Source: Lentisphaerota bacterium (GTDB taxonomy: Bacteria; Verrucomicrobiota; Lentisphaeria; Victivallales; UBA1829). From it: a stretch of DNA of 54,709 nucleotides. The DNA is taken from positions 1 through 54,709 of the forward strand of contig SUWI01000006.1 of assembly GCA_015061565.1 (NCBI GenBank), given 5' to 3'. Numbering within the stretch: the first letter of the stretch is position 1; every line of letters starts with the position of its first letter. This document shows, piece by piece, positions 1-54,709 of the stretch. A program made the position numbers and the translations under genes. Below the pieces are notes generated by a model. It ran no database searches, was not told where the DNA came from, and saw only the letters and a list, made by a program, of their open reading frames with translations.

Positions 1-2
1 TG

Positions 3-128
3 AACGATGAGAACCGGTTCCACCAAATCGCGGATAAACTGCTCGGAGCGGGGATATGGACAAAAACCGGGACGGAAATCACCTTCAGACCGGAACGGAT
101 CCTCCCGGAAACGGAAACTCAAAAATAA
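3..128 (+). CDS. 3' end of an unidentified gene (partial)
   Basis: An open frame enters from the left edge and ends at TAA 126-128. It encodes about 41 residues with a mixed charged and hydrophobic composition (ends PETETQK). The codon choice, rich in GC-ending codons, resembles the real genes nearby, and no other frame is open here. The start lies outside the window and I recognise no family. No clear terminator follows before the promoter of the next gene at 278. Confidence 0.4.
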   Translation, partial: NDENRFHQIADKLLGAGIWTKTGTEITFRPERILPETETQK

Positions 129-277
129 GCATATCACCATAAAGAGCTGATCAATAGAAATTCCGAAATCACCGATGGCCGTCCATGACATCAGCGTATG
201 GGGGCATTATGTCCGCAGCCGCAGCGTCAACCCGTTGCGGAAGATCTATCGCTTCCGGTAAAATCCGGTTTCCCGCC

Positions 278-306
278 TTGATTATTGATTCTGTTGAAAG
301 TATATT
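278..306 (+). promoter_or_regulatory. Promoter of the EamA transporter gene
   Basis: TTGATT (278-283), a 17-bp spacer and TATATT (301-306) form a near-consensus sigma70-type promoter. Transcription would begin near 313, leaving a leader of about 20 nt before the ATG at 335. This argues against any start codon upstream of the promoter. The rest of 129-334 holds nothing else I can support. Confidence 0.65.
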
Positions 307-334
307 ATGCGTGTTTTTATCCGATGGGAGTTTT

Positions 335-1246
335 ATGAACAGGAATCTTTGGATCGGAACAGTCAGCGGGATCCTTTCCGCCGTTTCATTCGGACTGAAT
401 CCGCTGTTTGCTCTGCCTCTGTATCAGCACGGCATGACGACCTCCAATGTCCTGTTCTACCGCTTCCTTTTCGCGGTGATCCTGATGGGCGGTCTGCTGA
501 AGATCCGGCATAAATCCTTTCGTCTCAAGAGGAAACAGCTGCTGCCGTCGGTCTTCTCCGGGATCCTGCTGGCGTTTACCTGCCTGCTGATGTTCCTGAG
601 CTACCGGATCCTGGATGCGGGGATCGGTTCGACTATCCTGTTTGTCTATCCGATAATGGTGGCGCTGATCATGGGGATCTTCTTCCATGAAAAGCTGAAA
701 CCTGTCACCTGGCTGGGCATGTTCTGCTGTCTGGCCGGGATCGTGATGCTGTATCAGTCCGCGGGAAGCGGCAAATTCAGTGTCCTGGGCGTGGTTTACG
801 TGCTGTTGTCGGCACTGGTCTATGCCCTGTATATGGTGAATATCCGGGAATCGTCCCTGCGGGATCTTTCCTCGGAAGCCGTGACCTTTTATGCGATGCT
901 GTTCGGACTGCCGATCTTTCTGCTGTGCCTGCGCGGCGGCGCGGATCTGCAGCTTCCGCCGGATGCGCTCAGCTGGGGATGCTTAATCGGCCTGGCCTGC
1001 TGTCCGGCGCTGCTCTCTTTCGTGACGCTGGCAGTCTCCATCCATTACGTCGGACCCACGATGACGGCGGTGCTCGGCGTGTTCGAACCGCTCACCGCGG
1101 TCCTGGTCAATGTCTTCGTGTTCGGCGGCGTGCTGAGCCCGCGGCAGATCGTCGGCATTGCGGTGATCCTGACCGCGGTCACATTCGCATTGTCAGGGAA
1201 GAAAGACGCCGGAAAACCGGCGGACTGTCCGAAAGCCGCCGGCTGA
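335..1246 (+). CDS. EamA/DMT-family membrane transporter
   Basis: The 303-residue protein is almost entirely hydrophobic, with about ten membrane segments in two repeated halves, the layout of the drug/metabolite transporter (EamA) superfamily. Family-like features are the N-terminal 'SAVSFGLNPLFALPLY' helix and the second-half 'GPTMTAVLGVFEPLTAVL' stretch, which matches the conserved end of the second EamA repeat. Members export or import amino acids, nucleosides and other small metabolites; the substrate cannot be read from sequence. The frame is open further upstream, but ATG 335 has a GGGAG ribosome site 5 nt before it and lies just downstream of a good promoter. The gene converges on the catabolic operon, ending 6 bp from its last stop codon, so the two may read into each other. 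Confidence 0.85.
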   Translation: MNRNLWIGTVSGILSAVSFGLNPLFALPLYQHGMTTSNVLFYRFLFAVILMGGLLKIRHKSFRLKRKQLLPSVFSGILLAFTCLLMFLSYRILDAGIGSTILFVYPIMVALIMGIFFHEKLKPVTWLGMFCCLAGIVMLYQSAGSGKFSVLGVVYVLLSALVYALYMVNIRESSLRDLSSEAVTFYAMLFGLPIFLLCLRGGADLQLPPDALSWGCLIGLACCPALLSFVTLAVSIHYVGPTMTAVLGVFEPLTAVLVNVFVFGGVLSPRQIVGIAVILTAVTFALSGKKDAGKPADCPKAAG

Positions 1247-1252
1247 CCTGGT

Positions 1253-1555
1253 TCAGATCTCCAGATTTCCCAGCGGGAAATGCTGCTGGCTGCCGTAAAC
1301 GTCGGTATCCTGCGGCGAGCCCGAGCCGTGTCGGCGCGGCAGCACGACTTTGACCGTCAGGATCGATTCGAAGGTCTTGATGGCGACCCGGTCGGGGGTC
1401 ACATTATAGAGGTTACCAATCACTTCCGGCGTGAAACGGGGCGACTCGAGCACCTTGCGGTAATTTTCCGGGGCGGAGAACATCAGATCTACCGTTACCT
1501 GAAACGGTCCGGCGTTTTTGCTCCGGCAGACAAAGGCGGCATCATAGATTTTCAT
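1253..1555 (-). CDS. DUF4387 (AtuA-associated) protein
   Basis: This 100-residue protein has the family hallmarks: 'RSKNAGPF' near residue 12, a central 'FTPEVIGNLYNV' and the C-terminal 'GSPQDTDVYGSQQHFPL' block. DUF4387 proteins are typically encoded beside, or fused to, AtuA/DUF1446 proteins, as here; the ATG overlaps the AtuA stop by 4 bp. Their biochemistry is not firmly established. It is the last gene of a six-gene operon and is probably an obligate partner of the AtuA protein in a late catabolic step. It has no signal peptide or membrane segment and is cytoplasmic. Confidence 0.85.
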   Translation of the reverse strand: MKIYDAAFVCRSKNAGPFQVTVDLMFSAPENYRKVLESPRFTPEVIGNLYNVTPDRVAIKTFESILTVKVVLPRRHGSGSPQDTDVYGSQQHFPLGNLEI

Positions 1556-2904
1556 TCGATCACCATGATTTGAGGTTCAAACTGCAGCAGCAGGTCGGTC
1601 AGATGGTAAAGCGCGAATTCATAGACCGCGCCGCCGGCGAAATCCGACGGGGAGAACGGGAAGGCCAGGTTGCCTGCGGTGGCTTTCCGGTCCGGGAATC
1701 CCTGATGCAGGGCTTTTGACCGGGCCAGTCCGAGCAGCGCATCCGCCTGTTCCTGGGTCGGCGCGATCGCTTCGATCACCAGTCCGACTTCCCGCGGCAG
1801 CACTTCCGGAGGCGGCTCATTGCCGCCCGTCACCGCATCCAGACCGTAGCGCAGGAACCGCAGCGAATATTCGCCGTCTTTGATGAAATCGGCCGATTCG
1901 GCAACGGCGGCGCGGACCCCTTTTTCGATCTCGTCGAGATGTCTGATTGCCGATGGATCGCGCAGTCCGGCGATGGTGATCGCGCGGTATCCGGCTTTGA
2001 CCGCGCCTTCGAGCTTGGTGGTCTTTTTTGCCGCCGGGATCAGTTTGCTGCCGGCGACTTTGACTTTACGCGGCCCGATCTGCTCGAACTTGCAGGCGCT
2101 GAGGTCGATCTTGCCTTCCGGCTCGTAGAAACAGTTCGGATCGGGCTGTTCATAGAGCGAATGCGCGGCGACCGAGTCCGGTGTGCAGGTCCGCACCGGA
2201 TTCGGCGGCTCGACCGTAAAGAAATCGCGGTACATTTCCACCACCAGCGAATCGTTTGCTCCGACGGGACGGGCGCACAACGCTCCGCATTCGGCGATTT
2301 TGGCGGCATGGAGCGCCAGACCCGGATCGAATCCCTTCCAGATGGGATAAGATGCGAAAACGGCGGTATCGCAGCAGCGCCCGGAGACGATCACATCAGG
2401 CTCCAGTTTCAGCGCCTCGATGATCGGGTCGGTGCCGAACTGCGCCACCGGATTGCTGAGTTTGTCCACGCAGGCAGGATCGAATTCCGGCGACCCGCCG
2501 CAGGAGAAAAGATGTCCTGCCGCGGCCTGTTTCAGAAAATCTGCGGACAGGTCGGAATAGATGACCGCCGTTTTCAGTGAAAGTCCCTGTTCGGCGACGA
2601 TCTCCTGGATGATCTCCAGCACCGTCTCCACATGAGGCTTTGCGCCGGAGCCGCCCGCACTGCCGATGATCAGCGGGATGCCGCGTGCCTTGGCCTCTTT
2701 CAGGATCAGGCTCAGGTCACGCTTGATCTGCAGGCGTTTGACGAATCCCTTGCCGCTGCCCAGATAATACGGTCCCGGATCGGTCGAACCGGCATCCACA
2801 CCGATGAAATCCAGTTCCTGTTTCAGCGCGTTTTCCAGGCTGACCGGTGAATAGCCGTAGCCGAGCAGTCCGCACAGCGAAAGATAGCGGATCGAATCTT
2901 TCAT
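1552..2904 (-). CDS. AtuA-family (DUF1446) protein
   Basis: The 450 residues match the AtuA/DUF1446 family over their length: N-terminal 'LLGYGYSP', 'FIGVDAGSTDPGPYYLG' near 33-49, 'PLIIGSAGGSGAKPH' near 96-110 and 'SGRCCDTAVFA' near 195. The family is named after a gene for acyclic terpene (citronellol/geraniol) utilisation in Pseudomonas, but its members are widespread and the reaction is not settled. A GGAGGT ribosome site precedes the ATG. The gene follows the hydratase beta subunit by overlap and overlaps the DUF4387 gene by 4 bp, indicating translational coupling. The hydratase and amidohydrolase neighbours suggest breakdown of an organic acid or amino-acid derivative rather than a terpene; this is inference. 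Confidence 0.85.
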   Translation of the reverse strand: MKDSIRYLSLCGLLGYGYSPVSLENALKQELDFIGVDAGSTDPGPYYLGSGKGFVKRLQIKRDLSLILKEAKARGIPLIIGSAGGSGAKPHVETVLEIIQEIVAEQGLSLKTAVIYSDLSADFLKQAAAGHLFSCGGSPEFDPACVDKLSNPVAQFGTDPIIEALKLEPDVIVSGRCCDTAVFASYPIWKGFDPGLALHAAKIAECGALCARPVGANDSLVVEMYRDFFTVEPPNPVRTCTPDSVAAHSLYEQPDPNCFYEPEGKIDLSACKFEQIGPRKVKVAGSKLIPAAKKTTKLEGAVKAGYRAITIAGLRDPSAIRHLDEIEKGVRAAVAESADFIKDGEYSLRFLRYGLDAVTGGNEPPPEVLPREVGLVIEAIAPTQEQADALLGLARSKALHQGFPDRKATAGNLAFPFSPSDFAGGAVYEFALYHLTDLLLQFEPQIMVIE

Positions 2905-3527
2905 CCGTTGACCTCCGTGTAATCATAGCCGACGGGAATGTTGAGCTTGCGTTCGATTTCCGGCATCCGGCTTTCCGCTTCGCGCGAAAGCTGTTCGAAA
3001 TAATTGTTCCCCTGCGCGTCCATCGCCACGAAGAACGGCCCGAAATGCTCGACCTCGTAGATCCACGTGCATTCGGTCTTGCCGAGTTCGTCCAGGAAAT
3101 AGACGTTATGGACTTTTCTGACCTGTCCGCGGAGTGCGTTGCCGCTCAGTCCGATCTTGGAAAGATAGACGCCGCCGACCTCGCGCAGCGCTTCGGCAGT
3201 GCGCGGGCCCATGGTAGTTTTTCCGATCAGCGTGCGCAGCTTGAATTTCCGCACCACATCGGCACCGTAGCGTTCGAACCGGATCGAACTGGTCGGCTCG
3301 CAGCTGACCACCGACCATTCCCCGTTTTCCAGCTGTTTCATGACCGGGCCGACGTGGAAAAAGCAGTTGATTTTTTCATAATCGACAGGCGGGAAAACAT
3401 TGTCCTCGATGGCGCGGATGTGGAACCGGCTGCGTCCGGTGAAGAGCAGACCGCTGACCGTGATCATTTCCCCGAGCTGAAGCGAGCGGGCATCGGCCTC
3501 GCTCATCGGCAGTTTGATATCCTTCAT
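2901..3527 (-). CDS. Class I fumarase-type hydratase, beta subunit
   Basis: The 208-residue product matches the C-terminal (beta) domain of iron-sulfur fumarate/tartrate dehydratases: 'GEMITVSGLLFTGR' near 20-33, 'GPVMK' and the late 'GKTTMGPRTAEAL' loop that binds the substrate carboxylate. The frame is open to 3896, but ATG 3527 has an AGGAG ribosome site and overlaps the alpha-subunit stop as ATGA, so the upstream extension is not coding. It pairs with the alpha subunit to add water to, or remove it from, a dicarboxylate such as fumarate, mesaconate or tartrate. Sequence alone cannot separate these. Its place in a catabolic operon makes a role other than the TCA cycle likely. Confidence 0.85.
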   Translation of the reverse strand: MKDIKLPMSEADARSLQLGEMITVSGLLFTGRSRFHIRAIEDNVFPPVDYEKINCFFHVGPVMKQLENGEWSVVSCEPTSSIRFERYGADVVRKFKLRTLIGKTTMGPRTAEALREVGGVYLSKIGLSGNALRGQVRKVHNVYFLDELGKTECTWIYEVEHFGPFFVAMDAQGNNYFEQLSREAESRMPEIERKLNIPVGYDYTEVNG

Positions 3528-4426
3528 TCGATTTCTCCTGTGTATTGGATGGTTTCGTCTGCGGCGATCACGGCTTTCCAGCGGCGGCCGACCAGACATT
3601 GCGCATTGAACGCCACCGGCAGGGCGGCGGTATGGGTGACGGCGATGTCGATATTGACCGCCAGCACGGCATTGATCCCGCGGGAACCCATCGGGCCGAT
3701 CCCAAGCGAACGGGCCGCCTCGTAAAGTTCGGTTTCCAGCGCGGCCACTTCCGGATCGGAGTGGTGTTTGCCGATGGGACGCAGCAGGGCGGCTTTCTTG
3801 GCCATGCCCATGCAGACGTCCGCAGTGCCGCCGATCCCGACTCCGATGATCGCCGGCGGACAGACCTTGCCCGCATAGCAGGCATCCTTGATGCACTCGA
3901 TCACGAATTTCTTGATCCCGGCCATGCCGTCGGCGGGGAACATCATCCGGTAGAACGTGCCGAAGATCTCCGAGCCGCCGCCCTTGGGCACGGCAATGAT
4001 CTCCAGACTGTCCCCGGGCAGGTCGAACGTGAGATCGACTTTCGGCATGCCCGGTCCGACGTTATTGCCGGGATTCTTCCTCGTGATCGGATTGACCATG
4101 GTGGGACGGAGGAAACACTCCGCCGTGGCGCGGGCGACCGCCGCTTCCGCACATTCCTTCAGCACGTTGAAGCCGCCTTCGATCTGCGTTTTCGCGCCGG
4201 CATGGATGAAAAACATCGGGAAGCCGGTATCGGCGCAGACCAGGCCGTTTCCTTTTTCCGAGGAATCGGCATTCTGCAGACTGATCTCCAGATGTTTGCG
4301 CGCCATGGGTTCGGTTTCTTCGGCCAGCGCGCGCTGCAGGGCGCGCCGGATGTCCGGCGGCATCCTGGTGGCGCCCAGCCGGATCGCCTGGTACATTGCT
4401 TCGGTCAAGGTTTCACGCCTGATCAT
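3524..4426 (-). CDS. Class I fumarase-type hydratase, alpha subunit (4Fe-4S)
   Basis: This 300-residue subunit carries the catalytic [4Fe-4S] cluster. The cysteines expected as ligands are C64 (in 'CADTGFP'), C189 (in 'GKVCPPAIIGVGIGG') and C277 (in 'FNAQCLVGRRW'), with spacing close to that of known class I fumarases. Further family signatures are 'RPTMVNPITRKNPGNNVG' (108-125) and 'GPMGSRG' (244-250). The two-subunit form covers fumarases, L-tartrate dehydratases and mesaconases. The gene follows the M20 peptidase with a 14-bp overlap and overlaps the beta subunit by 4 bp, so both subunits are probably made in equal amounts. Start: GGAGGAATTTC before ATG 4426. Confidence 0.88.
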   Translation of the reverse strand: MIRRETLTEAMYQAIRLGATRMPPDIRRALQRALAEETEPMARKHLEISLQNADSSEKGNGLVCADTGFPMFFIHAGAKTQIEGGFNVLKECAEAAVARATAECFLRPTMVNPITRKNPGNNVGPGMPKVDLTFDLPGDSLEIIAVPKGGGSEIFGTFYRMMFPADGMAGIKKFVIECIKDACYAGKVCPPAIIGVGIGGTADVCMGMAKKAALLRPIGKHHSDPEVAALETELYEAARSLGIGPMGSRGINAVLAVNIDIAVTHTAALPVAFNAQCLVGRRWKAVIAADETIQYTGEIE

Positions 4427-5723
4427 AATGAAATTCCTCCGTTGAGTTCATCTGTTCCTTGTATTTGAGATAAGTTTCCTTGTCCATGGTCCGCGGGAGC
4501 GCGGCGATTTCGCGGCCTTTTTCCGCATTGCCCGCCAGCAGTTCGACCGCGTCCATGGCCAGCAGCTTGGCACCGTCGATATACGCTTTTTCGGGATCGG
4601 TCACCACGAAATCCTTGGCATGGGGTGACCCGGTGAAGCCGGCGCAATACGCATGCAGGGCGGGAATGAGCTGGCTCAGGTCGCCCATGTCGGTCGAGGA
4701 GCCGCGGTGCCCGAAATTGCCGAGCGTGCCGCCGTTGAGTTCCTTCAGGTTCCGCGCGTGGACCGCATTCAGTTCCGCGCAGGACTGATAGGGCATGTAG
4801 CCGCCGAGATTGGTGATCGTGACCGAGCCGCCGAAAGCCATCGCCGCCGCCCGGATGCACCGGTCCACCACGCCGCAGGCACGGACCACCGCCGCCGGCG
4901 TCTTGGCGCGGACCTGGAGTTCGAGTTCGGCGCGGGCCGGCACCACGTTGACCGCCGTGCCGCCGTCGGAGATGATCCCGTGGATCCGCACGCTGTCCTT
5001 GTCGTCGAACGTGTCGCGCTGGGCGTCGATCATATTCAGCGCCTGACGCGCCATCGAGGCCGCATTGATGCCGTCCCACGGACGCAGTCCGCCGTGCGCG
5101 GCCTTGCCCTGGAATATGATCTGTTTCATGCAGAAGCCGTTGAAGCTTTCCGGGGTGAAGGTGTCGTGTCCGGCATGGATCAGCAGCACGGCGTCGATGT
5201 CGTCCATTACTCCCAGCCGGATGAATTCCGGCTTGCCGCCGCAGTAGCGGATCTTCTTTTCCGCGATCAGCTTGCGGCAGTATTCCAGGGACTGGAACTC
5301 TTCGGCGGGGACCGCGATGAAGGCGAGCGAACCGGAAAGTTCCCTGACGATGGGGACCAGCGCCGCGGCCGCGCCCAGCATCATCGTCAGCTGAGCATGA
5401 TGTCCGCAGGCATGGGCCGCGCCGGTGGCGGGATCGGCAAAGGGATGCGTCGGCACCGGCAGTGCGTCCAGCTCGCCCATGACGGCGATCTTCGGTCCGG
5501 GCCGCCCGCTGTCGATATCGGCGCGGACGCCGGTCACGGCCAGACCCGTCCGCGGTTTCAGTCCGAGCTTGACCAGTTCGTTTTTGACCAGTTCGGCGGT
5601 CTTGAATTCCTTATAGCCGGTTTCGGGATTATGGAGCAGAGTATCGGCCAGCTGCAGGATCTCTGCCCGCCGGGAATCGATCTGGGCGATGACCGCTTTT
5701 TTCAGTTCGGCAGCGCTTTTCAT
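4413..5723 (-). CDS. M20D-family amidohydrolase (N-acyl amino acid / aminobenzoyl-glutamate type)
   Basis: The 436-residue protein has the M20D metal-hydrolase signatures in order: 'GELDALPVP' (83-91), 'HACGHHAQ' (104-111, with the Cys-Gly-His-His metal ligands) and 'PAEEF' (139-143, with the catalytic glutamate pair). These enzymes hydrolyse amide bonds of N-acyl amino acids, aminobenzoyl-glutamate or similar conjugates; the long form with an inserted dimerisation domain fits AbgB-like members. It is coupled by a 4-bp overlap to the enolase-superfamily gene upstream. N-acylamino acid racemases and M20 deacylases are known to occur together, so they may jointly convert an N-acyl amino acid. 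A strong AGGAGG site precedes ATG 5723. Confidence 0.85.
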   Translation of the reverse strand: MKSAAELKKAVIAQIDSRRAEILQLADTLLHNPETGYKEFKTAELVKNELVKLGLKPRTGLAVTGVRADIDSGRPGPKIAVMGELDALPVPTHPFADPATGAAHACGHHAQLTMMLGAAAALVPIVRELSGSLAFIAVPAEEFQSLEYCRKLIAEKKIRYCGGKPEFIRLGVMDDIDAVLLIHAGHDTFTPESFNGFCMKQIIFQGKAAHGGLRPWDGINAASMARQALNMIDAQRDTFDDKDSVRIHGIISDGGTAVNVVPARAELELQVRAKTPAAVVRACGVVDRCIRAAAMAFGGSVTITNLGGYMPYQSCAELNAVHARNLKELNGGTLGNFGHRGSSTDMGDLSQLIPALHAYCAGFTGSPHAKDFVVTDPEKAYIDGAKLLAMDAVELLAGNAEKGREIAALPRTMDKETYLKYKEQMNSTEEFHYDQA

Positions 5724-6823
5724 GCGGAATACTCCTCCTGCCGGTATTTTGCCAGCACGGCGGGATTGGGTTCCACGTCCAGACCCGGCTGGTCGCGCAG
5801 AGTATAAGTGCCGGGCTGATCGGTGAGCAGGACCGGCTGGCCGAGATTTTCCGCATAGAACTTGTCCGCCGGGGAGATGTCCGAAGGATAGTTTACATAG
5901 GGCAGGGTGCAGAGGTTGGCGACGACGGTGGTGCCGAGCGAGGATTCGCCCATGCCGCCGAGCCAGCAGCCGGTCCCGGTTTCGCCGCAGAGCTTATGGA
6001 TCGCCAGCGAGTTGGTGATGCCCCCGACACGCGCGTATTTGATGTTGATGTATTTGCAGGCGCCGATCTCGATCGCCTGCCGCGCATCCTGCAGCGAGCA
6101 GATCGTTTCGTCCAGACAGACCGGGGTGGCAATCTGTTTCTGCAGCTTGGCATGGTCGATCATGTCGTCGTGCATCAGCGGCTGTTCGATCATGGCCAGT
6201 TCGTATTTGTCCAGCGACCGGAGCATCGGCAGATCGTCGAGCGTGTAGGCGCTGTTGCAGTCGATGTGGATGGTCAGTTTCGGATAGACGCTGCGGACCG
6301 CGTCGAGCATGTCGCATTCCCAGCCGGGACAGAATTTCAGTTTCACGCGCGGATAGCCGGCTTTGGTCACGCGGTCGATCCCGGCGATCAGTTCATCGAA
6401 ATTGGCGAGCACGCCGAAACAGTAGCCGACTTCAGCTTTGGGTTTGGTCCCGCCGATCGCTTTTTTCAGCGGGATGTTCCGCTTGCGGCAGAGCAGGTCC
6501 CAGAACGCGACGTCGAACGCCGCCTTGGCGAATTCATGTCCCCGGATCGGCGACAGGATCTCCTGCAGCTCTTCCGGCGAGGCGATCTCCCGGTGCAGCA
6601 GCTGCGGAATGATGAAATCGCGCGCGATCAGAAAACTGGTCTGGTCCGTCTGATACGAGAAAAATGGTCCCCCGCCCGGTGCGGATTCGCCCCAGCCGGA
6701 CAGCCCTTCCGATTCCAGCCTGACCAGGATCGAGTTGAAAGCCTTCTGTGTGCCGAATGCCGTGGTGTACGGACGCTTGATCGGGTTGCATACCCGGTAC
6801 ATCGTGATTTTTTCGATCTTCAT
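5720..6823 (-). CDS. Enolase-superfamily enzyme, o-succinylbenzoate synthase / N-acylamino acid racemase type
   Basis: The 367-residue protein shows the muconate-lactonizing-enzyme subgroup active site: K161-x-K163 in 'RVKLKF', metal ligands D188 ('HIDCN'), E213 ('MIEQP') and D238 ('CLDET'), and the second catalytic lysine K262 in 'INIKYARVGG'. The segment 'WLGGMGESSLG' (287-297) sits where related racemases and synthases contact substrate. Dehydration to o-succinylbenzoate and racemisation of N-acyl amino acids are both known in this subgroup. No other menaquinone gene is present and an M20 amidohydrolase follows, so racemase activity is the better guess. It is the first gene of the operon, with an AAGGAGG site before ATG 6823 and a promoter at 6848-6875. 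Confidence 0.85.
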   Translation of the reverse strand: MKIEKITMYRVCNPIKRPYTTAFGTQKAFNSILVRLESEGLSGWGESAPGGGPFFSYQTDQTSFLIARDFIIPQLLHREIASPEELQEILSPIRGHEFAKAAFDVAFWDLLCRKRNIPLKKAIGGTKPKAEVGYCFGVLANFDELIAGIDRVTKAGYPRVKLKFCPGWECDMLDAVRSVYPKLTIHIDCNSAYTLDDLPMLRSLDKYELAMIEQPLMHDDMIDHAKLQKQIATPVCLDETICSLQDARQAIEIGACKYINIKYARVGGITNSLAIHKLCGETGTGCWLGGMGESSLGTTVVANLCTLPYVNYPSDISPADKFYAENLGQPVLLTDQPGTYTLRDQPGLDVEPNPAVLAKYRQEEYSA

Positions 6824-6847
6824 GCCGCCTCCTTGGTTCTTTTTACA

Positions 6848-6875
6848 AATATAAACGGCAATTTGATTTTTACAA
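6848..6875 (-). promoter_or_regulatory. Promoter of the six-gene catabolic operon
   Basis: On the minus strand TTGTAA (6870-6875), a 16-bp spacer and TATATT (6848-6853) precede ATG 6823 by about 25 nt. The -35 hexamer overlaps the left arm of the inverted repeat at 6873-6892, the usual place for a LysR-type activator to contact polymerase. Confidence 0.55.
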
Positions 6876-6892
6876 TATCTTGATGTATATTG
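6873..6892. promoter_or_regulatory. Candidate LysR operator
   Basis: CAATAT-N8-ATATTG is a perfect 6-bp inverted repeat in the 110-bp divergent spacer. It touches the -35 elements of both the operon promoter and the regulator's own promoter. That arrangement would allow activation of the operon and autorepression, which is typical of LysR systems. AT-rich sequence makes chance repeats more likely, so confidence is moderate. Confidence 0.4.
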
Positions 6893-6908
6893 ATTGAGTT
6901 ATTATAAA
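6880..6908 (+). promoter_or_regulatory. Promoter of the LysR regulator gene
   Basis: TTGATG (6880-6885), a 17-bp spacer and TATAAA (6903-6908) lie about 25 bp before the ATG at 6934. The -35 hexamer lies inside the inverted repeat at 6873-6892, which suggests autoregulation. Confidence 0.5.
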
Positions 6909-6933
6909 TATCGATCGGACAAAAGGGGAATCA

Positions 6934-7857
6934 ATGGAACTGACTGCATTGCGCTATTTTGTGACGGTAGGCAAGGAACTGCATTTCCATCGGGCGGCGG
7001 CGAAGCTGAACATGACGCAGGCTCCGCTGAGCGCCGCGATCCGCAAACTGGAAGAGGAGCTGGAAACGAAACTGTTCGAACGGACCAGCCGGTCGGTGAA
7101 GCTGACCGCGGCGGGCGAGCTCTTCCTGAGGGAAGCCGAAGCGGTCCTCCGGCGCGCGGAACTGGCGCGGCAGCGGCTGGACAACCTGACCTCCGGCCGG
7201 GGAGGACGGCTTTCGATCGGCTGCAATGAGCTGGCACTGAACACTTTTCTGCCGAAACTGCTGGCGCAATGCCGGACGCGTCACGGCAAGCTTCAGCTGT
7301 CTTTACGTGAGCTCGAGACCGCCGAACAGATCGAAGCGCTGCGTGAGGAGATGCTGGATATCGGATTCATGCGGCCGTTCGGTTTCGACCTGACCGGACT
7401 GCAGACCCAGCTGGTCATCCGGGAGAATTACCGCCTGGTCATGCAGGAGACCCATCCGCTGGCGAAGTCGGAACGGATCACCGCGCGGCAGCTGTCCGGC
7501 CGGAGCGTCATCCTGTTTGCCCGGGACGTCAATCCCGCGATCTACGACCGGCTGACTGCGGCATTGACGACCGATTCCGTTCCGCCGCCGGAATTCCGTC
7601 AGGACGCCCGCAACAAAAGTTCGATGCTGGCGATGGTCAAGGCCGGTTTCGGCGCTGCCCTGCTGCCGGAATCCATCTGCCGGGGACATCTGCCCGGCCT
7701 GACGGTCCGCGATCTGGATATCGCCCTGCCCAAGGTGGATATCCTGGCAGTGTGGAATCCGGCGCGGCTGTCGGGTGTGCTGAAGCAGTTTCTGGCATTG
7801 CTCCCGCCGGAGCCCGCTTCCCGGTCCGCAATTTCTCCGGAAAAAAGCGAATCCTGA
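6934..7857 (+). CDS. LysR-family transcriptional regulator
   Basis: The 307-residue protein begins with the LysR winged helix ('LRYFVTVGKELHFHRAA', recognition region 'QAPLSAAIRKLEEELETKLF', residues 6-50), followed by the long linker helix. From about residue 90 comes the two-lobed periplasmic-binding-protein-like effector domain ('RLSIG', 'VKAGFGAALLPESI'). It is divergent from the catabolic operon and is its obvious regulator; the effector is likely the pathway substrate or an intermediate. An AGGGG site lies 5 nt before the ATG. It ends about 150 bp before fabF, which has its own promoter. Confidence 0.9.
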   Translation: MELTALRYFVTVGKELHFHRAAAKLNMTQAPLSAAIRKLEEELETKLFERTSRSVKLTAAGELFLREAEAVLRRAELARQRLDNLTSGRGGRLSIGCNELALNTFLPKLLAQCRTRHGKLQLSLRELETAEQIEALREEMLDIGFMRPFGFDLTGLQTQLVIRENYRLVMQETHPLAKSERITARQLSGRSVILFARDVNPAIYDRLTAALTTDSVPPPEFRQDARNKSSMLAMVKAGFGAALLPESICRGHLPGLTVRDLDIALPKVDILAVWNPARLSGVLKQFLALLPPEPASRSAISPEKSES

Positions 7858-7858
7858 C

Positions 7859-7887
7859 TTGAATTTCCGCAGGATTGTTCGTATATT
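7859..7887 (+). promoter_or_regulatory. Promoter of the fabF-tetR-thioesterase operon
   Basis: TTGAAT (7859-7864), a 17-bp spacer and TATATT (7882-7887) lie just after the LysR stop codon. The leader to the fabF start at 8012 would be about 115 nt. I see no clear TetR operator in it. Confidence 0.5.
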
Positions 7888-8011
7888 ACCCGGAAAATGA
7901 AACAAAGTGAACATTTTTAAATACGGTCGTTATGCCGTTTCGAAACCGCTTCGATGGAGAGATCGAGGCCGTTTTCGGGCGGACACAGCAAGAAAGAGGA
8001 GATGTGCGGCC

Positions 8012-9265
8012 ATGCAGGAACGAAGGATTGTGGTCACAGGCATCGGCGGGGTGTGCTGCCTGGGCAAAAACGTGGAGACGATCTGGTCGAATCTGATCGC
8101 GGGAAAATGCGGGATCGGACCGATCACGCTGTTCGACGCATCCCGGAACAAGACCCGGATCGGCGGCGAAGTTCCCGGATTCGATCCCACCTGCTACGTG
8201 CCTGCGAAGGAAGCGCGGCACATGGACCGTTTCGTGCAGCTCGCCATTGCGGCGGCCGACGAGGCCATGGCGGCTTCGGGCCTGAAAGAACAGCTGGAGA
8301 GCGGCAAAGCGGATCCGTCCCGGATCGGCAGCACGGTTTCCTCGGGCACCGGCGGACTGAACGCCGCCACGGAAGCCTGCCGGGTCATCGGGGAAAGCGG
8401 CCCGGCCCGGCTGTCGCCTTTCCTGATTTCCCGGATGATCGGCAATATGGCTTCGGGCTATCTCGCGATCCGCTACGGTTTTTCCGGTCCGGTTTTCGGC
8501 GTGGTTTCAGCCTGCACCACCGGATGCCATTCCGTCGGCGAGGCATATCATATCATCAAACGCGACGATGCGGACGTCATGCTGGCGGGCGGCGCGGAAG
8601 CTTCCGTGCAGGAACTGAGCATCGGCGGTTTCAACGCGCTGCGGGCGCTGAGCACGCGCAACGACGATCCCCAGCATGCCAGCCGTCCGTTCGACCGCGA
8701 CCGCGACGGTTTCGTGGCCTCGGAAGGTGCGGGCGTCCTGATCCTGGAGGAACTGGAACACGCCAGACGGCGCGGCGCGCAGATCCTGGCCGAGATCATC
8801 GGCTACGGCGCCACCTGCGACGGCTATCACATCACCAGTCCCGATCCCGAAGGAAAGGCCGTGGCCGATGCTTACCGGATCGCCATGAAACATGCGCAGA
8901 TCACGCCCGCCGACATCGATTACATCAATGCGCACGGCACCAGCACGGTCCTGAATGATAAAATTGAAACGGCCGCCCTCAAACGGGCGCTGGGCGATGC
9001 CGCTTACCGGATCCCGGTCAGCAGCACCAAGGGCGCGATGGGCCATGCCCTCGGCGCCGCCGGCGCTCTCGAAAGCATCTTCTGTGTGCAGACCGTCCGA
9101 ACCGGCGTCATTCCGCCGACCATCAACTATCAGACGCCCGATCCGGAATGCGATCTGGACTATACTCCGAACGAGGCGCGTTCCCGCTCCGTGAGGATCG
9201 CCGCCAATGACAATCTCGGATTCGGCGGACACAACGCGGTCGTTCTGTTCAGGAAATACGAATGA
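8012..9265 (+). CDS. fabF: Beta-ketoacyl-ACP synthase II
   Basis: The 417-residue protein is a full-length condensing enzyme with the Cys-His-His triad: C168 ('VSACTTG'), H309 ('NAHGTST') and H345 ('GAMGHALGAAG'), plus the conserved lysine K340 and the C-terminal glycine-rich 'NLGFGGHNA'. It elongates acyl-ACP with malonyl-ACP in fatty acid synthesis. ATG 8012 is preceded by AGAGGAG at a slightly long spacing and matches the usual family start ('RRIVVTGIG'); the open frame upstream of it is not typical of the family. It shares an operon with a TetR regulator and an acyl-ACP thioesterase rather than with other fab genes. This suggests a dedicated acyl-chain module rather than the housekeeping set. 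Confidence 0.9.
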   Translation: MQERRIVVTGIGGVCCLGKNVETIWSNLIAGKCGIGPITLFDASRNKTRIGGEVPGFDPTCYVPAKEARHMDRFVQLAIAAADEAMAASGLKEQLESGKADPSRIGSTVSSGTGGLNAATEACRVIGESGPARLSPFLISRMIGNMASGYLAIRYGFSGPVFGVVSACTTGCHSVGEAYHIIKRDDADVMLAGGAEASVQELSIGGFNALRALSTRNDDPQHASRPFDRDRDGFVASEGAGVLILEELEHARRRGAQILAEIIGYGATCDGYHITSPDPEGKAVADAYRIAMKHAQITPADIDYINAHGTSTVLNDKIETAALKRALGDAAYRIPVSSTKGAMGHALGAAGALESIFCVQTVRTGVIPPTINYQTPDPECDLDYTPNEARSRSVRIAANDNLGFGGHNAVVLFRKYE

Positions 9266-9287
9266 GGACCGGGGAAGGGAGATCCGT

Positions 9288-9929
9288 ATGGCAACCAGAA
9301 ATTACCGGGTGTCGGAATACACGAAAAAACATTTGCTGAAAGCCGCCGGTGAACTTTTCGCCAGCCGCGGCACGGGGGCAGTGACGGTGCGGGACATCAC
9401 CGGCCGCGCCGGGACCAAGCCCAATGCCATCAGTTATCATTTCGGCGGCAAAGACGGTCTTATCGAAGCGGTCTGGCAATACGTGCTGCGCCGCTGGAAC
9501 CAGAACCGGCTGGAACAATACTGCGTGGAAAACGACCGGCTCTTCGCCACCCGCAAAGGCCGGCGCCAGATCGTCACCGACACCATCGATATCATTTACG
9601 AAATGCTCTTTGCCGAAGGACAGGAGCCGTGGGTGAACATGTTCCTGCTGCGTACCGCGATCAGTGCCCAGGGCCTTGAGCATGTGGAAACCGTCATCGG
9701 CCGACAGGTCATCGATGTCTTATGCCGGATTTTTTGCCGCATCACTGGAAGCGACGACCGCGACACCGCGCTCTGCTGGGCGCTGAACATCCTGGCTCCC
9801 GGCGCCATTCTGACCGCGAGTTCCACGGATATTTCCAATTTTGCCCCCACACGGAAAATCGATTATACGTTCTACTGCCGTCTGCAGTCTATCGTAACCC
9901 GAAATGCCATTCTCGCGGCAGGAATTTGA
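9288..9929 (+). CDS. TetR-family transcriptional regulator
   Basis: The 213-residue protein starts with a TetR helix-turn-helix (residues 10-55: 'LLKAAGELFASRGTGAVTVR', then 'KPNAISYHFGGKDGLIEAVW'). Its longer all-helical ligand domain resembles the CerR-type C-terminal domain. ATG 9288 has a GGGAAGGGAG site; the frame extends upstream into fabF without a ribosome site. Lying between fabF and the thioesterase, it probably senses an acyl ligand and controls this operon. Target and ligand are inferred from position only. Confidence 0.85.
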   Translation: MATRNYRVSEYTKKHLLKAAGELFASRGTGAVTVRDITGRAGTKPNAISYHFGGKDGLIEAVWQYVLRRWNQNRLEQYCVENDRLFATRKGRRQIVTDTIDIIYEMLFAEGQEPWVNMFLLRTAISAQGLEHVETVIGRQVIDVLCRIFCRITGSDDRDTALCWALNILAPGAILTASSTDISNFAPTRKIDYTFYCRLQSIVTRNAILAAGI

Positions 9930-9942
9930 GGAGATCGTCCAC

Positions 9943-10659
9943 ATGTATGAAATGAAAACGGAGATCCCGTTCACCCGCACGGGGCCGGATCAGAAATTGA
10001 AATTGTTCGAAGCGGTCGGCATGATGATGGACTGCAGCCAGTTCCAGGAATACCAGGAGAGAAATTTCTGGAATTATCTGCGTTCCAATCAGATCGCCAT
10101 TTTCCTTTTTTCGATCCAGATCGATATTTTCCGCCGTCCGGAATTCCGCGAGAAAGTCACGACCGCGGTCAAGATCTACGGCTGCAAATCCATCTACGGA
10201 TTGCGCCGGCTCACCATCCGGGACGAAGCCGGCAAACTCTGCATGATCTCCAATGCCACGGGTGCGTTTTTCGACCTGCGTGCCAACAAAGCGCTCAAGC
10301 TGGATCCGGCGAATTTCGGTGTGGCTTACGACGAGGCGGAACCGATGGAATGTCTGCCCCGGAAGATCCCCGTCCCGTTCGAAGGCGGCATCTCCGGCGG
10401 ACCGTTCACGGTGACGCGTTCGACGCTCGATCCGAACGGACATCTGACCAGTGCGATGTATTTTTCCATTGCCGAAGATTCGCTGCCGGATGGGTATATA
10501 TTCAACCGGGTGCGGATGGAATACAAGAAACAGGTCAAGCCCGGCGAACAGGTGATTCCGGTCCGTTACGACCTGCCGGCCGGCAAGACGGTGATCGATC
10601 TGCGTTCCGGTGACAGTTCCTGTGCCGCGGCGGAATTTTCCACCGCCGTTCTGCAGTAA
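9943..10659 (+). CDS. Acyl-ACP thioesterase (FatA/FatB-like)
   Basis: The 238-residue product resembles bacterial acyl-ACP thioesterases with two hot-dog domains: an N-terminal part with 'MYEMKTEIPFTRTGPDQ' and 'RSNQIAIFLFSIQIDIFRRP', then a second part with 'DPNGHLTSAMYFSIAEDSLP' (about 160-180), the usual Asn-x-His position. It would release free fatty acids from acyl-ACP. ATG 9943 is preferred because GAGGAG precedes it; the earlier ATG at 9904 overlaps the TetR gene and lacks a ribosome site. With fabF upstream, the operon could set chain length or release a specialised acid. About 115 bp without features separates it from the convergent kinase gene. Confidence 0.75.
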   Translation: MYEMKTEIPFTRTGPDQKLKLFEAVGMMMDCSQFQEYQERNFWNYLRSNQIAIFLFSIQIDIFRRPEFREKVTTAVKIYGCKSIYGLRRLTIRDEAGKLCMISNATGAFFDLRANKALKLDPANFGVAYDEAEPMECLPRKIPVPFEGGISGGPFTVTRSTLDPNGHLTSAMYFSIAEDSLPDGYIFNRVRMEYKKQVKPGEQVIPVRYDLPAGKTVIDLRSGDSSCAAAEFSTAVLQ

Positions 10660-10776
10660 AACGAACATCGGTTCCCGCGAACTCCTTTTGATAAATTGAT
10701 TGAGTGCATCGTATATCTATAGCACGAAATCTCACGTTTCAGAATGAAGTGTGAACTCTGCACCATGCTGCTGATG

Positions 10777-12339
10777 CTATTTTGCTCCATCGTCGAATTT
10801 CAGGGTTTTCAGACATTGCGCGAGTTCTTCTTTACGCTTGTGATAGTTTTCCTGCTTTATATTCACGATAAACTTCACGATCCGGTTTTCCAGGATAAAC
10901 AGATAAAACAATGTCCTCGTTTTCCCAGGCTGAGCGGAAAAATCCGTATATATGCATAATGTTTCGGAAATCATAAGTTTTTTGACTTCATAAACTTCCG
11001 TCTGCGGTCCGGATTCGGTCTTGAACAGCTCACTGAACTGATATTTGAGGATCTCTTCCGTTGTTTCCCGATAAAGCTTCAAAAAGGCGCCCGATGAAGA
11101 TTGGATCAGACAGAAATCCTGCGGTTTGCCGTATTCAATGAAAATGACACAAGCTCCGCTGGTCATTTGAGCCTCAACCAATTTCACCTGTTTTTCAAAT
11201 TCTTCCGGAGTGATATTGGACTGGTTTTGCCGACGGTTGGCAATTTCCTGACGAAGGTTTTCACGTTTGAGGACAGTCCATTGCATAGGCAGATCCATGG
11301 ACAATTTGAGTTCCGGGCTGCGTAACTTTTGTGTTTTTACATGGGCAATGTCGAATTTCTTTTCCGGTTTCAGGTATATGACCAGCGGAACGGCAGCCAT
11401 CAGGACGATCAGCACGAAGATCCAGTGCCGCCGCGACCAGCGGGCGATGGCAAGCAGTTCGGCGGAGAGATATGTCAGTGCCTCCCGGACTGCGTAATGA
11501 CATTTGTCGTGGAAGGTTTCACCATAGAGCAGTTTGCGTTCGATCTGCGCGAGTTCGTTGGCCGTCTTTTCGAGCGAATCCAGGCGCAGCAGCGGGTCCT
11601 TGTTGCAGAGCCGGAATGCCAGACGCAGGAAGAATTTCAATTCGACCGTGAGCGGCAGTTCCGCGGGAACGGTCGGGAAATCCTGCGGACTGCATCCGGT
11701 CACGGAACAGTAGATCACTTTCCCGAATGCGTAAAGATCGTTTTTCTGCCTCGATCTCCGGTCGGTGCCGGGAGTATCGGATGCACGTTCTTCCGGCGGC
11801 AGAAAATCCAAAGTCCCGGCGAGCTGCGTGTAGGTTGCCGACAACGAGGAAAGCAGTCCGATGTCGCTCAGTTTCGGCTGTCCCTTGACGAAAATGATAT
11901 TGTCCGGCTTGATGTCGCGGTGCGCGAATCCGGCGTCGTGGATGATTTTGATCCCGGCGAAGATCGCGCTCAAAGTCGGATAAAGTTCCGTCCGGGGCAG
12001 CGGGCCGTTTTTCAGCCGTTCCGCAAGAGTATCGGCACGGTATTGACCATCGGATCCGACGGAGTCAGCCGCCTCCATCGTGTAGAAAAAGGTTTCGGCA
12101 TCTTCCTCGACATGATAGATCTGCAGCAGACCGGGCCCATTTTCCGTGATCTTGCGGTAATTGGACACTCCGCGCAGTTCGCGTTCCCAGTCGTCGCCGA
12201 GCTTGACTTTGGAGATGATCTTGACCGCAAGTTTCCGTCCGGAAATATCCTCGCAGATATAAACCTCTCCGTAAGCTCCCCCGCCGCAATAACCGGTGAG
12301 CTTCAACCCGTGATAAATTGTTCCGATCTCGTATGACAT
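10777..12339 (-). CDS. Membrane-anchored Ser/Thr protein kinase
   Basis: The 520-residue protein has a cytoplasmic Hanks-type kinase domain (about 8-270): glycine loop 'GGGAYGEV' (19-26), ATP lysine K40 ('AVKII'), catalytic 'HRDIKPDN' (140-147), and 'DIG' (159-161) in place of the usual DFG. A single membrane helix (about 306-323) follows, then an extracytoplasmic domain of about 195 residues with no recognised family. The layout is that of a receptor kinase; the outer domain may sense an envelope signal. The gene stands alone between convergent and divergent neighbours. No ribosome site precedes ATG 12339, and a good promoter ends only 8 nt upstream, so the mRNA may be leaderless. Confidence 0.85.
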   Translation of the reverse strand: MSYEIGTIYHGLKLTGYCGGGAYGEVYICEDISGRKLAVKIISKVKLGDDWERELRGVSNYRKITENGPGLLQIYHVEEDAETFFYTMEAADSVGSDGQYRADTLAERLKNGPLPRTELYPTLSAIFAGIKIIHDAGFAHRDIKPDNIIFVKGQPKLSDIGLLSSLSATYTQLAGTLDFLPPEERASDTPGTDRRSRQKNDLYAFGKVIYCSVTGCSPQDFPTVPAELPLTVELKFFLRLAFRLCNKDPLLRLDSLEKTANELAQIERKLLYGETFHDKCHYAVREALTYLSAELLAIARWSRRHWIFVLIVLMAAVPLVIYLKPEKKFDIAHVKTQKLRSPELKLSMDLPMQWTVLKRENLRQEIANRRQNQSNITPEEFEKQVKLVEAQMTSGACVIFIEYGKPQDFCLIQSSSGAFLKLYRETTEEILKYQFSELFKTESGPQTEVYEVKKLMISETLCIYTDFSAQPGKTRTLFYLFILENRIVKFIVNIKQENYHKRKEELAQCLKTLKFDDGAK

Positions 12340-12347
12340 GATCGTAT

Positions 12348-12375
12348 AATATAGTTCCGCCGATCAAAAAGTCAA
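12348..12375 (-). promoter_or_regulatory. Promoter of the kinase gene (leaderless candidate)
   Basis: On the minus strand TTGACT (12370-12375), a 16-bp spacer and TATATT (12348-12353). The predicted transcription start near 12341 is only one or two bases from the start codon at 12339. Confidence 0.55.
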
Positions 12376-12465
12376 CATGCCCTAATGCTTTCACAAAACA
12401 AAAAACGGACCGGTACCGTTGTCAGGGAACAGGGCCATTATTTCAAAACTTCGGTTTCCGCGAAT

Positions 12466-12501
12466 CTGTCCGACCTGTCGGACTGGTCCGACTCGTCCGA
12501 C
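12466..12501. repeat. Four-copy 9-bp tandem repeat
   Basis: Four consecutive 9-bp units read CTGTCCGAC, CTGTCGGAC, TGGTCCGAC and TCGTCCGAC. Units 1 and 2 also form an inverted repeat, GTCCGAC-CT-GTCGGAC (12468-12483). It lies in the 269-bp spacer between the kinase and the SGNH hydrolase gene, which otherwise holds only the two promoters. Its function is unknown. Confidence 0.7.
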
Positions 12502-12548
12502 CAACGCGCAAAATCAGCTTTACGCTTCATCAGAATACTGAAACGGAC

Positions 12549-12577
12549 TTGCCGTTAACGGAACGGTATGTTATATT
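12549..12577 (+). promoter_or_regulatory. Promoter of the secreted SGNH hydrolase gene
   Basis: TTGCCG (12549-12554), a 17-bp spacer and TATATT (12572-12577), about 30 bp before ATG 12609. Confidence 0.5.
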
Positions 12578-12608
12578 ACCGATCGACCAACAAAAGAAAG
12601 GAAGTCAA

Positions 12609-13529
12609 ATGAAACGTCTCGTATTTGCCGCCGCTCTGCTGTGCGGTGTCCTCCTTGCCGCCGAACCGGTCAGGGAAATCAAGGTCCTCACCATCGGCAA
12701 CAGTTTTGCCAACAGCGTCATGGGCGCCCTTCGGCAGATTGTTGCTGCGGATCCGTCCTGCAAAATCAAGATCGTCGGAGCCAACCTCGGCGGATGCAGT
12801 CTCGAACGCCACTGGAACAACTTCGCCAAGTCCGAAAAGGATCCCTCGTTCAAGCCGTATGCCGGAAATAAAAAATCACTGCAGGAACTGCTGGCCGCGG
12901 ACAAGTGGGACATCGTGACGATCCAGCAGGCCAGCCGGCTTTCGTGGAAACCGGAGTCTTATCAGCCGTTCGCCGACAATCTGATCGCCGCGGTCCGCAA
13001 ACTTGCCCCGACCGCCGAAATCGTCATTCAGCAGACCTGGAGCTACAATGCCGCCAATCCCGTGCTGACTCCCGGCAATCCGAAAAGCTGGAAGGTCGAC
13101 CAGACTGCCATGTATGAAAAACTCACCGACGCCTATCTCCAGCTGGCAAAAAAATACCGGTTCCGCGTGATCCCGGCCGGCAATGCCGTCCAGAATTTCC
13201 GCAAGGCCATGGGAGACAAACTGGTCGCCTGCGAGCCGAAAGATGTTTCCGGCCTGCAGATGCCTGATCTTCCGAAGACCACTGATGTCGCGGGCAATTT
13301 CTCCTGGAAAAAGGACAAGAAGACCGGAAAGGAAAAACTCTTCTGCGACTACAGCCATCTGAACAACCGCGGCCGTTACCTCCAGGCTCTCGTCTGGTAT
13401 GCCATACTTTATGGCAAGGATCCGGCCAGGAGCAAGTTCGTTCCGAAAGACATCTCTGCCGAAGAAGTCGCGCTGTTCAAAAAATGCGCCTCTGAAGCCG
13501 TCAGGAAGTTCCCGCAGGTCAAGCGCTGA
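12609..13529 (+). CDS. Secreted SGNH-type hydrolase (DUF4886)
   Basis: The 306-residue protein begins with a signal peptide (residues 1-18, 'RLVFAAALLCGVLLAAE'). It continues with a DUF4886/SGNH fold: block I 'LTIGNSFANS' with nucleophile S32, a central 'WDIVTIQQAS' strand, and the late 'DYSH' (247-250) supplying the Asp-His pair before 'LNNRGRYLQALVWY'. Such proteins are thought to act as esterases or deacetylases on carbohydrates, but the substrate is unknown. The frame is open upstream to 12549, but ATG 12609 has an AAGGAAG site and a signal peptide directly after it. It is a single-gene unit with its own promoter and a terminator-like hairpin downstream. Confidence 0.8.
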   Translation: MKRLVFAAALLCGVLLAAEPVREIKVLTIGNSFANSVMGALRQIVAADPSCKIKIVGANLGGCSLERHWNNFAKSEKDPSFKPYAGNKKSLQELLAADKWDIVTIQQASRLSWKPESYQPFADNLIAAVRKLAPTAEIVIQQTWSYNAANPVLTPGNPKSWKVDQTAMYEKLTDAYLQLAKKYRFRVIPAGNAVQNFRKAMGDKLVACEPKDVSGLQMPDLPKTTDVAGNFSWKKDKKTGKEKLFCDYSHLNNRGRYLQALVWYAILYGKDPARSKFVPKDISAEEVALFKKCASEAVRKFPQVKR

Positions 13530-13587
13530 AATCCGGCCCCATCGGTTCAGCCGGCGGTCCTGCCGGTCCTGAAAGGGACAAAAAATA

Positions 13588-13628
13588 CCCGGACCCGTGC
13601 CGTTATCGTGACACAAGTCCGGGATTTT
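13588..13628. terminator. Bidirectional terminator-like hairpin
   Basis: CCCGGAC (13588-13594) pairs with GTCCGGG (13617-13623), with a short inner GTG/CAC pairing in the loop. It is followed by ATTTTTA and preceded by AAAAAATA, so it has T-rich tails in both directions. It lies between two convergent genes, the SGNH hydrolase and lpdA. Confidence 0.55.
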
Positions 13629-13646
13629 TATATCCTCACGCAGAAA

Positions 13647-15044
13647 TTATTTTTTCTTTCTGGAGGGAATATGGGCGGATTCGCCGTGGACCGCATGGGC
13701 GGCTTCCATCATGGCTTCGCCGAGGGTCGGGTGGGCGTGGATCGCTTTGCCGAGCTCGCGGGCGGTGATTTCCAGGTGCATCGCCGGGCAGGCTTCCGCG
13801 ACCAGGTCGGTCGCATGGGGTCCGACCACGTGGATGCCGAGGACCTGATCGGTCTTGGCATCGGCGATGATCTTGCAGAAACCGTTGGTGTCGTTGATGG
13901 CCATGGCTTTGCCGAGGGCGGCGAAGGGGAACTTGCCGACGCGGGTCTCAAGACCTTCCTTATCGCACTGTTCCTGGGTTTTGCCCAGCGAACCGATCTC
14001 CGGCGTGGTGAAAATGCATCCGGGGACCAGAGCGCTGCTGTAGGAATTCTTCTTGCCGCAGGCCACGTCGGCGGCGACGGTGCCCTGGGCGCTGGCCGCA
14101 TGCGCCAGCTGAATGCCGCCGGTGGCGTCGCCGATGGCGAAGATGCCGGCGACGTTGGTGCGGCAGCAGGAATCCACGGGGATCCAGCCGCGTTCGGTGG
14201 TCTTGACGCCGGTAACGGCCAGATTCAGGCCGTCCAGCACGTTCTTGCGTCCGATCGAAACCAGCAGATAATCGGCGGAAACGGTTTCATCGCCGATCTT
14301 GCCGGTGACGCCCTTGGCGGTCGCCTTGATGTCGGAAAGCGGCTTGCCGGTCTTGATGACGATGCCGGCCTTTCCCATCTGGGCGGCCACGGTTTTTGAG
14401 CATTCACGGTCGACCGGCGGCATGATGGAATCCATCATTTCGGCGATGGTGACCTTGGTGCCGAGTTCGGCGAAAAGGCAGGCGAATTCGCATCCGATGA
14501 CGCCGCCGCCGAGGATCAGCAGGGATTTCGGGATCTCGGGGATCGAAAGCAGTTCGGTCGAGGTGATCACGCGTTCATGGCGCGGAATGAAGCCCGGAAC
14601 GAGAGATTCGGAACCGGTGGCGATGATGATCTTCGGCGCGGTCAGTTCTTCGAGCGTTTCCGTGCCGTTGATAACTTTGACGGTTTTCTTGCCGGTAAAG
14701 GTGGCCTGCCCTTTGAAGACGGCGGCACCGGCGGATTTCAGGAGCAGAGCGATACCGCCGGTGAGGGTCTTGACCACTTTGTTCTTGCGTTCCATCATTG
14801 CGGTCCAGTCCGGAGTGATGGCGCCTTCGATCTTCACGCCGAAATCGGCGGCGTGTTTCGCCTGGCGGAAGACTTCCGTGCCGGCGATCAGGGTCTTGGT
14901 GGGGATACAGCCGATATTCAGACAGGTTCCCCCGAGTTCCTTCCGTTCGATCAAAGCTGTTTTCGCACCGTTTTTGGCAGCCCGGATGGCCGCCACGTAA
15001 CCGCCGGGACCTCCGCCGATCACAATCACATCAAATTCCTGCAT
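13647..15044 (-). CDS. lpdA: Dihydrolipoyl dehydrogenase (E3)
   Basis: The 465-residue flavoprotein has the FAD-binding 'VIGGGPGGYVAAI' (8-20), the redox disulfide C41-x4-C46 in 'GGTCLNIGCIPTK', the NAD-binding 'LILGGGVIGCEFA', the second FAD motif 'GIFAIGDATGG' and the C-terminal 'HAHPTLGEAMMEAAHAVHG', which supplies the active-site His-Glu pair. It reoxidises lipoamide in 2-oxoacid dehydrogenase or glycine-cleavage complexes. No E1/E2 or gcv gene lies in the window. It sits 43 bp downstream of the GH123-like gene on the same strand without an evident terminator, so it may be cotranscribed with it. AAGGAGG precedes ATG 15044. Confidence 0.92.
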   Translation of the reverse strand: MQEFDVIVIGGGPGGYVAAIRAAKNGAKTALIERKELGGTCLNIGCIPTKTLIAGTEVFRQAKHAADFGVKIEGAITPDWTAMMERKNKVVKTLTGGIALLLKSAGAAVFKGQATFTGKKTVKVINGTETLEELTAPKIIIATGSESLVPGFIPRHERVITSTELLSIPEIPKSLLILGGGVIGCEFACLFAELGTKVTIAEMMDSIMPPVDRECSKTVAAQMGKAGIVIKTGKPLSDIKATAKGVTGKIGDETVSADYLLVSIGRKNVLDGLNLAVTGVKTTERGWIPVDSCCRTNVAGIFAIGDATGGIQLAHAASAQGTVAADVACGKKNSYSSALVPGCIFTTPEIGSLGKTQEQCDKEGLETRVGKFPFAALGKAMAINDTNGFCKIIADAKTDQVLGIHVVGPHATDLVAEACPAMHLEITARELGKAIHAHPTLGEAMMEAAHAVHGESAHIPSRKKK

Positions 15045-15087
15045 CGCATACCTCCTTAGTGTTATGGTGTCAGGTTTGTTGGGTTGG

Positions 15088-16749
15088 TTATGGGTTCAGG
15101 GCCTTGCGGAGCATCGAATTGATCTTGTTCCGCAGGGCCAGTACTGCTTTTTCCCCTTTCGGGTAATTGTCGATTTTCATTTTTCCGCCGGGAGCGAGCT
15201 TGTTGAGTTCCTTCAGGACGGCGTCCCGGCCGACCAGCGACTCGAGTTTCTGCAGCACGCGCTGATCCTGCAGGGCCTCGTAGAAGACTTCATACCGGAT
15301 GGAGTCCTCGGGCACGCCGTCTTTGCCTGGATAGACCATGAACGCATCGCCGGCGGGGAAGAAAAATCCGGAGTCATTGCATCTGTAGGGATCGATCGGA
15401 TAACGGGAGAGTCCGGAATAGTAGAAATTGAATCCCCAGTGCAGGAAGCCTTCGATGTCATAGACATAGAGCAGAGTGCCGAAGATGCGGTTGCGCGAGG
15501 ACGGCATGTGGATGAACCGGTTGCTGAATACGGTGGTCGGGCCGCAGCAGTAGTAGGTCCAGCGTTCCTTCATGCCGGCCGCCAGGAATTCTTCCAGCTT
15601 GGTTTCGCTGGGGACCGGTGTGGTCACGATGCCCTGTTCGTAATATTCCACATGGGACAACGCATCCATGATGGGGAATCCTTTCAGATGCCGGACCATG
15701 ATCTCCTTGTTCGCTTTGTACTGTTCCAGATGGGCTGCGTAGGGTTCGTCGGAACAGTGGAAATAAACGCGTTTCTGCAGTCCTTTTTTCCTGAGGAAAG
15801 CGGCGATCCGGGGCAGGAACGCATCGAGGAATTCGACATATTCCTTCGATCCGGCCTTGACATCCCAGCCGAAGATCCGTTTTTCCCTGCCGTCGACTTT
15901 GGCGATGATCTTCGGGGTGCAGACCGCGCCCCACTGGGTGAAGAGATGGGAGATCTCGAAATACTTGATCCCGGATTTCCGCGCCAGATTGATCCAGCGG
16001 TCCAGCTTGCTGAAATCGAAAGAATATTTGCCTTTGGTGCGGGTGATGCCGACCAGCTGCACGGTCGGCCGCTCGGTGCCGATCCGGGTGTCCAGCGGCG
16101 GCGTGAAGACCGGGGTCAGGATCATATTGATGCCGTGCGCGGCGGCGCTCTTCATGAAATTGCCGATGATTTTCCAGTGTTCTTCGCTGAAGACGGGCAC
16201 ATTGTAGTAAGTGGAAAGACAGTCGCAGTGGAACCAGTTGGTGTGCTTGAGTTTCTGTTCCGGGATGACCGCGTCCAGAACTTCCAGCTTGAACGTTTTG
16301 ACGCAGCAGTCGGCAAATGCCGGAGCCGGCTGGATCCAGCCGCACTGCAGGGTCACCTTGATTTCATAGACGCCGGGTTTGAAATTCTTCGGCACATCTA
16401 CCGTGAACCATAATGCCCGCCAGGTCGGCAGCACGGGAATATCTCCCGACTCCGCATCAGTCAGCAGATCCGGATACATGCCCGGATCTTTGGAAATGAT
16501 ATCATCGTCGAAGGTCACGCCGGTGTATTCGACGGGGACGAGTCCGACTTTGCGGATCCGGAGCGCTTTCCCGAACGGCGATTCGGCTTTGACTTTCAGC
16601 AGCTTCCGGTCCACTTCCAGATATTTATAAGCCAGCTGGAAAGAAAACCGTTCGCCGCGCAAGGCGCATCCCTGCCGGATCTCCACCTCCGGATCGGATG
16701 CCGGCATGATCTTTGCCAACGAACTGCAGAACATCGTCTTCAATTTCAT
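15088..16749 (-). CDS. GH123-like glycoside hydrolase (DUF4091)
   Basis: The 553-residue protein has an N-terminal beta-sandwich (about 1-160) and a TIM-barrel part matching the DUF4091/GH123 catalytic domain. 'FHCSDEPY' (330-337) carries the adjacent Asp-Glu pair (D334-E335) used by GH123 beta-N-acetylgalactosaminidases for substrate-assisted catalysis. It lacks a signal peptide and would act in the cytoplasm on imported sugars, unlike the secreted enzymes at 28-37 kb. Its ATG overlaps the stop of the SpoIIE-type phosphatase by 4 bp, an unusual pairing, and AAAGGAG lies upstream of it. The substrate is probably an N-acetylhexosaminide, but many DUF4091 proteins are uncharacterised. Confidence 0.75.
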   Translation of the reverse strand: MKLKTMFCSSLAKIMPASDPEVEIRQGCALRGERFSFQLAYKYLEVDRKLLKVKAESPFGKALRIRKVGLVPVEYTGVTFDDDIISKDPGMYPDLLTDAESGDIPVLPTWRALWFTVDVPKNFKPGVYEIKVTLQCGWIQPAPAFADCCVKTFKLEVLDAVIPEQKLKHTNWFHCDCLSTYYNVPVFSEEHWKIIGNFMKSAAAHGINMILTPVFTPPLDTRIGTERPTVQLVGITRTKGKYSFDFSKLDRWINLARKSGIKYFEISHLFTQWGAVCTPKIIAKVDGREKRIFGWDVKAGSKEYVEFLDAFLPRIAAFLRKKGLQKRVYFHCSDEPYAAHLEQYKANKEIMVRHLKGFPIMDALSHVEYYEQGIVTTPVPSETKLEEFLAAGMKERWTYYCCGPTTVFSNRFIHMPSSRNRIFGTLLYVYDIEGFLHWGFNFYYSGLSRYPIDPYRCNDSGFFFPAGDAFMVYPGKDGVPEDSIRYEVFYEALQDQRVLQKLESLVGRDAVLKELNKLAPGGKMKIDNYPKGEKAVLALRNKINSMLRKALNP

Positions 16750-18815
16750 TTCTGTGCAACTCCTTTATATTGAATCATCAAAACGGTCAGATCATCCGAC
16801 TGCCGGGCATCGCCGACATGTTCTTTCACGATATCCAGCAGCGAATCCATGGTCTTTCTGAGCGGCCCTTTCCCGGGTGCGGCGGCACTGAGCGCCAGCT
16901 GCAGCCGGCCGGAACCGAACTGTTCGTGGTTCGCGTTCATGGCTTCGGTAATGCCGTCGGTGTAAAGCACCAGGGCATCGCCGGGTTTCAGCTGCAGACG
17001 TTCTTCCGTATAAAATTCGGGGGAGTCCTGATGGAACGGACCCAGCGGGAAACCCGCCGGCAGTTTCAGCAGCGAACTGTTGCCGTCCGCATGGAGATAG
17101 ACGGGCAGATTATGGCCGGCATTGCAGCAGACCGCCTCTCCGGTCACGCAGTCGAGCAGGCCGCAGCAGACCGTGATGAACATGCAGTTGTCGTTTTCCT
17201 CTTCCAGATAGTTGTTGGTCTGCTGGAGGATTTCGGCGGGGGAGAGTGCGTTGCGGGCAAATCCGCGCATCAGCGTCTTGGCAGTGGCCATGAACAGTGC
17301 GGCGGGGATCCCTTTGCCGGAAACATCGCCGATGACGAAAAACAGATGGGTGGGATCGATGAAGACGTAATCGTAAAGGTCGCCGCCGACTTCGCGTGCC
17401 GGTTTCATCACTGCGCAGATGTCGATATCCGACCGTCCGGTAATCTCTTTCGGCAGCATGTCCGCCTGAATGGCGGCCGCGGTGCGCAGTTCGGCTTCCA
17501 CCCGCTGCCGGTCGCTCGCAGCCTGGTTCAGATTCTTGATGTATCTCGTCAGGTCGTCCGCCATCTGGTTGACCGTATTGGCCAGCTGTTCGAGTTCATC
17601 GCCGGTATGCAGATGGATCTTGTTGTCCAGATGTCCGCTGCCGATGGCATGGGCGCTTTCCATCAGGGTGGAGATCGGACGGGTGAGCTGTCTCGCCAGC
17701 AGGTACCCGAGCAGCAGAAGCAGGATCAGAAGCGAGGCGATGATCAGGATGTAGCCGGGCGTCATCTGGGAGATCCGTCCTTCGAATTGCGCCTGAGCCG
17801 TTTCCCGGTCTGTCTTCAGGCGTTTCTCCATGTCTGCGATGCTCTTCAAGGCCTGGCTTTCGGGCTGGCAGATCACCAGCTTCCAGCCGCATTCCGGTAC
17901 CGGCGCACAAGCGGCCAGCAGCGGGCCTTTTCCCCCTTTGAGCTGGAATACGCCTTTTTTCCCGGACTGGATATAGCGTTTCAATTCCTCGGCGGAACCG
18001 GAAAGTGCGGCGAACTCCTTGTCGCCGGAGAGGATCCGGCCATCGGAAGAGGTCAAAAAGGAAAGGTAGCCGGACCGGATCGCGGTAACCTGACCGGAAA
18101 CGGGATCTACCGGGATTTCCGTCGCGATCACGCCCAGCAGCTGAGAGTCGGAGTAGGCCGCACGTGCGCATACCATGACTCCTTCGCGGACTTTCGACCA
18201 GTGGATTTTTCCTTTGGCCGCCAGCACTTCCCGATACCAGTTCTGACTGCGGGCATCGTAATCAGCCGGCAGATTCCGCCAGGGATGGAATATCTGGATC
18301 CCGTCCGGCAGAATGACCGCTGAAGATTCGATGAACGGTGAACTCTTGCTCAGCTCATATAGAAACGGAAACGCCGCCGCCAGTTTCTTCAAGGTCGCCT
18401 GGTTCCGGACATTCTGCGGAACACCGGGTGCAAAGTGGCATAACGCAAATTGTTCCGGACGTTCGGGGTCCTGACCGGCCATGCGGAGCTGTTCCGTATT
18501 TCCCTTGCCCCAATACAGCCGTCCTGCCATGACATCATCGATCACGCCGTTGACGGCGCCGGCAATATTTTCCTGGATCAGGCCGATGATCCGGGCCTGA
18601 TCCTCGGCGCTGTCCGCCAGATCGGTTTCGATCCGGCTGCGCAAGGCCTTCCGGCTGTCTTTGGCCAGCTGATGCCCCTGATTCTCTCCGTAGGCCAGGG
18701 ATTCGGCGATCACCTGGCGCATTCCGGCGAACGAATAATAGATCGTCGCCGTCACTGACAGCAGCGCGATCAGGAACAGCGCTCCCATTATTTTAAAACG
18801 GATACTTGCTTTCAA
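16746..18815 (-). CDS. Cache-HAMP-SpoIIE (PP2C) signalling phosphatase
   Basis: The 689-residue membrane protein has a TM helix (about 8-30), a large extracytoplasmic Cache-type sensor (about 35-350, with 'YDARSQNWYREVLA'), a second TM (about 354-376), HAMP (about 376-430), a short coiled coil and a SpoIIE/RsbU-type phosphatase domain (about 465-685). Metal-binding aspartates are D479 ('REVGGDLYD') and D497 ('IGDVSGKG'); late motifs are 'LYTDGITEAMN' and 'SDDLTVLMIQ'. Such enzymes dephosphorylate anti-anti-sigma proteins in partner-switching pathways; no anti-sigma partner is encoded here. The start is a TTG without a strong ribosome site, so the exact N-terminus is uncertain (ATG 18788 is an alternative). 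It is coupled by 4 bp to the GH123-like gene. Confidence 0.88.
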   Translation of the reverse strand: MKASIRFKIMGALFLIALLSVTATIYYSFAGMRQVIAESLAYGENQGHQLAKDSRKALRSRIETDLADSAEDQARIIGLIQENIAGAVNGVIDDVMAGRLYWGKGNTEQLRMAGQDPERPEQFALCHFAPGVPQNVRNQATLKKLAAAFPFLYELSKSSPFIESSAVILPDGIQIFHPWRNLPADYDARSQNWYREVLAAKGKIHWSKVREGVMVCARAAYSDSQLLGVIATEIPVDPVSGQVTAIRSGYLSFLTSSDGRILSGDKEFAALSGSAEELKRYIQSGKKGVFQLKGGKGPLLAACAPVPECGWKLVICQPESQALKSIADMEKRLKTDRETAQAQFEGRISQMTPGYILIIASLLILLLLLGYLLARQLTRPISTLMESAHAIGSGHLDNKIHLHTGDELEQLANTVNQMADDLTRYIKNLNQAASDRQRVEAELRTAAAIQADMLPKEITGRSDIDICAVMKPAREVGGDLYDYVFIDPTHLFFVIGDVSGKGIPAALFMATAKTLMRGFARNALSPAEILQQTNNYLEEENDNCMFITVCCGLLDCVTGEAVCCNAGHNLPVYLHADGNSSLLKLPAGFPLGPFHQDSPEFYTEERLQLKPGDALVLYTDGITEAMNANHEQFGSGRLQLALSAAAPGKGPLRKTMDSLLDIVKEHVGDARQSDDLTVLMIQYKGVAQK

Positions 18816-18863
18816 CGGTTCAACCCATATATATTTAAAATCCAGTACCCTGATAATTTAATT

Positions 18864-19052
18864 CCGGAATACCGGATTTCAAGCGGAATTCACCAATATT
18901 TTGATGCTTTTCTGCGGTTTGAAACGGGGAAACTCCATCCAGAACTGGCGCTGAAGGCCGGGCAGATGCATTCGGAACGGGAAAACCGTTGCGGCGGGGA
19001 CCACCCGGACATCGTCCGGGACGGGGTAATATTGACCAGGGAATTCAAATGA
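18864..19052 (+). pseudogene. Possible gene remnant without a start codon
   Basis: In this 290-bp spacer one plus-strand frame stays open for over 60 codons to TGA 19050-19052. It has gene-like codon use from about 18890 onward ('HQYFDAFLRFETGKLHPELA', then 'DIVRDGVILTREF'). No start codon or ribosome site precedes it, and the frame runs back into the phosphatase promoter region. It may be the tail of a decayed gene. No family is recognised and chance cannot be excluded. Nothing else is seen between 18816 and 19105. Confidence 0.25.
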
Positions 19053-19105
19053 TGATCCGCATCCGCCGGGGATGAGCTATGTTTCCCGGCGGAAACGATC
19101 AGGGG

Positions 19106-20560
19106 TTATTTTTTCTTCAGTTCCATGCCAAGTGCAGTGCGGAAACGGTTCTCTGCATCCAATTCCATTTTTTCAATTATTAGTGCGTCTTTATAAGAGA
19201 AGAAATTACCGGTCGATATGGAAAAACTTTCTGATTTGCAGACAAAAATCTGGTTGGTGTCCGCGTTGTTTCTACCAATTTTCTCGGCAATGTCGTGAAC
19301 CCTTTTTGCAATCTCCATCCCTCTGCAAAGCAGAATTCTCTTGTTGGCAAGAGCGTATGCAACCATCTTCACCCAAAACAAAAAATGCGATTTCGAATGG
19401 ATCCATGGCTTAATAGTATTGCCGTCAAAACTTTTGGAATGGTATGGAAACGACTCCAGGACAAAGAAATTGCTCAGATTTTTTGTCGTGTTCCCGCATA
19501 TATTTCTCTTTACTAGATACTCATACCACCACTCGTAAGAGCCAAGAGGCTTGCGTCCGTCGTGTTGATTGACTGTCCGGAAATTTTTATCCAGTACATA
19601 AAACCGGGGGACATCAAATTTCTGCCCGGCTTGGGGAAACTCAAATGAATACTGCGCTTCGAGCAACTCAATGCGGTTACTGAAATGGCCTTTATTAAAG
19701 ACAACATTCGGGGTCAGGTTTATACCTTTTTGTTCGTCTGCTAAGTCAAAAATATCAACTGTGCTGTATGACGGATTCATCAGAAGCAGCCAGATATCAG
19801 CATTAGGATCTCCGATATAGGGCTGTGGCAAAACATTACTCCGAATACTCAGTTTTTTTTCACCAATGTAGCTCTTCACGTCCGTATAATCGGCTTTAAG
19901 AATATATGTATCTTCCTGATAATCATGATTTTTCCAAGGCGTATACTCTTTCCAGAATTCTTTGGTCTTGTCATCGTGGCTCGACTCGTTAATCTCTTTC
20001 AGGACCTCCTGAACCTGACTCCACACCATATTCAGCGCATCGTCAAACGATAGTTGTTGTTTGCCGTTATTATTCGGGGCTTTGTTTTCGTCGGCATTTT
20101 CAGATGCTGCGGCTTTCGAAACACACACCGGAGGAGTGATTCCCGCTTGCTGTCTTTTTCTGAATGGGTCTTTACAATCTGAGGGATACCAATGCTGGGA
20201 ACACAACTGCTGTATCAACTCCGACAAATTGCCATTAATTGTTTGTATAGGTTGCTGCCCGAGTTCCGAATAGGAGATATCGCACTGAATCGCCTTAGTG
20301 TATTGATGGAAATCGTTCCAACCCATAAATACTATATTGACAATATTCTGTTTTATAGTCAAATGAAATTGCAAGACTCCACCATATCTTTTTATGAGTT
20401 TTTTCGTTGATTCGAAAGCGTAAAAAATAATCGTGTTTTGTTGCTTGTAACTCTTAACCTGATTATGAAGATCGGAGTTGTAGATCAAATTTTTCAGAGT
20501 TTGCATCTCTGGATTGTCGTGATTGTTGAATACAACTTGTTCTGGCTCTTGTTCAGGCAT
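19106..20560 (-). CDS. Uncharacterised protein, possible uracil-DNA-glycosylase-like fold
   Basis: The 484-residue protein is visibly AT-richer than most genes here and rich in Asn, Lys and Gln, suggesting acquisition from elsewhere. An N-terminal domain (about 1-125) is followed by a low-complexity linker (about 135-170). A C-terminal domain contains 'GDPNADIWLLLMNPSYS' (250-266) and 'VLESFPYHSKSF' (367-378), then 'RILLCRG' (408-414). The order strand-MNPS, then a Pro-Tyr-His loop, then a strand with a glycine recalls the uracil-DNA-glycosylase-like superfamily, but this is a weak visual match. No signal peptide or membrane segment. Start: AAGGAGG before ATG 20560. The gene stands alone; about 80 bp separate it from the next stop codon. 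Confidence 0.6.
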   Translation of the reverse strand: MPEQEPEQVVFNNHDNPEMQTLKNLIYNSDLHNQVKSYKQQNTIIFYAFESTKKLIKRYGGVLQFHLTIKQNIVNIVFMGWNDFHQYTKAIQCDISYSELGQQPIQTINGNLSELIQQLCSQHWYPSDCKDPFRKRQQAGITPPVCVSKAAASENADENKAPNNNGKQQLSFDDALNMVWSQVQEVLKEINESSHDDKTKEFWKEYTPWKNHDYQEDTYILKADYTDVKSYIGEKKLSIRSNVLPQPYIGDPNADIWLLLMNPSYSTVDIFDLADEQKGINLTPNVVFNKGHFSNRIELLEAQYSFEFPQAGQKFDVPRFYVLDKNFRTVNQHDGRKPLGSYEWWYEYLVKRNICGNTTKNLSNFFVLESFPYHSKSFDGNTIKPWIHSKSHFLFWVKMVAYALANKRILLCRGMEIAKRVHDIAEKIGRNNADTNQIFVCKSESFSISTGNFFSYKDALIIEKMELDAENRFRTALGMELKKK

Positions 20561-20640
20561 TTCATACCTCCTTATTATATTGTCTGTAGCCTAAAATAGC
20601 ATAATCCGTAAAAAATTCAAACGAAAAACCTGACAATCAT

Positions 20641-21216
20641 TTACCTTTTGATGATCTCTCCTTTGTAATTTTTGAACAGCTCTTTCTGTTCTTCTGACGT
20701 GTTGTATACGGAAAGGATCCGGCGGCGCAGGGCGGACGGCATGGGGTCGTGCAGTTTCACCTTGTTGCACAACAGGATCCGGCGGCAATCCATCAGTTTT
20801 TCCGCAGTTTCGCGGTCCAGTTTCCCGTCGATCACGATGCCGGTTTTCTCTTCGTCTTCGATGGTCAGAAAAACCGGATCGATGGAGTCGTAACGGATAT
20901 GATGAAGACCGATCTTCACCCCGTAGAGATCGACTTCGGTCGGGGGGAAACAGTAGATCAGCGGCAAATCACGCAGCCTCATTTTACACTGAGTGATGAA
21001 GCTCGCCAGGATCGGGATATGATGCCTTTGTGCAAAAAGCGCCGCATTCCGGGACCGGTCAAGATGTTCCGAGGTCAGGATCAGTGCGGTCAGCGGATGT
21101 TCCGGCTGCAGATACGCCTTTTCCATCTCCTTCAGCGAACCGCCGCCGTTGATTGCGAAATTTTCTTTGGCGGTTTCGACCAGGACTCCGCCGAATGAAT
21201 TTATTGTGATGTTCAT
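20641..21216 (-). CDS. Degenerate metallo-beta-lactamase-fold protein (YycJ/WalJ-like, ligands lost)
   Basis: This 191-residue protein aligns by eye with the YycJ-type metallo-beta-lactamase fold: start 'TINSFGGVLVET', then 'ALILTSEHLDRSRNAALFA' (44-62) where active proteins have T-H-x-H-x-D-H, and 'HHIRYDSIDP' (105-114) where a SxSHDxxDP-like block is usual. The first and last histidines of the metal motif are S49 and R54, and a later histidine is Y109; only H51 and D53 remain. It is therefore probably catalytically dead, perhaps a binding or regulatory protein. ATG 21216 has a strong AGGAGG site; the open frame to 21243 overlaps the upstream small gene. It is third in a minus-strand operon behind two small membrane proteins. 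Confidence 0.7.
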   Translation of the reverse strand: MNITINSFGGVLVETAKENFAINGGGSLKEMEKAYLQPEHPLTALILTSEHLDRSRNAALFAQRHHIPILASFITQCKMRLRDLPLIYCFPPTEVDLYGVKIGLHHIRYDSIDPVFLTIEDEEKTGIVIDGKLDRETAEKLMDCRRILLCNKVKLHDPMPSALRRRILSVYNTSEEQKELFKNYKGEIIKR

Positions 21217-21229
21217 TTCAGGTACCTCC

Positions 21230-21394
21230 TTATTTTCGCGCACAGTAGATAAAGAACATGATGAGCATGAATATCAGCACCGGACTGACGACATACTTCA
21301 GCACGCCGATAACGACCTTTCCGATCATCTCCAGCAGATTTGCGCAGACGCACAGAAGGCCGAGGGCCGCACAGGCGACAATAAAAATTCCCAT
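21230..21394 (-). CDS. Small membrane protein (54 aa)
   Basis: The 54-residue product consists of two hydrophobic stretches (about 3-20 and 32-50) joined by a short 'LLEMIGKVV' loop. AAGGAG precedes ATG 21394 at good spacing. It lies 13 bp upstream of the degenerate MBL-fold gene and 16 bp downstream of another small membrane protein, so the three form an operon. No family is recognised. Its size and topology would fit a membrane-protein adaptor, a holin-like or toxin-like peptide, or a stress-induced small protein; the sequence does not decide. Confidence 0.6.
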   Translation of the reverse strand: MGIFIVACAALGLLCVCANLLEMIGKVVIGVLKYVVSPVLIFMLIMFFIYCARK

Positions 21395-21410
21395 AGCTGT
21401 TCTCCTTTGG

Positions 21411-21596
21411 TCATATTTTAAAGAAAAGACGAAGCATCTGGAATCCGTAGCATACCAGCGCCAGGAAGACAAGAATGGCCAGGATGACGGCGCCGATGGA
21501 CAGAACGCCCAGGATCAGCGGCGTGATCTGAGGATTTTGACTCCAAAAGTACAGGCCCACGCCGGCCAGCGTGAGAAATCCGATGAATTTGTTCAT
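21411..21596 (-). CDS. Small membrane protein (61 aa)
   Basis: A 61-residue protein with two predicted membrane helices: 'FIGFLTLAGVGLYFW' (about 4-18) and 'LILGVLSIGAVILAILVFLAL' shortened here to its core (about 28-50), ending in a basic-aromatic tail 'MLRLFFKI'. GGAGGCAGT precedes ATG 21596; the longer open frame upstream lies in promoter sequence. It is the first gene of the operon 21596-20641 and starts 52 nt from the atypical promoter at 21648-21676. Function unknown. Confidence 0.6.
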   Translation of the reverse strand: MNKFIGFLTLAGVGLYFWSQNPQITPLILGVLSIGAVILAILVFLALVCYGFQMLRLFFKI

Positions 21597-21647
21597 GATA
21601 CTGCCTCCATTTGTTCGAGTTGAAAGATTACAATGCCCCCCAAAATC

Positions 21648-21676
21648 AAAGTAACAATTTCCCTTTAAAAGTAAAC
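21648..21676 (-). promoter_or_regulatory. Atypical promoter of the small-membrane-protein operon
   Basis: On the minus strand GTTTACT (21670-21676), 14 bp, then GTTACTTT (21648-21655). The element matches three others in this region (21684-21712, 23674-23702, 23812-23840) in both halves and in spacing. It differs from the TTGnnn/TATATT promoters elsewhere in the window. Confidence 0.5.
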
Positions 21677-21693
21677 TTTCCGAGTTTACTTTT
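21667..21693. promoter_or_regulatory. Perfect 11-bp inverted repeat in divergent promoter region
   Basis: AAAAGTAAACT (21667-21677), a 5-nt centre and AGTTTACTTTT (21683-21693). Each arm contains the GTTTACT element of one of the two divergent promoters. It could be an operator that controls both directions at once. It lies 5' of both genes, so a terminator role is less likely. Confidence 0.6.
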
Positions 21694-21712
21694 TTCATCA
21701 ATAAGTTATTCT
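21684..21712 (+). promoter_or_regulatory. Atypical promoter of the SprT-like protease gene
   Basis: GTTTACT (21684-21690), 14 bp, then GTTATTCT (21705-21712), 45 nt before ATG 21758. Both halves are identical to the element upstream of the helical-repeat gene (23674-23702, minus strand). Confidence 0.5.
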
Positions 21713-21757
21713 CCAAACACCAAACTATAAACAATCAAATATGAAAGTGAGGTCAAT

Positions 21758-22366
21758 ATGGAGGCAGATAACAGGATCGTCCGCCATGCGGAAGATATTG
21801 CAGCCGAAGTGTGGCGGAAGATGGGACGCAGCAATCTGGCCGATCCGGAAAAATTGGGAACCGTACCGCACGTTCGGATCAAGCGTCTGGACGGCGGGTT
21901 GAACGGGCTGGCGTGGCCCGACCGCATCGAACTGAATATCGACCGGCTGGAGGATTCCGATGAGGAAACCTTTCTGCAGGAAGTGATCCGTCATGAACTT
22001 GCGCATGTGGCGGAATACCGATTGACGGGGATCATGGGACATGGTCCGCTGTGGCATGCGCTTTGCCGGTCGGCCGGCGGGAAAGCAAACTGGTGCGATT
22101 CCTTCGACGATCCGTTTGCCGGAGCCGATTCGGGGCTGATCATGTTCCCTGCCGTTTTGGAATCCTCGATCCTTTTCAGCTGGGGGATCAGTGTCCTGCA
22201 TGTCCCCTTGTGGTGTGCGATCGCTGCCGGGATCGCGGGATTCTTTTTCCCGCCGGTCTGTTGGGCGGCCTTCTGCAGGACTGAAAAATCACTGCATTTT
22301 ACCGCCATGGTTTTCACCTTCATTGAGACGATACTCCTGCTGGCATTGCTGTGCTGGAAACTCTGA
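21758..22366 (+). CDS. SprT-like zinc metalloprotease with C-terminal membrane helices
   Basis: The 202-residue protein has an N-terminal SprT-like domain (about 1-120): zinc motif 'HELAH' (79-83) with E80 as catalytic base, and the downstream 'GHGPLWHALC' (94-103), whose histidine is the usual third ligand region of SprT proteins. After the protease domain come two or three hydrophobic segments (about 127-145, 148-171 and 180-200). Typical SprT/Spartan proteins are soluble and act on DNA-protein crosslinks; a membrane tail is unusual and suggests another substrate. GAGGT precedes ATG 21758. It is divergent from the small-membrane-protein operon across a shared regulatory repeat. Confidence 0.75.
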   Translation: MEADNRIVRHAEDIAAEVWRKMGRSNLADPEKLGTVPHVRIKRLDGGLNGLAWPDRIELNIDRLEDSDEETFLQEVIRHELAHVAEYRLTGIMGHGPLWHALCRSAGGKANWCDSFDDPFAGADSGLIMFPAVLESSILFSWGISVLHVPLWCAIAAGIAGFFFPPVCWAAFCRTEKSLHFTAMVFTFIETILLLALLCWKL

Positions 22367-22401
22367 TTTTTCCCCCGGTCCGCATCCCGTTCCGCTCCGG
22401 C

Positions 22402-23481
22402 TTATTTGGTAAAATTACTGTTGAAGAGAAATTTCCGCAGTATCTCATCGGAATAAGCCTGCGCTCTCTGGTGAAAATCGGCAATGGAATCGGCATCCTG
22501 ATATGCGGTAAGCAGGGCATGGACCACCTGCCTGCGGATCCGGCGCTGCATGTTGCGGGGTATCCCGGATTTTTCGATCCGCTCATCCGCCTGAGGCAGA
22601 TGCGCCCAGATCAGCCGTCTCCGTATGTACTTCAGTCTGCCCCACAGGGTGCGGAGAGGGGGCAGCCGGTCCGTTGATTCCGGTTCGAACCAGGGACAGC
22701 TGGTTTTATTCATGATTTCCGCTTTGATGAAATCAGGCAACCTTGTTTTCTGATCGCGCAGATATTTTTTCCCGAGTTGAAACAATTGCTTTCCACTGTC
22801 GGTTTTGTGATGTTTTTTCAGCAGTTCGACGATCTGTTCGGCCTTGTCCACCGTACTTGTCCATCCGCAGACCTCATTTCTCCTGCCGGTCAGCAGCAGG
22901 TGAACCATTTCAAGGGTCCGCTCTATGAGTTTGTCCACGGCATCATCCCCATACGCATCCGGACTCGGAACGGGATTCAGTTCCGAGAAACCGGTCAGGT
23001 ATTCAAACAGATTCGTATAGCGGTAGCTGCATGCCGCTGCCAGCGCATTGCTGAGGGTATCATTACCGATTGTAAAGCCATTGGATCGATGGAGCTGGTA
23101 CAGCACACCCAGCATGTCCTCCTGGTGATTTTTCGCCGCACCGATGAAAGCCGCGTTGAACGTCTGCAAGGATTTGAATTCCCTTATGACATACTCGATG
23201 CTTTCGCGATTTCCGGATTGTGCTGCGAGATAGACACTATGGTCCAGTTCCTCCCGTTCTTCGAATGACAATTTTCCGATTTCTTCGGAATAATTGATCT
23301 GCAGTTCCTGCTGAAGATATTTCAGCAGTTCGGTAAAGTTGCAGGAAATGGCTTTCGCTGCAGTGGATGTCCAATCCTCCTTCAGATCGACCCCCAGCTC
23401 GGATGCTGTCTGCAGGACAGTTTCGAGATTTCCGGTTTCGATCGCATTTTCCATTTTTTCGTTGACGTCATCACAGAACAT
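22402..23481 (-). CDS. Helical-repeat (ankyrin-like) protein of unknown function
   Basis: The 359-residue protein is strongly helical. The first half has degenerate ankyrin-like units: 'AIETGNLETVLQTASELGVD', 'VYLAAQSGNRESIEYVIREF' and 'FIGAAKNHQEDMLGVLYQL' at roughly even spacing. The second half is Lys/Arg-rich with 'GRLKYIRRRLIWAHLPQ' and a C-terminal helical tail. No catalytic motif, signal peptide or membrane segment is visible. Ankyrin-like repeats usually bind other proteins. AAAGGAG precedes ATG 23481. The atypical promoter at 23674-23702 leaves a leader of about 190 nt. It converges on the SprT-like gene, with 35 bp between the stops. Confidence 0.6.
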   Translation of the reverse strand: MFCDDVNEKMENAIETGNLETVLQTASELGVDLKEDWTSTAAKAISCNFTELLKYLQQELQINYSEEIGKLSFEEREELDHSVYLAAQSGNRESIEYVIREFKSLQTFNAAFIGAAKNHQEDMLGVLYQLHRSNGFTIGNDTLSNALAAACSYRYTNLFEYLTGFSELNPVPSPDAYGDDAVDKLIERTLEMVHLLLTGRRNEVCGWTSTVDKAEQIVELLKKHHKTDSGKQLFQLGKKYLRDQKTRLPDFIKAEIMNKTSCPWFEPESTDRLPPLRTLWGRLKYIRRRLIWAHLPQADERIEKSGIPRNMQRRIRRQVVHALLTAYQDADSIADFHQRAQAYSDEILRKFLFNSNFTK

Positions 23482-23673
23482 GGCATTCTCCTTTGTTTTA
23501 TTGGTTTTAAGGTGATCGGATTCATTTTTTACTGACTGTTTGTGAAAACCTCCTTATCATTAAAATTTAAAAAATTGTTCCTGGACCGGGGGAAGGACGA
23601 CGATACAATTTTCCTCTTAAATTTTCAAAGAACACCAAAAAAGCAAGAGGCTTCGCCACCAACTTTTTTTGGA

Positions 23674-23702
23674 AGAATAACACATTTTCAAATTTAGTAA
23701 AC
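23674..23702 (-). promoter_or_regulatory. Atypical promoter of the helical-repeat gene
   Basis: On the minus strand GTTTACT (23696-23702), 14 bp, then GTTATTCT (23674-23681), both halves identical to the SprT-gene promoter. The following bases (CCAAA-rich) are also similar in the two. The leader to ATG 23481 is long, so a second promoter may exist. Confidence 0.45.
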
Positions 23703-23741
23703 CGTTATCGTGTAAAATCTTGCAAAAAATCATTCATCTGT

Positions 23742-23767
23742 CAGTTGTTATATTTATATAACAACTG
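23742..23767. promoter_or_regulatory. 12-bp-arm palindrome in AT-rich spacer
   Basis: CAGTTGTTATAT and ATATAACAACTG flank a 2-nt centre, a perfect 26-bp palindrome. It lies between the two divergent atypical promoters in the 408-bp spacer 23482-23889 and is a plausible operator for a dimeric regulator. The rest of the spacer is AT-rich and contains no other supported feature. Confidence 0.5.
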
Positions 23768-23811
23768 CGTCTAATAGAAAAGCGATAGGGAAACAAAAAA
23801 ATAAAAAAACA

Positions 23812-23840
23812 GTTTACCGAAAGCCGTTTTCTGTTATTAT
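23812..23840 (+). promoter_or_regulatory. Atypical promoter of the 155-aa orphan gene
   Basis: GTTTACC (23812-23818), 14 bp, then GTTATTAT (23833-23840), 49 nt before ATG 23890. It is the fourth copy of the element shared in this region. Confidence 0.5.
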
Positions 23841-23889
23841 ATAAAAAAAATTAATTTTTAAAAATTTAATTTTATCTCAAGGAGGAACT

Positions 23890-24357
23890 ATGGACATTGC
23901 AAGACTCAGCTGCGAATTTCAGATCAACAATTTTCAGGGAGATCAGGAAAAACTGGCGGAATGGTTCGACACTTTCGGTTTTCAGGTCACCCGCCGAAAC
24001 CTTGCCGGAGAAATCGATCCGGACGGTCCGATCATAACCTACAATACCAATTCAGGAGACAATCAGTATCCCGGCGCGGATCTGACCGATCCGGCGGAAT
24101 ATGAAGATTGCGCGGCGCATGATCTGCATCCGTTCAGGAAAAATTATCCGCTGCAGACCGTTCTGGCGCAGCTGCAGCCGGCAGGGATCCCCTGTTTTCT
24201 ATATTATTCCCGGTGGGCGGAGTTCCGCGGGCGCGAGGATTACCTGGTCAAGAACTTCTACATCCACGATGGCGTCGCTGAAGAAATGCAGATGTTCTGC
24301 TTTGAAAATACCATACAGTCCTGGAACGAGCTGCTGGAGATCCTGAAGGGAAAGTGA
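23890..24357 (+). CDS. Uncharacterised 155-aa protein
   Basis: A soluble acidic protein with no recognised family. It has 'WFDTFGFQVTRRNLAGEIDP' near residues 25-44, an aromatic middle ('FLYYSRWAEFRGREDYLVKN', about 102-121) and a helical C-terminus. The ribosome site is very strong (AAGGAGG, 7 nt before ATG), and one of the shared atypical promoters lies 49 nt upstream, so high inducible expression is plausible. It ends 12 bp from the convergent polysaccharide cluster. No signal peptide, membrane segment or metal motif is evident. Confidence 0.6.
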   Translation: MDIARLSCEFQINNFQGDQEKLAEWFDTFGFQVTRRNLAGEIDPDGPIITYNTNSGDNQYPGADLTDPAEYEDCAAHDLHPFRKNYPLQTVLAQLQPAGIPCFLYYSRWAEFRGREDYLVKNFYIHDGVAEEMQMFCFENTIQSWNELLEILKGK

Positions 24358-24369
24358 CAGGAACAAGAT

Positions 24370-26757
24370 TTATTCAGACCGTCTGCGCTGCATTATCTTG
24401 CGGGCGTAAACTTTCCCTTTCGGCAGAGACAGTTCGAATTCCGCCAGTCCGCGGCCGGTCACCTTCACGGTTCCCCCGGCCAGGGATTTGATCCGGAACT
24501 GCGTGATGACGCCTTTTTTCATCACAGCGGAAACTTCGAACCCGCCCTGGGCGAGGAAACGGGTGAAACTGCCGGTAAAATCATCCGGAACGCCGGGAAA
24601 CAGGCGGATGATCCCGCCATGACTCTGCAGCAGCAGCTCCGAAGCGATAAACAGGAACGCACTGTTGCCTTCCTGCACCGCGGGCGCCAGCCGTTTGGCA
24701 TCGGGATTCGATGTGACGCAGGGCGGATGCGGAATGTCCGGATCCGAGAACAGCAGTTGTTTGCCGTGACTGTCCCGCCGTCCGCGTCCGATCAGCCGCC
24801 AGTTGCGTTTTTCGTTTTTCTCCGCCTCGGCCGGGTCCCCGATCAGGACCGGATTATGACAGAACAGACCGTTTTCCTTGGCGAAGAGCTCCAGAAAACG
24901 CAGAGCGGACTCCCAGCCTTTTTTCCGTTCGCCGGCGCGCAGATAGGCTTCCGTGACCAGAAAGGCGCTCCAGTCGTGGTTCATGTGGAATTTCCCGCTG
25001 CAGTCGGCAAAGGAACGTTCGATGGCATCCGTTTCGATCAGCCGGATGGTCTTTTTCAGCGTCCTGACATCGTCCGTGATCTCCGCCGGGAAGGCGGGAT
25101 ACAGCAGATGTCCGCCGTAGAAATAGTGATCCGGCGGCACATCCGGTCCGCACCAGAAAGCCCCGTCGGGCGTTTTGGGGATCGGCGGATAATGCTCCAG
25201 CAGATCTTGCCAGGCCGACAGGTATTTGCTGTCCTTTTTCAGAATGACTGCCGCTTCGATGACCGTCTCCAGCACCTGTTTGAACAGCGAGGTGGTCGCC
25301 AGCTCATCCCGCGTCAGGGTGAAGATTTCCGGCGTGACGCTCCAGTCCAGGTGGTAGATGCCGTCCGTTCCCTTGCGGAAGATATGCTGATAAAAGATCG
25401 TGAATTCGCGGAGCAGCGGATAGATTTTTTCCCGCAGCAGTTTTTCATCGCGGGAATAATGCCACACCTGCGCCAGGATCGTGCCGGTATACGCGCTGCC
25501 GCACAGGGAATAACGGTAGGAGCGAGTGGGATATTCCAGCATCAGCTGATTGGTGACCAGGGGAAAGAAGATCCCGTCGCAGCCGAAGAGTTTCCGGGTA
25601 TGTTTTTTCAGCTGGCGCATTCCGGCGAAAAACGTATCCGCGAGCGCCTCGATCAGGAAGACCCGGTTGGTCGGGAAAAAGGCCAGCGCGGGGATCTGGG
25701 AATTCTGGTCGTTGGTGTAACCCTGACTGGCCAGGCCGGGATTGCGTTCATCCAGCGGCCCGTAACTCATGCCGTTCAGACCCGGCATCGGCGTCTTGCC
25801 GTAAATGCAGGCGATCTCATACAGACTGAAAGTGTAATACTTCTGGATCTGCCGGTATTTCCCGAAATCCGCATACGCGTTGTCCCAGTAACGGTGCCAG
25901 AATTTCAGGTTTTCCTTTTTCCAGTGCTCGTAACCCTTATCCGCTCCGCGGACGGCTTCCGCCAGTGCGGCGGCAAGCGGGTCCTTTTCATGCAGGGAAC
26001 TTTTCACCGCGAGGAAAAGATCGAAATCGCCATGCTGCGTCATTTCCGTTCCGGTGAAAACCGTACTGCCGGGCAGGGCGGGACCGCCGCCGTTCCGGGG
26101 ACAGAGCTTCATCGCCACGGCATACGAATGCCTGCCGCCGGGCAGCTGCTGCGTGAACGCCAGCAGATTTTCTTCCTTCCGCTCCCATTTCACTTCCGGG
26201 AGCAGGCTGTTCAGCGGGCGGATCAGTTCCAGACAATGCGCCCGTTCGGGATGTCCTTTTTCAGTCACGCGCATGCAGCACAGGGCTCTTTCCCGCGGGA
26301 TGAACATTTCTACGGCTGCATCCAGTCCCTGATACTGGATTTGTTCTTCCAGAATGCCATCGAACAGGGAGAGATGCCGGCTGACCCGGGGCATGCTCGG
26401 CGCACTCCAGCCGCAGCCCTGCCAGAAACGCAGCCGCAGGACGGCCGCGCTGATCGTGTCTTTCTGCCGTTTCCCTTTGGCTGGCGCATTTTCCGCTTCC
26501 GTCAGGAAATGCGTGTTTTTCGGGTTCATGGAGGCGATCCGGCGGAGAAATTCCTCATGCGGCAGGATTTTTTTCACCATCGCTTCTTCGGTCGTCGGAT
26601 CAAACACATCGACCTTGTTGAAGACCCATTCCAAGTGGGACGGCACATAGCCGACGGCGCACAGATCTCCGTTGCCCAGCAGAAAGCCGTCGCGGAAATC
26701 CGTTCCGCTCCGGTCGGAAGAAAAATCCTGTTTGCGGATCAGTTTTTCAATATTCAT
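24370..26757 (-). CDS. GH95-like glycoside hydrolase
   Basis: The 795-residue protein has an N-terminal beta-sandwich ('DGFLLGNGDLCAVGY' near 23-37), a central helical barrel (about 290-640) and a C-terminal sandwich. Its 'LLLQSHGGIIRLFPGVPDDF' and 'GGFEVSAVMKKG' blocks match the conserved end of GH95 proteins. GH95 includes alpha-L-fucosidases and alpha-L-galactosidases; the substrate here is not proven. No signal peptide is visible, so it is probably cytoplasmic. It is the last gene of the cluster, and its start overlaps the preceding gene by 4 bp (ATGA), indicating translational coupling. Confidence 0.75.
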   Translation of the reverse strand: MNIEKLIRKQDFSSDRSGTDFRDGFLLGNGDLCAVGYVPSHLEWVFNKVDVFDPTTEEAMVKKILPHEEFLRRIASMNPKNTHFLTEAENAPAKGKRQKDTISAAVLRLRFWQGCGWSAPSMPRVSRHLSLFDGILEEQIQYQGLDAAVEMFIPRERALCCMRVTEKGHPERAHCLELIRPLNSLLPEVKWERKEENLLAFTQQLPGGRHSYAVAMKLCPRNGGGPALPGSTVFTGTEMTQHGDFDLFLAVKSSLHEKDPLAAALAEAVRGADKGYEHWKKENLKFWHRYWDNAYADFGKYRQIQKYYTFSLYEIACIYGKTPMPGLNGMSYGPLDERNPGLASQGYTNDQNSQIPALAFFPTNRVFLIEALADTFFAGMRQLKKHTRKLFGCDGIFFPLVTNQLMLEYPTRSYRYSLCGSAYTGTILAQVWHYSRDEKLLREKIYPLLREFTIFYQHIFRKGTDGIYHLDWSVTPEIFTLTRDELATTSLFKQVLETVIEAAVILKKDSKYLSAWQDLLEHYPPIPKTPDGAFWCGPDVPPDHYFYGGHLLYPAFPAEITDDVRTLKKTIRLIETDAIERSFADCSGKFHMNHDWSAFLVTEAYLRAGERKKGWESALRFLELFAKENGLFCHNPVLIGDPAEAEKNEKRNWRLIGRGRRDSHGKQLLFSDPDIPHPPCVTSNPDAKRLAPAVQEGNSAFLFIASELLLQSHGGIIRLFPGVPDDFTGSFTRFLAQGGFEVSAVMKKGVITQFRIKSLAGGTVKVTGRGLAEFELSLPKGKVYARKIMQRRRSE

Positions 26758-28706
26758 TTTTCAAATACGACCATAACATAGCCCTGGATCAGCGGCAGCG
26801 TGACTTTGCAGTAGCCGTCCTCAACCGTAAACGGCAGTTCCTGCTTCGACGGAGCCAGATAGACGCGGCGGAACGGGGTCCCGTCGATCCGCAGGCAAAG
26901 TTCCGTATCGACCAGTGTCCCGCGTTCTTCCAATGCGACCGCTTTGCCCCGCAGTTCCGGCGTATAAACCATTACGTGCAGCAGTTCCAGATTGTCTTTA
27001 TACTGCACGAAAGCGCGCGAATAACTGGGCAGAGTCGCCGATTTGAATTTCGGGTTCGGCAGGAATTTTTCGATGATGTTCCGCAGCAGCATTCGGGTCT
27101 GATACGGCGACCGGGCATAATAGCCTTCGAAGATCTTGCCGCTGCAATAGGCGATCTTGCCCTTGAAGGACAGGAACGGCGAATCGGTTTTTTCCTGCGG
27201 CGGCGTGTACCAGTTGGAGTGGATCCCGTCCCAGGCGTGGTTATGATACGGCTTGACGCTCCAGATCGCCGTTTCGCTGCCTTCCGCCGGCCGGACTTCC
27301 GTGCCCAGTGCATACACGGACAACGGGAATTTCGGCAGGTCGCGGGAGCATTTTTCTTCCGGCAGATAGTAGAGCGGATCATGCGGCGTCGGCCCGATGT
27401 ATTTCACCGGCCAGGAGTCGATCACAAAGCCTTTCCCTTCCGGATCCAGACCGGAATTTGCGGTCGCGATCACGGCTCCGCCTTTGGCCAGATGAGCCTT
27501 GACCCGGCGGGTGACTTCCTCGTTGAAACGGACATTGTCCGGGAAGATCAGCAGATCATAGCTGTCCCACTTCGAAGTCTCATTCACCACATTGAACTGC
27601 AGTTTCAGCTCGGAAAGCATCCGCACCGCGGATTTCAGCACGCTGTCCGACCGGAGCGCTCCGCCGCCCGTGCCGTAAACGATGGCGACCGCCGGACGGT
27701 TGACCGCGTCCAGACACCACGGATCGTATTGCCGGACCGTTCCATACACTTTGCGGATCAGATCGAATACTTCCGGATAGATGTCTCCGCGGGGGTGGAA
27801 ATGGTCGCTGACCTCGGGACGCATGCCGTTGGCCATGCCGTAGAGCAGGTCGTATTCCAGACTTTCCTCGCGGCGCAGTCCGCCGAAATCGCCCCAGTGA
27901 TAAAAACGTCCGGTCATGCAGAGCACCGAATTGTCCCCGGCGATCGTCCGCAGATAATGCGCCTGGACCGGGAGATAGTCATAACCCAGTTCCATGCAGG
28001 GCGGCAGGCATTCGCATTCCAGATGGGTGTTATATCCGATCATTTCCTCCGCCCAGGCGCCGTTCAGGAAGAAGAAGAGATCCGGGTTGATCGACTTAAT
28101 GAGCGCATGCAGTTCCCTGGCCAGCTTCAAAATGGAATGACGGGTGAATTTCGTGATGTCTTCCTGATTCCGGTAATCGAATCCGAGCCGTTTCATTTCC
28201 GTTACGCAGGTCGGGCAGATGCAGGTGTAATAAGAACACATGCAGTCGAAGAAAAAGCCGTCGACGGGATAATTTTCCGCCAGTTCGCGCACCATGTTTT
28301 TCAGATGTTCCCGGTACGGCGAATTGTAGCAGGCGGCCCGCATTTCCGCCGAGGGTCTCTGCTCGGTCATGGCGTGGCCGTCCGGAGCGATCCGCATCCA
28401 GCCCGGATTGCGCAGCAGTTCCTCATCGCTGAGGCCGCCGTTGAAATACGCGCTGACCCGGATCCCTTTCCGGTGGCAGGATTCGGCGATCTTGCCCAGC
28501 AGGTCGAACTGCAGGGACGGATGACGGTAGCCGAATTTGGTGTTGTAGTAGGCATTACCCTGGTTGCAGCGGGCATGCCAGGTCAGGAAATCGATCCCGC
28601 ATGACTGGAGATTGTCGGTGAATTTTTCCACATCGAAATTTGCCCCGACATCCGGGATGACTGTGCTGGTGTGGAAATCGTAGAAAATCGAATATTTGGT
28701 TTTCAT
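26754..28706 (-). CDS. Putative TIM-barrel glycosidase (GHL6-like) with trimerisation-type domain
   Basis: The 650-residue protein starts with a barrel resembling hypothetical glycosyl hydrolase 6: 'FYDFHTSTVIPDVGANFD', 'LTWHARCNQGNAYYNTKFG', 'VSAYFNGGLSDEELLRNPGW' and 'VDGFFFDCMCSYYTCICPTC' (about 155-175, likely carrying acidic active-site residues). It continues with a Rossmann-like domain similar to the beta-galactosidase trimerisation domain ('WDSYDLLIFPDNVRF') and a C-terminal beta domain. No signal peptide is present. It lies 18 bp after the SGNH gene and overlaps the GH95-like gene. The activity is unknown but fits breakdown of fucose- or galactose-containing oligosaccharides inside the cell. 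Confidence 0.7.
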   Translation of the reverse strand: MKTKYSIFYDFHTSTVIPDVGANFDVEKFTDNLQSCGIDFLTWHARCNQGNAYYNTKFGYRHPSLQFDLLGKIAESCHRKGIRVSAYFNGGLSDEELLRNPGWMRIAPDGHAMTEQRPSAEMRAACYNSPYREHLKNMVRELAENYPVDGFFFDCMCSYYTCICPTCVTEMKRLGFDYRNQEDITKFTRHSILKLARELHALIKSINPDLFFFLNGAWAEEMIGYNTHLECECLPPCMELGYDYLPVQAHYLRTIAGDNSVLCMTGRFYHWGDFGGLRREESLEYDLLYGMANGMRPEVSDHFHPRGDIYPEVFDLIRKVYGTVRQYDPWCLDAVNRPAVAIVYGTGGGALRSDSVLKSAVRMLSELKLQFNVVNETSKWDSYDLLIFPDNVRFNEEVTRRVKAHLAKGGAVIATANSGLDPEGKGFVIDSWPVKYIGPTPHDPLYYLPEEKCSRDLPKFPLSVYALGTEVRPAEGSETAIWSVKPYHNHAWDGIHSNWYTPPQEKTDSPFLSFKGKIAYCSGKIFEGYYARSPYQTRMLLRNIIEKFLPNPKFKSATLPSYSRAFVQYKDNLELLHVMVYTPELRGKAVALEERGTLVDTELCLRIDGTPFRRVYLAPSKQELPFTVEDGYCKVTLPLIQGYVMVVFEK

Positions 28707-28724
28707 GATGCGTCCTTTTTTGAG

Positions 28725-30359
28725 TTATTTCTGTTGATATAATTGCCATTTGAGCCAGGCGTAGAGTGTATCGCCCAGCTGATTGCCGCCGGCGGGCGCC
28801 GGATGCAGCCCGTCCTTCGGCATGATCTGTTTTTCCGGGTTTCCCGCGTTGACCGGATAGGCCTGCATCGGGAAATTATGCTCGCAGTCCAGATTGTGAT
28901 ACATCGGGATGATGCGGATGTTTTTGTCGGTTCCGTTCCCGTATTTGCGCATGATCCGGTCGCTGAGCATGAAGCGGTTTTTCGTATACTGGTATTTGGT
29001 CTGGCCGCAGCGGTAGATCCGGCCCATGCCGTCCTGATTTGCGCACGGGGTCGGCAGTCCGATGCCGATCACCGCATTCGGTGCGGCCTTGCGGAATGCC
29101 GCGATCAGTTTATCCATGTTCTGCTCGATCCCATGCAGGCTGCTGTAGATCCGGAAATCGTCCGATCCGAAGATATCGTTGACCCCCAGCTGGATGGTAA
29201 TGAAATCCGGCGCTTTGCCGCCGTGGTTTCCGGTCAGATAGCCGGGCACATCCAATTCCGGTTTCCCGTTCAGGATCTTGACGAACGGGCCTCTTTCCAG
29301 AAAGTGCCCCCACGTCCAGCCGGCATAGCCTTCGTGCGCCATGCCGCCTTTCTTTACCGGCGCGGGACGCGTCCCGATCATGGTCAGTTCGGGATTTCCC
29401 GCCTTGGTGAACAGTGCATGGACCTGGGCGGGGAAGGTGGTCACTTCCGTGATGCTGTCGCCCACCATCAGCAGCGAGATCTTGCGTCCGCTGCCGGCAT
29501 CTGCCGGGGCGACGCAGAGCCGGACCGTCTTTTTCGCGACCAGCCCGTTTTCACCGATCACCCGCAGCGTCCAGGGATGGATCCCGACATCCTTTTTCGT
29601 CGGGGTGAAACTCCATTTCCTTTTGAAATTGTTTCCCTTGCGGCAATCGATATCGAACACGTAGGAATCCGAGTTCACGCTCAGGAAGACATTGTCGAAA
29701 TAGATGTTGGTTTCAACACCCTCGACGGCATAGACCGTATCCGGCAGGACCAGACGGTGCTGCAGCGGCGGAATCCCTTTCCGGATCTCCGGCGAGGCGA
29801 TCGGCGAACTGGTGTCCGGCTGATCTTTGATGACTTCGCAGGAAAAATCCGAGATTTCTCCTTCCGCTCCCGGATAAACATAAGCACAGACATAACCGAC
29901 CGCGGGCAGCTGCTCGGGTGCAAGATAGCCGTCGCCGTAACGGCCCAGGATCTGGACGTTTTCCAGCACTTCCTTTTTATCCGGCGAATCCACTTTGAAT
30001 TTTTTGCCGGGATAAGTTCCGCAGTAGGCTCTTTTAGACCCATACAGATGAAATCCGATCTGGACGGTGCCTTTGCCTTTGAATGAAGCTTTCACCCGCA
30101 CGGTCATATAGTCCGACGGGGTGAAAACATCGGTCGTCTGGATCATCACGATCTGTTTCGGTTTATTGAACCGGAAGGCGTTCTGTTTTCCGTCCTGGAT
30201 ACAGGTCACATCCGTTTTGGCCGAGGCGCGGATCTTCCAGTTCTTGAGTGTCCCGTTGGCTTCCGTCCGGATCGGGACCGGGATTTCGGCGGCGATGCCG
30301 GACAAGGCTCCGATCAGGATCGGAAGGATCCAGATTTTTTTCTTGCAGATGCAGTTCAT
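28725..30359 (-). CDS. Secreted SGNH/GDSL hydrolase with N-terminal beta domain
   Basis: The 544-residue protein has a signal peptide (about 1-24), a beta-rich N-terminal part (about 30-285) and a C-terminal SGNH hydrolase domain: block I 'VGDSIT' (299-304, nucleophile S302), block III 'LGVND' (391-395) and block V 'DGLHP' (516-520, D516/H519). Such modular enzymes often remove acetyl or other ester groups from polysaccharides. Within the cluster it probably deacylates the glycan before or during cleavage. AAGGAAG precedes the ATG. It follows the GH16 gene by about 70 bp on the same strand. Confidence 0.8.
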   Translation of the reverse strand: MNCICKKKIWILPILIGALSGIAAEIPVPIRTEANGTLKNWKIRASAKTDVTCIQDGKQNAFRFNKPKQIVMIQTTDVFTPSDYMTVRVKASFKGKGTVQIGFHLYGSKRAYCGTYPGKKFKVDSPDKKEVLENVQILGRYGDGYLAPEQLPAVGYVCAYVYPGAEGEISDFSCEVIKDQPDTSSPIASPEIRKGIPPLQHRLVLPDTVYAVEGVETNIYFDNVFLSVNSDSYVFDIDCRKGNNFKRKWSFTPTKKDVGIHPWTLRVIGENGLVAKKTVRLCVAPADAGSGRKISLLMVGDSITEVTTFPAQVHALFTKAGNPELTMIGTRPAPVKKGGMAHEGYAGWTWGHFLERGPFVKILNGKPELDVPGYLTGNHGGKAPDFITIQLGVNDIFGSDDFRIYSSLHGIEQNMDKLIAAFRKAAPNAVIGIGLPTPCANQDGMGRIYRCGQTKYQYTKNRFMLSDRIMRKYGNGTDKNIRIIPMYHNLDCEHNFPMQAYPVNAGNPEKQIMPKDGLHPAPAGGNQLGDTLYAWLKWQLYQQK

Positions 30360-30430
30360 TTTTATGCTTCCTTTTTTGAGGCGGTTTCAAACCGCCGGCT
30401 GAACATTCGGACAATATACTCCCTTTGCGA

Positions 30431-33400
30431 TTATTTTTCCAACTGGAAATCCAGGTAAGAATAATTGAAAGCCCCGATGGCGATCAGTTTGACGACATGT
30501 CTGCCCGCGGGCAGTTCGATCCCGTCCAGAGTGGATTTCAAGCCGCCCCAGCCCGTTCCGCCTCCGTTGGGCAGCTGGAAAGTGCCGATCAGTTTCCGGT
30601 CGTCGAGGATCATCAGCATACTGCCGCCGAACCCGTTCGGCGCACCGTAATCCATCGTCACCTTGTAACGGCCGGCTTCCCGGATGTCCACCGTCAGGTT
30701 GACCCATTCGCCGGTGAGCACATGTCCGATCACCGCTCCCGTTGCGTCCACTCCTTCATTCACGCGGAATCCCGATTTCTTATTGGCATTCACTTTGTCA
30801 TCCAGATAAGCGACTCCGTTGCCGCCTTCATCATACAGGCAGGGATTGATTTTTCCCGGAATGACCTGCGCTTTGCCCTGATAGGGCGTCGATTGTTTTT
30901 CCGGACGGGTCATCTTCATGACCACCTCGCTGTTGGCGACCTTGCCGGCGGCGTCCTGCACAAAGATCGAATAAGCGTGCAGAACCGCTTTCAGATTCGG
31001 TTTTTCGCGGGAACGGCCGGTCCGCATGTAGTTCGTTCCGGAATAATACTTCTCATCGATGGACACCGTGAACTTGTAAGGCGGTTTGTCTTTGTAATCG
31101 ATGATGCAGCCGCTGTCGAAAAGATACGCCGCTTTGATCGGCAATTTGGTCTTCGGATTGGGAGAAGCGACCGCTTCGATTTCGAATTTCTCGCCCGGGG
31201 CGATCAGCAGCCGGTCGTCTTTTTTCTTCAGCCGGACGACCGGATCCTTGTCATGCGGGTACGCCCAGTAACGGACATAATCCACTTTGAAAACATCGGG
31301 GAATTTTCCCTTGGATTTGATCGGCTGTCCTTTGCCGTACGGAGCGCGCACCGTTCCGAATAAACTGATCCGCAGCGGAACAAAACCATTCCGGTGGGTC
31401 AGGGCATCGTAAGTGACCGTCTTGTGCGGACTGTGGTTCGCGGTGGATTTGATCGCTTTGCCGTTCAGATAATAGGTGATTTCGAACGGCGTCCATTTGC
31501 AGCCGATCGTGTAGAAATCTTCCAGCGAGCCGGGGATCAGGGAAACATAGTTCCAGCTTTTCATGACGCGGCCGACAAATCCATGGAAATTGAAATCCAG
31601 CAGCGGACGTTCTTTGGTGACGTAATAATCTTCATAGATGTCGATTTCCATGCCGTCCAGAAACGAGTTGCCGGTCTGTCCGCCGTAAAGCCAGAAAGCA
31701 GTGTTCCAGCCGTTGTGGCGGCGGAAACGCAGTCTCGCCTCGAAATAGCCGTATGGAAAATGTTTGATGGTCGAGATCGCCCCGGAGCGGTAGCAGACCA
31801 TGTCTTTTCCTTTGGCCTTGACTTTGACCGGAGTGATTTCCAGCATGCCGTTCCGCACCTTGACCGCAGCCGGTTCCCCGGTCCGGAACCAGATTTTCGG
31901 ATCCAGTTCGGTGCCGTTGAATTCTTCATCCAGCACCAGTTTCCAGCCGGCTTTTTTCGGATCGAAGGTCTGATCGATCCGGATATCCATCGGGATGACT
32001 TTTTTGATCTGTTCCGGCATGGCATAACCGTAGCACCAGTCATCGGCCGTCAGCTGGATTTTCCCGCCGCGGTCGGCTTCCAGAATGGCTTCCGCCTGAA
32101 AAACCTTCTCGTCGATCCCCGCAAAAAACGAACTCTTCCCGGAAAAAGACTGCACGGAGGAATCAGCCAGAGTTTCCAGAATGATTTTGAAATCGCCGAT
32201 CGCATTGACGGCAAACATCAGATCCAGGGGAAAAAGTTTCCCCGGACAGGAAAAAGTCTGCACGGTTTTATGGTTTTCGCTGACCTGGATCGTCAGCTGG
32301 TCATCCGGTTTCCGGATCAGTTCCAGAACCATGTCTTTCCCGTTTTTCGGATCGAGAAAACGGTAGGACAGCTTTCCTTCATCACCCTCGAATTTGACCA
32401 GCCGCTGGGTCATGGAAAACATTTTTCCGGAAGCGATTTTCGGCATGGTGAATTCGGTGCGGCCCGGGGCGAAAACCAATTTCGGCGCCGCCGTGTAGAC
32501 AGCCTGACGCGATGGCCCGACCAGGGCATAACTGTATTCGCCCTGGATGACTTGAGGGGCTCCGGCGCGTTTCGTTTCCGCGTTTTCGAAATCGTCTTTC
32601 CAGAGTTCTTCGACCATGCGCAGCGCCTGGCCGTTCCAGCGGAGCTGATCGGGTCCGCCCAGCGCCAGGATCGCACTGCCGGCGCCCGTCACATACTTGA
32701 CCGCGAAAATATTTCTGCCGCGTTTCAGCCGGACCGTGGCCTTGTGGTCGGTGAGGCGGGGCGGATGGAGCGTGTTGCCGACCTTGAGCGTATCGATGAC
32801 CGGTTTCCCGTTCACGTTGACCTGCATCCACCAGTCCGCGCCGGCTCCGATCGTATAGTCCTCGTCTTTATCGCAGTCGACCGCCGCGTAAAGCCAGGCG
32901 CAATTCCCCGAACCGTATTCCAGCGGTCCGGGACCGGGAAAGTCGTTTTTGAAATCGTGTTCCCCGGCGGAAAACTGGATCTTGCGCGGCTTGACGCCGT
33001 TGAGCTCGGCCGGGATCTCAGTCAATTCTTTTTCCGTGGGCGAATAATTGCGGTCCATCGGCAGGAAAGCGGTCCAGATGTTCGGAAACCGGGCCGTTCC
33101 CGCGATCTCGGCCTGACGTTCCAGACTCAGGGACCGCACATAGATATCGGCATCTTTCTGCGTCCCGAACATGCAGATGACCGAGGTGGTCGGCCAGTTG
33201 TCCGCCAGATCGTTGACGGTGAATTCGACTTTGACTTTCTGCCAGTCGGCGGTCACCGGAAAATCCTTGATCCCGATATGTCCCATCCATTTCTTCTGAT
33301 GATAAGCCTGGACCGTGAAAACGCCTTTTCCCGTGCCCCGGACTTCAGCGTAAAGGATGATCTTGTCCCCTTTCAGCGCAAGATGTTTGGTGTAGCAGTC

Positions 33401-33634
33401 GAAACGGCAGCCCCCAGATCCCTTCACGTCGAAGATGTGCAAGACCTTCTTTCCGTTTTCTTCCGGGAATTCCACTTTGGGCGCAGGAGTAAATCCGCGC
33501 AGCTTGCTCAGATACCACCCCGTCGGCAGATGATGTTTCGGATTGATCTTCGACACATCCATAATGGTGATCTCATCCGCACCGAGTCCCATGAACAGAC
33601 TCGTCAGGAGTGAAAGGAAAAGAAATGTTTTCAT
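30431..33634 (-). CDS. Large secreted GH16 glycosidase with accessory domains
   Basis: The 1067-residue protein has a signal peptide (about 1-18), beta-sandwich modules (about 25-560), a GH16 domain (about 562-795), an Ig-like module (about 796-910) and a C-terminal CBM6-like module (about 920-1067, 'LTVDIREAGRYKVTMDYG'). The GH16 catalytic motif is E663-x-D665-xx-E668 in 'GMEIDIYEDY', the beta-bulge form found in laminarinases, agarases, porphyranases and carrageenases. It should be an endo-acting beta-glycanase working outside the cell. ATG 33634 is preferred over the upstream 33649 because AAGG precedes it and the signal peptide follows directly. The exact substrate (galactan or beta-glucan) cannot be read. 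Confidence 0.82.
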   Translation of the reverse strand: MKTFLFLSLLTSLFMGLGADEITIMDVSKINPKHHLPTGWYLSKLRGFTPAPKVEFPEENGKKVLHIFDVKGSGGCRFDCYTKHLALKGDKIILYAEVRGTGKGVFTVQAYHQKKWMGHIGIKDFPVTADWQKVKVEFTVNDLADNWPTTSVICMFGTQKDADIYVRSLSLERQAEIAGTARFPNIWTAFLPMDRNYSPTEKELTEIPAELNGVKPRKIQFSAGEHDFKNDFPGPGPLEYGSGNCAWLYAAVDCDKDEDYTIGAGADWWMQVNVNGKPVIDTLKVGNTLHPPRLTDHKATVRLKRGRNIFAVKYVTGAGSAILALGGPDQLRWNGQALRMVEELWKDDFENAETKRAGAPQVIQGEYSYALVGPSRQAVYTAAPKLVFAPGRTEFTMPKIASGKMFSMTQRLVKFEGDEGKLSYRFLDPKNGKDMVLELIRKPDDQLTIQVSENHKTVQTFSCPGKLFPLDLMFAVNAIGDFKIILETLADSSVQSFSGKSSFFAGIDEKVFQAEAILEADRGGKIQLTADDWCYGYAMPEQIKKVIPMDIRIDQTFDPKKAGWKLVLDEEFNGTELDPKIWFRTGEPAAVKVRNGMLEITPVKVKAKGKDMVCYRSGAISTIKHFPYGYFEARLRFRRHNGWNTAFWLYGGQTGNSFLDGMEIDIYEDYYVTKERPLLDFNFHGFVGRVMKSWNYVSLIPGSLEDFYTIGCKWTPFEITYYLNGKAIKSTANHSPHKTVTYDALTHRNGFVPLRISLFGTVRAPYGKGQPIKSKGKFPDVFKVDYVRYWAYPHDKDPVVRLKKKDDRLLIAPGEKFEIEAVASPNPKTKLPIKAAYLFDSGCIIDYKDKPPYKFTVSIDEKYYSGTNYMRTGRSREKPNLKAVLHAYSIFVQDAAGKVANSEVVMKMTRPEKQSTPYQGKAQVIPGKINPCLYDEGGNGVAYLDDKVNANKKSGFRVNEGVDATGAVIGHVLTGEWVNLTVDIREAGRYKVTMDYGAPNGFGGSMLMILDDRKLIGTFQLPNGGGTGWGGLKSTLDGIELPAGRHVVKLIAIGAFNYSYLDFQLEK

Positions 33635-33685
33635 GTTGCCTGCCTTCATTTGATTTGATGGTCGTGCCGGGATCCGGCAGCTTTT

Positions 33686-36600
33686 TCAGCGGTAGGTGGA
33701 AAATTCCGCCGCAAATTCGAACTTGCCGTCCGGTTTCAGCGTTACCGGATTGTAGATCCATTCGATGGTGGCGGTTTTCAACCCGCTGTAAACGAAGTAG
33801 CACATCAGCTTGGACAATTCGGCTTTAGCCTCGATCCCGAGCTTGGGTTTCAGGAAATATTGCCGGATTTTGTCGCCGTTGCTGGTCACCGGATAGCAGG
33901 ACCGCTTGATATCCGCGGTGAGCTGTCCGCCCGGGACCGGCAGAAATCCGTCGGATTTCGTGCGTTCCAGACGGATGAATTTGCCGTCGGACATATAATC
34001 GACCGTGCAGCCGTCGAGCATATTCGGCGCATCGCCGGGATTGAAGACATTATGGAGCCGCGGGATCAGCGTCATGGCATTTTTCCCCTGGTTCCGCAGT
34101 TCGATCCTGACCTCGAAACCATTGGCGTTTTCCGCGATGGAATATGTCTGGCGGACCAGAATGGGCGCTTCGGACATTTTCCTTTCCGCGGTCACGAAGA
34201 CCTTGCCGTTTCTGATGCCGGCATCGACGATCCTGACCGGTTTCGCCGAGCTCGAATCCCGCCGGATCGAGGCCGGTCCCCAGAACATCAGCTGAGCGAA
34301 GGAATTCCCTTCGGCACGCATGGAGAGACCGTTGAATTTCCAGTCGATCGGATTGCCGCCGCGGGACAGGTCAAGAAACAGCGAATGGTTTTTGTTGGAG
34401 AGGACCGCGTCCAGTTCGCCGTCCTGATTGGCATCCCCGTAAGCGAGTTCCAGATTTCCCGATTTCACCGGCTGGAAGCTCATGCCGGAGGAATTCTTCC
34501 GCAGGTATTCGGCTTTATGATTTTCGAACTGCTTCTGCATTTCCTGCTGGTCCGGGGCAAGCGGAGCGGAACCGATGTCCTCGGAGATCTCCAGCAGACA
34601 GGCCTCCCGGGGCCCGGCATGGACCAGGAAACTCTGCGTGTCGGCGGACAGCGGATAGATCTTCTTCTGTGCATGATCCAACACTTTTCGCTTGCCGAGC
34701 GGCTTGTCCAGCTTCACTTCGGCAAAAAGATTTTCCGTGGGATCGAAGTTCAGGATCACCACGGCCGTTTTGCCGCCCATGGTCCGGATCACGGAACGGA
34801 AACTCTGGCTCCAGCGAGGTGAATCGATCTCGGTTTCCTTGCCCTGGACTTGGACCTTGACCGAACGGTAAGGCAGGGCGCGGGCAGAAATATCCGAAGC
34901 CGGTTTCCCTTTCAGAAAATAATCTTCCAGCGCGGCGATTTCCGCCATGGCCTGATTGGCGGCGACGAAAATCTTGCCGTCGATCCAGTTGCCGGGGAAG
35001 ATCGCGAAACCGCGGCAGCCCAGGGCTCCGGCGGAGAGCATTTCCAGGCGGAATTGCGCCGGGGTCAGCAAGTCGGCTTTAGTCTGGTAATAGCAGACGG
35101 AATCGACCGCACACATCGGCACATACGGTTTCTTTAACGTCTGACGGCCTGATTTGATCAGGTCGAACATTTTGGCGTCGTGCTCATGGTAGTAACTGAC
35201 GATATGCATATCGAGCAGCGATTCGTTCAGGACCGGATCCTTGGCTACGCCGTAAAGTCCGTTGCGCCAGTCCGGCTTGGTAAAATCGAAATGATAATCG
35301 TAATCGCTCAGCTTGGAGCCCGGCAGATTTTTCCGCAGCACATTCCGGACCAGTTCGATCGTCTTGAATCCGTGTTCGCAGCGGAAATCCCGCCATTTTT
35401 CCCCGTATTTCGAGAGGATCGTCTTGCCGTCCGGAACTCCCGCGATCCCGTATTTTTTGGCAAACGCCTGACGGCAGCGTTCGCAGAAACACCAGCGCGA
35501 GGGATAAAAATCCTCATTGTCCATGAAGAAATAGTCACCCGGCTCCAGTCCGTCCCTTTTCAGCTGGTTGGCATATTCCTGTTCATAGGCTTTCCGGACC
35601 GTCGGATCGTTCAGGTAGAGTTCCGGACAGACCCACGGCATCTTTTTCCCGTCCAGGTCGCGGGCGGCGCCGTCGATTTTCAGATATTTGGGAAAATGGA
35701 CAAAGTTATTGCCGCGTCCGTCGATGGTGTAAAACTGCCATTTGATTTTTCTGGCTTTAAAGATATCGTTGATCTCGCCGGGAAATCTGAACTGACGCCA
35801 GGTGTAGCCGCATTCTTCGAGATGCTTGAGGGAGGCGATCAGGCATTCCCGGTTATGGATATACAGGGACTCGCTTTCCCAGCGCATGAACTGGAAATGC
35901 TTCGGGTTCGGCAGTTCTGCCATCGGCGGCAGAAAATTCAGCGTGAAAGCCTCTTCCGGACCGGCCATGCCATCGTTTTCATAGTGCCAGTAAACCTTGG
36001 AGGAAGGCTTCACCTTGTTCGGGTCTGCCGGCATGAACACCACGGCCATGGCTCTCATATAGGCGCCCGTCGGCTTGATGTCCCGCATGCCGCGCGGATA
36101 AACGAATTTCCAGCGGAGGTAACGTCCTTCTTTCCGGGTCAGCGGAGTGACAATGGCCTTTTCCGAAGGGGTTTTTATGGCTCCGGGATGCGGAAACCAG
36201 GCGTCGCCGATCCGCACCTCTTCCGGCAGGTCAAAATAGATCGCCGGGTTTTTCAGTTTCGACTTGATCCCTTTGAAATAAACTGCCATCGCCGTCGGGC
36301 TGTCCGCAAAGGTATTGAACTCGTAATTGCCGAAACGTTCCCGGGAGGTGTCGACCGGGACAATGCGGCAGCTCAACGCTTCCGGTGCCAGCTCGGCCGC
36401 CTTGCCGCTTTTGTCTTCGGTGATGGTCACACCGTCAAACCACACCGTTCCGCGTCCGGTGTTGAGCAGCAGGATGCGGACTTTCCCTTTTTTGGGCAGG
36501 ACGATCGAATGGGTGACCCGGCTCCATTTGGTTTGGGTCGACGGTTTGCCCAGGGTTTCCTTGATGGGTATGCCCGCGTCATTCAGCAGTTCGAACCCGA

Positions 36601-37423
36601 CGGCCGCGCGCCCGGGATCCTTGCATTTCACCCAGGAAGTGATCTGAATGGCCTTGCCCATGAGTTCCTGCGGTACTTCGAAAGCGAATCCCGATTTCTC
36701 GGCGCCGCTCTTCCACTGCTGTCTGGCAGCCGTAATGAACGCCGGACCGTTGGGCACTTTCTCTATCTTGACTTCGGAGACATTTTCATTGCCGTCATAT
36801 TTTTTCTCAGTCCAGCCGGCAGGAAGTCCGTCGGCCTGCACCGGATCGGAAAATAGTTTCCGGATCAGCAAGGCATCTTTGAGCACTTCCGCCTGAACAT
36901 TGTCGAACCAGTAGGTTCCCGTTCCGCAGGCCCGGAAGGACAGGGTCAGGGAGTCGGTCCCGGGATAGACCACAAACTCTTTTTCGATCGTTTTCCAGGG
37001 AAATGATTCCCGGTCGTATTCGAAAACATGATACTGGCTTGCCGCCGGCAGTTTGGCGTTCATCGTCAGGACCGGATAGAATGTCCCGGATTTGATCTCG
37101 CCCGCCGCCCGGAAACGGACTCTGATCTTCATGGCTTCTTTCACGGACGGACGGAAGATGTGACCGCCCCAGATGATGGCGAGTTTCCGGTTGGAGACAT
37201 CCTTGATCTCCATCTTGATCGCGTGTTTCCCGGACGAACAGTTTTCCGAAGTCGACGTGACCAGGGTTTTCCCGCCTTGTCCGGCGGCGAAGAGCCATTT
37301 GTCGGCAAAACCGGTTTTCGGATCGATTATTTCAAAATCCGGATTCGGAAAAAGACTCTGCGCCGAAAGCGTTCCGGCCAGACAGAAAATTGCAAAAATA
37401 CCGCTGAAGGACGATGTTTTCAT
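33686..37423 (-). CDS. Giant secreted putative glycosidase with CBM-like modules
   Basis: The 1245-residue protein has a signal peptide (about 1-22), two jelly-roll modules resembling carbohydrate-binding domains (about 24-185 and 195-340, 'LFPNPDFEI' and 'TVWFDGVTITED'), a beta region (to about 500), a barrel-like domain (about 505-860) and C-terminal beta domains with an acidic 'GDANQDGELDAVLSN' repeat-like loop. The barrel contains 'YFFMDNEDFYPSRW' (near 631-644), with acidic residues at a strand end, and a cysteine-rich 'CFCERCRQAFAKKYG' loop seen in several unassigned glycosidase families. Activity is unknown. ATG 37423 follows GAGGG; an in-frame TTG lies 12 bp upstream. It precedes the GH16 gene in the operon. 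Confidence 0.7.
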   Translation of the reverse strand: MKTSSFSGIFAIFCLAGTLSAQSLFPNPDFEIIDPKTGFADKWLFAAGQGGKTLVTSTSENCSSGKHAIKMEIKDVSNRKLAIIWGGHIFRPSVKEAMKIRVRFRAAGEIKSGTFYPVLTMNAKLPAASQYHVFEYDRESFPWKTIEKEFVVYPGTDSLTLSFRACGTGTYWFDNVQAEVLKDALLIRKLFSDPVQADGLPAGWTEKKYDGNENVSEVKIEKVPNGPAFITAARQQWKSGAEKSGFAFEVPQELMGKAIQITSWVKCKDPGRAAVGFELLNDAGIPIKETLGKPSTQTKWSRVTHSIVLPKKGKVRILLLNTGRGTVWFDGVTITEDKSGKAAELAPEALSCRIVPVDTSRERFGNYEFNTFADSPTAMAVYFKGIKSKLKNPAIYFDLPEEVRIGDAWFPHPGAIKTPSEKAIVTPLTRKEGRYLRWKFVYPRGMRDIKPTGAYMRAMAVVFMPADPNKVKPSSKVYWHYENDGMAGPEEAFTLNFLPPMAELPNPKHFQFMRWESESLYIHNRECLIASLKHLEECGYTWRQFRFPGEINDIFKARKIKWQFYTIDGRGNNFVHFPKYLKIDGAARDLDGKKMPWVCPELYLNDPTVRKAYEQEYANQLKRDGLEPGDYFFMDNEDFYPSRWCFCERCRQAFAKKYGIAGVPDGKTILSKYGEKWRDFRCEHGFKTIELVRNVLRKNLPGSKLSDYDYHFDFTKPDWRNGLYGVAKDPVLNESLLDMHIVSYYHEHDAKMFDLIKSGRQTLKKPYVPMCAVDSVCYYQTKADLLTPAQFRLEMLSAGALGCRGFAIFPGNWIDGKIFVAANQAMAEIAALEDYFLKGKPASDISARALPYRSVKVQVQGKETEIDSPRWSQSFRSVIRTMGGKTAVVILNFDPTENLFAEVKLDKPLGKRKVLDHAQKKIYPLSADTQSFLVHAGPREACLLEISEDIGSAPLAPDQQEMQKQFENHKAEYLRKNSSGMSFQPVKSGNLELAYGDANQDGELDAVLSNKNHSLFLDLSRGGNPIDWKFNGLSMRAEGNSFAQLMFWGPASIRRDSSSAKPVRIVDAGIRNGKVFVTAERKMSEAPILVRQTYSIAENANGFEVRIELRNQGKNAMTLIPRLHNVFNPGDAPNMLDGCTVDYMSDGKFIRLERTKSDGFLPVPGGQLTADIKRSCYPVTSNGDKIRQYFLKPKLGIEAKAELSKLMCYFVYSGLKTATIEWIYNPVTLKPDGKFEFAAEFSTYR

Positions 37424-37459
37424 GGTGACCCTCAAAAAAATTAATAAATAATAAGAATA

Positions 37460-38350
37460 TCAATCTTCGAAACCGAGCATAGTGCCCAGCGGCCATTTCC
37501 CGGTTTCGGCTTTCAGCGCTCCGCGGGTGATCGGTTCGACATGGCCGTCGGAAAACGCACAGTTGGCAATATTGCCGTGCCGTTTCGTCGAAAATCCAAC
37601 CAGGTTTTCGTTGTAGATCCCGGTCAGCCCGCGTCCCATGGCATCCATTCCACCTCCGACATAACCCGGATCGCTGAAGTCGCCTTCGCTCGTGCTGGTG
37701 CCGCCGTCCTGGGAATCGGCCAGCAGCAGTTTCCGCCCCGGCGATTTGATGTTGGTGAATTTCATGGGAATCTGGCTCGCATACCATTCTTTGGTTTTTC
37801 CCTTGTTGTCATAAATGTATTTCCAGCCGCCGATGCACGAACGCGGCATCCCGTAATGGATATACCCGATATAAAACAGCGAATTGGACATGGCCGGGCA
37901 TTTCATGATCCCTCTCCGGTATCTGGCGGGAATGACTCCAAAACTGTGTTTGGTCAAATCCGAACAGAAATCCAGCGGGGAACCGATCCCCGGCATCAGG
38001 TAAGGCGAGACAAACCAGGTCCAGGGATGAGATTCCGGCCCGACAATACCCCGCAGTTCGATCCTGGACGGCGCCAGACTGGAATGGATCGCGAACGGAA
38101 CGATGATGTCGTTATTGTCCAATCCGTAATTGATGATGCCGGCTGCGACTTGCTTGATGTTGCCCTGACAGCTGGCTCTCTGTGCCGCCTGTCTGGCTTT
38201 GGCGAGCGCCGGCAGCAGCATTCCCGCCAGAATTGCGATGATTGCGATCACGACGAGGAGCTCTATCAGCGTAAAATGCATGATTTCGTGCTGCAGTTCC
38301 CGGTTGGTCTTTTTGCAGTTCCGCCAGCGGAACAAGGTGGTTTGTTTCAT
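37460..38350 (-). CDS. Pseudopilin-like protein (prepilin N-methylation domain, DUF1559-like)
   Basis: The 296-residue protein carries a class III signal, '[14 protein letters not shown]' (25-38), with processing expected before F26 and the conserved glutamate E30. A hydrophobic stalk and soluble domain follow, ending in '[14 protein letters not shown]'. The residue before the cleavage site is histidine rather than the usual glycine. Such proteins are heavily expanded in Lentisphaerota, Planctomycetota and Verrucomicrobiota and often lie beside secreted sugar hydrolases; a link to type II secretion-like export or surface display is plausible but unproven. It sits between the PHP-type hydrolase and the giant secreted enzyme. 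AAAGGAT precedes the ATG. Confidence 0.85.
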
Positions 38351-38368
38351 TTTCAGAATCCTTTCTGT

Positions 38369-39613
38369 TTATTTTGGTTGTTTTTTCCTGTGCGTATTTG
38401 ATTTTTTCAATATATTCTTCTTAGAGGAATGGACCCAGACCGGACTGCTCCAGCACCATCTGCCGTCCCGGGTGACTGCCCTGATGTAATAACAGTCGCA
38501 TTCCCGTTCCGGACGACAGTCGAAAAACAGCTGATGGCCGTAATCCCGGAAAATGATGTAGTCCCGCTCGTTTTTGACCAGCGTGATCCGGTCAACCGGG
38601 GAATCGGCGGAAAAATCGAACCAGACCGTTCTGGGTTCTTCCGCCGGCAGCTCGAATTCCTTGCCCATATAATGTCCGTTGATCCGGAAATCCAGCTTCA
38701 TCCGTCCGCCCGTGAAACCGTAGCAGCGGCGGGCTTTGAGCGCTTTGAAAATGGCTGGCAGCGTGTTTTCTTCCGCCCAGACGCCGGTGATCCCGGGCCA
38801 GTCATTGCCGTTGACGGTCATCCCCGCATTTCCGGAATGGTCGTCGGAACCGGCGATGACGCCGGTTTTCCCGCCGTTCCGGAGAGCATCCTGCCAGCTT
38901 CCGCCTTCACACCAAGTGGTTTTCCGCGGGAACAGCGGATGATCGAAATATTCGGCACAGTCGCCGCGGGAGATGATCTCCAGCAGCGGGGGCATCAGTT
39001 CCGGCGGAATGGAATTGAAATCGCAGCCGGCGGAAAGCCGGTTGGTGTCATGCGGCACCAGCAGCAGGTCGGGCCGGTTAAGCCATTCGGCCAGCTCCGC
39101 CTTCGTGATCTCTCCGTCATGTTCGCCGCGGAGCAGCGATCCGGAATGATTGTCGTAATACACCACCAGATTGTTATACCAGGGATAGGAATCCCGTTCA
39201 TACGCGAGTATGGTCGTGAATTTTCCCGGCTGATAATATTGTTTCACTTTCTCCCGGATCAGATCCCATTTTCCGTCGTTCCAGAGTTCCGCATGGCCGA
39301 TCCCGCCGTGGTCGTGGTCGGTCAGCGCGGCAAAATCCAGTCCGGCACGGTCGCGGATATTCCGGAAATAGGCATCGATATCCGTTTCTCCGTCGGAAAG
39401 ATCGGTGTGTCCGTGCATTTCCCCGTAAAACAGCCGGTATTCCGGTTCGGGCGGATAAAATTCTTTTTCCACGCTGAAAACCTTGGCCGCCAGTCCGGTC
39501 GGATCCGGATTGACTCCGCTGTACACCAGATCGGTGAATTCGCGGCAGCGGCACGGAGTGTCGTACCTGCGCGCCGCGGATCTTTCCACATTCTGCATGC
39601 CGCCCGGTTTCAT
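38369..39613 (-). CDS. PHP/CehA-type metallohydrolase
   Basis: The 414-residue protein has a PHP-like metal site: 'GEMHGHTDLSDG' (64-75) with H67, H69 and D71, then 'LTDHDHGG' (97-104), 'LVPHDTNR' and a late 'GSDDHSG'. It resembles the CehA/McbA and DUF3604 group, whose members cleave phosphoester or related bonds. It lacks a signal peptide, although a C-terminal beta domain follows. It is the first gene of the polysaccharide cluster, divergent from AraC. The start is uncertain: ATG 39613 and an in-frame TTG 9 bp upstream share a weak AGAGAG site. The role in sugar breakdown is not obvious; hydrolysis of a phosphorylated or otherwise substituted sugar is one possibility. Confidence 0.75.
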   Translation of the reverse strand: MKPGGMQNVERSAARRYDTPCRCREFTDLVYSGVNPDPTGLAAKVFSVEKEFYPPEPEYRLFYGEMHGHTDLSDGETDIDAYFRNIRDRAGLDFAALTDHDHGGIGHAELWNDGKWDLIREKVKQYYQPGKFTTILAYERDSYPWYNNLVVYYDNHSGSLLRGEHDGEITKAELAEWLNRPDLLLVPHDTNRLSAGCDFNSIPPELMPPLLEIISRGDCAEYFDHPLFPRKTTWCEGGSWQDALRNGGKTGVIAGSDDHSGNAGMTVNGNDWPGITGVWAEENTLPAIFKALKARRCYGFTGGRMKLDFRINGHYMGKEFELPAEEPRTVWFDFSADSPVDRITLVKNERDYIIFRDYGHQLFFDCRPERECDCYYIRAVTRDGRWCWSSPVWVHSSKKNILKKSNTHRKKQPK

Positions 39614-39732
39614 GTGATCCAAAACTCTCTTTCCGTTTTCAAGTTCACCTTTTAAGACCCGAATTCCGCTGCTTGCAAGGAACGTTTTTTGCTCTGGTTC
39701 CCGATTTTTGAAACTCCATCCGGAAATACTGC

Positions 39733-39760
39733 TTGAAAATGCTCTCTTTGTGTATATATT
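39733..39760 (+). promoter_or_regulatory. Promoter of the AraC regulator gene
   Basis: TTGAAA (39733-39738), a 16-bp spacer and TATATT (39755-39760), about 25 bp before ATG 39785. In the 171-bp divergent spacer no equally good promoter faces the polysaccharide cluster. That would fit a cluster dependent on an activator. Confidence 0.55.
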
Positions 39761-39784
39761 ATACTCAAAATATAGAAAATGTAA

Positions 39785-40621
39785 ATGTCAAATCATCCTA
39801 AAGCAATGTCAAAAGATACAATAATAGATGAAATTGCTCCATTGGTCTGGGAACGGCAGGACCCCTTGCCGATGCCGGTGCTGGAAATCTGCAACTACAC
39901 CTTTCTGCAGCTGAATGCGTGGAATCATAAAAAGAATTTCGGCCAATACTGGCGGCTTTACTGGAATGCCGAAAAAGGCACCCGGGTCATTTTCCAGGAT
40001 AAAAATTATGAGATGAATGCCCGGAAGGTGTACCTGATCCCGTCCCATATTGCCACTTCGACGGAATTGGATCAGCCGGCGCCGCATTTTGCCGTGAATT
40101 TCAAAATCGGCGCCCAGTTCGAGAATGTCCGGCGGCAGATCTATGTTTTCAGTCCGGTTTTTCTGAAGCGGGCGCTGCGTCATTTCGGCTCCCTGACCGG
40201 GGAAATGTCCCGTCTTATGGTGATCCAGAGCATTGTTGCCCATTACCTCAGTATGATCCCGCCGGAGGATTTTACCGAATCCGAGCGGGAAAAGCTCGAT
40301 CCGCGGATCGCCCGGGCGGTGGCCATCATGGAAAGTGAACTCGCCAGGCCGATTGCCGTCGGCGAACTTTGCCGCCGGGTCAGCATGTCGCGGAACAATT
40401 TCTACCGTCTGTTCCTGGAAGAAACCAAGAAAACCCCTCATTTCTTCCTGTTCGAACTCCGGATGATCCGGGCGCGCTGGCTGCTGCGTTTTACCGGACA
40501 GTCCATCGATGAAATTGCGCTGGCCACCGGATATGCCGACCGGTATCATTTTTCCAAGGCATTCCGGATGTTTTACAATTGCCCGCCGATTCGCTACCGG
40601 CAGCGGAAATCCGGTAAATGA
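39785..40621 (+). CDS. AraC-family transcriptional regulator
   Basis: The 278-residue protein has an N-terminal sugar-sensing-type cupin region (about 25-120) and a C-terminal AraC DNA-binding domain with two helix-turn-helices. The first is 'IAVGELCRRVSMSRNNFYRL' (about 190-210) and the second 'SIDEIALATGYADRYHFSKA' (about 241-260), followed by 'FRMFYNCPPIRYRQ'. It is divergent from the seven-gene polysaccharide cluster and is its likely activator, responding to a breakdown product. The ribosome site is weak. An AAAACG/CGTTTT hairpin with a T-tract follows the stop. Confidence 0.9.
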   Translation: MSNHPKAMSKDTIIDEIAPLVWERQDPLPMPVLEICNYTFLQLNAWNHKKNFGQYWRLYWNAEKGTRVIFQDKNYEMNARKVYLIPSHIATSTELDQPAPHFAVNFKIGAQFENVRRQIYVFSPVFLKRALRHFGSLTGEMSRLMVIQSIVAHYLSMIPPEDFTESEREKLDPRIARAVAIMESELARPIAVGELCRRVSMSRNNFYRLFLEETKKTPHFFLFELRMIRARWLLRFTGQSIDEIALATGYADRYHFSKAFRMFYNCPPIRYRQRKSGK

Positions 40622-40632
40622 ACGGCTATAAT

Positions 40633-40650
40633 AAAACGTCCCCGTTTTTT
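40633..40650 (+). terminator. Terminator-like hairpin after the AraC gene
   Basis: AAAACG-TCCC-CGTTTT followed by TT, 11 bp after the AraC stop codon. The stem is short (6 bp), so it is a weak terminator at best. Confidence 0.4.
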
Positions 40651-40702
40651 GCCGAAGTCAAGTCCTGCATGCAATACGTTGGTGCTTTTTTCCGTCTTCC
40701 GC

Positions 40703-40730
40703 TTGAAATCTGCCGTTTATGAGTCATATT
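40703..40730 (+). promoter_or_regulatory. Promoter of the FNT channel gene
   Basis: TTGAAA (40703-40708), a 16-bp spacer and CATATT (40725-40730), about 33 bp before ATG 40764. Confidence 0.45.
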
Positions 40731-40763
40731 ACCATTCTGTGAAATCTGAAAAGGAGCGATAAA

Positions 40764-41402
40764 ATGACTCATATCCGCGTTTTGATCAATGCCGTGCTGG
40801 CGGGGATCTTCATCGGGCTGGCCGGAACGGTGTATCTTTCCGTCCCCAATAAATTTGCCGGAGCCTTTCTGTTCGGATTCGGACTGCTCACGATCGTCTG
40901 CTGCAGTTTCAAACTTTATACTGGCGCGATCGGCTATCTGGTGAATCAGGGCAGGAAAGCCGGATCGTATGCGGTCATGCTGGCAATCATCTGGGCGGGG
41001 AACTGGATCGGCACCTGGCTGGTCGGCGCCTCATTGCGCTGTTCCCGGGTCGGCTCCGAACTCAGCCGGGAAGCCGCTTCGCTCTGCTCCGCCAAGGTCG
41101 CGGACGACTGGATCAGTCTGCTGGTCCTGGGATTTTTCTGCGGCATGCTGATGTATCTGGCGGTGGAATCGTTCCGCCGGAGAAATGAACTTCCCGTACC
41201 CGCGCCGGTCCTGATGATTTTTCTGTGCGTGATGGTCTTCATCCTGAGCGGTTTCGAGCACTGCATCGCCGACATGTTTTATTTTTCCGCTGCCGGCGCG
41301 TGGAATGCGGATTCCTTGAAAACGATCCTGATCATTACCGCCGGCAACAGCCTCGGCGGCTTCCTGCTGCCCGCGGCGGAACTGGTCCGGCACGACGCCT
41401 GA
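40764..41402 (+). CDS. Formate/nitrite transporter (FNT) family channel
   Basis: The 212-residue protein has six membrane helices and the FNT signatures: 'AGIFIGLAGTVYL' in helix 1, the helix-2 break 'KLYTGAIGYL', 'GFEHCIADMFYF' with the central pore histidine region, and 'GNSLGGFLLP' in the last helix. The family moves formate, nitrite, hydrosulfide or small organic acids. It is short but complete. AAGGAG precedes the ATG. It forms a single-gene unit between its own promoter and a strong hairpin terminator. The substrate cannot be read; formate export in a fermenting anaerobe is the simplest idea. Confidence 0.85.
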   Translation: MTHIRVLINAVLAGIFIGLAGTVYLSVPNKFAGAFLFGFGLLTIVCCSFKLYTGAIGYLVNQGRKAGSYAVMLAIIWAGNWIGTWLVGASLRCSRVGSELSREAASLCSAKVADDWISLLVLGFFCGMLMYLAVESFRRRNELPVPAPVLMIFLCVMVFILSGFEHCIADMFYFSAAGAWNADSLKTILIITAGNSLGGFLLPAAELVRHDA

Positions 41403-41406
41403 CCGC

Positions 41407-41440
41407 CGGCAGATCCGGACTGAACCGGATCTGCCGTATT
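41407..41440. terminator. Strong hairpin between convergent genes
   Basis: A 12-bp perfect stem, CGGCAGATCCGG with CCGGATCTGCCG, and a 6-nt loop, followed by TATTTG. It starts 5 bp after the FNT stop and faces the convergent membrane-protein gene. The T-tract is poor, but stem strength supports termination, possibly in both directions. Confidence 0.65.
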
Positions 41441-41456
41441 TGCCAATCAGTATGGC

Positions 41457-42935
41457 TTATTTCTTGTTGATCTTATCCATCCAGGATTTCAGCAGGGCGG
41501 CTGCGGTTTCGCGTCCGCCGATACCGAAGGCGATCGCCGCGGCAATGCAGGCTGCACCGAGGATGAGGGAGAAGGTGATCTGAACGATGGAATCGCCGAT
41601 CTTGAGGTTGCTCACGGCCAGGGCGACGGTCAGGATGATCACACTGACCCGGATGGCGCCCGTGACGAGCTCATTGCATTTGCCTTTGACCGCAGCGGCG
41701 GCAAAATTGGCCAGCCAGAGACCGATCAGCAGGACCACCACGCTCAGCAGCACATTGCCGCCGAAATGGACGAAATTCCGGATCAGTTCGGCCAGCTGGG
41801 TGAATTCCAGGATCTCGCAGGCCGCCAGCACCGCCATGGCGACGATCGCGACCAGCGTCAGCTTGCCGACGATCACGGACGGAGCGGTTGATTTTTCCTT
41901 GTTTTCGGATTTGAATCCCAGACTTTCCAGGAAACGGTCCAGCCCGAGCGCCGCAGTCAGCTGGGTCACCAGCGAGGCTGCAAACGCGCCGGCCAGCACG
42001 GCAACGAAAATGATCAGTGCCGCGCCGATGATGTCTCCGGTCGCTTCCAGCAGTTTATTGAAGAATCCCGCCACGGAATCGGACAGGACTTTGATCTTCA
42101 GCGCGGTCAGGGCGGAGATCACCACCGGGATCGCCACCAGGATATAGGCAACGATGCTGACCATGCCGGCCAGTCCGGAAGTGCCGAATACTTTCGACAC
42201 GCCGGCAGTTTCGCCGAACGCATTCAGACGGCTGATGATGATCAGTCCGGCTACGGCTTTCCTGACAATGCCCGCGACAAACAGACCGACCGCCAGGATG
42301 GCTCCGGCCGCGATCAGGTTCGGGATGTAGGTCAGGACTTTTTCGAACATCGCCTGCAGCGGCGCCGTGATGCCGTAGATCTTCAGCACGTTGAGGATCG
42401 CCGGCAGGAAGAACAGGAACACTGTGTAGTAGCAGGTCTTGGCCGTGTATTCGGCTACGGCATCCTGGTCCGCCGCTCCGATCTGGGCGGCCAGATGTTC
42501 ATTGAGCTTGCTTTTGAGCATGGCGGTTTTGACGACCGAACGGATGATCCCCGCCACGATCCAGGCGATCACCGCCAGCAGCAGCGCTCCGGCGATGTTC
42601 GGCGCATAAGTCGCCACCGCGGAGGCAAAATCCTTCAGCGGTTCCGCCGCCGCATGCATCTTCAGCACGGAAAAACAGCCCAGCACCGTGAAGATCATGA
42701 TGATGTAATAAATGACCTTGCCGGCAAAGGTGTCGGAATTGCTGATCTGCGGCACTTCCGTTCCGTCCGGCAGGACCGTTTTCCTGGCATTGAGCTTGTG
42801 GATCAATGCGGAAATTTTCTTCGATGCCAACAGGGCGAGCAGCCAGCCGATGATCAGAATGGCGATGGCTCCTACCACGTTCAACAGATTGCTGTCCAGA
42901 ATCATTTTCCAGATTTGTTTGAAGAAATCTTTCAT
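41457..42935 (-). CDS. Conserved-TM-helix (MscS-associated, CmpX-like) membrane protein
   Basis: The 492-residue protein contains about ten membrane helices and repeats of a conserved pattern: 'APNIAGALLLAVIAWIVAGI' near 110-129 and 'IPNLIAAGAILAVGLFVAGI' near 205-224. This is the 'conserved TM helix' domain often annotated with mechanosensitive channels. The cytoplasmic MscS beta and alpha/beta domains are absent, so channel function in the MscS sense is doubtful. AAGGAGG precedes ATG 42935. It lies about 70 bp downstream of the antiporter gene on the same strand, and both may respond to osmotic or ionic stress. Confidence 0.75.
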   Translation of the reverse strand: MKDFFKQIWKMILDSNLLNVVGAIAILIIGWLLALLASKKISALIHKLNARKTVLPDGTEVPQISNSDTFAGKVIYYIIMIFTVLGCFSVLKMHAAAEPLKDFASAVATYAPNIAGALLLAVIAWIVAGIIRSVVKTAMLKSKLNEHLAAQIGAADQDAVAEYTAKTCYYTVFLFFLPAILNVLKIYGITAPLQAMFEKVLTYIPNLIAAGAILAVGLFVAGIVRKAVAGLIIISRLNAFGETAGVSKVFGTSGLAGMVSIVAYILVAIPVVISALTALKIKVLSDSVAGFFNKLLEATGDIIGAALIIFVAVLAGAFAASLVTQLTAALGLDRFLESLGFKSENKEKSTAPSVIVGKLTLVAIVAMAVLAACEILEFTQLAELIRNFVHFGGNVLLSVVVLLIGLWLANFAAAAVKGKCNELVTGAIRVSVIILTVALAVSNLKIGDSIVQITFSLILGAACIAAAIAFGIGGRETAAALLKSWMDKINKK

Positions 42936-43007
42936 TTTTCCTCCTTGTGTTGGTGTTTTTATTTTATATTACGCAGGAAAATCCCGCGGCGGTTTCGATT
43001 TCGCACA

Positions 43008-44513
43008 TCATAATTCCCGGCTCAGCTGTTCCTCGCTTTCATGGATCGCTTCCGGAGTTCCCATCAGGGTCAGCACGTCATTGGCCTCCAGCGTCGTGTT
43101 GCCGCGCGGAACCACAAAACGGTCATCCCGCCGGATCAGCAGCACCAGCACTCCGCCCGGCAAATGGATATCTTTCAGGGATTGGCCGATCCGGTCTTTC
43201 GGAACCGGCAGTTCGCGGAAATCGGAATTGGCGTCCCCGGTTTCCTCGAAGGTCAGCGGCATCCGGAGAGTCCGGCGCAGCGGTCCGGCCAGTTTCAGCA
43301 TATTGGCCAGCGGCATGATCGTCATTCCCTGCACCAGCACCGACATGAGCACGATGAAGAATATGATATGGAACAGGAAAGACGAGTCCTCAACTTTATG
43401 GATCATCGTGAAAGTCGCCAGCATGATCGGGGCGCCGCCGCGCAGACCGACCCACGCCGTCAGCAGCCGTTCCCTCATATTGAACTGGCTGCCGATCATG
43501 CACAGCGCCACTGCCAGCGGACGGGCCACTACCATCAGGAACAAGGCCACTGCCAGACCGAAATCTTTGGCCTCCCATACTTTGGAAGGTTCCGCCATGA
43601 TCCCCAGCATCGTAAACAGGATCGCCTGCATGATCCAGGCCAAACCGTCGCAGAACCTTCCCAATCCGTTGTGAAACACAAAATGGCTGTTGCCCATGAC
43701 AATCCCCGCGGCATAAACCGCCATGAAACCGTTCCCCCAGCATGATTCCGCAGCCGAAAAAGTTATCAGGATCATCACGATCCCCAGTGCGTAATACAGC
43801 CCGTTGTAATCAAAATTGATTTTGTTGTACAGCCACACCGCCGCGCGGCCCAGCAGATACCCGATCAGCAGTCCGATGGACATTTTCACCAGAAAATCCC
43901 GGATGACATACAGATACTGGTAAACAGAAGGACTGACCCCGGTCGATTCTTCCAGCTTCACCATGCCGATCATGAACAGCGTCAGCAATGTCGCCATCGG
44001 GTCGTTGCTCCCCGATTCCAATTCCAGCAGAGGCTGCAGATTGCCTGTCAGGCTTACACTTTTGGACCGGAGTATGGAAAATACCGCCGCCGCGTCGGTC
44101 GACGATATGATCGAACCCAGCAGCAGACACCAGGGAAATGAAATATAATCTTCCGGCATCAGGATCAAACTCAGGATCTTGATGAAGATGCCGGAGAACA
44201 GGGCGGTCAGCAGCACTCCCAAACTCGAAAGGATCCCTCCTGTGACCAGAACCGGACGTATCGATTTGAAATTGGTGTCGAATCCACCCGAAAACAGGAT
44301 GAAGGCCATCGCCGTCGTTCCGATCGCATTCGCCGTTTCCGTACTGTCTATCATCAGCTTGTGCTGGCCCAGCAGATTGCTGCCCGCCACCAGTCCGACT
44401 ACCAGAAAAAGCAGCAGACACGGCATATTGATGATCCCCGAAAGTTTACTGGAAAGCAAACTGATCAGCATCAGCAGTGCAAATACTCCCAACACTGCGG
44501 CTAATGACTCCAT
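43008..44513 (-). CDS. NhaP2-type K+/H+ antiporter with RCK_C domain
   Basis: The 501-residue protein has twelve or so membrane helices of the CPA1 family: 'FILFSGGFDTNF' near 91-102, 'SIISSTDAAAVFSIL' near 134-148 and 'LESGSNDPMATLLT' near 164-177 with the ion-binding aspartates. A C-terminal cytoplasmic RCK_C/TrkA-C-like domain (about 415-500, 'LPGGVLVLLIRRDDRFVVP') binds regulatory ligands. This layout matches NhaP2/CvrA antiporters, which export potassium in exchange for protons. AGGGAA precedes the ATG, and a TTGAAA/TATGTT promoter lies at 44557-44584. Confidence 0.88.
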   Translation of the reverse strand: MESLAAVLGVFALLMLISLLSSKLSGIINMPCLLLFLVVGLVAGSNLLGQHKLMIDSTETANAIGTTAMAFILFSGGFDTNFKSIRPVLVTGGILSSLGVLLTALFSGIFIKILSLILMPEDYISFPWCLLLGSIISSTDAAAVFSILRSKSVSLTGNLQPLLELESGSNDPMATLLTLFMIGMVKLEESTGVSPSVYQYLYVIRDFLVKMSIGLLIGYLLGRAAVWLYNKINFDYNGLYYALGIVMILITFSAAESCWGNGFMAVYAAGIVMGNSHFVFHNGLGRFCDGLAWIMQAILFTMLGIMAEPSKVWEAKDFGLAVALFLMVVARPLAVALCMIGSQFNMRERLLTAWVGLRGGAPIMLATFTMIHKVEDSSFLFHIIFFIVLMSVLVQGMTIMPLANMLKLAGPLRRTLRMPLTFEETGDANSDFRELPVPKDRIGQSLKDIHLPGGVLVLLIRRDDRFVVPRGNTTLEANDVLTLMGTPEAIHESEEQLSREL

Positions 44514-44556
44514 GATTCCGTTCCCTTGTCCGATTCGTTTGGTTTATTACGCCGGT

Positions 44557-44584
44557 AACATACCATGCTGAACTGGAATTTCAA
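44557..44584 (-). promoter_or_regulatory. Promoter of the K+/H+ antiporter gene
   Basis: On the minus strand TTGAAA (44579-44584), a 16-bp spacer and TATGTT (44557-44562), about 43 bp upstream of ATG 44513. It lies in the 104-bp gap after the DtxR gene. Confidence 0.45.
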
Positions 44585-44617
44585 GACGGTGAACCGAAAA
44601 AAAAACGTTTTTCACAG

Positions 44618-45304
44618 TCAGCGGTGTTCGGGGTCGTGCTTGCGGACCCACAGATTTTCCGCGGCCGCCAGCGGGATGTCTTCGGCTTTCCCGTTGCGGA
44701 TGATGCGGAAGGACGTTTTATCCAGCGAGATTCCCTGAAGGACCAGCCCGTCGCCCGTTTTCAGGCCCGCCTTATCCTCTTCCCTGATATTGCGGCCGAA
44801 ACGTTCCAGCGTGCAGCTTTCCCCGGGACGCAGTTCACTTAAGACGCAGACCTGACGGAAATTTTCATCACTCAGGATGGACATCGCTTCGGTCAGATAG
44901 ATCTGCAGGGCTTTGGCATCCGAACGGTTTTCGATCGCCTCGGAAAACAGGATGAAACGTTCGATCGTCTCTTCATCCACCGCATGTTCCAGACGGCAGG
45001 CCGTTTCGGAAGCTTTTTCCGGATCCAGACCCAGGATATCTCCGAAGAATTTTTTCAGGATCCGATGCCGGCGCACCACCTGGTCGGCGATTTCTTTGCC
45101 GACTGCAGTGAGCTGGACCGGATAATGCGTGTTGTAGACGATGCAGCCCATCTTGTCCAGCTGACGCAGCGCAGCGGTCACCGACGGCATTTTGACGTTC
45201 AGTTTTTCCGCTATTTCCTTGGTATGCGCATGGCCTTCGATCGCGATCAGTTCCGAGATCGCTTCCAGATAATCTTCCAAACTTTCTGACAGCCTCAATG
45301 TCAT
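44618..45304 (-). CDS. DtxR/MntR-family metal-dependent regulator with FeoA-like domain
   Basis: The 228-residue protein has an N-terminal winged helix (about 1-65, 'EIAEKLNVKMPSVTAALRQL'), the DtxR metal-binding/dimerisation domain (about 66-140, 'HRILKKFFGDILGLD' and 'CRLEHAVDEETIERF', with Cys, Glu and His ligands), and a C-terminal SH3/FeoA-like domain (about 150-225). The family represses iron or manganese uptake genes when metal is bound. It has its own near-consensus promoter with a palindrome over the -10 box, suggesting autoregulation. No metal transporter is adjacent, so its targets lie elsewhere. Confidence 0.9.
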   Translation of the reverse strand: MTLRLSESLEDYLEAISELIAIEGHAHTKEIAEKLNVKMPSVTAALRQLDKMGCIVYNTHYPVQLTAVGKEIADQVVRRHRILKKFFGDILGLDPEKASETACRLEHAVDEETIERFILFSEAIENRSDAKALQIYLTEAMSILSDENFRQVCVLSELRPGESCTLERFGRNIREEDKAGLKTGDGLVLQGISLDKTSFRIIRNGKAEDIPLAAAENLWVRKHDPEHR

Positions 45305-45329
45305 GCAGCCCTCGCTTCTCCTTATTGGA

Positions 45330-45362
45330 CAGTTAATATAACTGCACTGGTTAAAATGTCAA
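45330..45362 (-). promoter_or_regulatory. Promoter with palindromic operator of the DtxR-family gene
   Basis: On the minus strand TTGACA (45357-45362), a 16-bp spacer and TATATT (45335-45340), about 30 bp before ATG 45304. The palindrome CAGTTA-ATA-TAACTG (45330-45344) covers the -10 box. The regulator could bind there and shut off its own gene when metal is plentiful. Confidence 0.65.
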
Positions 45363-45404
45363 GCCGGCGCCTCATACGTTTTTCCTGTCCGGCCTGAAAA
45401 CCGG

Positions 45405-46661
45405 TCATGGCCGCCGTTTCTCCGTCGGAAGCAGCAGCGGTTTCTCCAGCAGCGGCCGGCATTCCGCAAACCAGCTGTCCGGCGCCTGGACGATCAGGTG
45501 CATCGCATCCCCTTCGAACCGCAGTTCCGCCAGCGGCCGGTCCGGCTGCTTCAGGTCAAGACAGATAAACGGCCGATCGGGAATGATGCCGGAATGATCC
45601 TTTGCCCGGAACAGATCATCCAAGGTGGCTTTGTCCAGTGAAAACATGCCGCAGAAGATCACCTGATCCCCCGTCCCGGAACAGAACATCGGCGGTTCCT
45701 TGCGCAGCTGATACCACCCCGTATATGGAGTGTAGCCGAATTTGCCGATCTCCTTCTTTACGGCGGCGCTCCGGGCCGGATCGATCCCGACCGCCAGCCG
45801 GGTGGATGGATTGACCCCCGAGTTCCGGATCGACATCACCGCAAAACCCGTTACCGCATCCGGCAGGGATTGCGGCAGCATGTTTTTTCTTTTTCCTTCC
45901 AGATACTCCTGCCCGTATTTTTTCAAGGCAGCCGTCGGATTCAGCCTCAGCACGGAGATCATTTCGGTCCCGGAACAACTTTGGACCGGTCTTTTTGCCG
46001 GCAGCGGCTGTTTCATCCACTGCGCCAGCGCGGATTTTTCTGCGGCCCGGACCGTCAGATCCAACTTGAGCGCCTCGGCATCCGCAGTAAAAACCACTGC
46101 GGCATCACGGAGTTGCGGCAGCAGTTCGTCCAGACCGCTGAGGATCAGTCGCGATGACGTTTCTTTGGTGTTGAACGAGCCGAACCGGAAATGCCGGCGG
46201 ACCGCAGCTGCCCGGACCTTGCCGCGGAGCAGTTCGCCCGGTTTCAGATTTTTACCCGGCGGGTCGGCAGGGAACGGTTCGTTCAGTCCTTCCGTGTCGA
46301 ATGCGATCAGGTCGCCTTTCCTCCGGGTGCGGAAACGCAATCCCCACAGTTTGCCGCGGGTTTCCGGTTCCTTGACTTCCGGCAGGGCATACGCGATGAT
46401 CCGCATCGCCGGTTTTTCCCCGAAGGAATAAAAATGGATCTCCGACGGCTGCGTCAGATTCATGCCGTAGCGCGTCGCCCCCATGGTCAATGCTATCGTG
46501 ACCGCCGCGACCGTGTCCCGGAACCGCGGCGCAATGGCGTTGCTCATTCGTGCAGCCGCCTGCGAAACCTGCGGGACCGAGGCCAGTTCGAACCGGGCTG
46601 CCGGCTCTCCGGCAAAAACCGTAAGCGTCAAAAACAGCAGAAGCAAAATCAGTGATCTCAT
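45405..46661 (-). CDS. Secreted protein of unknown function
   Basis: The 418-residue protein starts with a clear signal peptide (about 1-17, 'SLILLLLFLTLTVFAGE'). It continues with a mixed alpha/beta region lacking recognised motifs; a stretch near 60-75 ('MGATRYGMNLTQPSEIHFYS') and a late 'RPLAELRFEGDAMHLIVQAP' look like a repeated two-lobe fold. No catalytic residues can be proposed. Its ATG overlaps the stop of the RsmB-like gene by 4 bp, so it is translated from the same mRNA. AAAGGGAA precedes the ATG. Confidence 0.65.
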   Translation of the reverse strand: MRSLILLLLFLTLTVFAGEPAARFELASVPQVSQAAARMSNAIAPRFRDTVAAVTIALTMGATRYGMNLTQPSEIHFYSFGEKPAMRIIAYALPEVKEPETRGKLWGLRFRTRRKGDLIAFDTEGLNEPFPADPPGKNLKPGELLRGKVRAAAVRRHFRFGSFNTKETSSRLILSGLDELLPQLRDAAVVFTADAEALKLDLTVRAAEKSALAQWMKQPLPAKRPVQSCSGTEMISVLRLNPTAALKKYGQEYLEGKRKNMLPQSLPDAVTGFAVMSIRNSGVNPSTRLAVGIDPARSAAVKKEIGKFGYTPYTGWYQLRKEPPMFCSGTGDQVIFCGMFSLDKATLDDLFRAKDHSGIIPDRPFICLDLKQPDRPLAELRFEGDAMHLIVQAPDSWFAECRPLLEKPLLLPTEKRRP

Positions 46662-47950
46662 AGTTGTTTCCCTTTCCTGAAACGTGCAATGAAAGATGCG
46701 TCACAGTTACCGTCACCCGGCAGGATCTGCACCTGGCCGGGAACGGTTTCTCCGGTAAGAGGATGCGCGAATTCTTCCAATGTGAACTCGGAATGCGATG
46801 CGAGAAAAGATTCCGTATTCACCCGGTTTTCATCCCGCAGCAGCGAACAGGTGGCATAGACCAGCACCCCGCCCGGTTTTACCGCTTTCGAGGCCGAATC
46901 CAGCAGTTTTTTCTGGACCGCCGCCAATTCTGTCACCCGTTCCTCGGTCAGGAGCCAGCGGCTTTCCGGATTGCGCCGCCAGCGGCCCGAGGAGGAGCAG
47001 GGCGCGTCGATCAGCACTCCGTCGCAGGAATTTTCTCCGACCGGCAGTTTGGCGCCGTCCCATTCCCGCGTGCGGATATTGCTGAATCCGGTCCGCTTGG
47101 CGCGCTGCCGGAGTTCTTCGAGCTTCGTGCCCCGGATGTCCGAGGCGGTGATCTTGCCTTTCCCGCTCATCAGCGAGGCCAGATGCAGAGATTTTCCCCC
47201 GCCGCCCGCGCAGGCATCCCACCAGCATTCTCCTTCCTGCGGCGCACAGATTTTTCCGATGCACTGGGAAGACAGGTCCTGCACCTCGATCCAGCCCCGT
47301 TTACAGGCTTCCAGCTCCGGCAGATTCACCGGGCAGTCGATCCGCAGGGCCGATGTCATGCGGCTGTCCGGAAATGCCTCGATATTCTGCCGCCGCAGCG
47401 ATTCGATTACTTCTTCGACAGTTTTCCGCTGCACCCGGAGCCACAGCGGCGGACGGCTCTGCTGCAATGACAGAAAATCTTCATCCGGTTCGAAATCCAA
47501 ATGGGAATAGATCCATTCCGGCAGACATTCCCGGCTGGAAAGATCGGCGGAATATCCGCTTATATGCAGAAAGGCGTTCAGTCTTGCCAATGGAGTTTCA
47601 GGGGCAAAAATCTCATTCCGGCAGGTTTCCTCGAGTCCCGACCGGTTCAAAAAAACAGCGGTTTCCGGCAGATCGTATTTTTCCGCGGCGGCCGCTCCGG
47701 CCAGCAGAAATACCGGATCGGAAGAATATTTCCGGAGCGGTCCATACCAGCGGAAGACCGCAAAAATCAGATTCGAATACAGCCTGCGGTCGCGACCGCC
47801 GATCCGGCGGTCCCGCCGGAATACCCGGTTGAGGAACTGGTCCGCCGGATGATGCTTTTCCATCACTTCCGGAACCGCTTCCTCCAGCAGGGAGACCGAC
47901 CGGTCGGCACGGGTCCGGACCCAGGCGTCTTTCAGTTCGCCTTCACCCAT
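46658..47950 (-). CDS. RsmB/NOL1-family RNA (cytosine-5) methyltransferase
   Basis: The 430-residue protein has an N-terminal NusB-like helical region (about 15-135) and a C-terminal Rossmann methyltransferase domain. SAM motif I is 'WWDACAGGGGKSLHLA' (243-258), motif IV 'IDAPCSSSGRWRRNPE' (314-329, with C318) and motif VI 'VYATCSLLRDEN' (364-375, with the catalytic cysteine C368). This is the 16S rRNA m5C methyltransferase type. It overlaps the upstream flippase-like gene by 8 bp and the downstream secreted-protein gene by 4 bp. AAGGA precedes ATG 47950. Confidence 0.88.
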   Translation of the reverse strand: MGEGELKDAWVRTRADRSVSLLEEAVPEVMEKHHPADQFLNRVFRRDRRIGGRDRRLYSNLIFAVFRWYGPLRKYSSDPVFLLAGAAAAEKYDLPETAVFLNRSGLEETCRNEIFAPETPLARLNAFLHISGYSADLSSRECLPEWIYSHLDFEPDEDFLSLQQSRPPLWLRVQRKTVEEVIESLRRQNIEAFPDSRMTSALRIDCPVNLPELEACKRGWIEVQDLSSQCIGKICAPQEGECWWDACAGGGGKSLHLASLMSGKGKITASDIRGTKLEELRQRAKRTGFSNIRTREWDGAKLPVGENSCDGVLIDAPCSSSGRWRRNPESRWLLTEERVTELAAVQKKLLDSASKAVKPGGVLVYATCSLLRDENRVNTESFLASHSEFTLEEFAHPLTGETVPGQVQILPGDGNCDASFIARFRKGKQL

Positions 47951-48935
47951 CGGCGGATTCCTTTTTCTTGCCCGGCGTCAGGATGAAGAACAGACCGCCG
48001 GAAAGGTTGTAGAGGATGATGATCGCAGTGATGGTCAGCGATACTGCCAGAGCGGCGTCATAGGTCATGCCCCCGGCCTGCAGGATCGGGATGACGAAAA
48101 GGTCGCGGGTCCCGACTCCGCTCTGGGTGGTCGGCAGCAGTCCGGCAATGTTGCCGATCGTGATGGCGGCCAGAACGACCAGGAACGGCTGCATCTGTCC
48201 CGTTACCGCGGTCGCCACGCACCACGCTTCCACGCCCAGCACCAGATTGACCAGCACGATGCTCGCCAGAATGCAGATCGCGACCTCTTTCCGGCAGCTG
48301 GAATAGGAATCCAGCGCATCGGTCACTTTCGAATAGGTCCCGTGCGTGATCCGGTCGCCGAACTCGCAGAGTTTCCGGTAAAGGGAGATCTTTTCGAGCA
48401 GCCGGTGGTTGAATACCACGAACGAGGCGGCGATCCCGACTGCGCTGCCCGCCAGCAGCACATAGATGAACTGCTGCATCACGCCGTTGACCGAAGAGAT
48501 CGTTCCCCAGACCAGCGGCAGCATCCCCAGGGTCAGAGCGAAAATGCCGATCATCCCGGTAAAACGGTCGATCAGAATGGTGAAGCCGCCGTCGAATTTG
48601 CGCCCCTTCGGGATCCGCGAGGTCAGAAAACCCACCCGGACCAGGTCGCCGCCGATCGCACCGCCGGGCAGCACCAGTGAAAAGAAAAACGACTGCATGG
48701 TCAGTGAATTGGCCAGCCACAGCGAGCAGTCGATCTTCTGCGCCCGCAGCAGGATCCACCACCGCCACGCATTGGCGAAAATATGGATCCCATACAGCAC
48801 CAGTGCCGCCAGGATCCAGTACCGGTTCGCTTTCAGCAGCGTATCCAGAAAACCCTCCGGCGTTTTATATACCAGAAATGCTATGATACCGACTGCCAGC
48901 AGCAGTTTCAGCGCCATTTTTACCCATGTTTTCAT
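47943..48935 (-). CDS. Flippase-like / lysylphosphatidylglycerol-synthase TM-domain protein
   Basis: The 330-residue integral membrane protein has about eight helices and the UPF0104/YbhN-type signatures: 'ANAWRWWILLRAQKID' near 54-69, 'SFFFSLVLPGGAIGGDLVRV' near 82-101 and 'LLPTTQSGVGTRDLFVIP' near 265-282. It lacks the soluble catalytic domain of full lysyl-PG synthases. Stand-alone members are thought to handle lipids or lipid-linked sugars in the membrane. It is the first gene of a three-gene minus-strand operon, with AAGGAAAA before the ATG. Confidence 0.82.
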   Translation of the reverse strand: MKTWVKMALKLLLAVGIIAFLVYKTPEGFLDTLLKANRYWILAALVLYGIHIFANAWRWWILLRAQKIDCSLWLANSLTMQSFFFSLVLPGGAIGGDLVRVGFLTSRIPKGRKFDGGFTILIDRFTGMIGIFALTLGMLPLVWGTISSVNGVMQQFIYVLLAGSAVGIAASFVVFNHRLLEKISLYRKLCEFGDRITHGTYSKVTDALDSYSSCRKEVAICILASIVLVNLVLGVEAWCVATAVTGQMQPFLVVLAAITIGNIAGLLPTTQSGVGTRDLFVIPILQAGGMTYDAALAVSLTITAIIILYNLSGGLFFILTPGKKKESADG

Positions 48936-48956
48936 CTATTTTCCTTCATTTTTCAT

Positions 48957-48985
48957 TTGCAGAGAGGTCATTTCCCTAGTATATT
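48957..48985 (+). promoter_or_regulatory. Promoter of the ymdB-like/nadC/ruvA operon
   Basis: TTGCAG (48957-48962), a 17-bp spacer and TATATT (48980-48985), about 100 bp before ATG 49090, in the divergent spacer shared with the flippase-like gene. Confidence 0.45.
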
Positions 48986-49089
48986 GCCGGATAAATAGTG
49001 AAAGATAGCCTGTTTTCCGGATTTTTCAACAGAAAATATCCGTCGGCAGGCGGAATTTGATGAGTTTTTTCATCGGAGAATTGGGGAAT

Positions 49090-49899
49090 ATGGCCGGACC
49101 TGTGTTGAATTTACTGTTTGTCGGCGACATCGTCGGCAAAGGCGGACGCGCCGCCGTTAAGAATCTGATCCCGCAGCTGAAACAGCGGCACGCCGCTTCC
49201 TTCGTGATCGCCAACGGCGAAAACTGTGCCAACGGCGCCGGATACAGCCTCACCTGCATCCATGATCTCGAAGGCGCTGTCGACGTGTTCACTTCCGGCG
49301 ACCATACCTGGGACCAGAAAAATTTCGAGCAGGAGATCCTGTCCGTGAAGAATCTGGTGCGTCCGGCCAATTTCAGCTCGCTGCAGCCCGGCCGCGGCTG
49401 GGGCGTCTTCCGCAATCCCGCCGGCGGCGAGATCGCCGTCATTTCCCTGCTCGGACGTGTCTTCATGAAGGACAGCGCGTCCTGTCCGTTCGAGACCGCC
49501 GAAAAGATCATCGCCCAGCTGCCGCCGACCGTCAAATGCATCATCGTGGATATCCATGCGGAAGCGACCAGCGAAAAAGCGGCGATGGCGTGGGCGCTCG
49601 ACGGCAAGGTGACCGCCGTAGTCGGCACCCATACGCATGTGCAGACCGCCGATGCACGCATCCTGCCCGGCGGCACCGCGTTCCTTTCCGATGTCGGCAT
49701 GGTCGGCGGACACGATTCCATCCTCGGCCGCGACATCCCCGATGTGGTCCGCAAATTCCGCACCGGCATGCCGACCCGTCTGAACGTGACCGAAAAAAAC
49801 ATCCGGCTCGACTATGCGGTCATTTCGTATGAAATGAACACCGGCCGGGCCGTTTCGATAAAAGCTTTTTCCGAATTTTATACCCCGGAGGATCATTGA
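49090..49899 (+). CDS. YmdB-like (TIGR00282) metallophosphoesterase
   Basis: The 269-residue protein matches the YmdB family: 'LFVGDIVGKGGR' (9-20, D13), 'ANGENCANG' (41-49, E44/N45), 'SGDHTWDQKNFE' (69-80), 'IVDIHAEATSEK' and 'GTHTHVQTADARILP' with the metal histidines. Members hydrolyse 2',3'-cyclic nucleotides and have been tied to RNA turnover and biofilm switching in Bacillus. The expected Asn of the 'GNH' motif is Asp here (D71). ATG 49090 is preferred because GGGGA lies just upstream and families normally start near this point; TTG 49057 and ATG 49060 are alternatives. It lies 1 bp from nadC. Confidence 0.85.
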   Translation: MAGPVLNLLFVGDIVGKGGRAAVKNLIPQLKQRHAASFVIANGENCANGAGYSLTCIHDLEGAVDVFTSGDHTWDQKNFEQEILSVKNLVRPANFSSLQPGRGWGVFRNPAGGEIAVISLLGRVFMKDSASCPFETAEKIIAQLPPTVKCIIVDIHAEATSEKAAMAWALDGKVTAVVGTHTHVQTADARILPGGTAFLSDVGMVGGHDSILGRDIPDVVRKFRTGMPTRLNVTEKNIRLDYAVISYEMNTGRAVSIKAFSEFYTPEDH

Positions 49900-49900
49900 T

Positions 49901-50779
49901 ATGAAGACCATTCCCGCCATCGACTGGAAACGCACCGATGCACTCATTGCCCTGGCCCTGGAAGAGGACCTCGGCGAGGCCGGCGACGTCACCACCAATT
50001 CCGTCATTCCCGAAAATCTTGTCACCGATGCCGTTTTTCTTGCCAAAGAAGATCTGGTCTGCGCCGGACTCCCCGTGGCGGAGCGGCTGTTCCGCACACT
50101 GGATCCGGCCATCCGCTGGGAAGCGCTGGTCAAGGAAGGCGATTGCTGTCCGAAAGGCACGCTGATGGCGAAGGTGCACGGCCCGGCCCGCGTTCTGCTC
50201 ACGGGCGAACGCACCGCGCTCAATTTCCTGCAGCGGCTCTGCGGTGTGGCCACCGCCTCGAAAAAGTATCAGGATGCCGCTGGAAGTTCCTGCCGGATCC
50301 TCGATACCCGCAAGACCACGCCCGGCTGGCGCAATCTCGAAAAATACGCGGTCGCCGTCGGCGGCGCTTTCAACCACCGGATCGGCTTGTATGACCGCGT
50401 GATGATCAAGGACAACCACCGCGAACTGGCCGGCCTCGAAGGTGCGGGCGGCATCACCCGCTCGGTGGAACGCGCCCGCAAAATGTATCCGGGCCTGGAA
50501 ATCGAAGTGGAAGTCGATTCCCTGACCGAACTGGCCGAAGCGGTCGAAACCGGCGCCGAATATATCCTGCTGGACAATATGAGCGACGAAATGATGGCCG
50601 AGGCGGTGAGATTCGTGCACGGCCGGAGCAAACTGGAAGCGAGCGGCGGCATCACGCTGGCGCGGATCCCCTCCGCGGCGAAAACCGGTGTCGATTTCAT
50701 TTCCTCCGGCGCGCTCACCCATTCGGTCAAATCCAGCGACATTTCCATGGACATCCAACTTCCCGGAGGTAAAAAATGA
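49901..50779 (+). CDS. nadC: Nicotinate-nucleotide pyrophosphorylase (quinolinate phosphoribosyltransferase)
   Basis: The 292-residue enzyme is full length. Signatures are 'LEEDLGEAGDVTTNSVIP' (21-38), 'ERTALNFLQRLCGVAT' (103-118), 'DTRKTTPGWRNLEKYAV' (134-150), 'NHRIGLYDRVMIKDNH' (158-173), 'IEVEVDSL' and the C-terminal 'LEASGGITL'. The arginines and lysines of the quinolinate and PRPP sites are in place. It converts quinolinate to nicotinate mononucleotide in de novo NAD synthesis. No nadA or nadB lies in the window. It is cotranscribed with the ymdB-like gene (1-bp gap) and ruvA (4-bp overlap). Confidence 0.92.
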   Translation: MKTIPAIDWKRTDALIALALEEDLGEAGDVTTNSVIPENLVTDAVFLAKEDLVCAGLPVAERLFRTLDPAIRWEALVKEGDCCPKGTLMAKVHGPARVLLTGERTALNFLQRLCGVATASKKYQDAAGSSCRILDTRKTTPGWRNLEKYAVAVGGAFNHRIGLYDRVMIKDNHRELAGLEGAGGITRSVERARKMYPGLEIEVEVDSLTELAEAVETGAEYILLDNMSDEMMAEAVRFVHGRSKLEASGGITLARIPSAAKTGVDFISSGALTHSVKSSDISMDIQLPGGKK

Positions 50780-51390
50780 TTGCACAACTGACCGGAACTT
50801 TAATAGACGCCTCCTTCACCGAGGCGATCATCGATGTCAACGGCGTCGGATATCAGGTGCTGATCCCCATGAGCACGTTCGACAGACTCCCGCGGGTCGA
50901 TGAGAAGAAGAGTGTCACGCTCCTGACCTGGCTGCAGGTCCGGGAAGACGCCCTGACCCTGTTCGGTTTCGCCACGCGGCAGGAACGCGATGTTTTCCTG
51001 CTGCTCATCACCGTGAACGGCATCGGCGCCAAGACCGCGCTGAACATCCTCAGCTGCATGAATGTGGTTTCCTTCTGCCAGGCGGTGGCGTCCGGAGATC
51101 TGAAGAGTCTGAAGAAGATCAGCGGCGTCGGGCCGAAATCCGCCGAACGCATCCTGGTGGAACTGCGCGACAAGATCCAGAAGATCGCGCCGGAAACGGC
51201 CTTTGGCGGCGGTGCGGCTCCGACGAAAGTCGACAAAGCCGTGGAAGATGCCATCCTCGCCCTGGGCCAGCTCGGTTTCCAGGGCCCGAAATTCCAGAAA
51301 CTCGTGGCGGACGTTGCGCTCGAGATCCCCGAAGATCAGCGGTCCACGGAAAACATCATCCGCAAAGCTCTGCAGGCTTTGAACCGGTGA
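50776..51390 (+). CDS. ruvA: Holliday junction branch-migration protein RuvA
   Basis: The 204-residue protein has the three RuvA domains: an N-terminal OB fold (about 1-63, 'GVGYQVLIPMSTF'), a middle domain with two helix-hairpin-helix motifs ('VNGIGAKTALNIL' near 78-90, 'ISGVGPKSAERILVEL' near 114-129), and a small C-terminal domain (about 157-204) that contacts RuvB. It binds four-way junctions as a tetramer. ruvB and ruvC are not in the window. The ATG overlaps the nadC stop, and GGAGG lies within the nadC end. The stop abuts the stop of the convergent DUF1343 gene with no gap. Confidence 0.92.
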   Translation: MIAQLTGTLIDASFTEAIIDVNGVGYQVLIPMSTFDRLPRVDEKKSVTLLTWLQVREDALTLFGFATRQERDVFLLLITVNGIGAKTALNILSCMNVVSFCQAVASGDLKSLKKISGVGPKSAERILVELRDKIQKIAPETAFGGGAAPTKVDKAVEDAILALGQLGFQGPKFQKLVADVALEIPEDQRSTENIIRKALQALNR

Positions 51391-52548
51391 TCAGCGGTAA
51401 ATCAGGAATTCCTGAACGCTTTTCTTGTATTCGGCGCTTTCGCGGCGGCCGCGTTCGATGAACTGCGCCGTGGTAAGTTTGCCGGTGCGCCAGTCGGCGC
51501 TGCCCAGCACACAGTCGAACAGGATGTCCTCACAGCGGCCGTTGGCGAACGGGATCTCGAATCCGGGACAGTGTTCGCGGAAGGTCTCCAGCATCCACAT
51601 GCCGGTCTCGAAGGGTTTGAATTTCCGGCGGTCCGTAATGAACAGCTGGACGCCGCGGCAGCATTCCCCGATATACTTTTTCATGGCGTTGTATTCGGCG
51701 GTGAATGCACAGGGTTGGAACCAGACGCCGGGCAGATCCATGGCGTTGAGCTTGTCCGCGATCTTGTAGCCGTCCGCGAACGGGGCGCCGTACATCTCAT
51801 AGGGTCTCGTGGTGCCGCGCGCCTCGGAAATGCTGGTCTGGCCGAAAGCCGCGCAGCCGGCATAGATCAGCGCACTCGGCGTATTCGGCAGATTCGGCGA
51901 AGGATTGACCCAGAACAGACCGCAGTCGTCGAACATCATATCCCGCCGCCAGTTCAAGCACGGGATCACGGTCAGACGGCAGCGGTTTTTAAAATAACGC
52001 TTATTGACCATGCGGGCATATTCTCCGACGGTCAGACCGAAACGCAGCGTGACGCCGTAGCCCCAGTGCTTATCGAATTGCGCTTCCGAAACCAGGCCTT
52101 CGTAACTTTCCCCGCCCAGCGGATTGATCCGGTCGAGCACGATCAGTTCCCGGTCGAACGCAATGCAGTCCTCCATCAGGAATGCCAGGGTGCGCAGATA
52201 GGAAAAAGGCCGGCTGCCGACATCCTGGATATCGTAAACGATCACATCGATGTCTTCCAGCCGCTCGGCGGTCAGGTGGGAAAGCTTGCCGTAAAGGGCA
52301 AACACCTTTTTTCCGGTCCTGGGATCGATCCCGTCTTTGAAGGACACGCCATTCTGCAGGTCGCCGCGGATGCCGTGTTCGGGTCCGAAAAACGCGGTGA
52401 TATTGCAGATTTCCGGCAGCACGTCGACGGCTGCGTGTGCCTGACGGTCGACGGCGGAGGGATTGGTGACCAGACCCGCGCGTCGGCTGCCGACGGCCTC
52501 ACGGATCGCCTGCTGATTGTCCAGACCGTTCAAAACTTCATTGCTCAT
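51391..52548 (-). CDS. DUF1343 (NamZ/GH171-like) protein
   Basis: The 385-residue protein matches DUF1343: 'RAGLVTNPSAVD' (23-34), 'FFGPEHGIRGD' (53-63) with the conserved Glu-His, 'VIVYDIQDVGSRPFSYLRTL', 'VLDRINPLGG', 'NPSPNLPNTPSALIYAGC' and 'SEARGTTRPYEMYGAP'. NamZ proteins of this family (GH171) are exo-beta-N-acetylmuramidases for peptidoglycan recycling. It lacks a signal peptide, unlike many relatives, so it may process imported muropeptides in the cytoplasm. GGAG precedes the ATG. It overlaps the DUF5107-TPR gene by 11 bp. Confidence 0.85.
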   Translation of the reverse strand: MSNEVLNGLDNQQAIREAVGSRRAGLVTNPSAVDRQAHAAVDVLPEICNITAFFGPEHGIRGDLQNGVSFKDGIDPRTGKKVFALYGKLSHLTAERLEDIDVIVYDIQDVGSRPFSYLRTLAFLMEDCIAFDRELIVLDRINPLGGESYEGLVSEAQFDKHWGYGVTLRFGLTVGEYARMVNKRYFKNRCRLTVIPCLNWRRDMMFDDCGLFWVNPSPNLPNTPSALIYAGCAAFGQTSISEARGTTRPYEMYGAPFADGYKIADKLNAMDLPGVWFQPCAFTAEYNAMKKYIGECCRGVQLFITDRRKFKPFETGMWMLETFREHCPGFEIPFANGRCEDILFDCVLGSADWRTGKLTTAQFIERGRRESAEYKKSVQEFLIYR

Positions 52549-54709
52549 ATTTGCGCTCCTTGATCAAGTCATGATAATGGTTGTTTTCTTCGAGCAGGGG
52601 GCTGGGGAAGGGCACGCCGCATTCCCAGCGGATGACTGCCAGCGTGGAGAATTCGATATCCAGTTCGGCACATTCCCTGAGCCATTTTTCGCGGCGGGAT
52701 TCCGCTTCATCCCGGCGGCCCGCGGCGGTCAGCGCCGAGAGGATCAGGTATTTGGTCTTCATGTCGAATTTGCCCGTGCGGCGGCCCACTCCGAGGTCGT
52801 GCGGATAACTCATGGCGGCTTCGTAATACGCCAGCGCTTTGACCGGATCGCCTGCGGCCATCGCCCTGCCGCCCAGTTCGTGGTTGGCGGCAATGAACAG
52901 CGCTCCGGTCATGCGCTTGCCTTCGCACAGCACAAAACGGCGTCCTTTGAGCAGTTTCAGCGCCGCTTCCGGGTCGCCTTCGGAAAACTTCAGCTCGGCC
53001 ATCCGCAGCAGCACGTAGCTGTTCGCTTTCAATTTTTCCGGCAGGGCGGCGAAAAGTTTCCTGCGCGTCTCCGTTGCTTTGAGCTGTTCCAGCAGCTGGT
53101 CGTATTCGCTGACATATTTGTAATTGACCTCGTCCGGACGGAATCCCGCGGCATAGAATTCCGCGGCCTTGGCGGGATCATCCGCCACGTTCCACCAATA
53201 GATGCCGAGATTGCGGCATAACTCGGGGTCGCGCAACCCCAGCTGCCAGGCCCGTTCCCAGGCCGCCGCCGCACTGGTCCAGTCTTCGCGCACTGCCCGC
53301 AGCAGACCGCAGTAGTAATGGCAGCGTGCCGCTTCCGGATGTGCCGCGCTGATCGATTCCAGCCGGCCCGCCAGTTCCGGCGGAGGGAAGCTCCCGGCCG
53401 GAGAATGCCGTTCGGCGAGTTCGATATTGCCGCTCAGATAGGCCGCGATCGGATCGCGGTCCTGATATTGCGCGGCGAGCTGCCGGGCGGTTTCCTCCAT
53501 GCCGTGCACGGAGAGCCGTTCCGCCGCGATCAGAAGATGGCGGACATCGAACGTTTCCGGGAAATCATAGTGTCCCTGCAGCAGTTCCGGCAGCGGATTT
53601 TCCGGCGCGGCGGCTTTGATCTTCCGGAAAATCTCTTCGGTTTGCCGGCCGCGCGTGAACGCATACAACGCCGCGGTCTCCAGCAGTTCGATATTGTTCT
53701 CAGTTTCCGGATTTTTCAGCAGTTTTTCCAGTGCCTCGCCGCGGCGCTGCCGGAAGAACAGTTCGGCCAGCCGGGCTGCGGCCGCGGGACGCCAGTCGGC
53801 GCTGCAGCAGGCCCGTTCCAGCTGGAATTCCGCTTCTTTTTCCTCGCCGAGCAGCAGACAGCAGACACCGAGATAATAGGAGTATTCCGGGCTGCGGCGG
53901 TTTTTCCACAATGCTTTTTCGAACAGTTTCCGGGCTTCCGAGGGATGGCCGAGCAGTAGTTCGCGGGCACCGAGCGCGGCCAAGGCGGGGGAATAGCTGG
54001 CGTCGATCTTCAGTGCCGTTTGGTAATGGGCTACCGCGGCCGATCCGCGTCCGTCCTCTTCCAGATAGAGCCCCTGCAGATATTCGGCTTCGGCGGTGTT
54101 CAAATCGATTTTTTCCGTTTGTCCTTTCAGTTCCGTTTTGCGGACTGTTTCCGGATCGGATCCTAGCAGCGTCCAGCCGTCCGGATCGGTGATCCGCCAG
54201 TCGGCGCAGTCGCCTTCGGCTTCGATCTGCCTGCCGGGCTGCGGGGTGAATTCCACGGTTTTTCCCGCACTGCGGAAAACCGCCGGCGCATGGCTGCCGT
54301 GACACTGGATCAGCAGCTGTCCTTTGCCGTTCCCGGAAACGGTGAAATCGGCATTGGAAGCCAGATGGGTTTTCTGCATGCCGGCGACCGGCAGCCAGGC
54401 TTCTTCCCAGGTGCGGGTCTCGCCCGGATCCAGACGCAGGAAATCGGTCTGGACCGGCAGCGGTCCAGCCTGGACTTCGATATTCCCCGCGCCGTCCAGC
54501 GTAAGGTTTTCATTGGTGACCTTGCCGTCGTCGCCGGTCCCGAGCGTCCAGATCTTGCGGCCCGGCAGTTCGCCCGGACTGGCATGGTGCAGCAGTCCGA
54601 ACCCTTTTTCGCGGTGATAGACGCCGAACGTGCTGCGGCGCAGATTCCGGAAGAACAGCGGCAGCTGGAAATAGACATCGCGGTAATGGGAAATATCCGT
54701 ATTGTTCAC
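52538..54709 (-). CDS. DUF5107-type TPR protein (5' end cut by window)
   Basis: At least 723 residues are visible and the gene runs off the right edge; the GTG at the edge is probably internal. The N-terminal part (about 1-190) is a beta-rich, galactose-mutarotase-like region ('YFQLPLFFRNLRRSTFGVYH', 'GFGLLHHASPGELPGRKIW'), consistent with the DUF5107 domain. The rest is a series of tetratricopeptide-like repeats rich in Ala, Leu and Glu ('AVAHYQTALKIDASYSPALA', 'ARKLFEKALWKNRRSPEYSY'). DUF5107-TPR proteins are found with sugar-degrading genes and may bind sugars or enzymes. It is upstream of, and overlaps, the DUF1343 gene. Confidence 0.75.
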   Translation of the reverse strand: MNNTDISHYRDVYFQLPLFFRNLRRSTFGVYHREKGFGLLHHASPGELPGRKIWTLGTGDDGKVTNENLTLDGAGNIEVQAGPLPVQTDFLRLDPGETRTWEEAWLPVAGMQKTHLASNADFTVSGNGKGQLLIQCHGSHAPAVFRSAGKTVEFTPQPGRQIEAEGDCADWRITDPDGWTLLGSDPETVRKTELKGQTEKIDLNTAEAEYLQGLYLEEDGRGSAAVAHYQTALKIDASYSPALAALGARELLLGHPSEARKLFEKALWKNRRSPEYSYYLGVCCLLLGEEKEAEFQLERACCSADWRPAAAARLAELFFRQRRGEALEKLLKNPETENNIELLETAALYAFTRGRQTEEIFRKIKAAAPENPLPELLQGHYDFPETFDVRHLLIAAERLSVHGMEETARQLAAQYQDRDPIAAYLSGNIELAERHSPAGSFPPPELAGRLESISAAHPEAARCHYYCGLLRAVREDWTSAAAAWERAWQLGLRDPELCRNLGIYWWNVADDPAKAAEFYAAGFRPDEVNYKYVSEYDQLLEQLKATETRRKLFAALPEKLKANSYVLLRMAELKFSEGDPEAALKLLKGRRFVLCEGKRMTGALFIAANHELGGRAMAAGDPVKALAYYEAAMSYPHDLGVGRRTGKFDMKTKYLILSALTAAGRRDEAESRREKWLRECAELDIEFSTLAVIRWECGVPFPSPLLEENNHYHDLIKERKYEQ

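Follow-up and report, generated by a model that had tools for sequence, protein, structure and literature searches.

Four intergenic sites in an accessory stretch of a Lentisphaerota genome share the two-box motif GTTTACY-N14-GTTAYTHT, and the same arrangement stands before start codons in accessory islands of two further Lentisphaeria genomes, one of them of another family, and is confined to such islands. As far as can be judged from sequence, the sites appear to represent a real, conserved and island-restricted promoter class, and the best reading is that this class looks private to a family of mobile islands. We furthermore lean, if only somewhat, towards the notion that the four sites are true promoters of the island class, read by a specialised sigma or a sigma-like accessory protein. 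Promoter specificity in Lentisphaeria seems hardly described, and a full-text literature search on promoter motifs and sigma factors of the phylum found no paper. If one kind of mobile island is marked by a promoter word of its own, that word would offer a simple means of finding such islands and their cargo, and would provide a testable case of accessory genes whose co-regulating factor moves along with them.

The motif in the window

Within the window, by which we mean the whole analysed stretch of 54,709 nucleotides, the exact motif occurs four times, and the coordinates, the strands and the spacing of exactly 14 given in the preliminary description are all reproduced. W1 (GTTTACT-N14-GTTACTTT, 21648..21676, minus strand) is the candidate promoter of an operon encoding two small membrane proteins and a YycJ-like pseudo-enzyme, and has a homologous promoter with an N15 spacer at G122:C76:6752. 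W2 (GTTTACT-N14-GTTATTCT, 21684..21712, plus strand), the candidate promoter of a SprT-like gene, is divergent from W1, the two -35 boxes being 7 bp apart. W3 (GTTTACT-N14-GTTATTCT, 23674..23702, minus strand) is found 192 nt upstream of an ankyrin-like gene, and W4 (GTTTACC-N14-GTTATTAT, 23812..23840, plus strand) is the candidate promoter of a gene for a 155-aa protein. From motif end to ATG we measure 48, 45 and 49 nt at the three sites other than W3; the preliminary description gave 45-52 nt for three of the four. The centre of the W3/W4 divergent spacer is taken up by an inverted repeat with perfect 12-bp arms and a loop of 2 nt (CAGTTGTTATAT-TT-ATATAACAACTG, 23742..23767). This candidate operator was found once only in a search covering the window, both other islands and the sampled stretches.

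The W1 operon comprises a 62-aa small membrane protein (21411..21599, minus strand), which has a 61-aa homologue under the same promoter in G122, a 54-aa small membrane protein (21230..21394, minus strand) and a 191-aa YycJ/WalJ-like protein of metallo-beta-lactamase fold (20641..21216, minus strand), the sole gene found in all three islands. Aligned with the phylum's full-length YycJ/WalJ-like enzymes, the latter proves to have lost their metal ligands (THEHxDH to TSEHLDR) as well as the GHLNN motif, and is predicted to be a catalytically dead pseudo-enzyme. It has no counterpart in viral contigs and one weak match in phages; its predicted structural model was too poor for use, and a profile search found no PDB relative. 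The SprT-like metalloprotease under W2 has 202 residues, with C-terminal membrane segments (21758..22366, plus strand), the ankyrin-like repeat protein under W3 has 359 (22402..23481, minus strand), and the 155-aa protein under W4 belongs to no recognised family (23890..24357, plus strand). The neighbouring gene for a 484-aa protein (19106..20560, minus strand) has an ordinary promoter of its own, TTGAAT-N16-TATTTT; the product is weakly like the anti-phage DNA glycosylase Brig1 (about 70 residues aligned, E 3e-7, far below the cut-off), and a diverged homologue follows the W1-type operon in G122. The earlier characterisation of the other window promoters as TTGnnn-N16/17 is roughly right in view of this gene and of the 191 upstream regions, where TTGACA-N16-18-TAnnnT occurs eight times in sense and never in antisense orientation. 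The whole stretch from 19.1 to 24.4 kb is a lower-GC patch, most of its kilobases having about 40-50% GC and most of the remainder 53-63%, and no recombinase was recognised adjoining it.

The genome-wide search that had been proposed was run on all 5.45 Mb as a pattern search and returned the same four exact sites, all in the accessory stretch, and none elsewhere. Allowing one mismatch adds two sites, both within coding sequence, and a reversed-pattern control likewise gives six matches. No fifth site occurs in the window at up to two mismatches, and dinucleotide shuffles of the window contain a mean of 0.22 sites and never reach four. All four GTTTACs found outside the open reading frames of the window are motif sites with GTTA 15 nt on, so that the absence of any other intergenic GTTTAC is confirmed, and none of the 14 GTTTACs inside the reading frames has GTTA at +15. 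The reduced core GTTTAC-N15-GTTA has seven matches genome-wide, namely the four window sites, one intergenic site on contig C38 and two in coding sequence. It should be mentioned that these own-genome statistics are based on pattern searches and about 435 kb of retrieved stretches, from a genome that is 86% complete. Since the motif was read off the data, we carried out a look-elsewhere test by shuffling, in which any 6+4 gapped word with a gap of 8-21 was allowed to reach four copies in shuffled intergenic DNA; this happened twice in 300 shuffles when the accessory intergenic DNA was used and three times in 200 for all intergenic DNA of the window, and the window-only significance is therefore about p=0.01. 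The reality of the motif is settled by its conservation in other genomes and not by window statistics. Duplication of one promoter within the window is ruled out, the spacers and flanks being unrelated.

Recurrence in other islands

Relatives of the 191-aa protein are found in G122, a goat-rumen Lentisphaeria genome of a family other than that of the window (contig C76, JAFSTC010000104.1; 78% identity, and a second, frameshifted copy), and in G314 (L053/G314), from water-buffalo rumen (Lentisphaeria; contig C62, JAFZZR010000011.1; about 55%). DNA similarity between G122 and the window spans the operon and ends just past the W1 -35 box, and the G122 operon promoter reads GTTTACT-N15-GTTATTTT (in full GTTTACTTTTGAAGGGGGATTTGTTATTTT), with a spacer one base longer than in W1. 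The frameshifted paralogue is preceded by GTTTACT-N14-GTTATTTT with an unrelated spacer. In G314 the promoter of the YycJ-like gene is GTTTACT-N14-GTTATAGG, a divergent GTTTACT-N14-GTTACTGT lies 31 bp from it, and a repeat-protein gene and a 338-aa gene have GTTTACA-N14-GTTATTGA and GTTTACA-N14-GTTACTTT upstream, respectively. The looser pattern GTTTAC-N14..16-GTTA has three matches in G122, all on contig C76 and one of them within an ORF, and five in G314 (3.7 Mb), all on contig C62, four being intergenic with N14 and one within an ORF. A position weight matrix built from ten sites scores the four window sites at 22-28, the next-best score in the window being 11.8, and it furthermore retrieves an eleventh site that was not part of the training set, CTTTACT-N14-GTTACTTT at G122:C76:22169, 25 nt before an ATG.

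Across a sample of 388 genomes from the phylum, the window's own is alone in having such a cluster, other matches being mostly lone and never clustered. A wider pattern gave only scattered matches beyond the known sites in 137 genomes of the order, the divergent-pair pattern has no match in viral contigs, and Rfam gave no match above threshold. Conservation by descent across the family was considered and rejected, as 35 other family genomes are without a true site and the sole match (L007) falls at the 3' end of miaA. The SprT-like and 155-aa proteins also have homologues encoded outside the islands (in G012, G017, G035 and G061), and there the genes are without the motif, which thus follows the island rather than the gene. 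The preliminary description held that a shared signal ties unrelated genes into one regulon; the shared signal stands, restricted here to the accessory stretch and clustering in the accessory islands of two other genomes, but a dispersed, genome-wide sigma regulon is ruled out by there being only four exact sites, and the regulon seems to belong to mobile islands instead.

Both of these contigs show signs of mobile accessory DNA, C76 of G122 encoding a tyrosine integrase, an AbiEii toxin and an ADP-ribosylglycohydrolase, and C62 of G314 a serine-recombinase fragment, an ATP-dependent DNA ligase, a DUF932-like protein and an SF2 helicase. The single intergenic core site of the window's own genome outside the window (C38:34673) likewise lies among HipA-type toxin genes and a recombinase fragment, as read by eye from translations. 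In two families (L016, which is G012:C75, and L063:6384-8526) a DUF932-like gene directly precedes or is paired with one for an SF2 helicase, in that order, and in G012 the pair is directly 3' of a SprT-like gene with C-terminal membrane segments like those of the window's. As a separate observation, repeated GCGTTTA...CTGACAA-type units at a contig end (L107, G000:C9, 10200-10341), perhaps a transposon end, give a spurious GTTTAC...GTTA match with N12.

Anatomy of the shared motif

The 11 sites are mostly upstream of unrelated genes. Throughout, GTTTAC and GTTA are fixed but for one first base, and GTTA is followed by Y, then by T in all but one site and, in most, by T two bases on. The -35 box is GTTTAC in 10 of the 11 and CTTTAC in the remaining one, and the spacer before NGTTAY is N14 in ten and N15 in one. 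For some sites this invariance is overstated, because the search patterns required the core, but the consensus also holds at the four YycJ-like promoters, which were reached through protein homology. The motif ends 45-54 nt before the start codon at seven sites, 25 nt at one and 37 nt at one, the last preceding a gene remnant, an arrangement typical of promoters with short leaders. Written in sigma70 style, the same letters become TTTACT-N16-TAYTNT after TGn, with a hexamer spacer of 16 (17 once), in which the T-A of the -10 hexamer and the G of TG are invariant and the final T is present in most. TGn precedes TAnnnT in most sites, the -35 box being TTTACT and not TTGACA, and the motif is missing genome-wide outside the islands.

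At the two remaining sites, 192-220 nt from the start codon, the leader contains a boxA-like element. That of the window (GTGTTCTTTGAAAATT, 23618..23635, minus strand) lies in the predicted W3 transcript and is common to the leader of the non-homologous G314 repeat-protein gene. The boxA-like TGTTCTTTGAAAATT is thus seen in the window and, in G314, at L063:2055-2072 (plus strand), and further at 9527 in L136 (G000:C38, minus strand) and at 3862 in L114 (G000:C16, minus strand). The leaders concerned are long, the element standing some 100-190 nt ahead of repeat-protein genes that are unrelated to one another and are of ankyrin (window, C38) and pentapeptide type (C16) or encode a QPQFADKC repeat protein (G314). 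By its resemblance to rRNA leaders TGTTCTTTGAAAATT is a putative NusB/NusE antitermination signal, and the element may possibly define a leader class for repeat proteins in Lentisphaeria.

Interpretation of the motif

On the reading we lean towards, the four sites would be true promoters, belonging to a class that a family of horizontally moving Lentisphaeria islands with accessory (defence/DNA-maintenance) genes employs. Its elements would be the -35 box GTTTAC(T), the -10 box GTTAY(T)NT and, between them, 14 nt (15 in one case). A specialised sigma or sigma-like accessory protein would, together with the host RNA polymerase, recognise the sites as a group, and otherwise unrelated island genes would then be transcribed together under one condition. 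Two points here are inferred, namely the role of the motif as a promoter and not merely an operator, and its reading by a dedicated sigma or sigma-like protein. In favour of the alternative sigma factor, one of the two possible readers put forward in the preliminary description beside an activator, are the fixed distance to start codons, the natural N15 variant, the SigB-type GTTTAC/N14 geometry and a sigma-region-2 protein in one island. A bolder version, which we regard as rather unlikely, is that the islands bring their own transcription programme, a reduced and possibly split sigma, with region 2 in one small protein, steering the host RNA polymerase to GTTTAC-N14-GTTAYT promoters before each cargo gene, such that cargo acquired piecemeal would join the regulon.

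It is possible, though we would not expect it, that the sites are instead housekeeping or group-2 sigma70 promoters, in which a poor -35 box (TTTACT) is offset by an extended -10 (TGnTAYTNT), and that the genes stem from a common ancestral element. This notion is in agreement with the invariant T-A and G, the frequent final T and the hexamer spacing described above, with the scoring of W4 as sigma70-like with a TG extension, and with the presence of RpoD and another full-length sigma70 in each of the three genomes. A motif that the general sigma reads well would be expected to turn up among thousands of ordinary promoters, yet outside the islands its core has a single intergenic match in the window's own genome and none in G122 and G314; unrelated genes with dissimilar spacers furthermore keep the G at -36, the T for G in TTGAC and the GTT before the -10. 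Plain sigma70 recognition is disfavoured because the remainder of the three genomes lacks the motif.

The boxes have GTT in common and start 21 bp apart, and the W1/W2 pair forms a 10-bp inverted repeat (AAAAGTAAAC-N7-GTTTACTTTT), which could suggest a DNA-binding activator or repressor that occupies the two boxes, reading them as a loose direct repeat (GTTTAC ... GTTAYT) spaced by about two helical turns, and overlaps the promoter. We consider this doubtful, since the boxes sit at the expected -35 and -10 places, an alternative TTG-N15-18-TAnnnT promoter is found in only one of the four regions (that of the W3 gene), and no common regulator gene was found across the three islands. The first proposal of a direct repeat two helical turns apart, taken as an exact distance, is disfavoured by the merely loose likeness of the boxes and by the conserved copy in G122, where the spacer is 15 and the box-to-box distance 22. 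A chance resemblance of AT-rich spacers, picked by eye, is most improbable: the window-only look-elsewhere probability is just about 0.01, but the motif recurs independently before the homologous operon and before other island genes in two further genomes, and these cross-genome clusters refute chance for practical purposes.

A sigma-like protein in one island

The factor proposed on the favoured, sigma-based reading has a candidate in the G314 island only, a 123-aa protein with sigma-70 region 2 only (G314:C62 (L063):1564-1935, plus strand), which is a candidate rather than an established cognate factor. Its residues 4-71 resemble sigma-70 region 2, with matches to 19 sigma models in NCBIfam (best SigB/SigF/SigG, E=1.6e-4); its PDB sequence matches are sigma factors except for one weak last match, and sigma factors are likewise the best structure matches of a weak single-sequence model (pLDDT 60). 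The gene, which diverges from that for the YycJ-like protein, is preceded by a motif promoter and by a broken relative of the 238-aa gene found in G122. No region 4 is recognisable in the protein, which therefore could not read the conserved -35 box alone, and none was matched among the G314 island proteins scanned, several of which belong to no family. As it has no homologue at E<=1 in the window's genome (86% complete) and none on the G122 contig, it is a candidate for one island only; viral contigs gave short region-2 matches only. Of sigma factors at large, no SigB/F/G type (TIGR02980) was found over the cut-off in G314, G122 or G000 (the window's own genome, 86% complete), but only RpoD-like and other types.

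Comparison with known promoter and sigma systems

The extended -10 sigma70 arrangement, TGnTAnnnT with a 16-17 nt spacer to a TTGAC-like box, can also be read in the island motif, but the latter keeps a G before and a T within the -35 box, and it is absent elsewhere in the genomes. Phage T4 gp55 is a reduced sigma for late promoters that steers RNA polymerase to the element's own promoters, which consist of a -10 only. It is a mobile element's reduced sigma, as proposed for the island, although the island motif keeps the -35-like box that T4 lacks. The small RsoA of the two-subunit sigma SigO-RsoA consists of sigma region 2 only (PMC8103513), and the G314 123-aa protein is like it in domain content; SigO-RsoA however has two subunits, whereas no region-4 partner was found among the G314 island proteins scanned and no homologue of the small protein in the window's genome. 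SigB promoters read GTTTAA-N14-GGGTAT, and rrnEp2 of S. coelicolor reads GTTTAC-N14-GGGCAC (PMC9847131, PMC8346170). The island motif is like this group 3 type in the -35 core GTTTA, in the optimal N14 spacer (13-15 tolerated) and in the A at the same -10 position, and a GTTTAC -35 box indeed occurs among such promoters, in rrnEp2; by the measures of that type its -35 box is GTTTAA-like and its spacer falls within 14 +/-2. The SigB-type -10, GGGTAT, is however not matched by NGTTAY, nor is its GG, and the SigB regulon is a dispersed stress regulon, whereas the regulon of the motif described here is an island.

Follow-up and report, generated by a model that had tools for sequence, protein, structure and literature searches.

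The locus considered here raises the question of what a large exported protein does when it is encoded beside a GH16 gene and left blank by the standard family libraries. The window is a stretch of 54,709 nucleotides from a Lentisphaerota bacterium (contig SUWI01000006.1), in which a preliminary description had proposed a secreted 1245-residue enzyme composed of two CBM-like modules, a barrel-like domain and an acidic, repeat-like C-terminus, with a new glycan-active specificity suggested by the GH16 neighbour. The frame, the sequence motifs, the barrel and the reading as a secreted multi-domain candidate enzyme adjoining GH16 were supported, but the acidic repeat was not, and the protein does not lie outside everything known.

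The gene, its product and its family

The plus strand of 33686-37423 is interrupted by stops, and the open frame lies on the minus strand, where the product is real, with homologues at E 6.1e-145 (genome G048), 1.0e-104 (G041) and 2.1e-77 (G001).

33686..37423, minus strand: gene of the 1245-residue protein (P0001), ATG at 37423, stop at 33686-33688; homologues known
37429..37433, minus strand: GAGGG, ribosome-binding-site-like, ending 5 bases before the ATG
37361..37423, minus strand: Sec-type signal peptide, residues 1-21, judged by eye from the translation

No match of note was found for P0001 in Pfam (best E 0.21), NCBIfam (best E 0.061) or the PDB sequences (best E 0.036, an unrelated dynein light chain), and clear membership by profile search is absent in the first two. 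That P0001 is a candidate enzyme, exported and built of several domains, which falls outside the families of Pfam and NCBIfam holds up as far as sequence comparison goes. Its barrel nevertheless has known kin, with links to GHL10-scoring proteins as well as to GH42 and a four-cysteine signature of the GH42 type.

By its sequences, the family of P0001 is a conserved one, divergent and present in 20 of 61 Lentisphaerae-type genomes (own genome counted) in a single-sequence search, the genome searches covering the window's own phylum. A wider search, in which at most five candidates were scored per genome, found family-type proteins in 73/288 genomes, a figure that is not a count of strict members since its tail contains GHL10-type proteins (L021, L023 and L024, in three genomes). 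Six further matches were found in the own genome of P0001. With patterns of its own subgroup only, relatives were seen in 3/70 stretches of assembled genome contigs, all Lentisphaerae; no relative was matched on plasmids, nor among the 55, 38 and 28 pattern stretches of three scans of viral contigs. In Lentisphaerae-type genomes this barrel family, blank in Pfam and NCBIfam for P0001, occurs in several to many copies. The protein itself has no name, and no title or abstract on the family came up under the family and organism names.

The residue counts given below refer to 56 rows (57 minus one duplicate), from which profile hits above E 1e-10 and the three GHL10-scoring proteins were also left out. 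The tree of the family, with a weakly supported root split (54/75) and several long branches, was used only for the query clade (11 rows, support 98/98).

Domain architecture

36866..37360, minus strand: first CBM4/9-like module, residues 22-186, by hhalign to relatives with CBM_4_9 signal
36389..36865, minus strand: second CBM4/9-like module, residues 187-345, by the same route
35930..36388, minus strand: beta-rich domain, residues 346-498, from the secondary structure of low-confidence model 1
34820..35929, minus strand: TIM-barrel-like catalytic domain, residues 499-868, from profile links and low-confidence models
34469..34819, minus strand: beta domain with a linker, following the barrel, residues 869-985, from the secondary structure of model 1
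33689..34468, minus strand: galactose-mutarotase-like beta-sandwich, residues 986-1245 (about 990-1245), by structural match

The two CBM-like modules of the preliminary description were recovered through relatives but not directly, pieces of P0001 giving no Pfam CBM match up to E 10, PF02018 included. In hhalign comparisons with six N-terminal segments around the relative L015, the profile of residues 22-186 (5 rows) scored E 3.7e-14 (reversed control 0.69) and that of residues 186-345 (6 rows) E 2.9e-7 (reversed 0.66). CBM_4_9 was matched by 6/15 family members at E up to 1 (best 5.9e-9). Among those viewed singly, only L015 (36.9 bits) passed the Pfam cut-off of 25.9 bits; L012, L042 and L008 remained under it with 21.4, 18.6 and 17.6 bits (E 0.0051 for L008). 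The beta-rich domain is bordered by LPP at residues 498-500, of which LP is conserved, and the domain after the barrel contains N892, which is Asn in 51/56 rows and a gap in the other five.

Two ColabFold models were built from four rows each (P0001 and L036-L038) with no templates. Their mean pLDDT was 53.2 and 46.2, so low that only two parts could be used, the C-terminal domain and a stretch from about residue 586 to 705, and nothing about mechanism was drawn from them. The C-terminal domain matched 3mwx_A with Z 19.8 (222 residues, rmsd 3.0, model residues 641-896) and gave a Foldseek E of 1.3e-9; by its modelled fold it is galactose-mutarotase-like, which carries no implication of activity. 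The acidic, repeat-like segment of the preliminary description was not recovered. Acidic residues make up 11.2% of positions 986-1245 and basic ones 13.1%, and when residues 941-1245 were compared with themselves the top score was 25, a value equalled or exceeded in 8/20 shuffles; the tandem repeat search returned a single 23-base repeat.

Relationships of the barrel

The barrel-like domain is supported both by profile links and by the models. The modelled domain gave GH42 1kwg as best VIA-align row (Z 10.4), then PgaB (4p7o, Z 9.6) and GH42, and Foldseek also returned 1kwg (E 4.3e-4), although with a pLDDT of only 46-53 these are rows of a low-confidence model.

The strongest profile link is to L021, L023 and L024, three proteins themselves found by search with P0001, which score on Pfam GHL10 with E 1.3e-23, 5.3e-21 and 8.3e-22. 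Against these, the family profile A3 reached a local hhalign E of 1.2e-13 (probability 98.1, 159 columns, reversed 0.59) and a global E of 1.2e-17 (reversed 0.24), and the query-clade profile alone a local E of 1.2e-10 (reversed 0.11). The three proteins in turn lead to Cwp19 (5oq2) at E 3.9e-8.

The signals towards GH42 are smaller. The GH42 structure 3tts was reached at E 0.034 with C599-P600, E637 and CxCxxC in register, the barrel profile scored E 4.5e-4 against 12 GH42 proteins (reversed 0.80), and a single GH42 protein against the family profile gave E 3.7e-4, a weak one-sequence value. The query-clade profile attained E only 0.0077 against GH42. When the three GHL10-scoring rows were added to the profile, GH42 9ta3 was found at E 0.0013; in the same search the RNase H 4h8k (E 0.0088) fell between two GH42 chains (0.0013 and 0.013), so that E-values of this size do not amount to proof. 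Single sequences of DUF4838 (local E 0.0024, close to the GH42 values) and of the operon's fucosidase (local E 0.022) likewise gave weak values. Sequence comparisons suggest that the barrel is linked to the GHL10-scoring relatives and, more weakly, to GH42. Some weak rows in Foldseek (8k2g, 8p4l, 5l7r) had pointed to GH123, but no such kinship showed in the profile comparison (hhalign E 0.40 against 0.93 reversed), and PF13320 did not match P0001.

Putative active site and zinc site

35513..35521, minus strand: D635-N636-E637, putative catalytic D-x-E at the end of beta-4, from row conservation
35474..35491, minus strand: CFCERC, residues 645-650, three Cys of a putative zinc site
35627..35629, minus strand: C599, fourth Cys of the putative zinc site
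35189..35191, minus strand: Y745 on beta-6, GH42/GHL10 active-site Tyr position, equivalence drawn from alignments
35102..35104, minus strand: D774 on beta-7, candidate counterpart of the GH42 nucleophile, uncertainly aligned

The motif MDNEDFYPSRW was located at residues 634-644, directly before CFCERC. Position 637 is Glu in 56/56 rows (57/60, with Ile in 3/60, once the three GHL10-scoring rows are included), and position 635 is Asp in 49/56 and Asn in 7/56. The residue between them is Tyr, Phe or Trp in 36/56 rows, where GH42 has Asn. W677 (55/56), D729 (52/56), D738 (51/56) and Y745 (43/56; 11/11 in the query clade) are also conserved. E637 is, by a weak sequence alignment, at the position of the GH42 acid/base Glu. 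The nucleophile Glu of GH42 on beta-7 is not kept according to the alignments, and beta-7 has no invariant carboxylate.

The loop that had been described as holding four cysteines has three, and the fourth partner is likely C599, which lies outside it, 46 residues before C645. C599 is Cys in 33/33 rows that keep CxCxxC versus 8/23 of the others (Fisher 3e-8, relatedness ignored), and the full set of C599, C645, C647 and C650 is present in P0001 and in only 33/56 rows. These four residues align with the GH42 four-cysteine zinc site and co-occur in the family, zinc itself being putative. In GH42 that site is made of Cys113/153/155/158, the other residues named being Glu148 as acid/base, Glu305 as nucleophile and Tyr275 (PMC8573354).

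The apparent operon

39785..40621, plus strand: divergent AraC-family regulator (PF12833 E 2e-22)
39785-39758, minus strand: promoter-like site (11/12)
38369..39622, minus strand: gene resembling DUF3604 / CehA-McbA metallohydrolases, opening the apparent operon (NCBIfam CehA/McbA E 8.8e-21, score 74.6, below the cut-off of 80)
37460..38350, minus strand: prepilin-like DUF1559 gene directly upstream (PF07596 E 1.8e-6, N_methyl 1.9e-4)
30431..33649, minus strand: GH16 protein, 1072 residues, 36 bases after the P0001 gene (PF00722 E 4.5e-12)
28725..30359, minus strand: GDSL esterase-like gene (PF13472 E 9.5e-8; nothing matched among the PDB sequences at E 0.01)
26754..28706, minus strand: alpha-L-fucosidase-like gene with GHL6 and GH42M, related to PDB 6tvk over its full length (E 1.6e-88)
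24370..26757, minus strand: GH95-like gene (PF22124 E 1.6e-14; alpha-L-fucosidase 8zbv E 4.7e-11)

The P0001 gene apparently belongs to an operon with the GH16, GDSL esterase, fucosidase, GH95 and CehA/McbA-like genes, and the proximity to GH16 noted at the outset was borne out. Over its GH16 part, the neighbour resembles the kappa-carrageenase 9xkt (E 1e-8), and 6tvk is an alpha-L-fucosidase of GH151. Such partners make a glycan role of P0001 likely. Elsewhere, homologues lie near a 6tvk-like fucosidase gene (G226) and near a GH123 gene and a sulfatase (G306). Prepilin-like genes were found at 9/60 family loci versus 2/42 loci of three other families, which is not significant (Fisher p 0.12).

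Proposed function and its alternatives

P0001 is probably a glycosidase, and its assignment as a whole to an uncharacterised GH42/GHL10-related TIM-barrel family of glycosidases is the favoured reading with somewhat less assurance. In this proposal, the CBM-like modules would bind the glycan, a structural zinc would hold the loop after beta-4, and E637 would serve as general acid/base. GH18/GH20-type enzymes perform substrate-assisted reactions on 2-acetamido sugars, and D635 and E637 may form a D-x-E pair for a reaction of this kind. The target would be a glycan carrying fucose, whose other parts would be taken off by the products of the adjacent fucosidase, GH16 and esterase genes. Given that beta-7 offers no invariant carboxylate and that position 635 is mostly Asp, otherwise Asn, this pair is considered the most likely arrangement; the seven Asn rows fit it poorly, and the substrate-assisted step is a tentative assignment, somewhat likelier to fail than to hold. 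The substrates are perhaps fucosylated, amino-sugar-containing glycans. The amino-sugar link is a lead, based by analogy on the neighbours and on distant relatives, as polymers of N-acetylhexosamine are the substrates of Cwp19 (GHL10) and of PgaB (GH153), for each of which a single Asp at the equivalent place is proposed to be catalytic (PMC5765458, PMC6016235 and PMC5933820).

Alternatively, P0001 could be a GH-A-like two-carboxylate enzyme, with E637 as acid/base and D774 on beta-7 as an Asp nucleophile or, given the longer distance, as the base of an inverting reaction. In the second stretch of the 9ta3 alignment ("LkkpvfpliDp" versus "LKKQPFLLMEQ"), D774 falls on the Glu of the "ME" motif, which holds the GH42 nucleophile, and the Y745-D774 spacing of 29 is close to the 30 of Tyr275-Glu305 in Gal42 (motif and Gal42 residues from PMC8573354). 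D774 is Asp in 33/56 rows. However, it varies even within the query clade (Asp in 8/11, read by eye), the 9ta3 stretch beneath it scored 0.0 bits (2.5 bits in the enlarged-profile search), and another alignment (E 0.0077) places C771, not D774, on the nucleophile. A two-carboxylate mechanism is rather unlikely.

Non-catalytic barrels exist, and a glycan-binding pseudo-enzyme, keeping the pocket with no cutting, would agree with the absence of a complete known catalytic pair and with the CBM-like and mutarotase-like modules. Such a loss of activity is improbable, as Glu at 637 and Asp or Asn at 635 in every row, with W677, D729 and D738 in at least 51/56, are what an active site would show. A cell-wall enzyme like the GHL10 proteins Cwp19 and DigH, that is, a lytic transglycosylase or peptidoglycan hydrolase, is suggested by the profile link and by the action of both on peptidoglycan glycan strands (PMC6016235 and PMC12288456), but is very improbable beside the operon with GH16, fucosidase-like genes and esterase, the six further own-genome matches, more than expected of a housekeeping wall enzyme, the Ile facing E637 in the three GHL10-scoring proteins and the 15 standard GHL10 proteins that remain unlinked.

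Returning to the preferred glycosidase, its boldest form, which is doubtful as a whole, would be an undescribed family, expanded in Lentisphaerae-type bacteria, that kept a GH42-like zinc scaffold and the acid/base Glu and replaced the GH-A nucleophile, by D-x-E substrate assistance or by an Asp nucleophile. If true, this would represent a mechanism switch inside one barrel lineage, and how glycosidases change mechanism could be tested on a scaffold of the GH42 kind that lacks the catalytic pair of GH42. It would also assign a function to unlabelled genes, which in the few loci inspected were located close to fucosidase-like, sulfatase and GH123 genes.

Comparison with known systems

With the GH153 C-terminal domain of PgaB, among the best structural rows of the low-confidence barrel model, P0001 may share a single carboxylate, proposed to be catalytic, where beta-4 ends, but the modules differ and the PDB searches made gave no PgaB sequence match. 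The spacing of D-x-E at the end of beta-4 resembles the GH18 motif and is a lead; of the full motif, D-x-x-D-x-D-x-E, only D-x-E is present, PF00704 does not match P0001, and GH18 was touched only by the three GHL10-scoring proteins (E 0.018 to 0.034). The 6tvk alpha-L-fucosidase has a short cysteine stretch in common with the family (PDB search with profile A7, E 0.0036), in which the D-x-E of P0001 is not retained.

GHL10 is connected through the three Lentisphaerae-type proteins and has in common with P0001 an Asp that is conserved where beta-4 ends, and D...Y on beta-6. However, PF02638 does not match P0001, the family gave no alignment with the 15 standard GHL10 proteins (E 0.67; 0.70), and P0001 has a Glu two residues after the Asp, where the three relatives carry Ile. 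The family of the GH42 beta-galactosidases (PF02449; 1kwg, 3tts) differs from P0001 in its nucleophile Glu, in N-E instead of D-x-E with a variable middle residue, in its trimerisation domain (PF08532, no match) and in its Pfam profile, which P0001 does not match up to E 1, and P0001 has additional CBM-like and mutarotase-like modules. On the other hand, the two share the TIM-barrel signal, the position of the acid/base Glu, the Tyr on beta-6 and the CP...CxCxxC four-cysteine signature, that of the zinc site present in part of GH42.

Gene and Apparent Operon Context

The query gene runs on the minus strand from an ATG at 37423 to a stop at 33686, and a GAGGG motif precedes this ATG by five bases. 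The ATG is preferred over an upstream TTG at 37435, which would yield a 1249-residue form, and residues 1–21 read by eye as a putative Sec signal. Searches with the protein gave meaningless top matches in Pfam (E 0.21), NCBIfam (E 0.061) and the PDB sequences (a dynein light chain, E 0.036). The gene is no artefact, nor is it an ordinary annotated enzyme. It lies in a co-directional run from 39622 down to 24370, with intergenic gaps of -4 to 81 bases, the first of which varies with the start codon chosen.

Gene order along the co-directional run
minus strand, CehA/McbA-like DUF3604
37460–38350, minus strand, prepilin-like DUF1559
33686–37423, minus strand, query
minus strand, GH16
minus strand, GDSL
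26754–28706, minus strand, 6tvk-like alpha-L-fucosidase
minus strand, GH95

The run looks like a glycan-degradation operon, and the GH16 neighbor named in the preliminary description is indeed the next gene. An AraC regulator gene diverges from it, with a promoter-like site (11/12) in between. The GHL6/GH42M gene at 26754–28706 is related over its full length to 6tvk, an alpha-L-fucosidase (E 1.6e-88), and for this reason the Pfam label "hypothetical glycosyl hydrolase 6" likely conceals a fucosidase. Elsewhere, the window carries a NamZ-type exo-beta-N-acetylmuramidase gene (51391–52548, E 5.1e-64) and a 484-residue protein (19106–20560) that has no Pfam match at E 0.001 and whose NCBIfam match, to the anti-phage DNA glycosylase Brig1, is weak (E 3.3e-7; 30 bits vs. 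a cut-off of 230).

Family Distribution and Neighborhoods

A single-sequence search matched 20 of 61 genomes, including the query's own, which holds seven matches counting the query itself. The 24-row family profile matched 73 of the phylum's 288 genomes at E 1e-5; at most five candidates were scored per genome and the tail takes in GHL10-type proteins, so this is no count of strict members. Named relatives come from Lentisphaerae bacterium GWF2_45_14, GWF2_44_16 and ADurb.Bin242. The 58-row tree places the query within an 11-member clade (support 98/98), with L055 and L056 as closest neighbors (100/100).

Homologue neighborhoods were scanned in part. Besides the query, prepilin-like/DUF1559 genes lie directly upstream at L036 (7148–7858) and at the query-clade locus L113 (7355–8176), although enrichment at family loci was not significant (9/60 vs. 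2/42). L113 also has a sulfatase gene further upstream and a GH123 gene directly downstream (12670–14316). A divergent 6tvk-like gene lies near L111 (E 1.2e-87); GntR-type, GH42 and DUF4838 genes lie near L114 (the L038 region); and the two genes scanned at L112 included no 6tvk-like, sulfatase, DUF1559/prepilin-like or GH123 gene. The window has its own clear GH123 gene beyond the operon (15088–16749, E 3.1e-114), and a GH123 search was positive in 33 of 41 genomes, one of which (G045) gave 38 matches.

Domain Architecture and Barrel Relationships

Residues 22–186 and 187–345 are probably CBM4/9-like, as judged by way of relatives, in line with the earlier proposal of two CBM-like modules; the acidic C-terminal repeat-like segment also proposed was not found. 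Residues ~990–1245 are instead predicted to adopt a galactose-mutarotase-like fold: the domain model matched 3mwx_A (Z 19.8, rmsd 3.0, 222 residues) and gave a Foldseek E of 1.3e-9; LacZ and GH38-type chains (7uft, 7ufr), each by its last domain, also appear in the match list.

The barrel case has three lines of evidence of unequal weight. Over 159 columns, the family profile aligned locally with three proteins scored as GHL10 by Pfam (E 1.2e-13, against 0.59 for the reversed control), which had been retrieved by the query's own search, and these aligned with Cwp19 (E 3.9e-8); 15 standard GHL10 proteins gave no alignment with the profile (E 0.67). The alignment with GH42 is weak, yet it stays in register over C599-P, E637 and CxCxxC (3tts, E 0.034), and hhalign against 12 GH42 proteins gave E 4.5e-4 (reversed 0.80). 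With the GHL10-scoring rows added, the profile reached GH42 9ta3 at E 0.0013; since it also matched RNase H at E 0.0088, E-values of this size deserve little trust. The structural comparison proposed earlier did rank GH42 and PgaB first (1kwg, Z 10.4; 4p7o, Z 9.6), but the template-free model of residues 496–868 is of low confidence and serves as supporting evidence only.

The preliminary description could not place the protein in a numbered family; it finds no family in Pfam or NCBIfam, but the barrel appears tied to the GHL10-scoring proteins and GH42. The query belongs to neither GH42 nor GHL10 as membership was defined, and that it may work like a barrel glycosidase of the GH42/GHL10 kind is the better claim. 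We consider it rather probable that the query belongs to an unlabelled barrel family related to the GHL10-scoring proteins and GH42, within an apparent glycan-degradation operon.

Conserved Residues and Comparison with Known Enzymes

E637 is conserved in 56/56 family rows, and position 635 is D in 49 and N in seven. The intervening residue 636, N in the query, is Y/F/W in 36/56. Within the query clade, D635, E637, Y708, Y710, D729, D738, S743, Y745 and D815 are invariant (11/11).

Further positions (rows of 56)
F654, 55
W677, 55
D729, 52
E833, 52
D738, 51
N892, 51
Y745, 43
D815, 36
D774, 33

The GH42 catalytic pair is Glu/Glu, according to PMC8573354, whereas the query family has no conserved Glu at the beta-7 position. 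In this it resembles Cwp19, for which the excerpts of PMC5765458, PMC6016235 and PMC5933820, taken as a group, give Gly at beta-7 and Asp at beta-4; the same excerpts give D474 as the probable catalytic residue of PgaB. In the better part of the low-confidence model, beta-4 is predicted to terminate at D635. Given the missing beta-7 Glu and the Cwp19/PgaB parallels, a mechanism in which D635 and E637 would act as a pair with substrate assistance is tentatively favored, although the Asn at 635 in 7/56 rows counts against it. It is rather unlikely that D774 would act as the nucleophile: one alignment puts it at the GH42 beta-7 nucleophile position, but another puts C771 there, and D774 varies in the family. 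Regarding the cysteines, the complete C599/C645/C647/C650 set occurs in 33/56 rows, and C599 is present in 33/33 rows with full CxCxxC vs. 8/23 others (Fisher 3e-8, relatedness ignored). The corresponding GH42 zinc-site cysteines are Cys113/153/155/158 in Gal42 (PMC8573354) and C115/C155/C157/C160 in BgaP (PMC12095705), and one of these sources describes the cluster as absent from part of GH42. In such zinc-site enzymes, the acid/base Glu precedes the second Cys by five residues, whereas E637 precedes C645 by eight.
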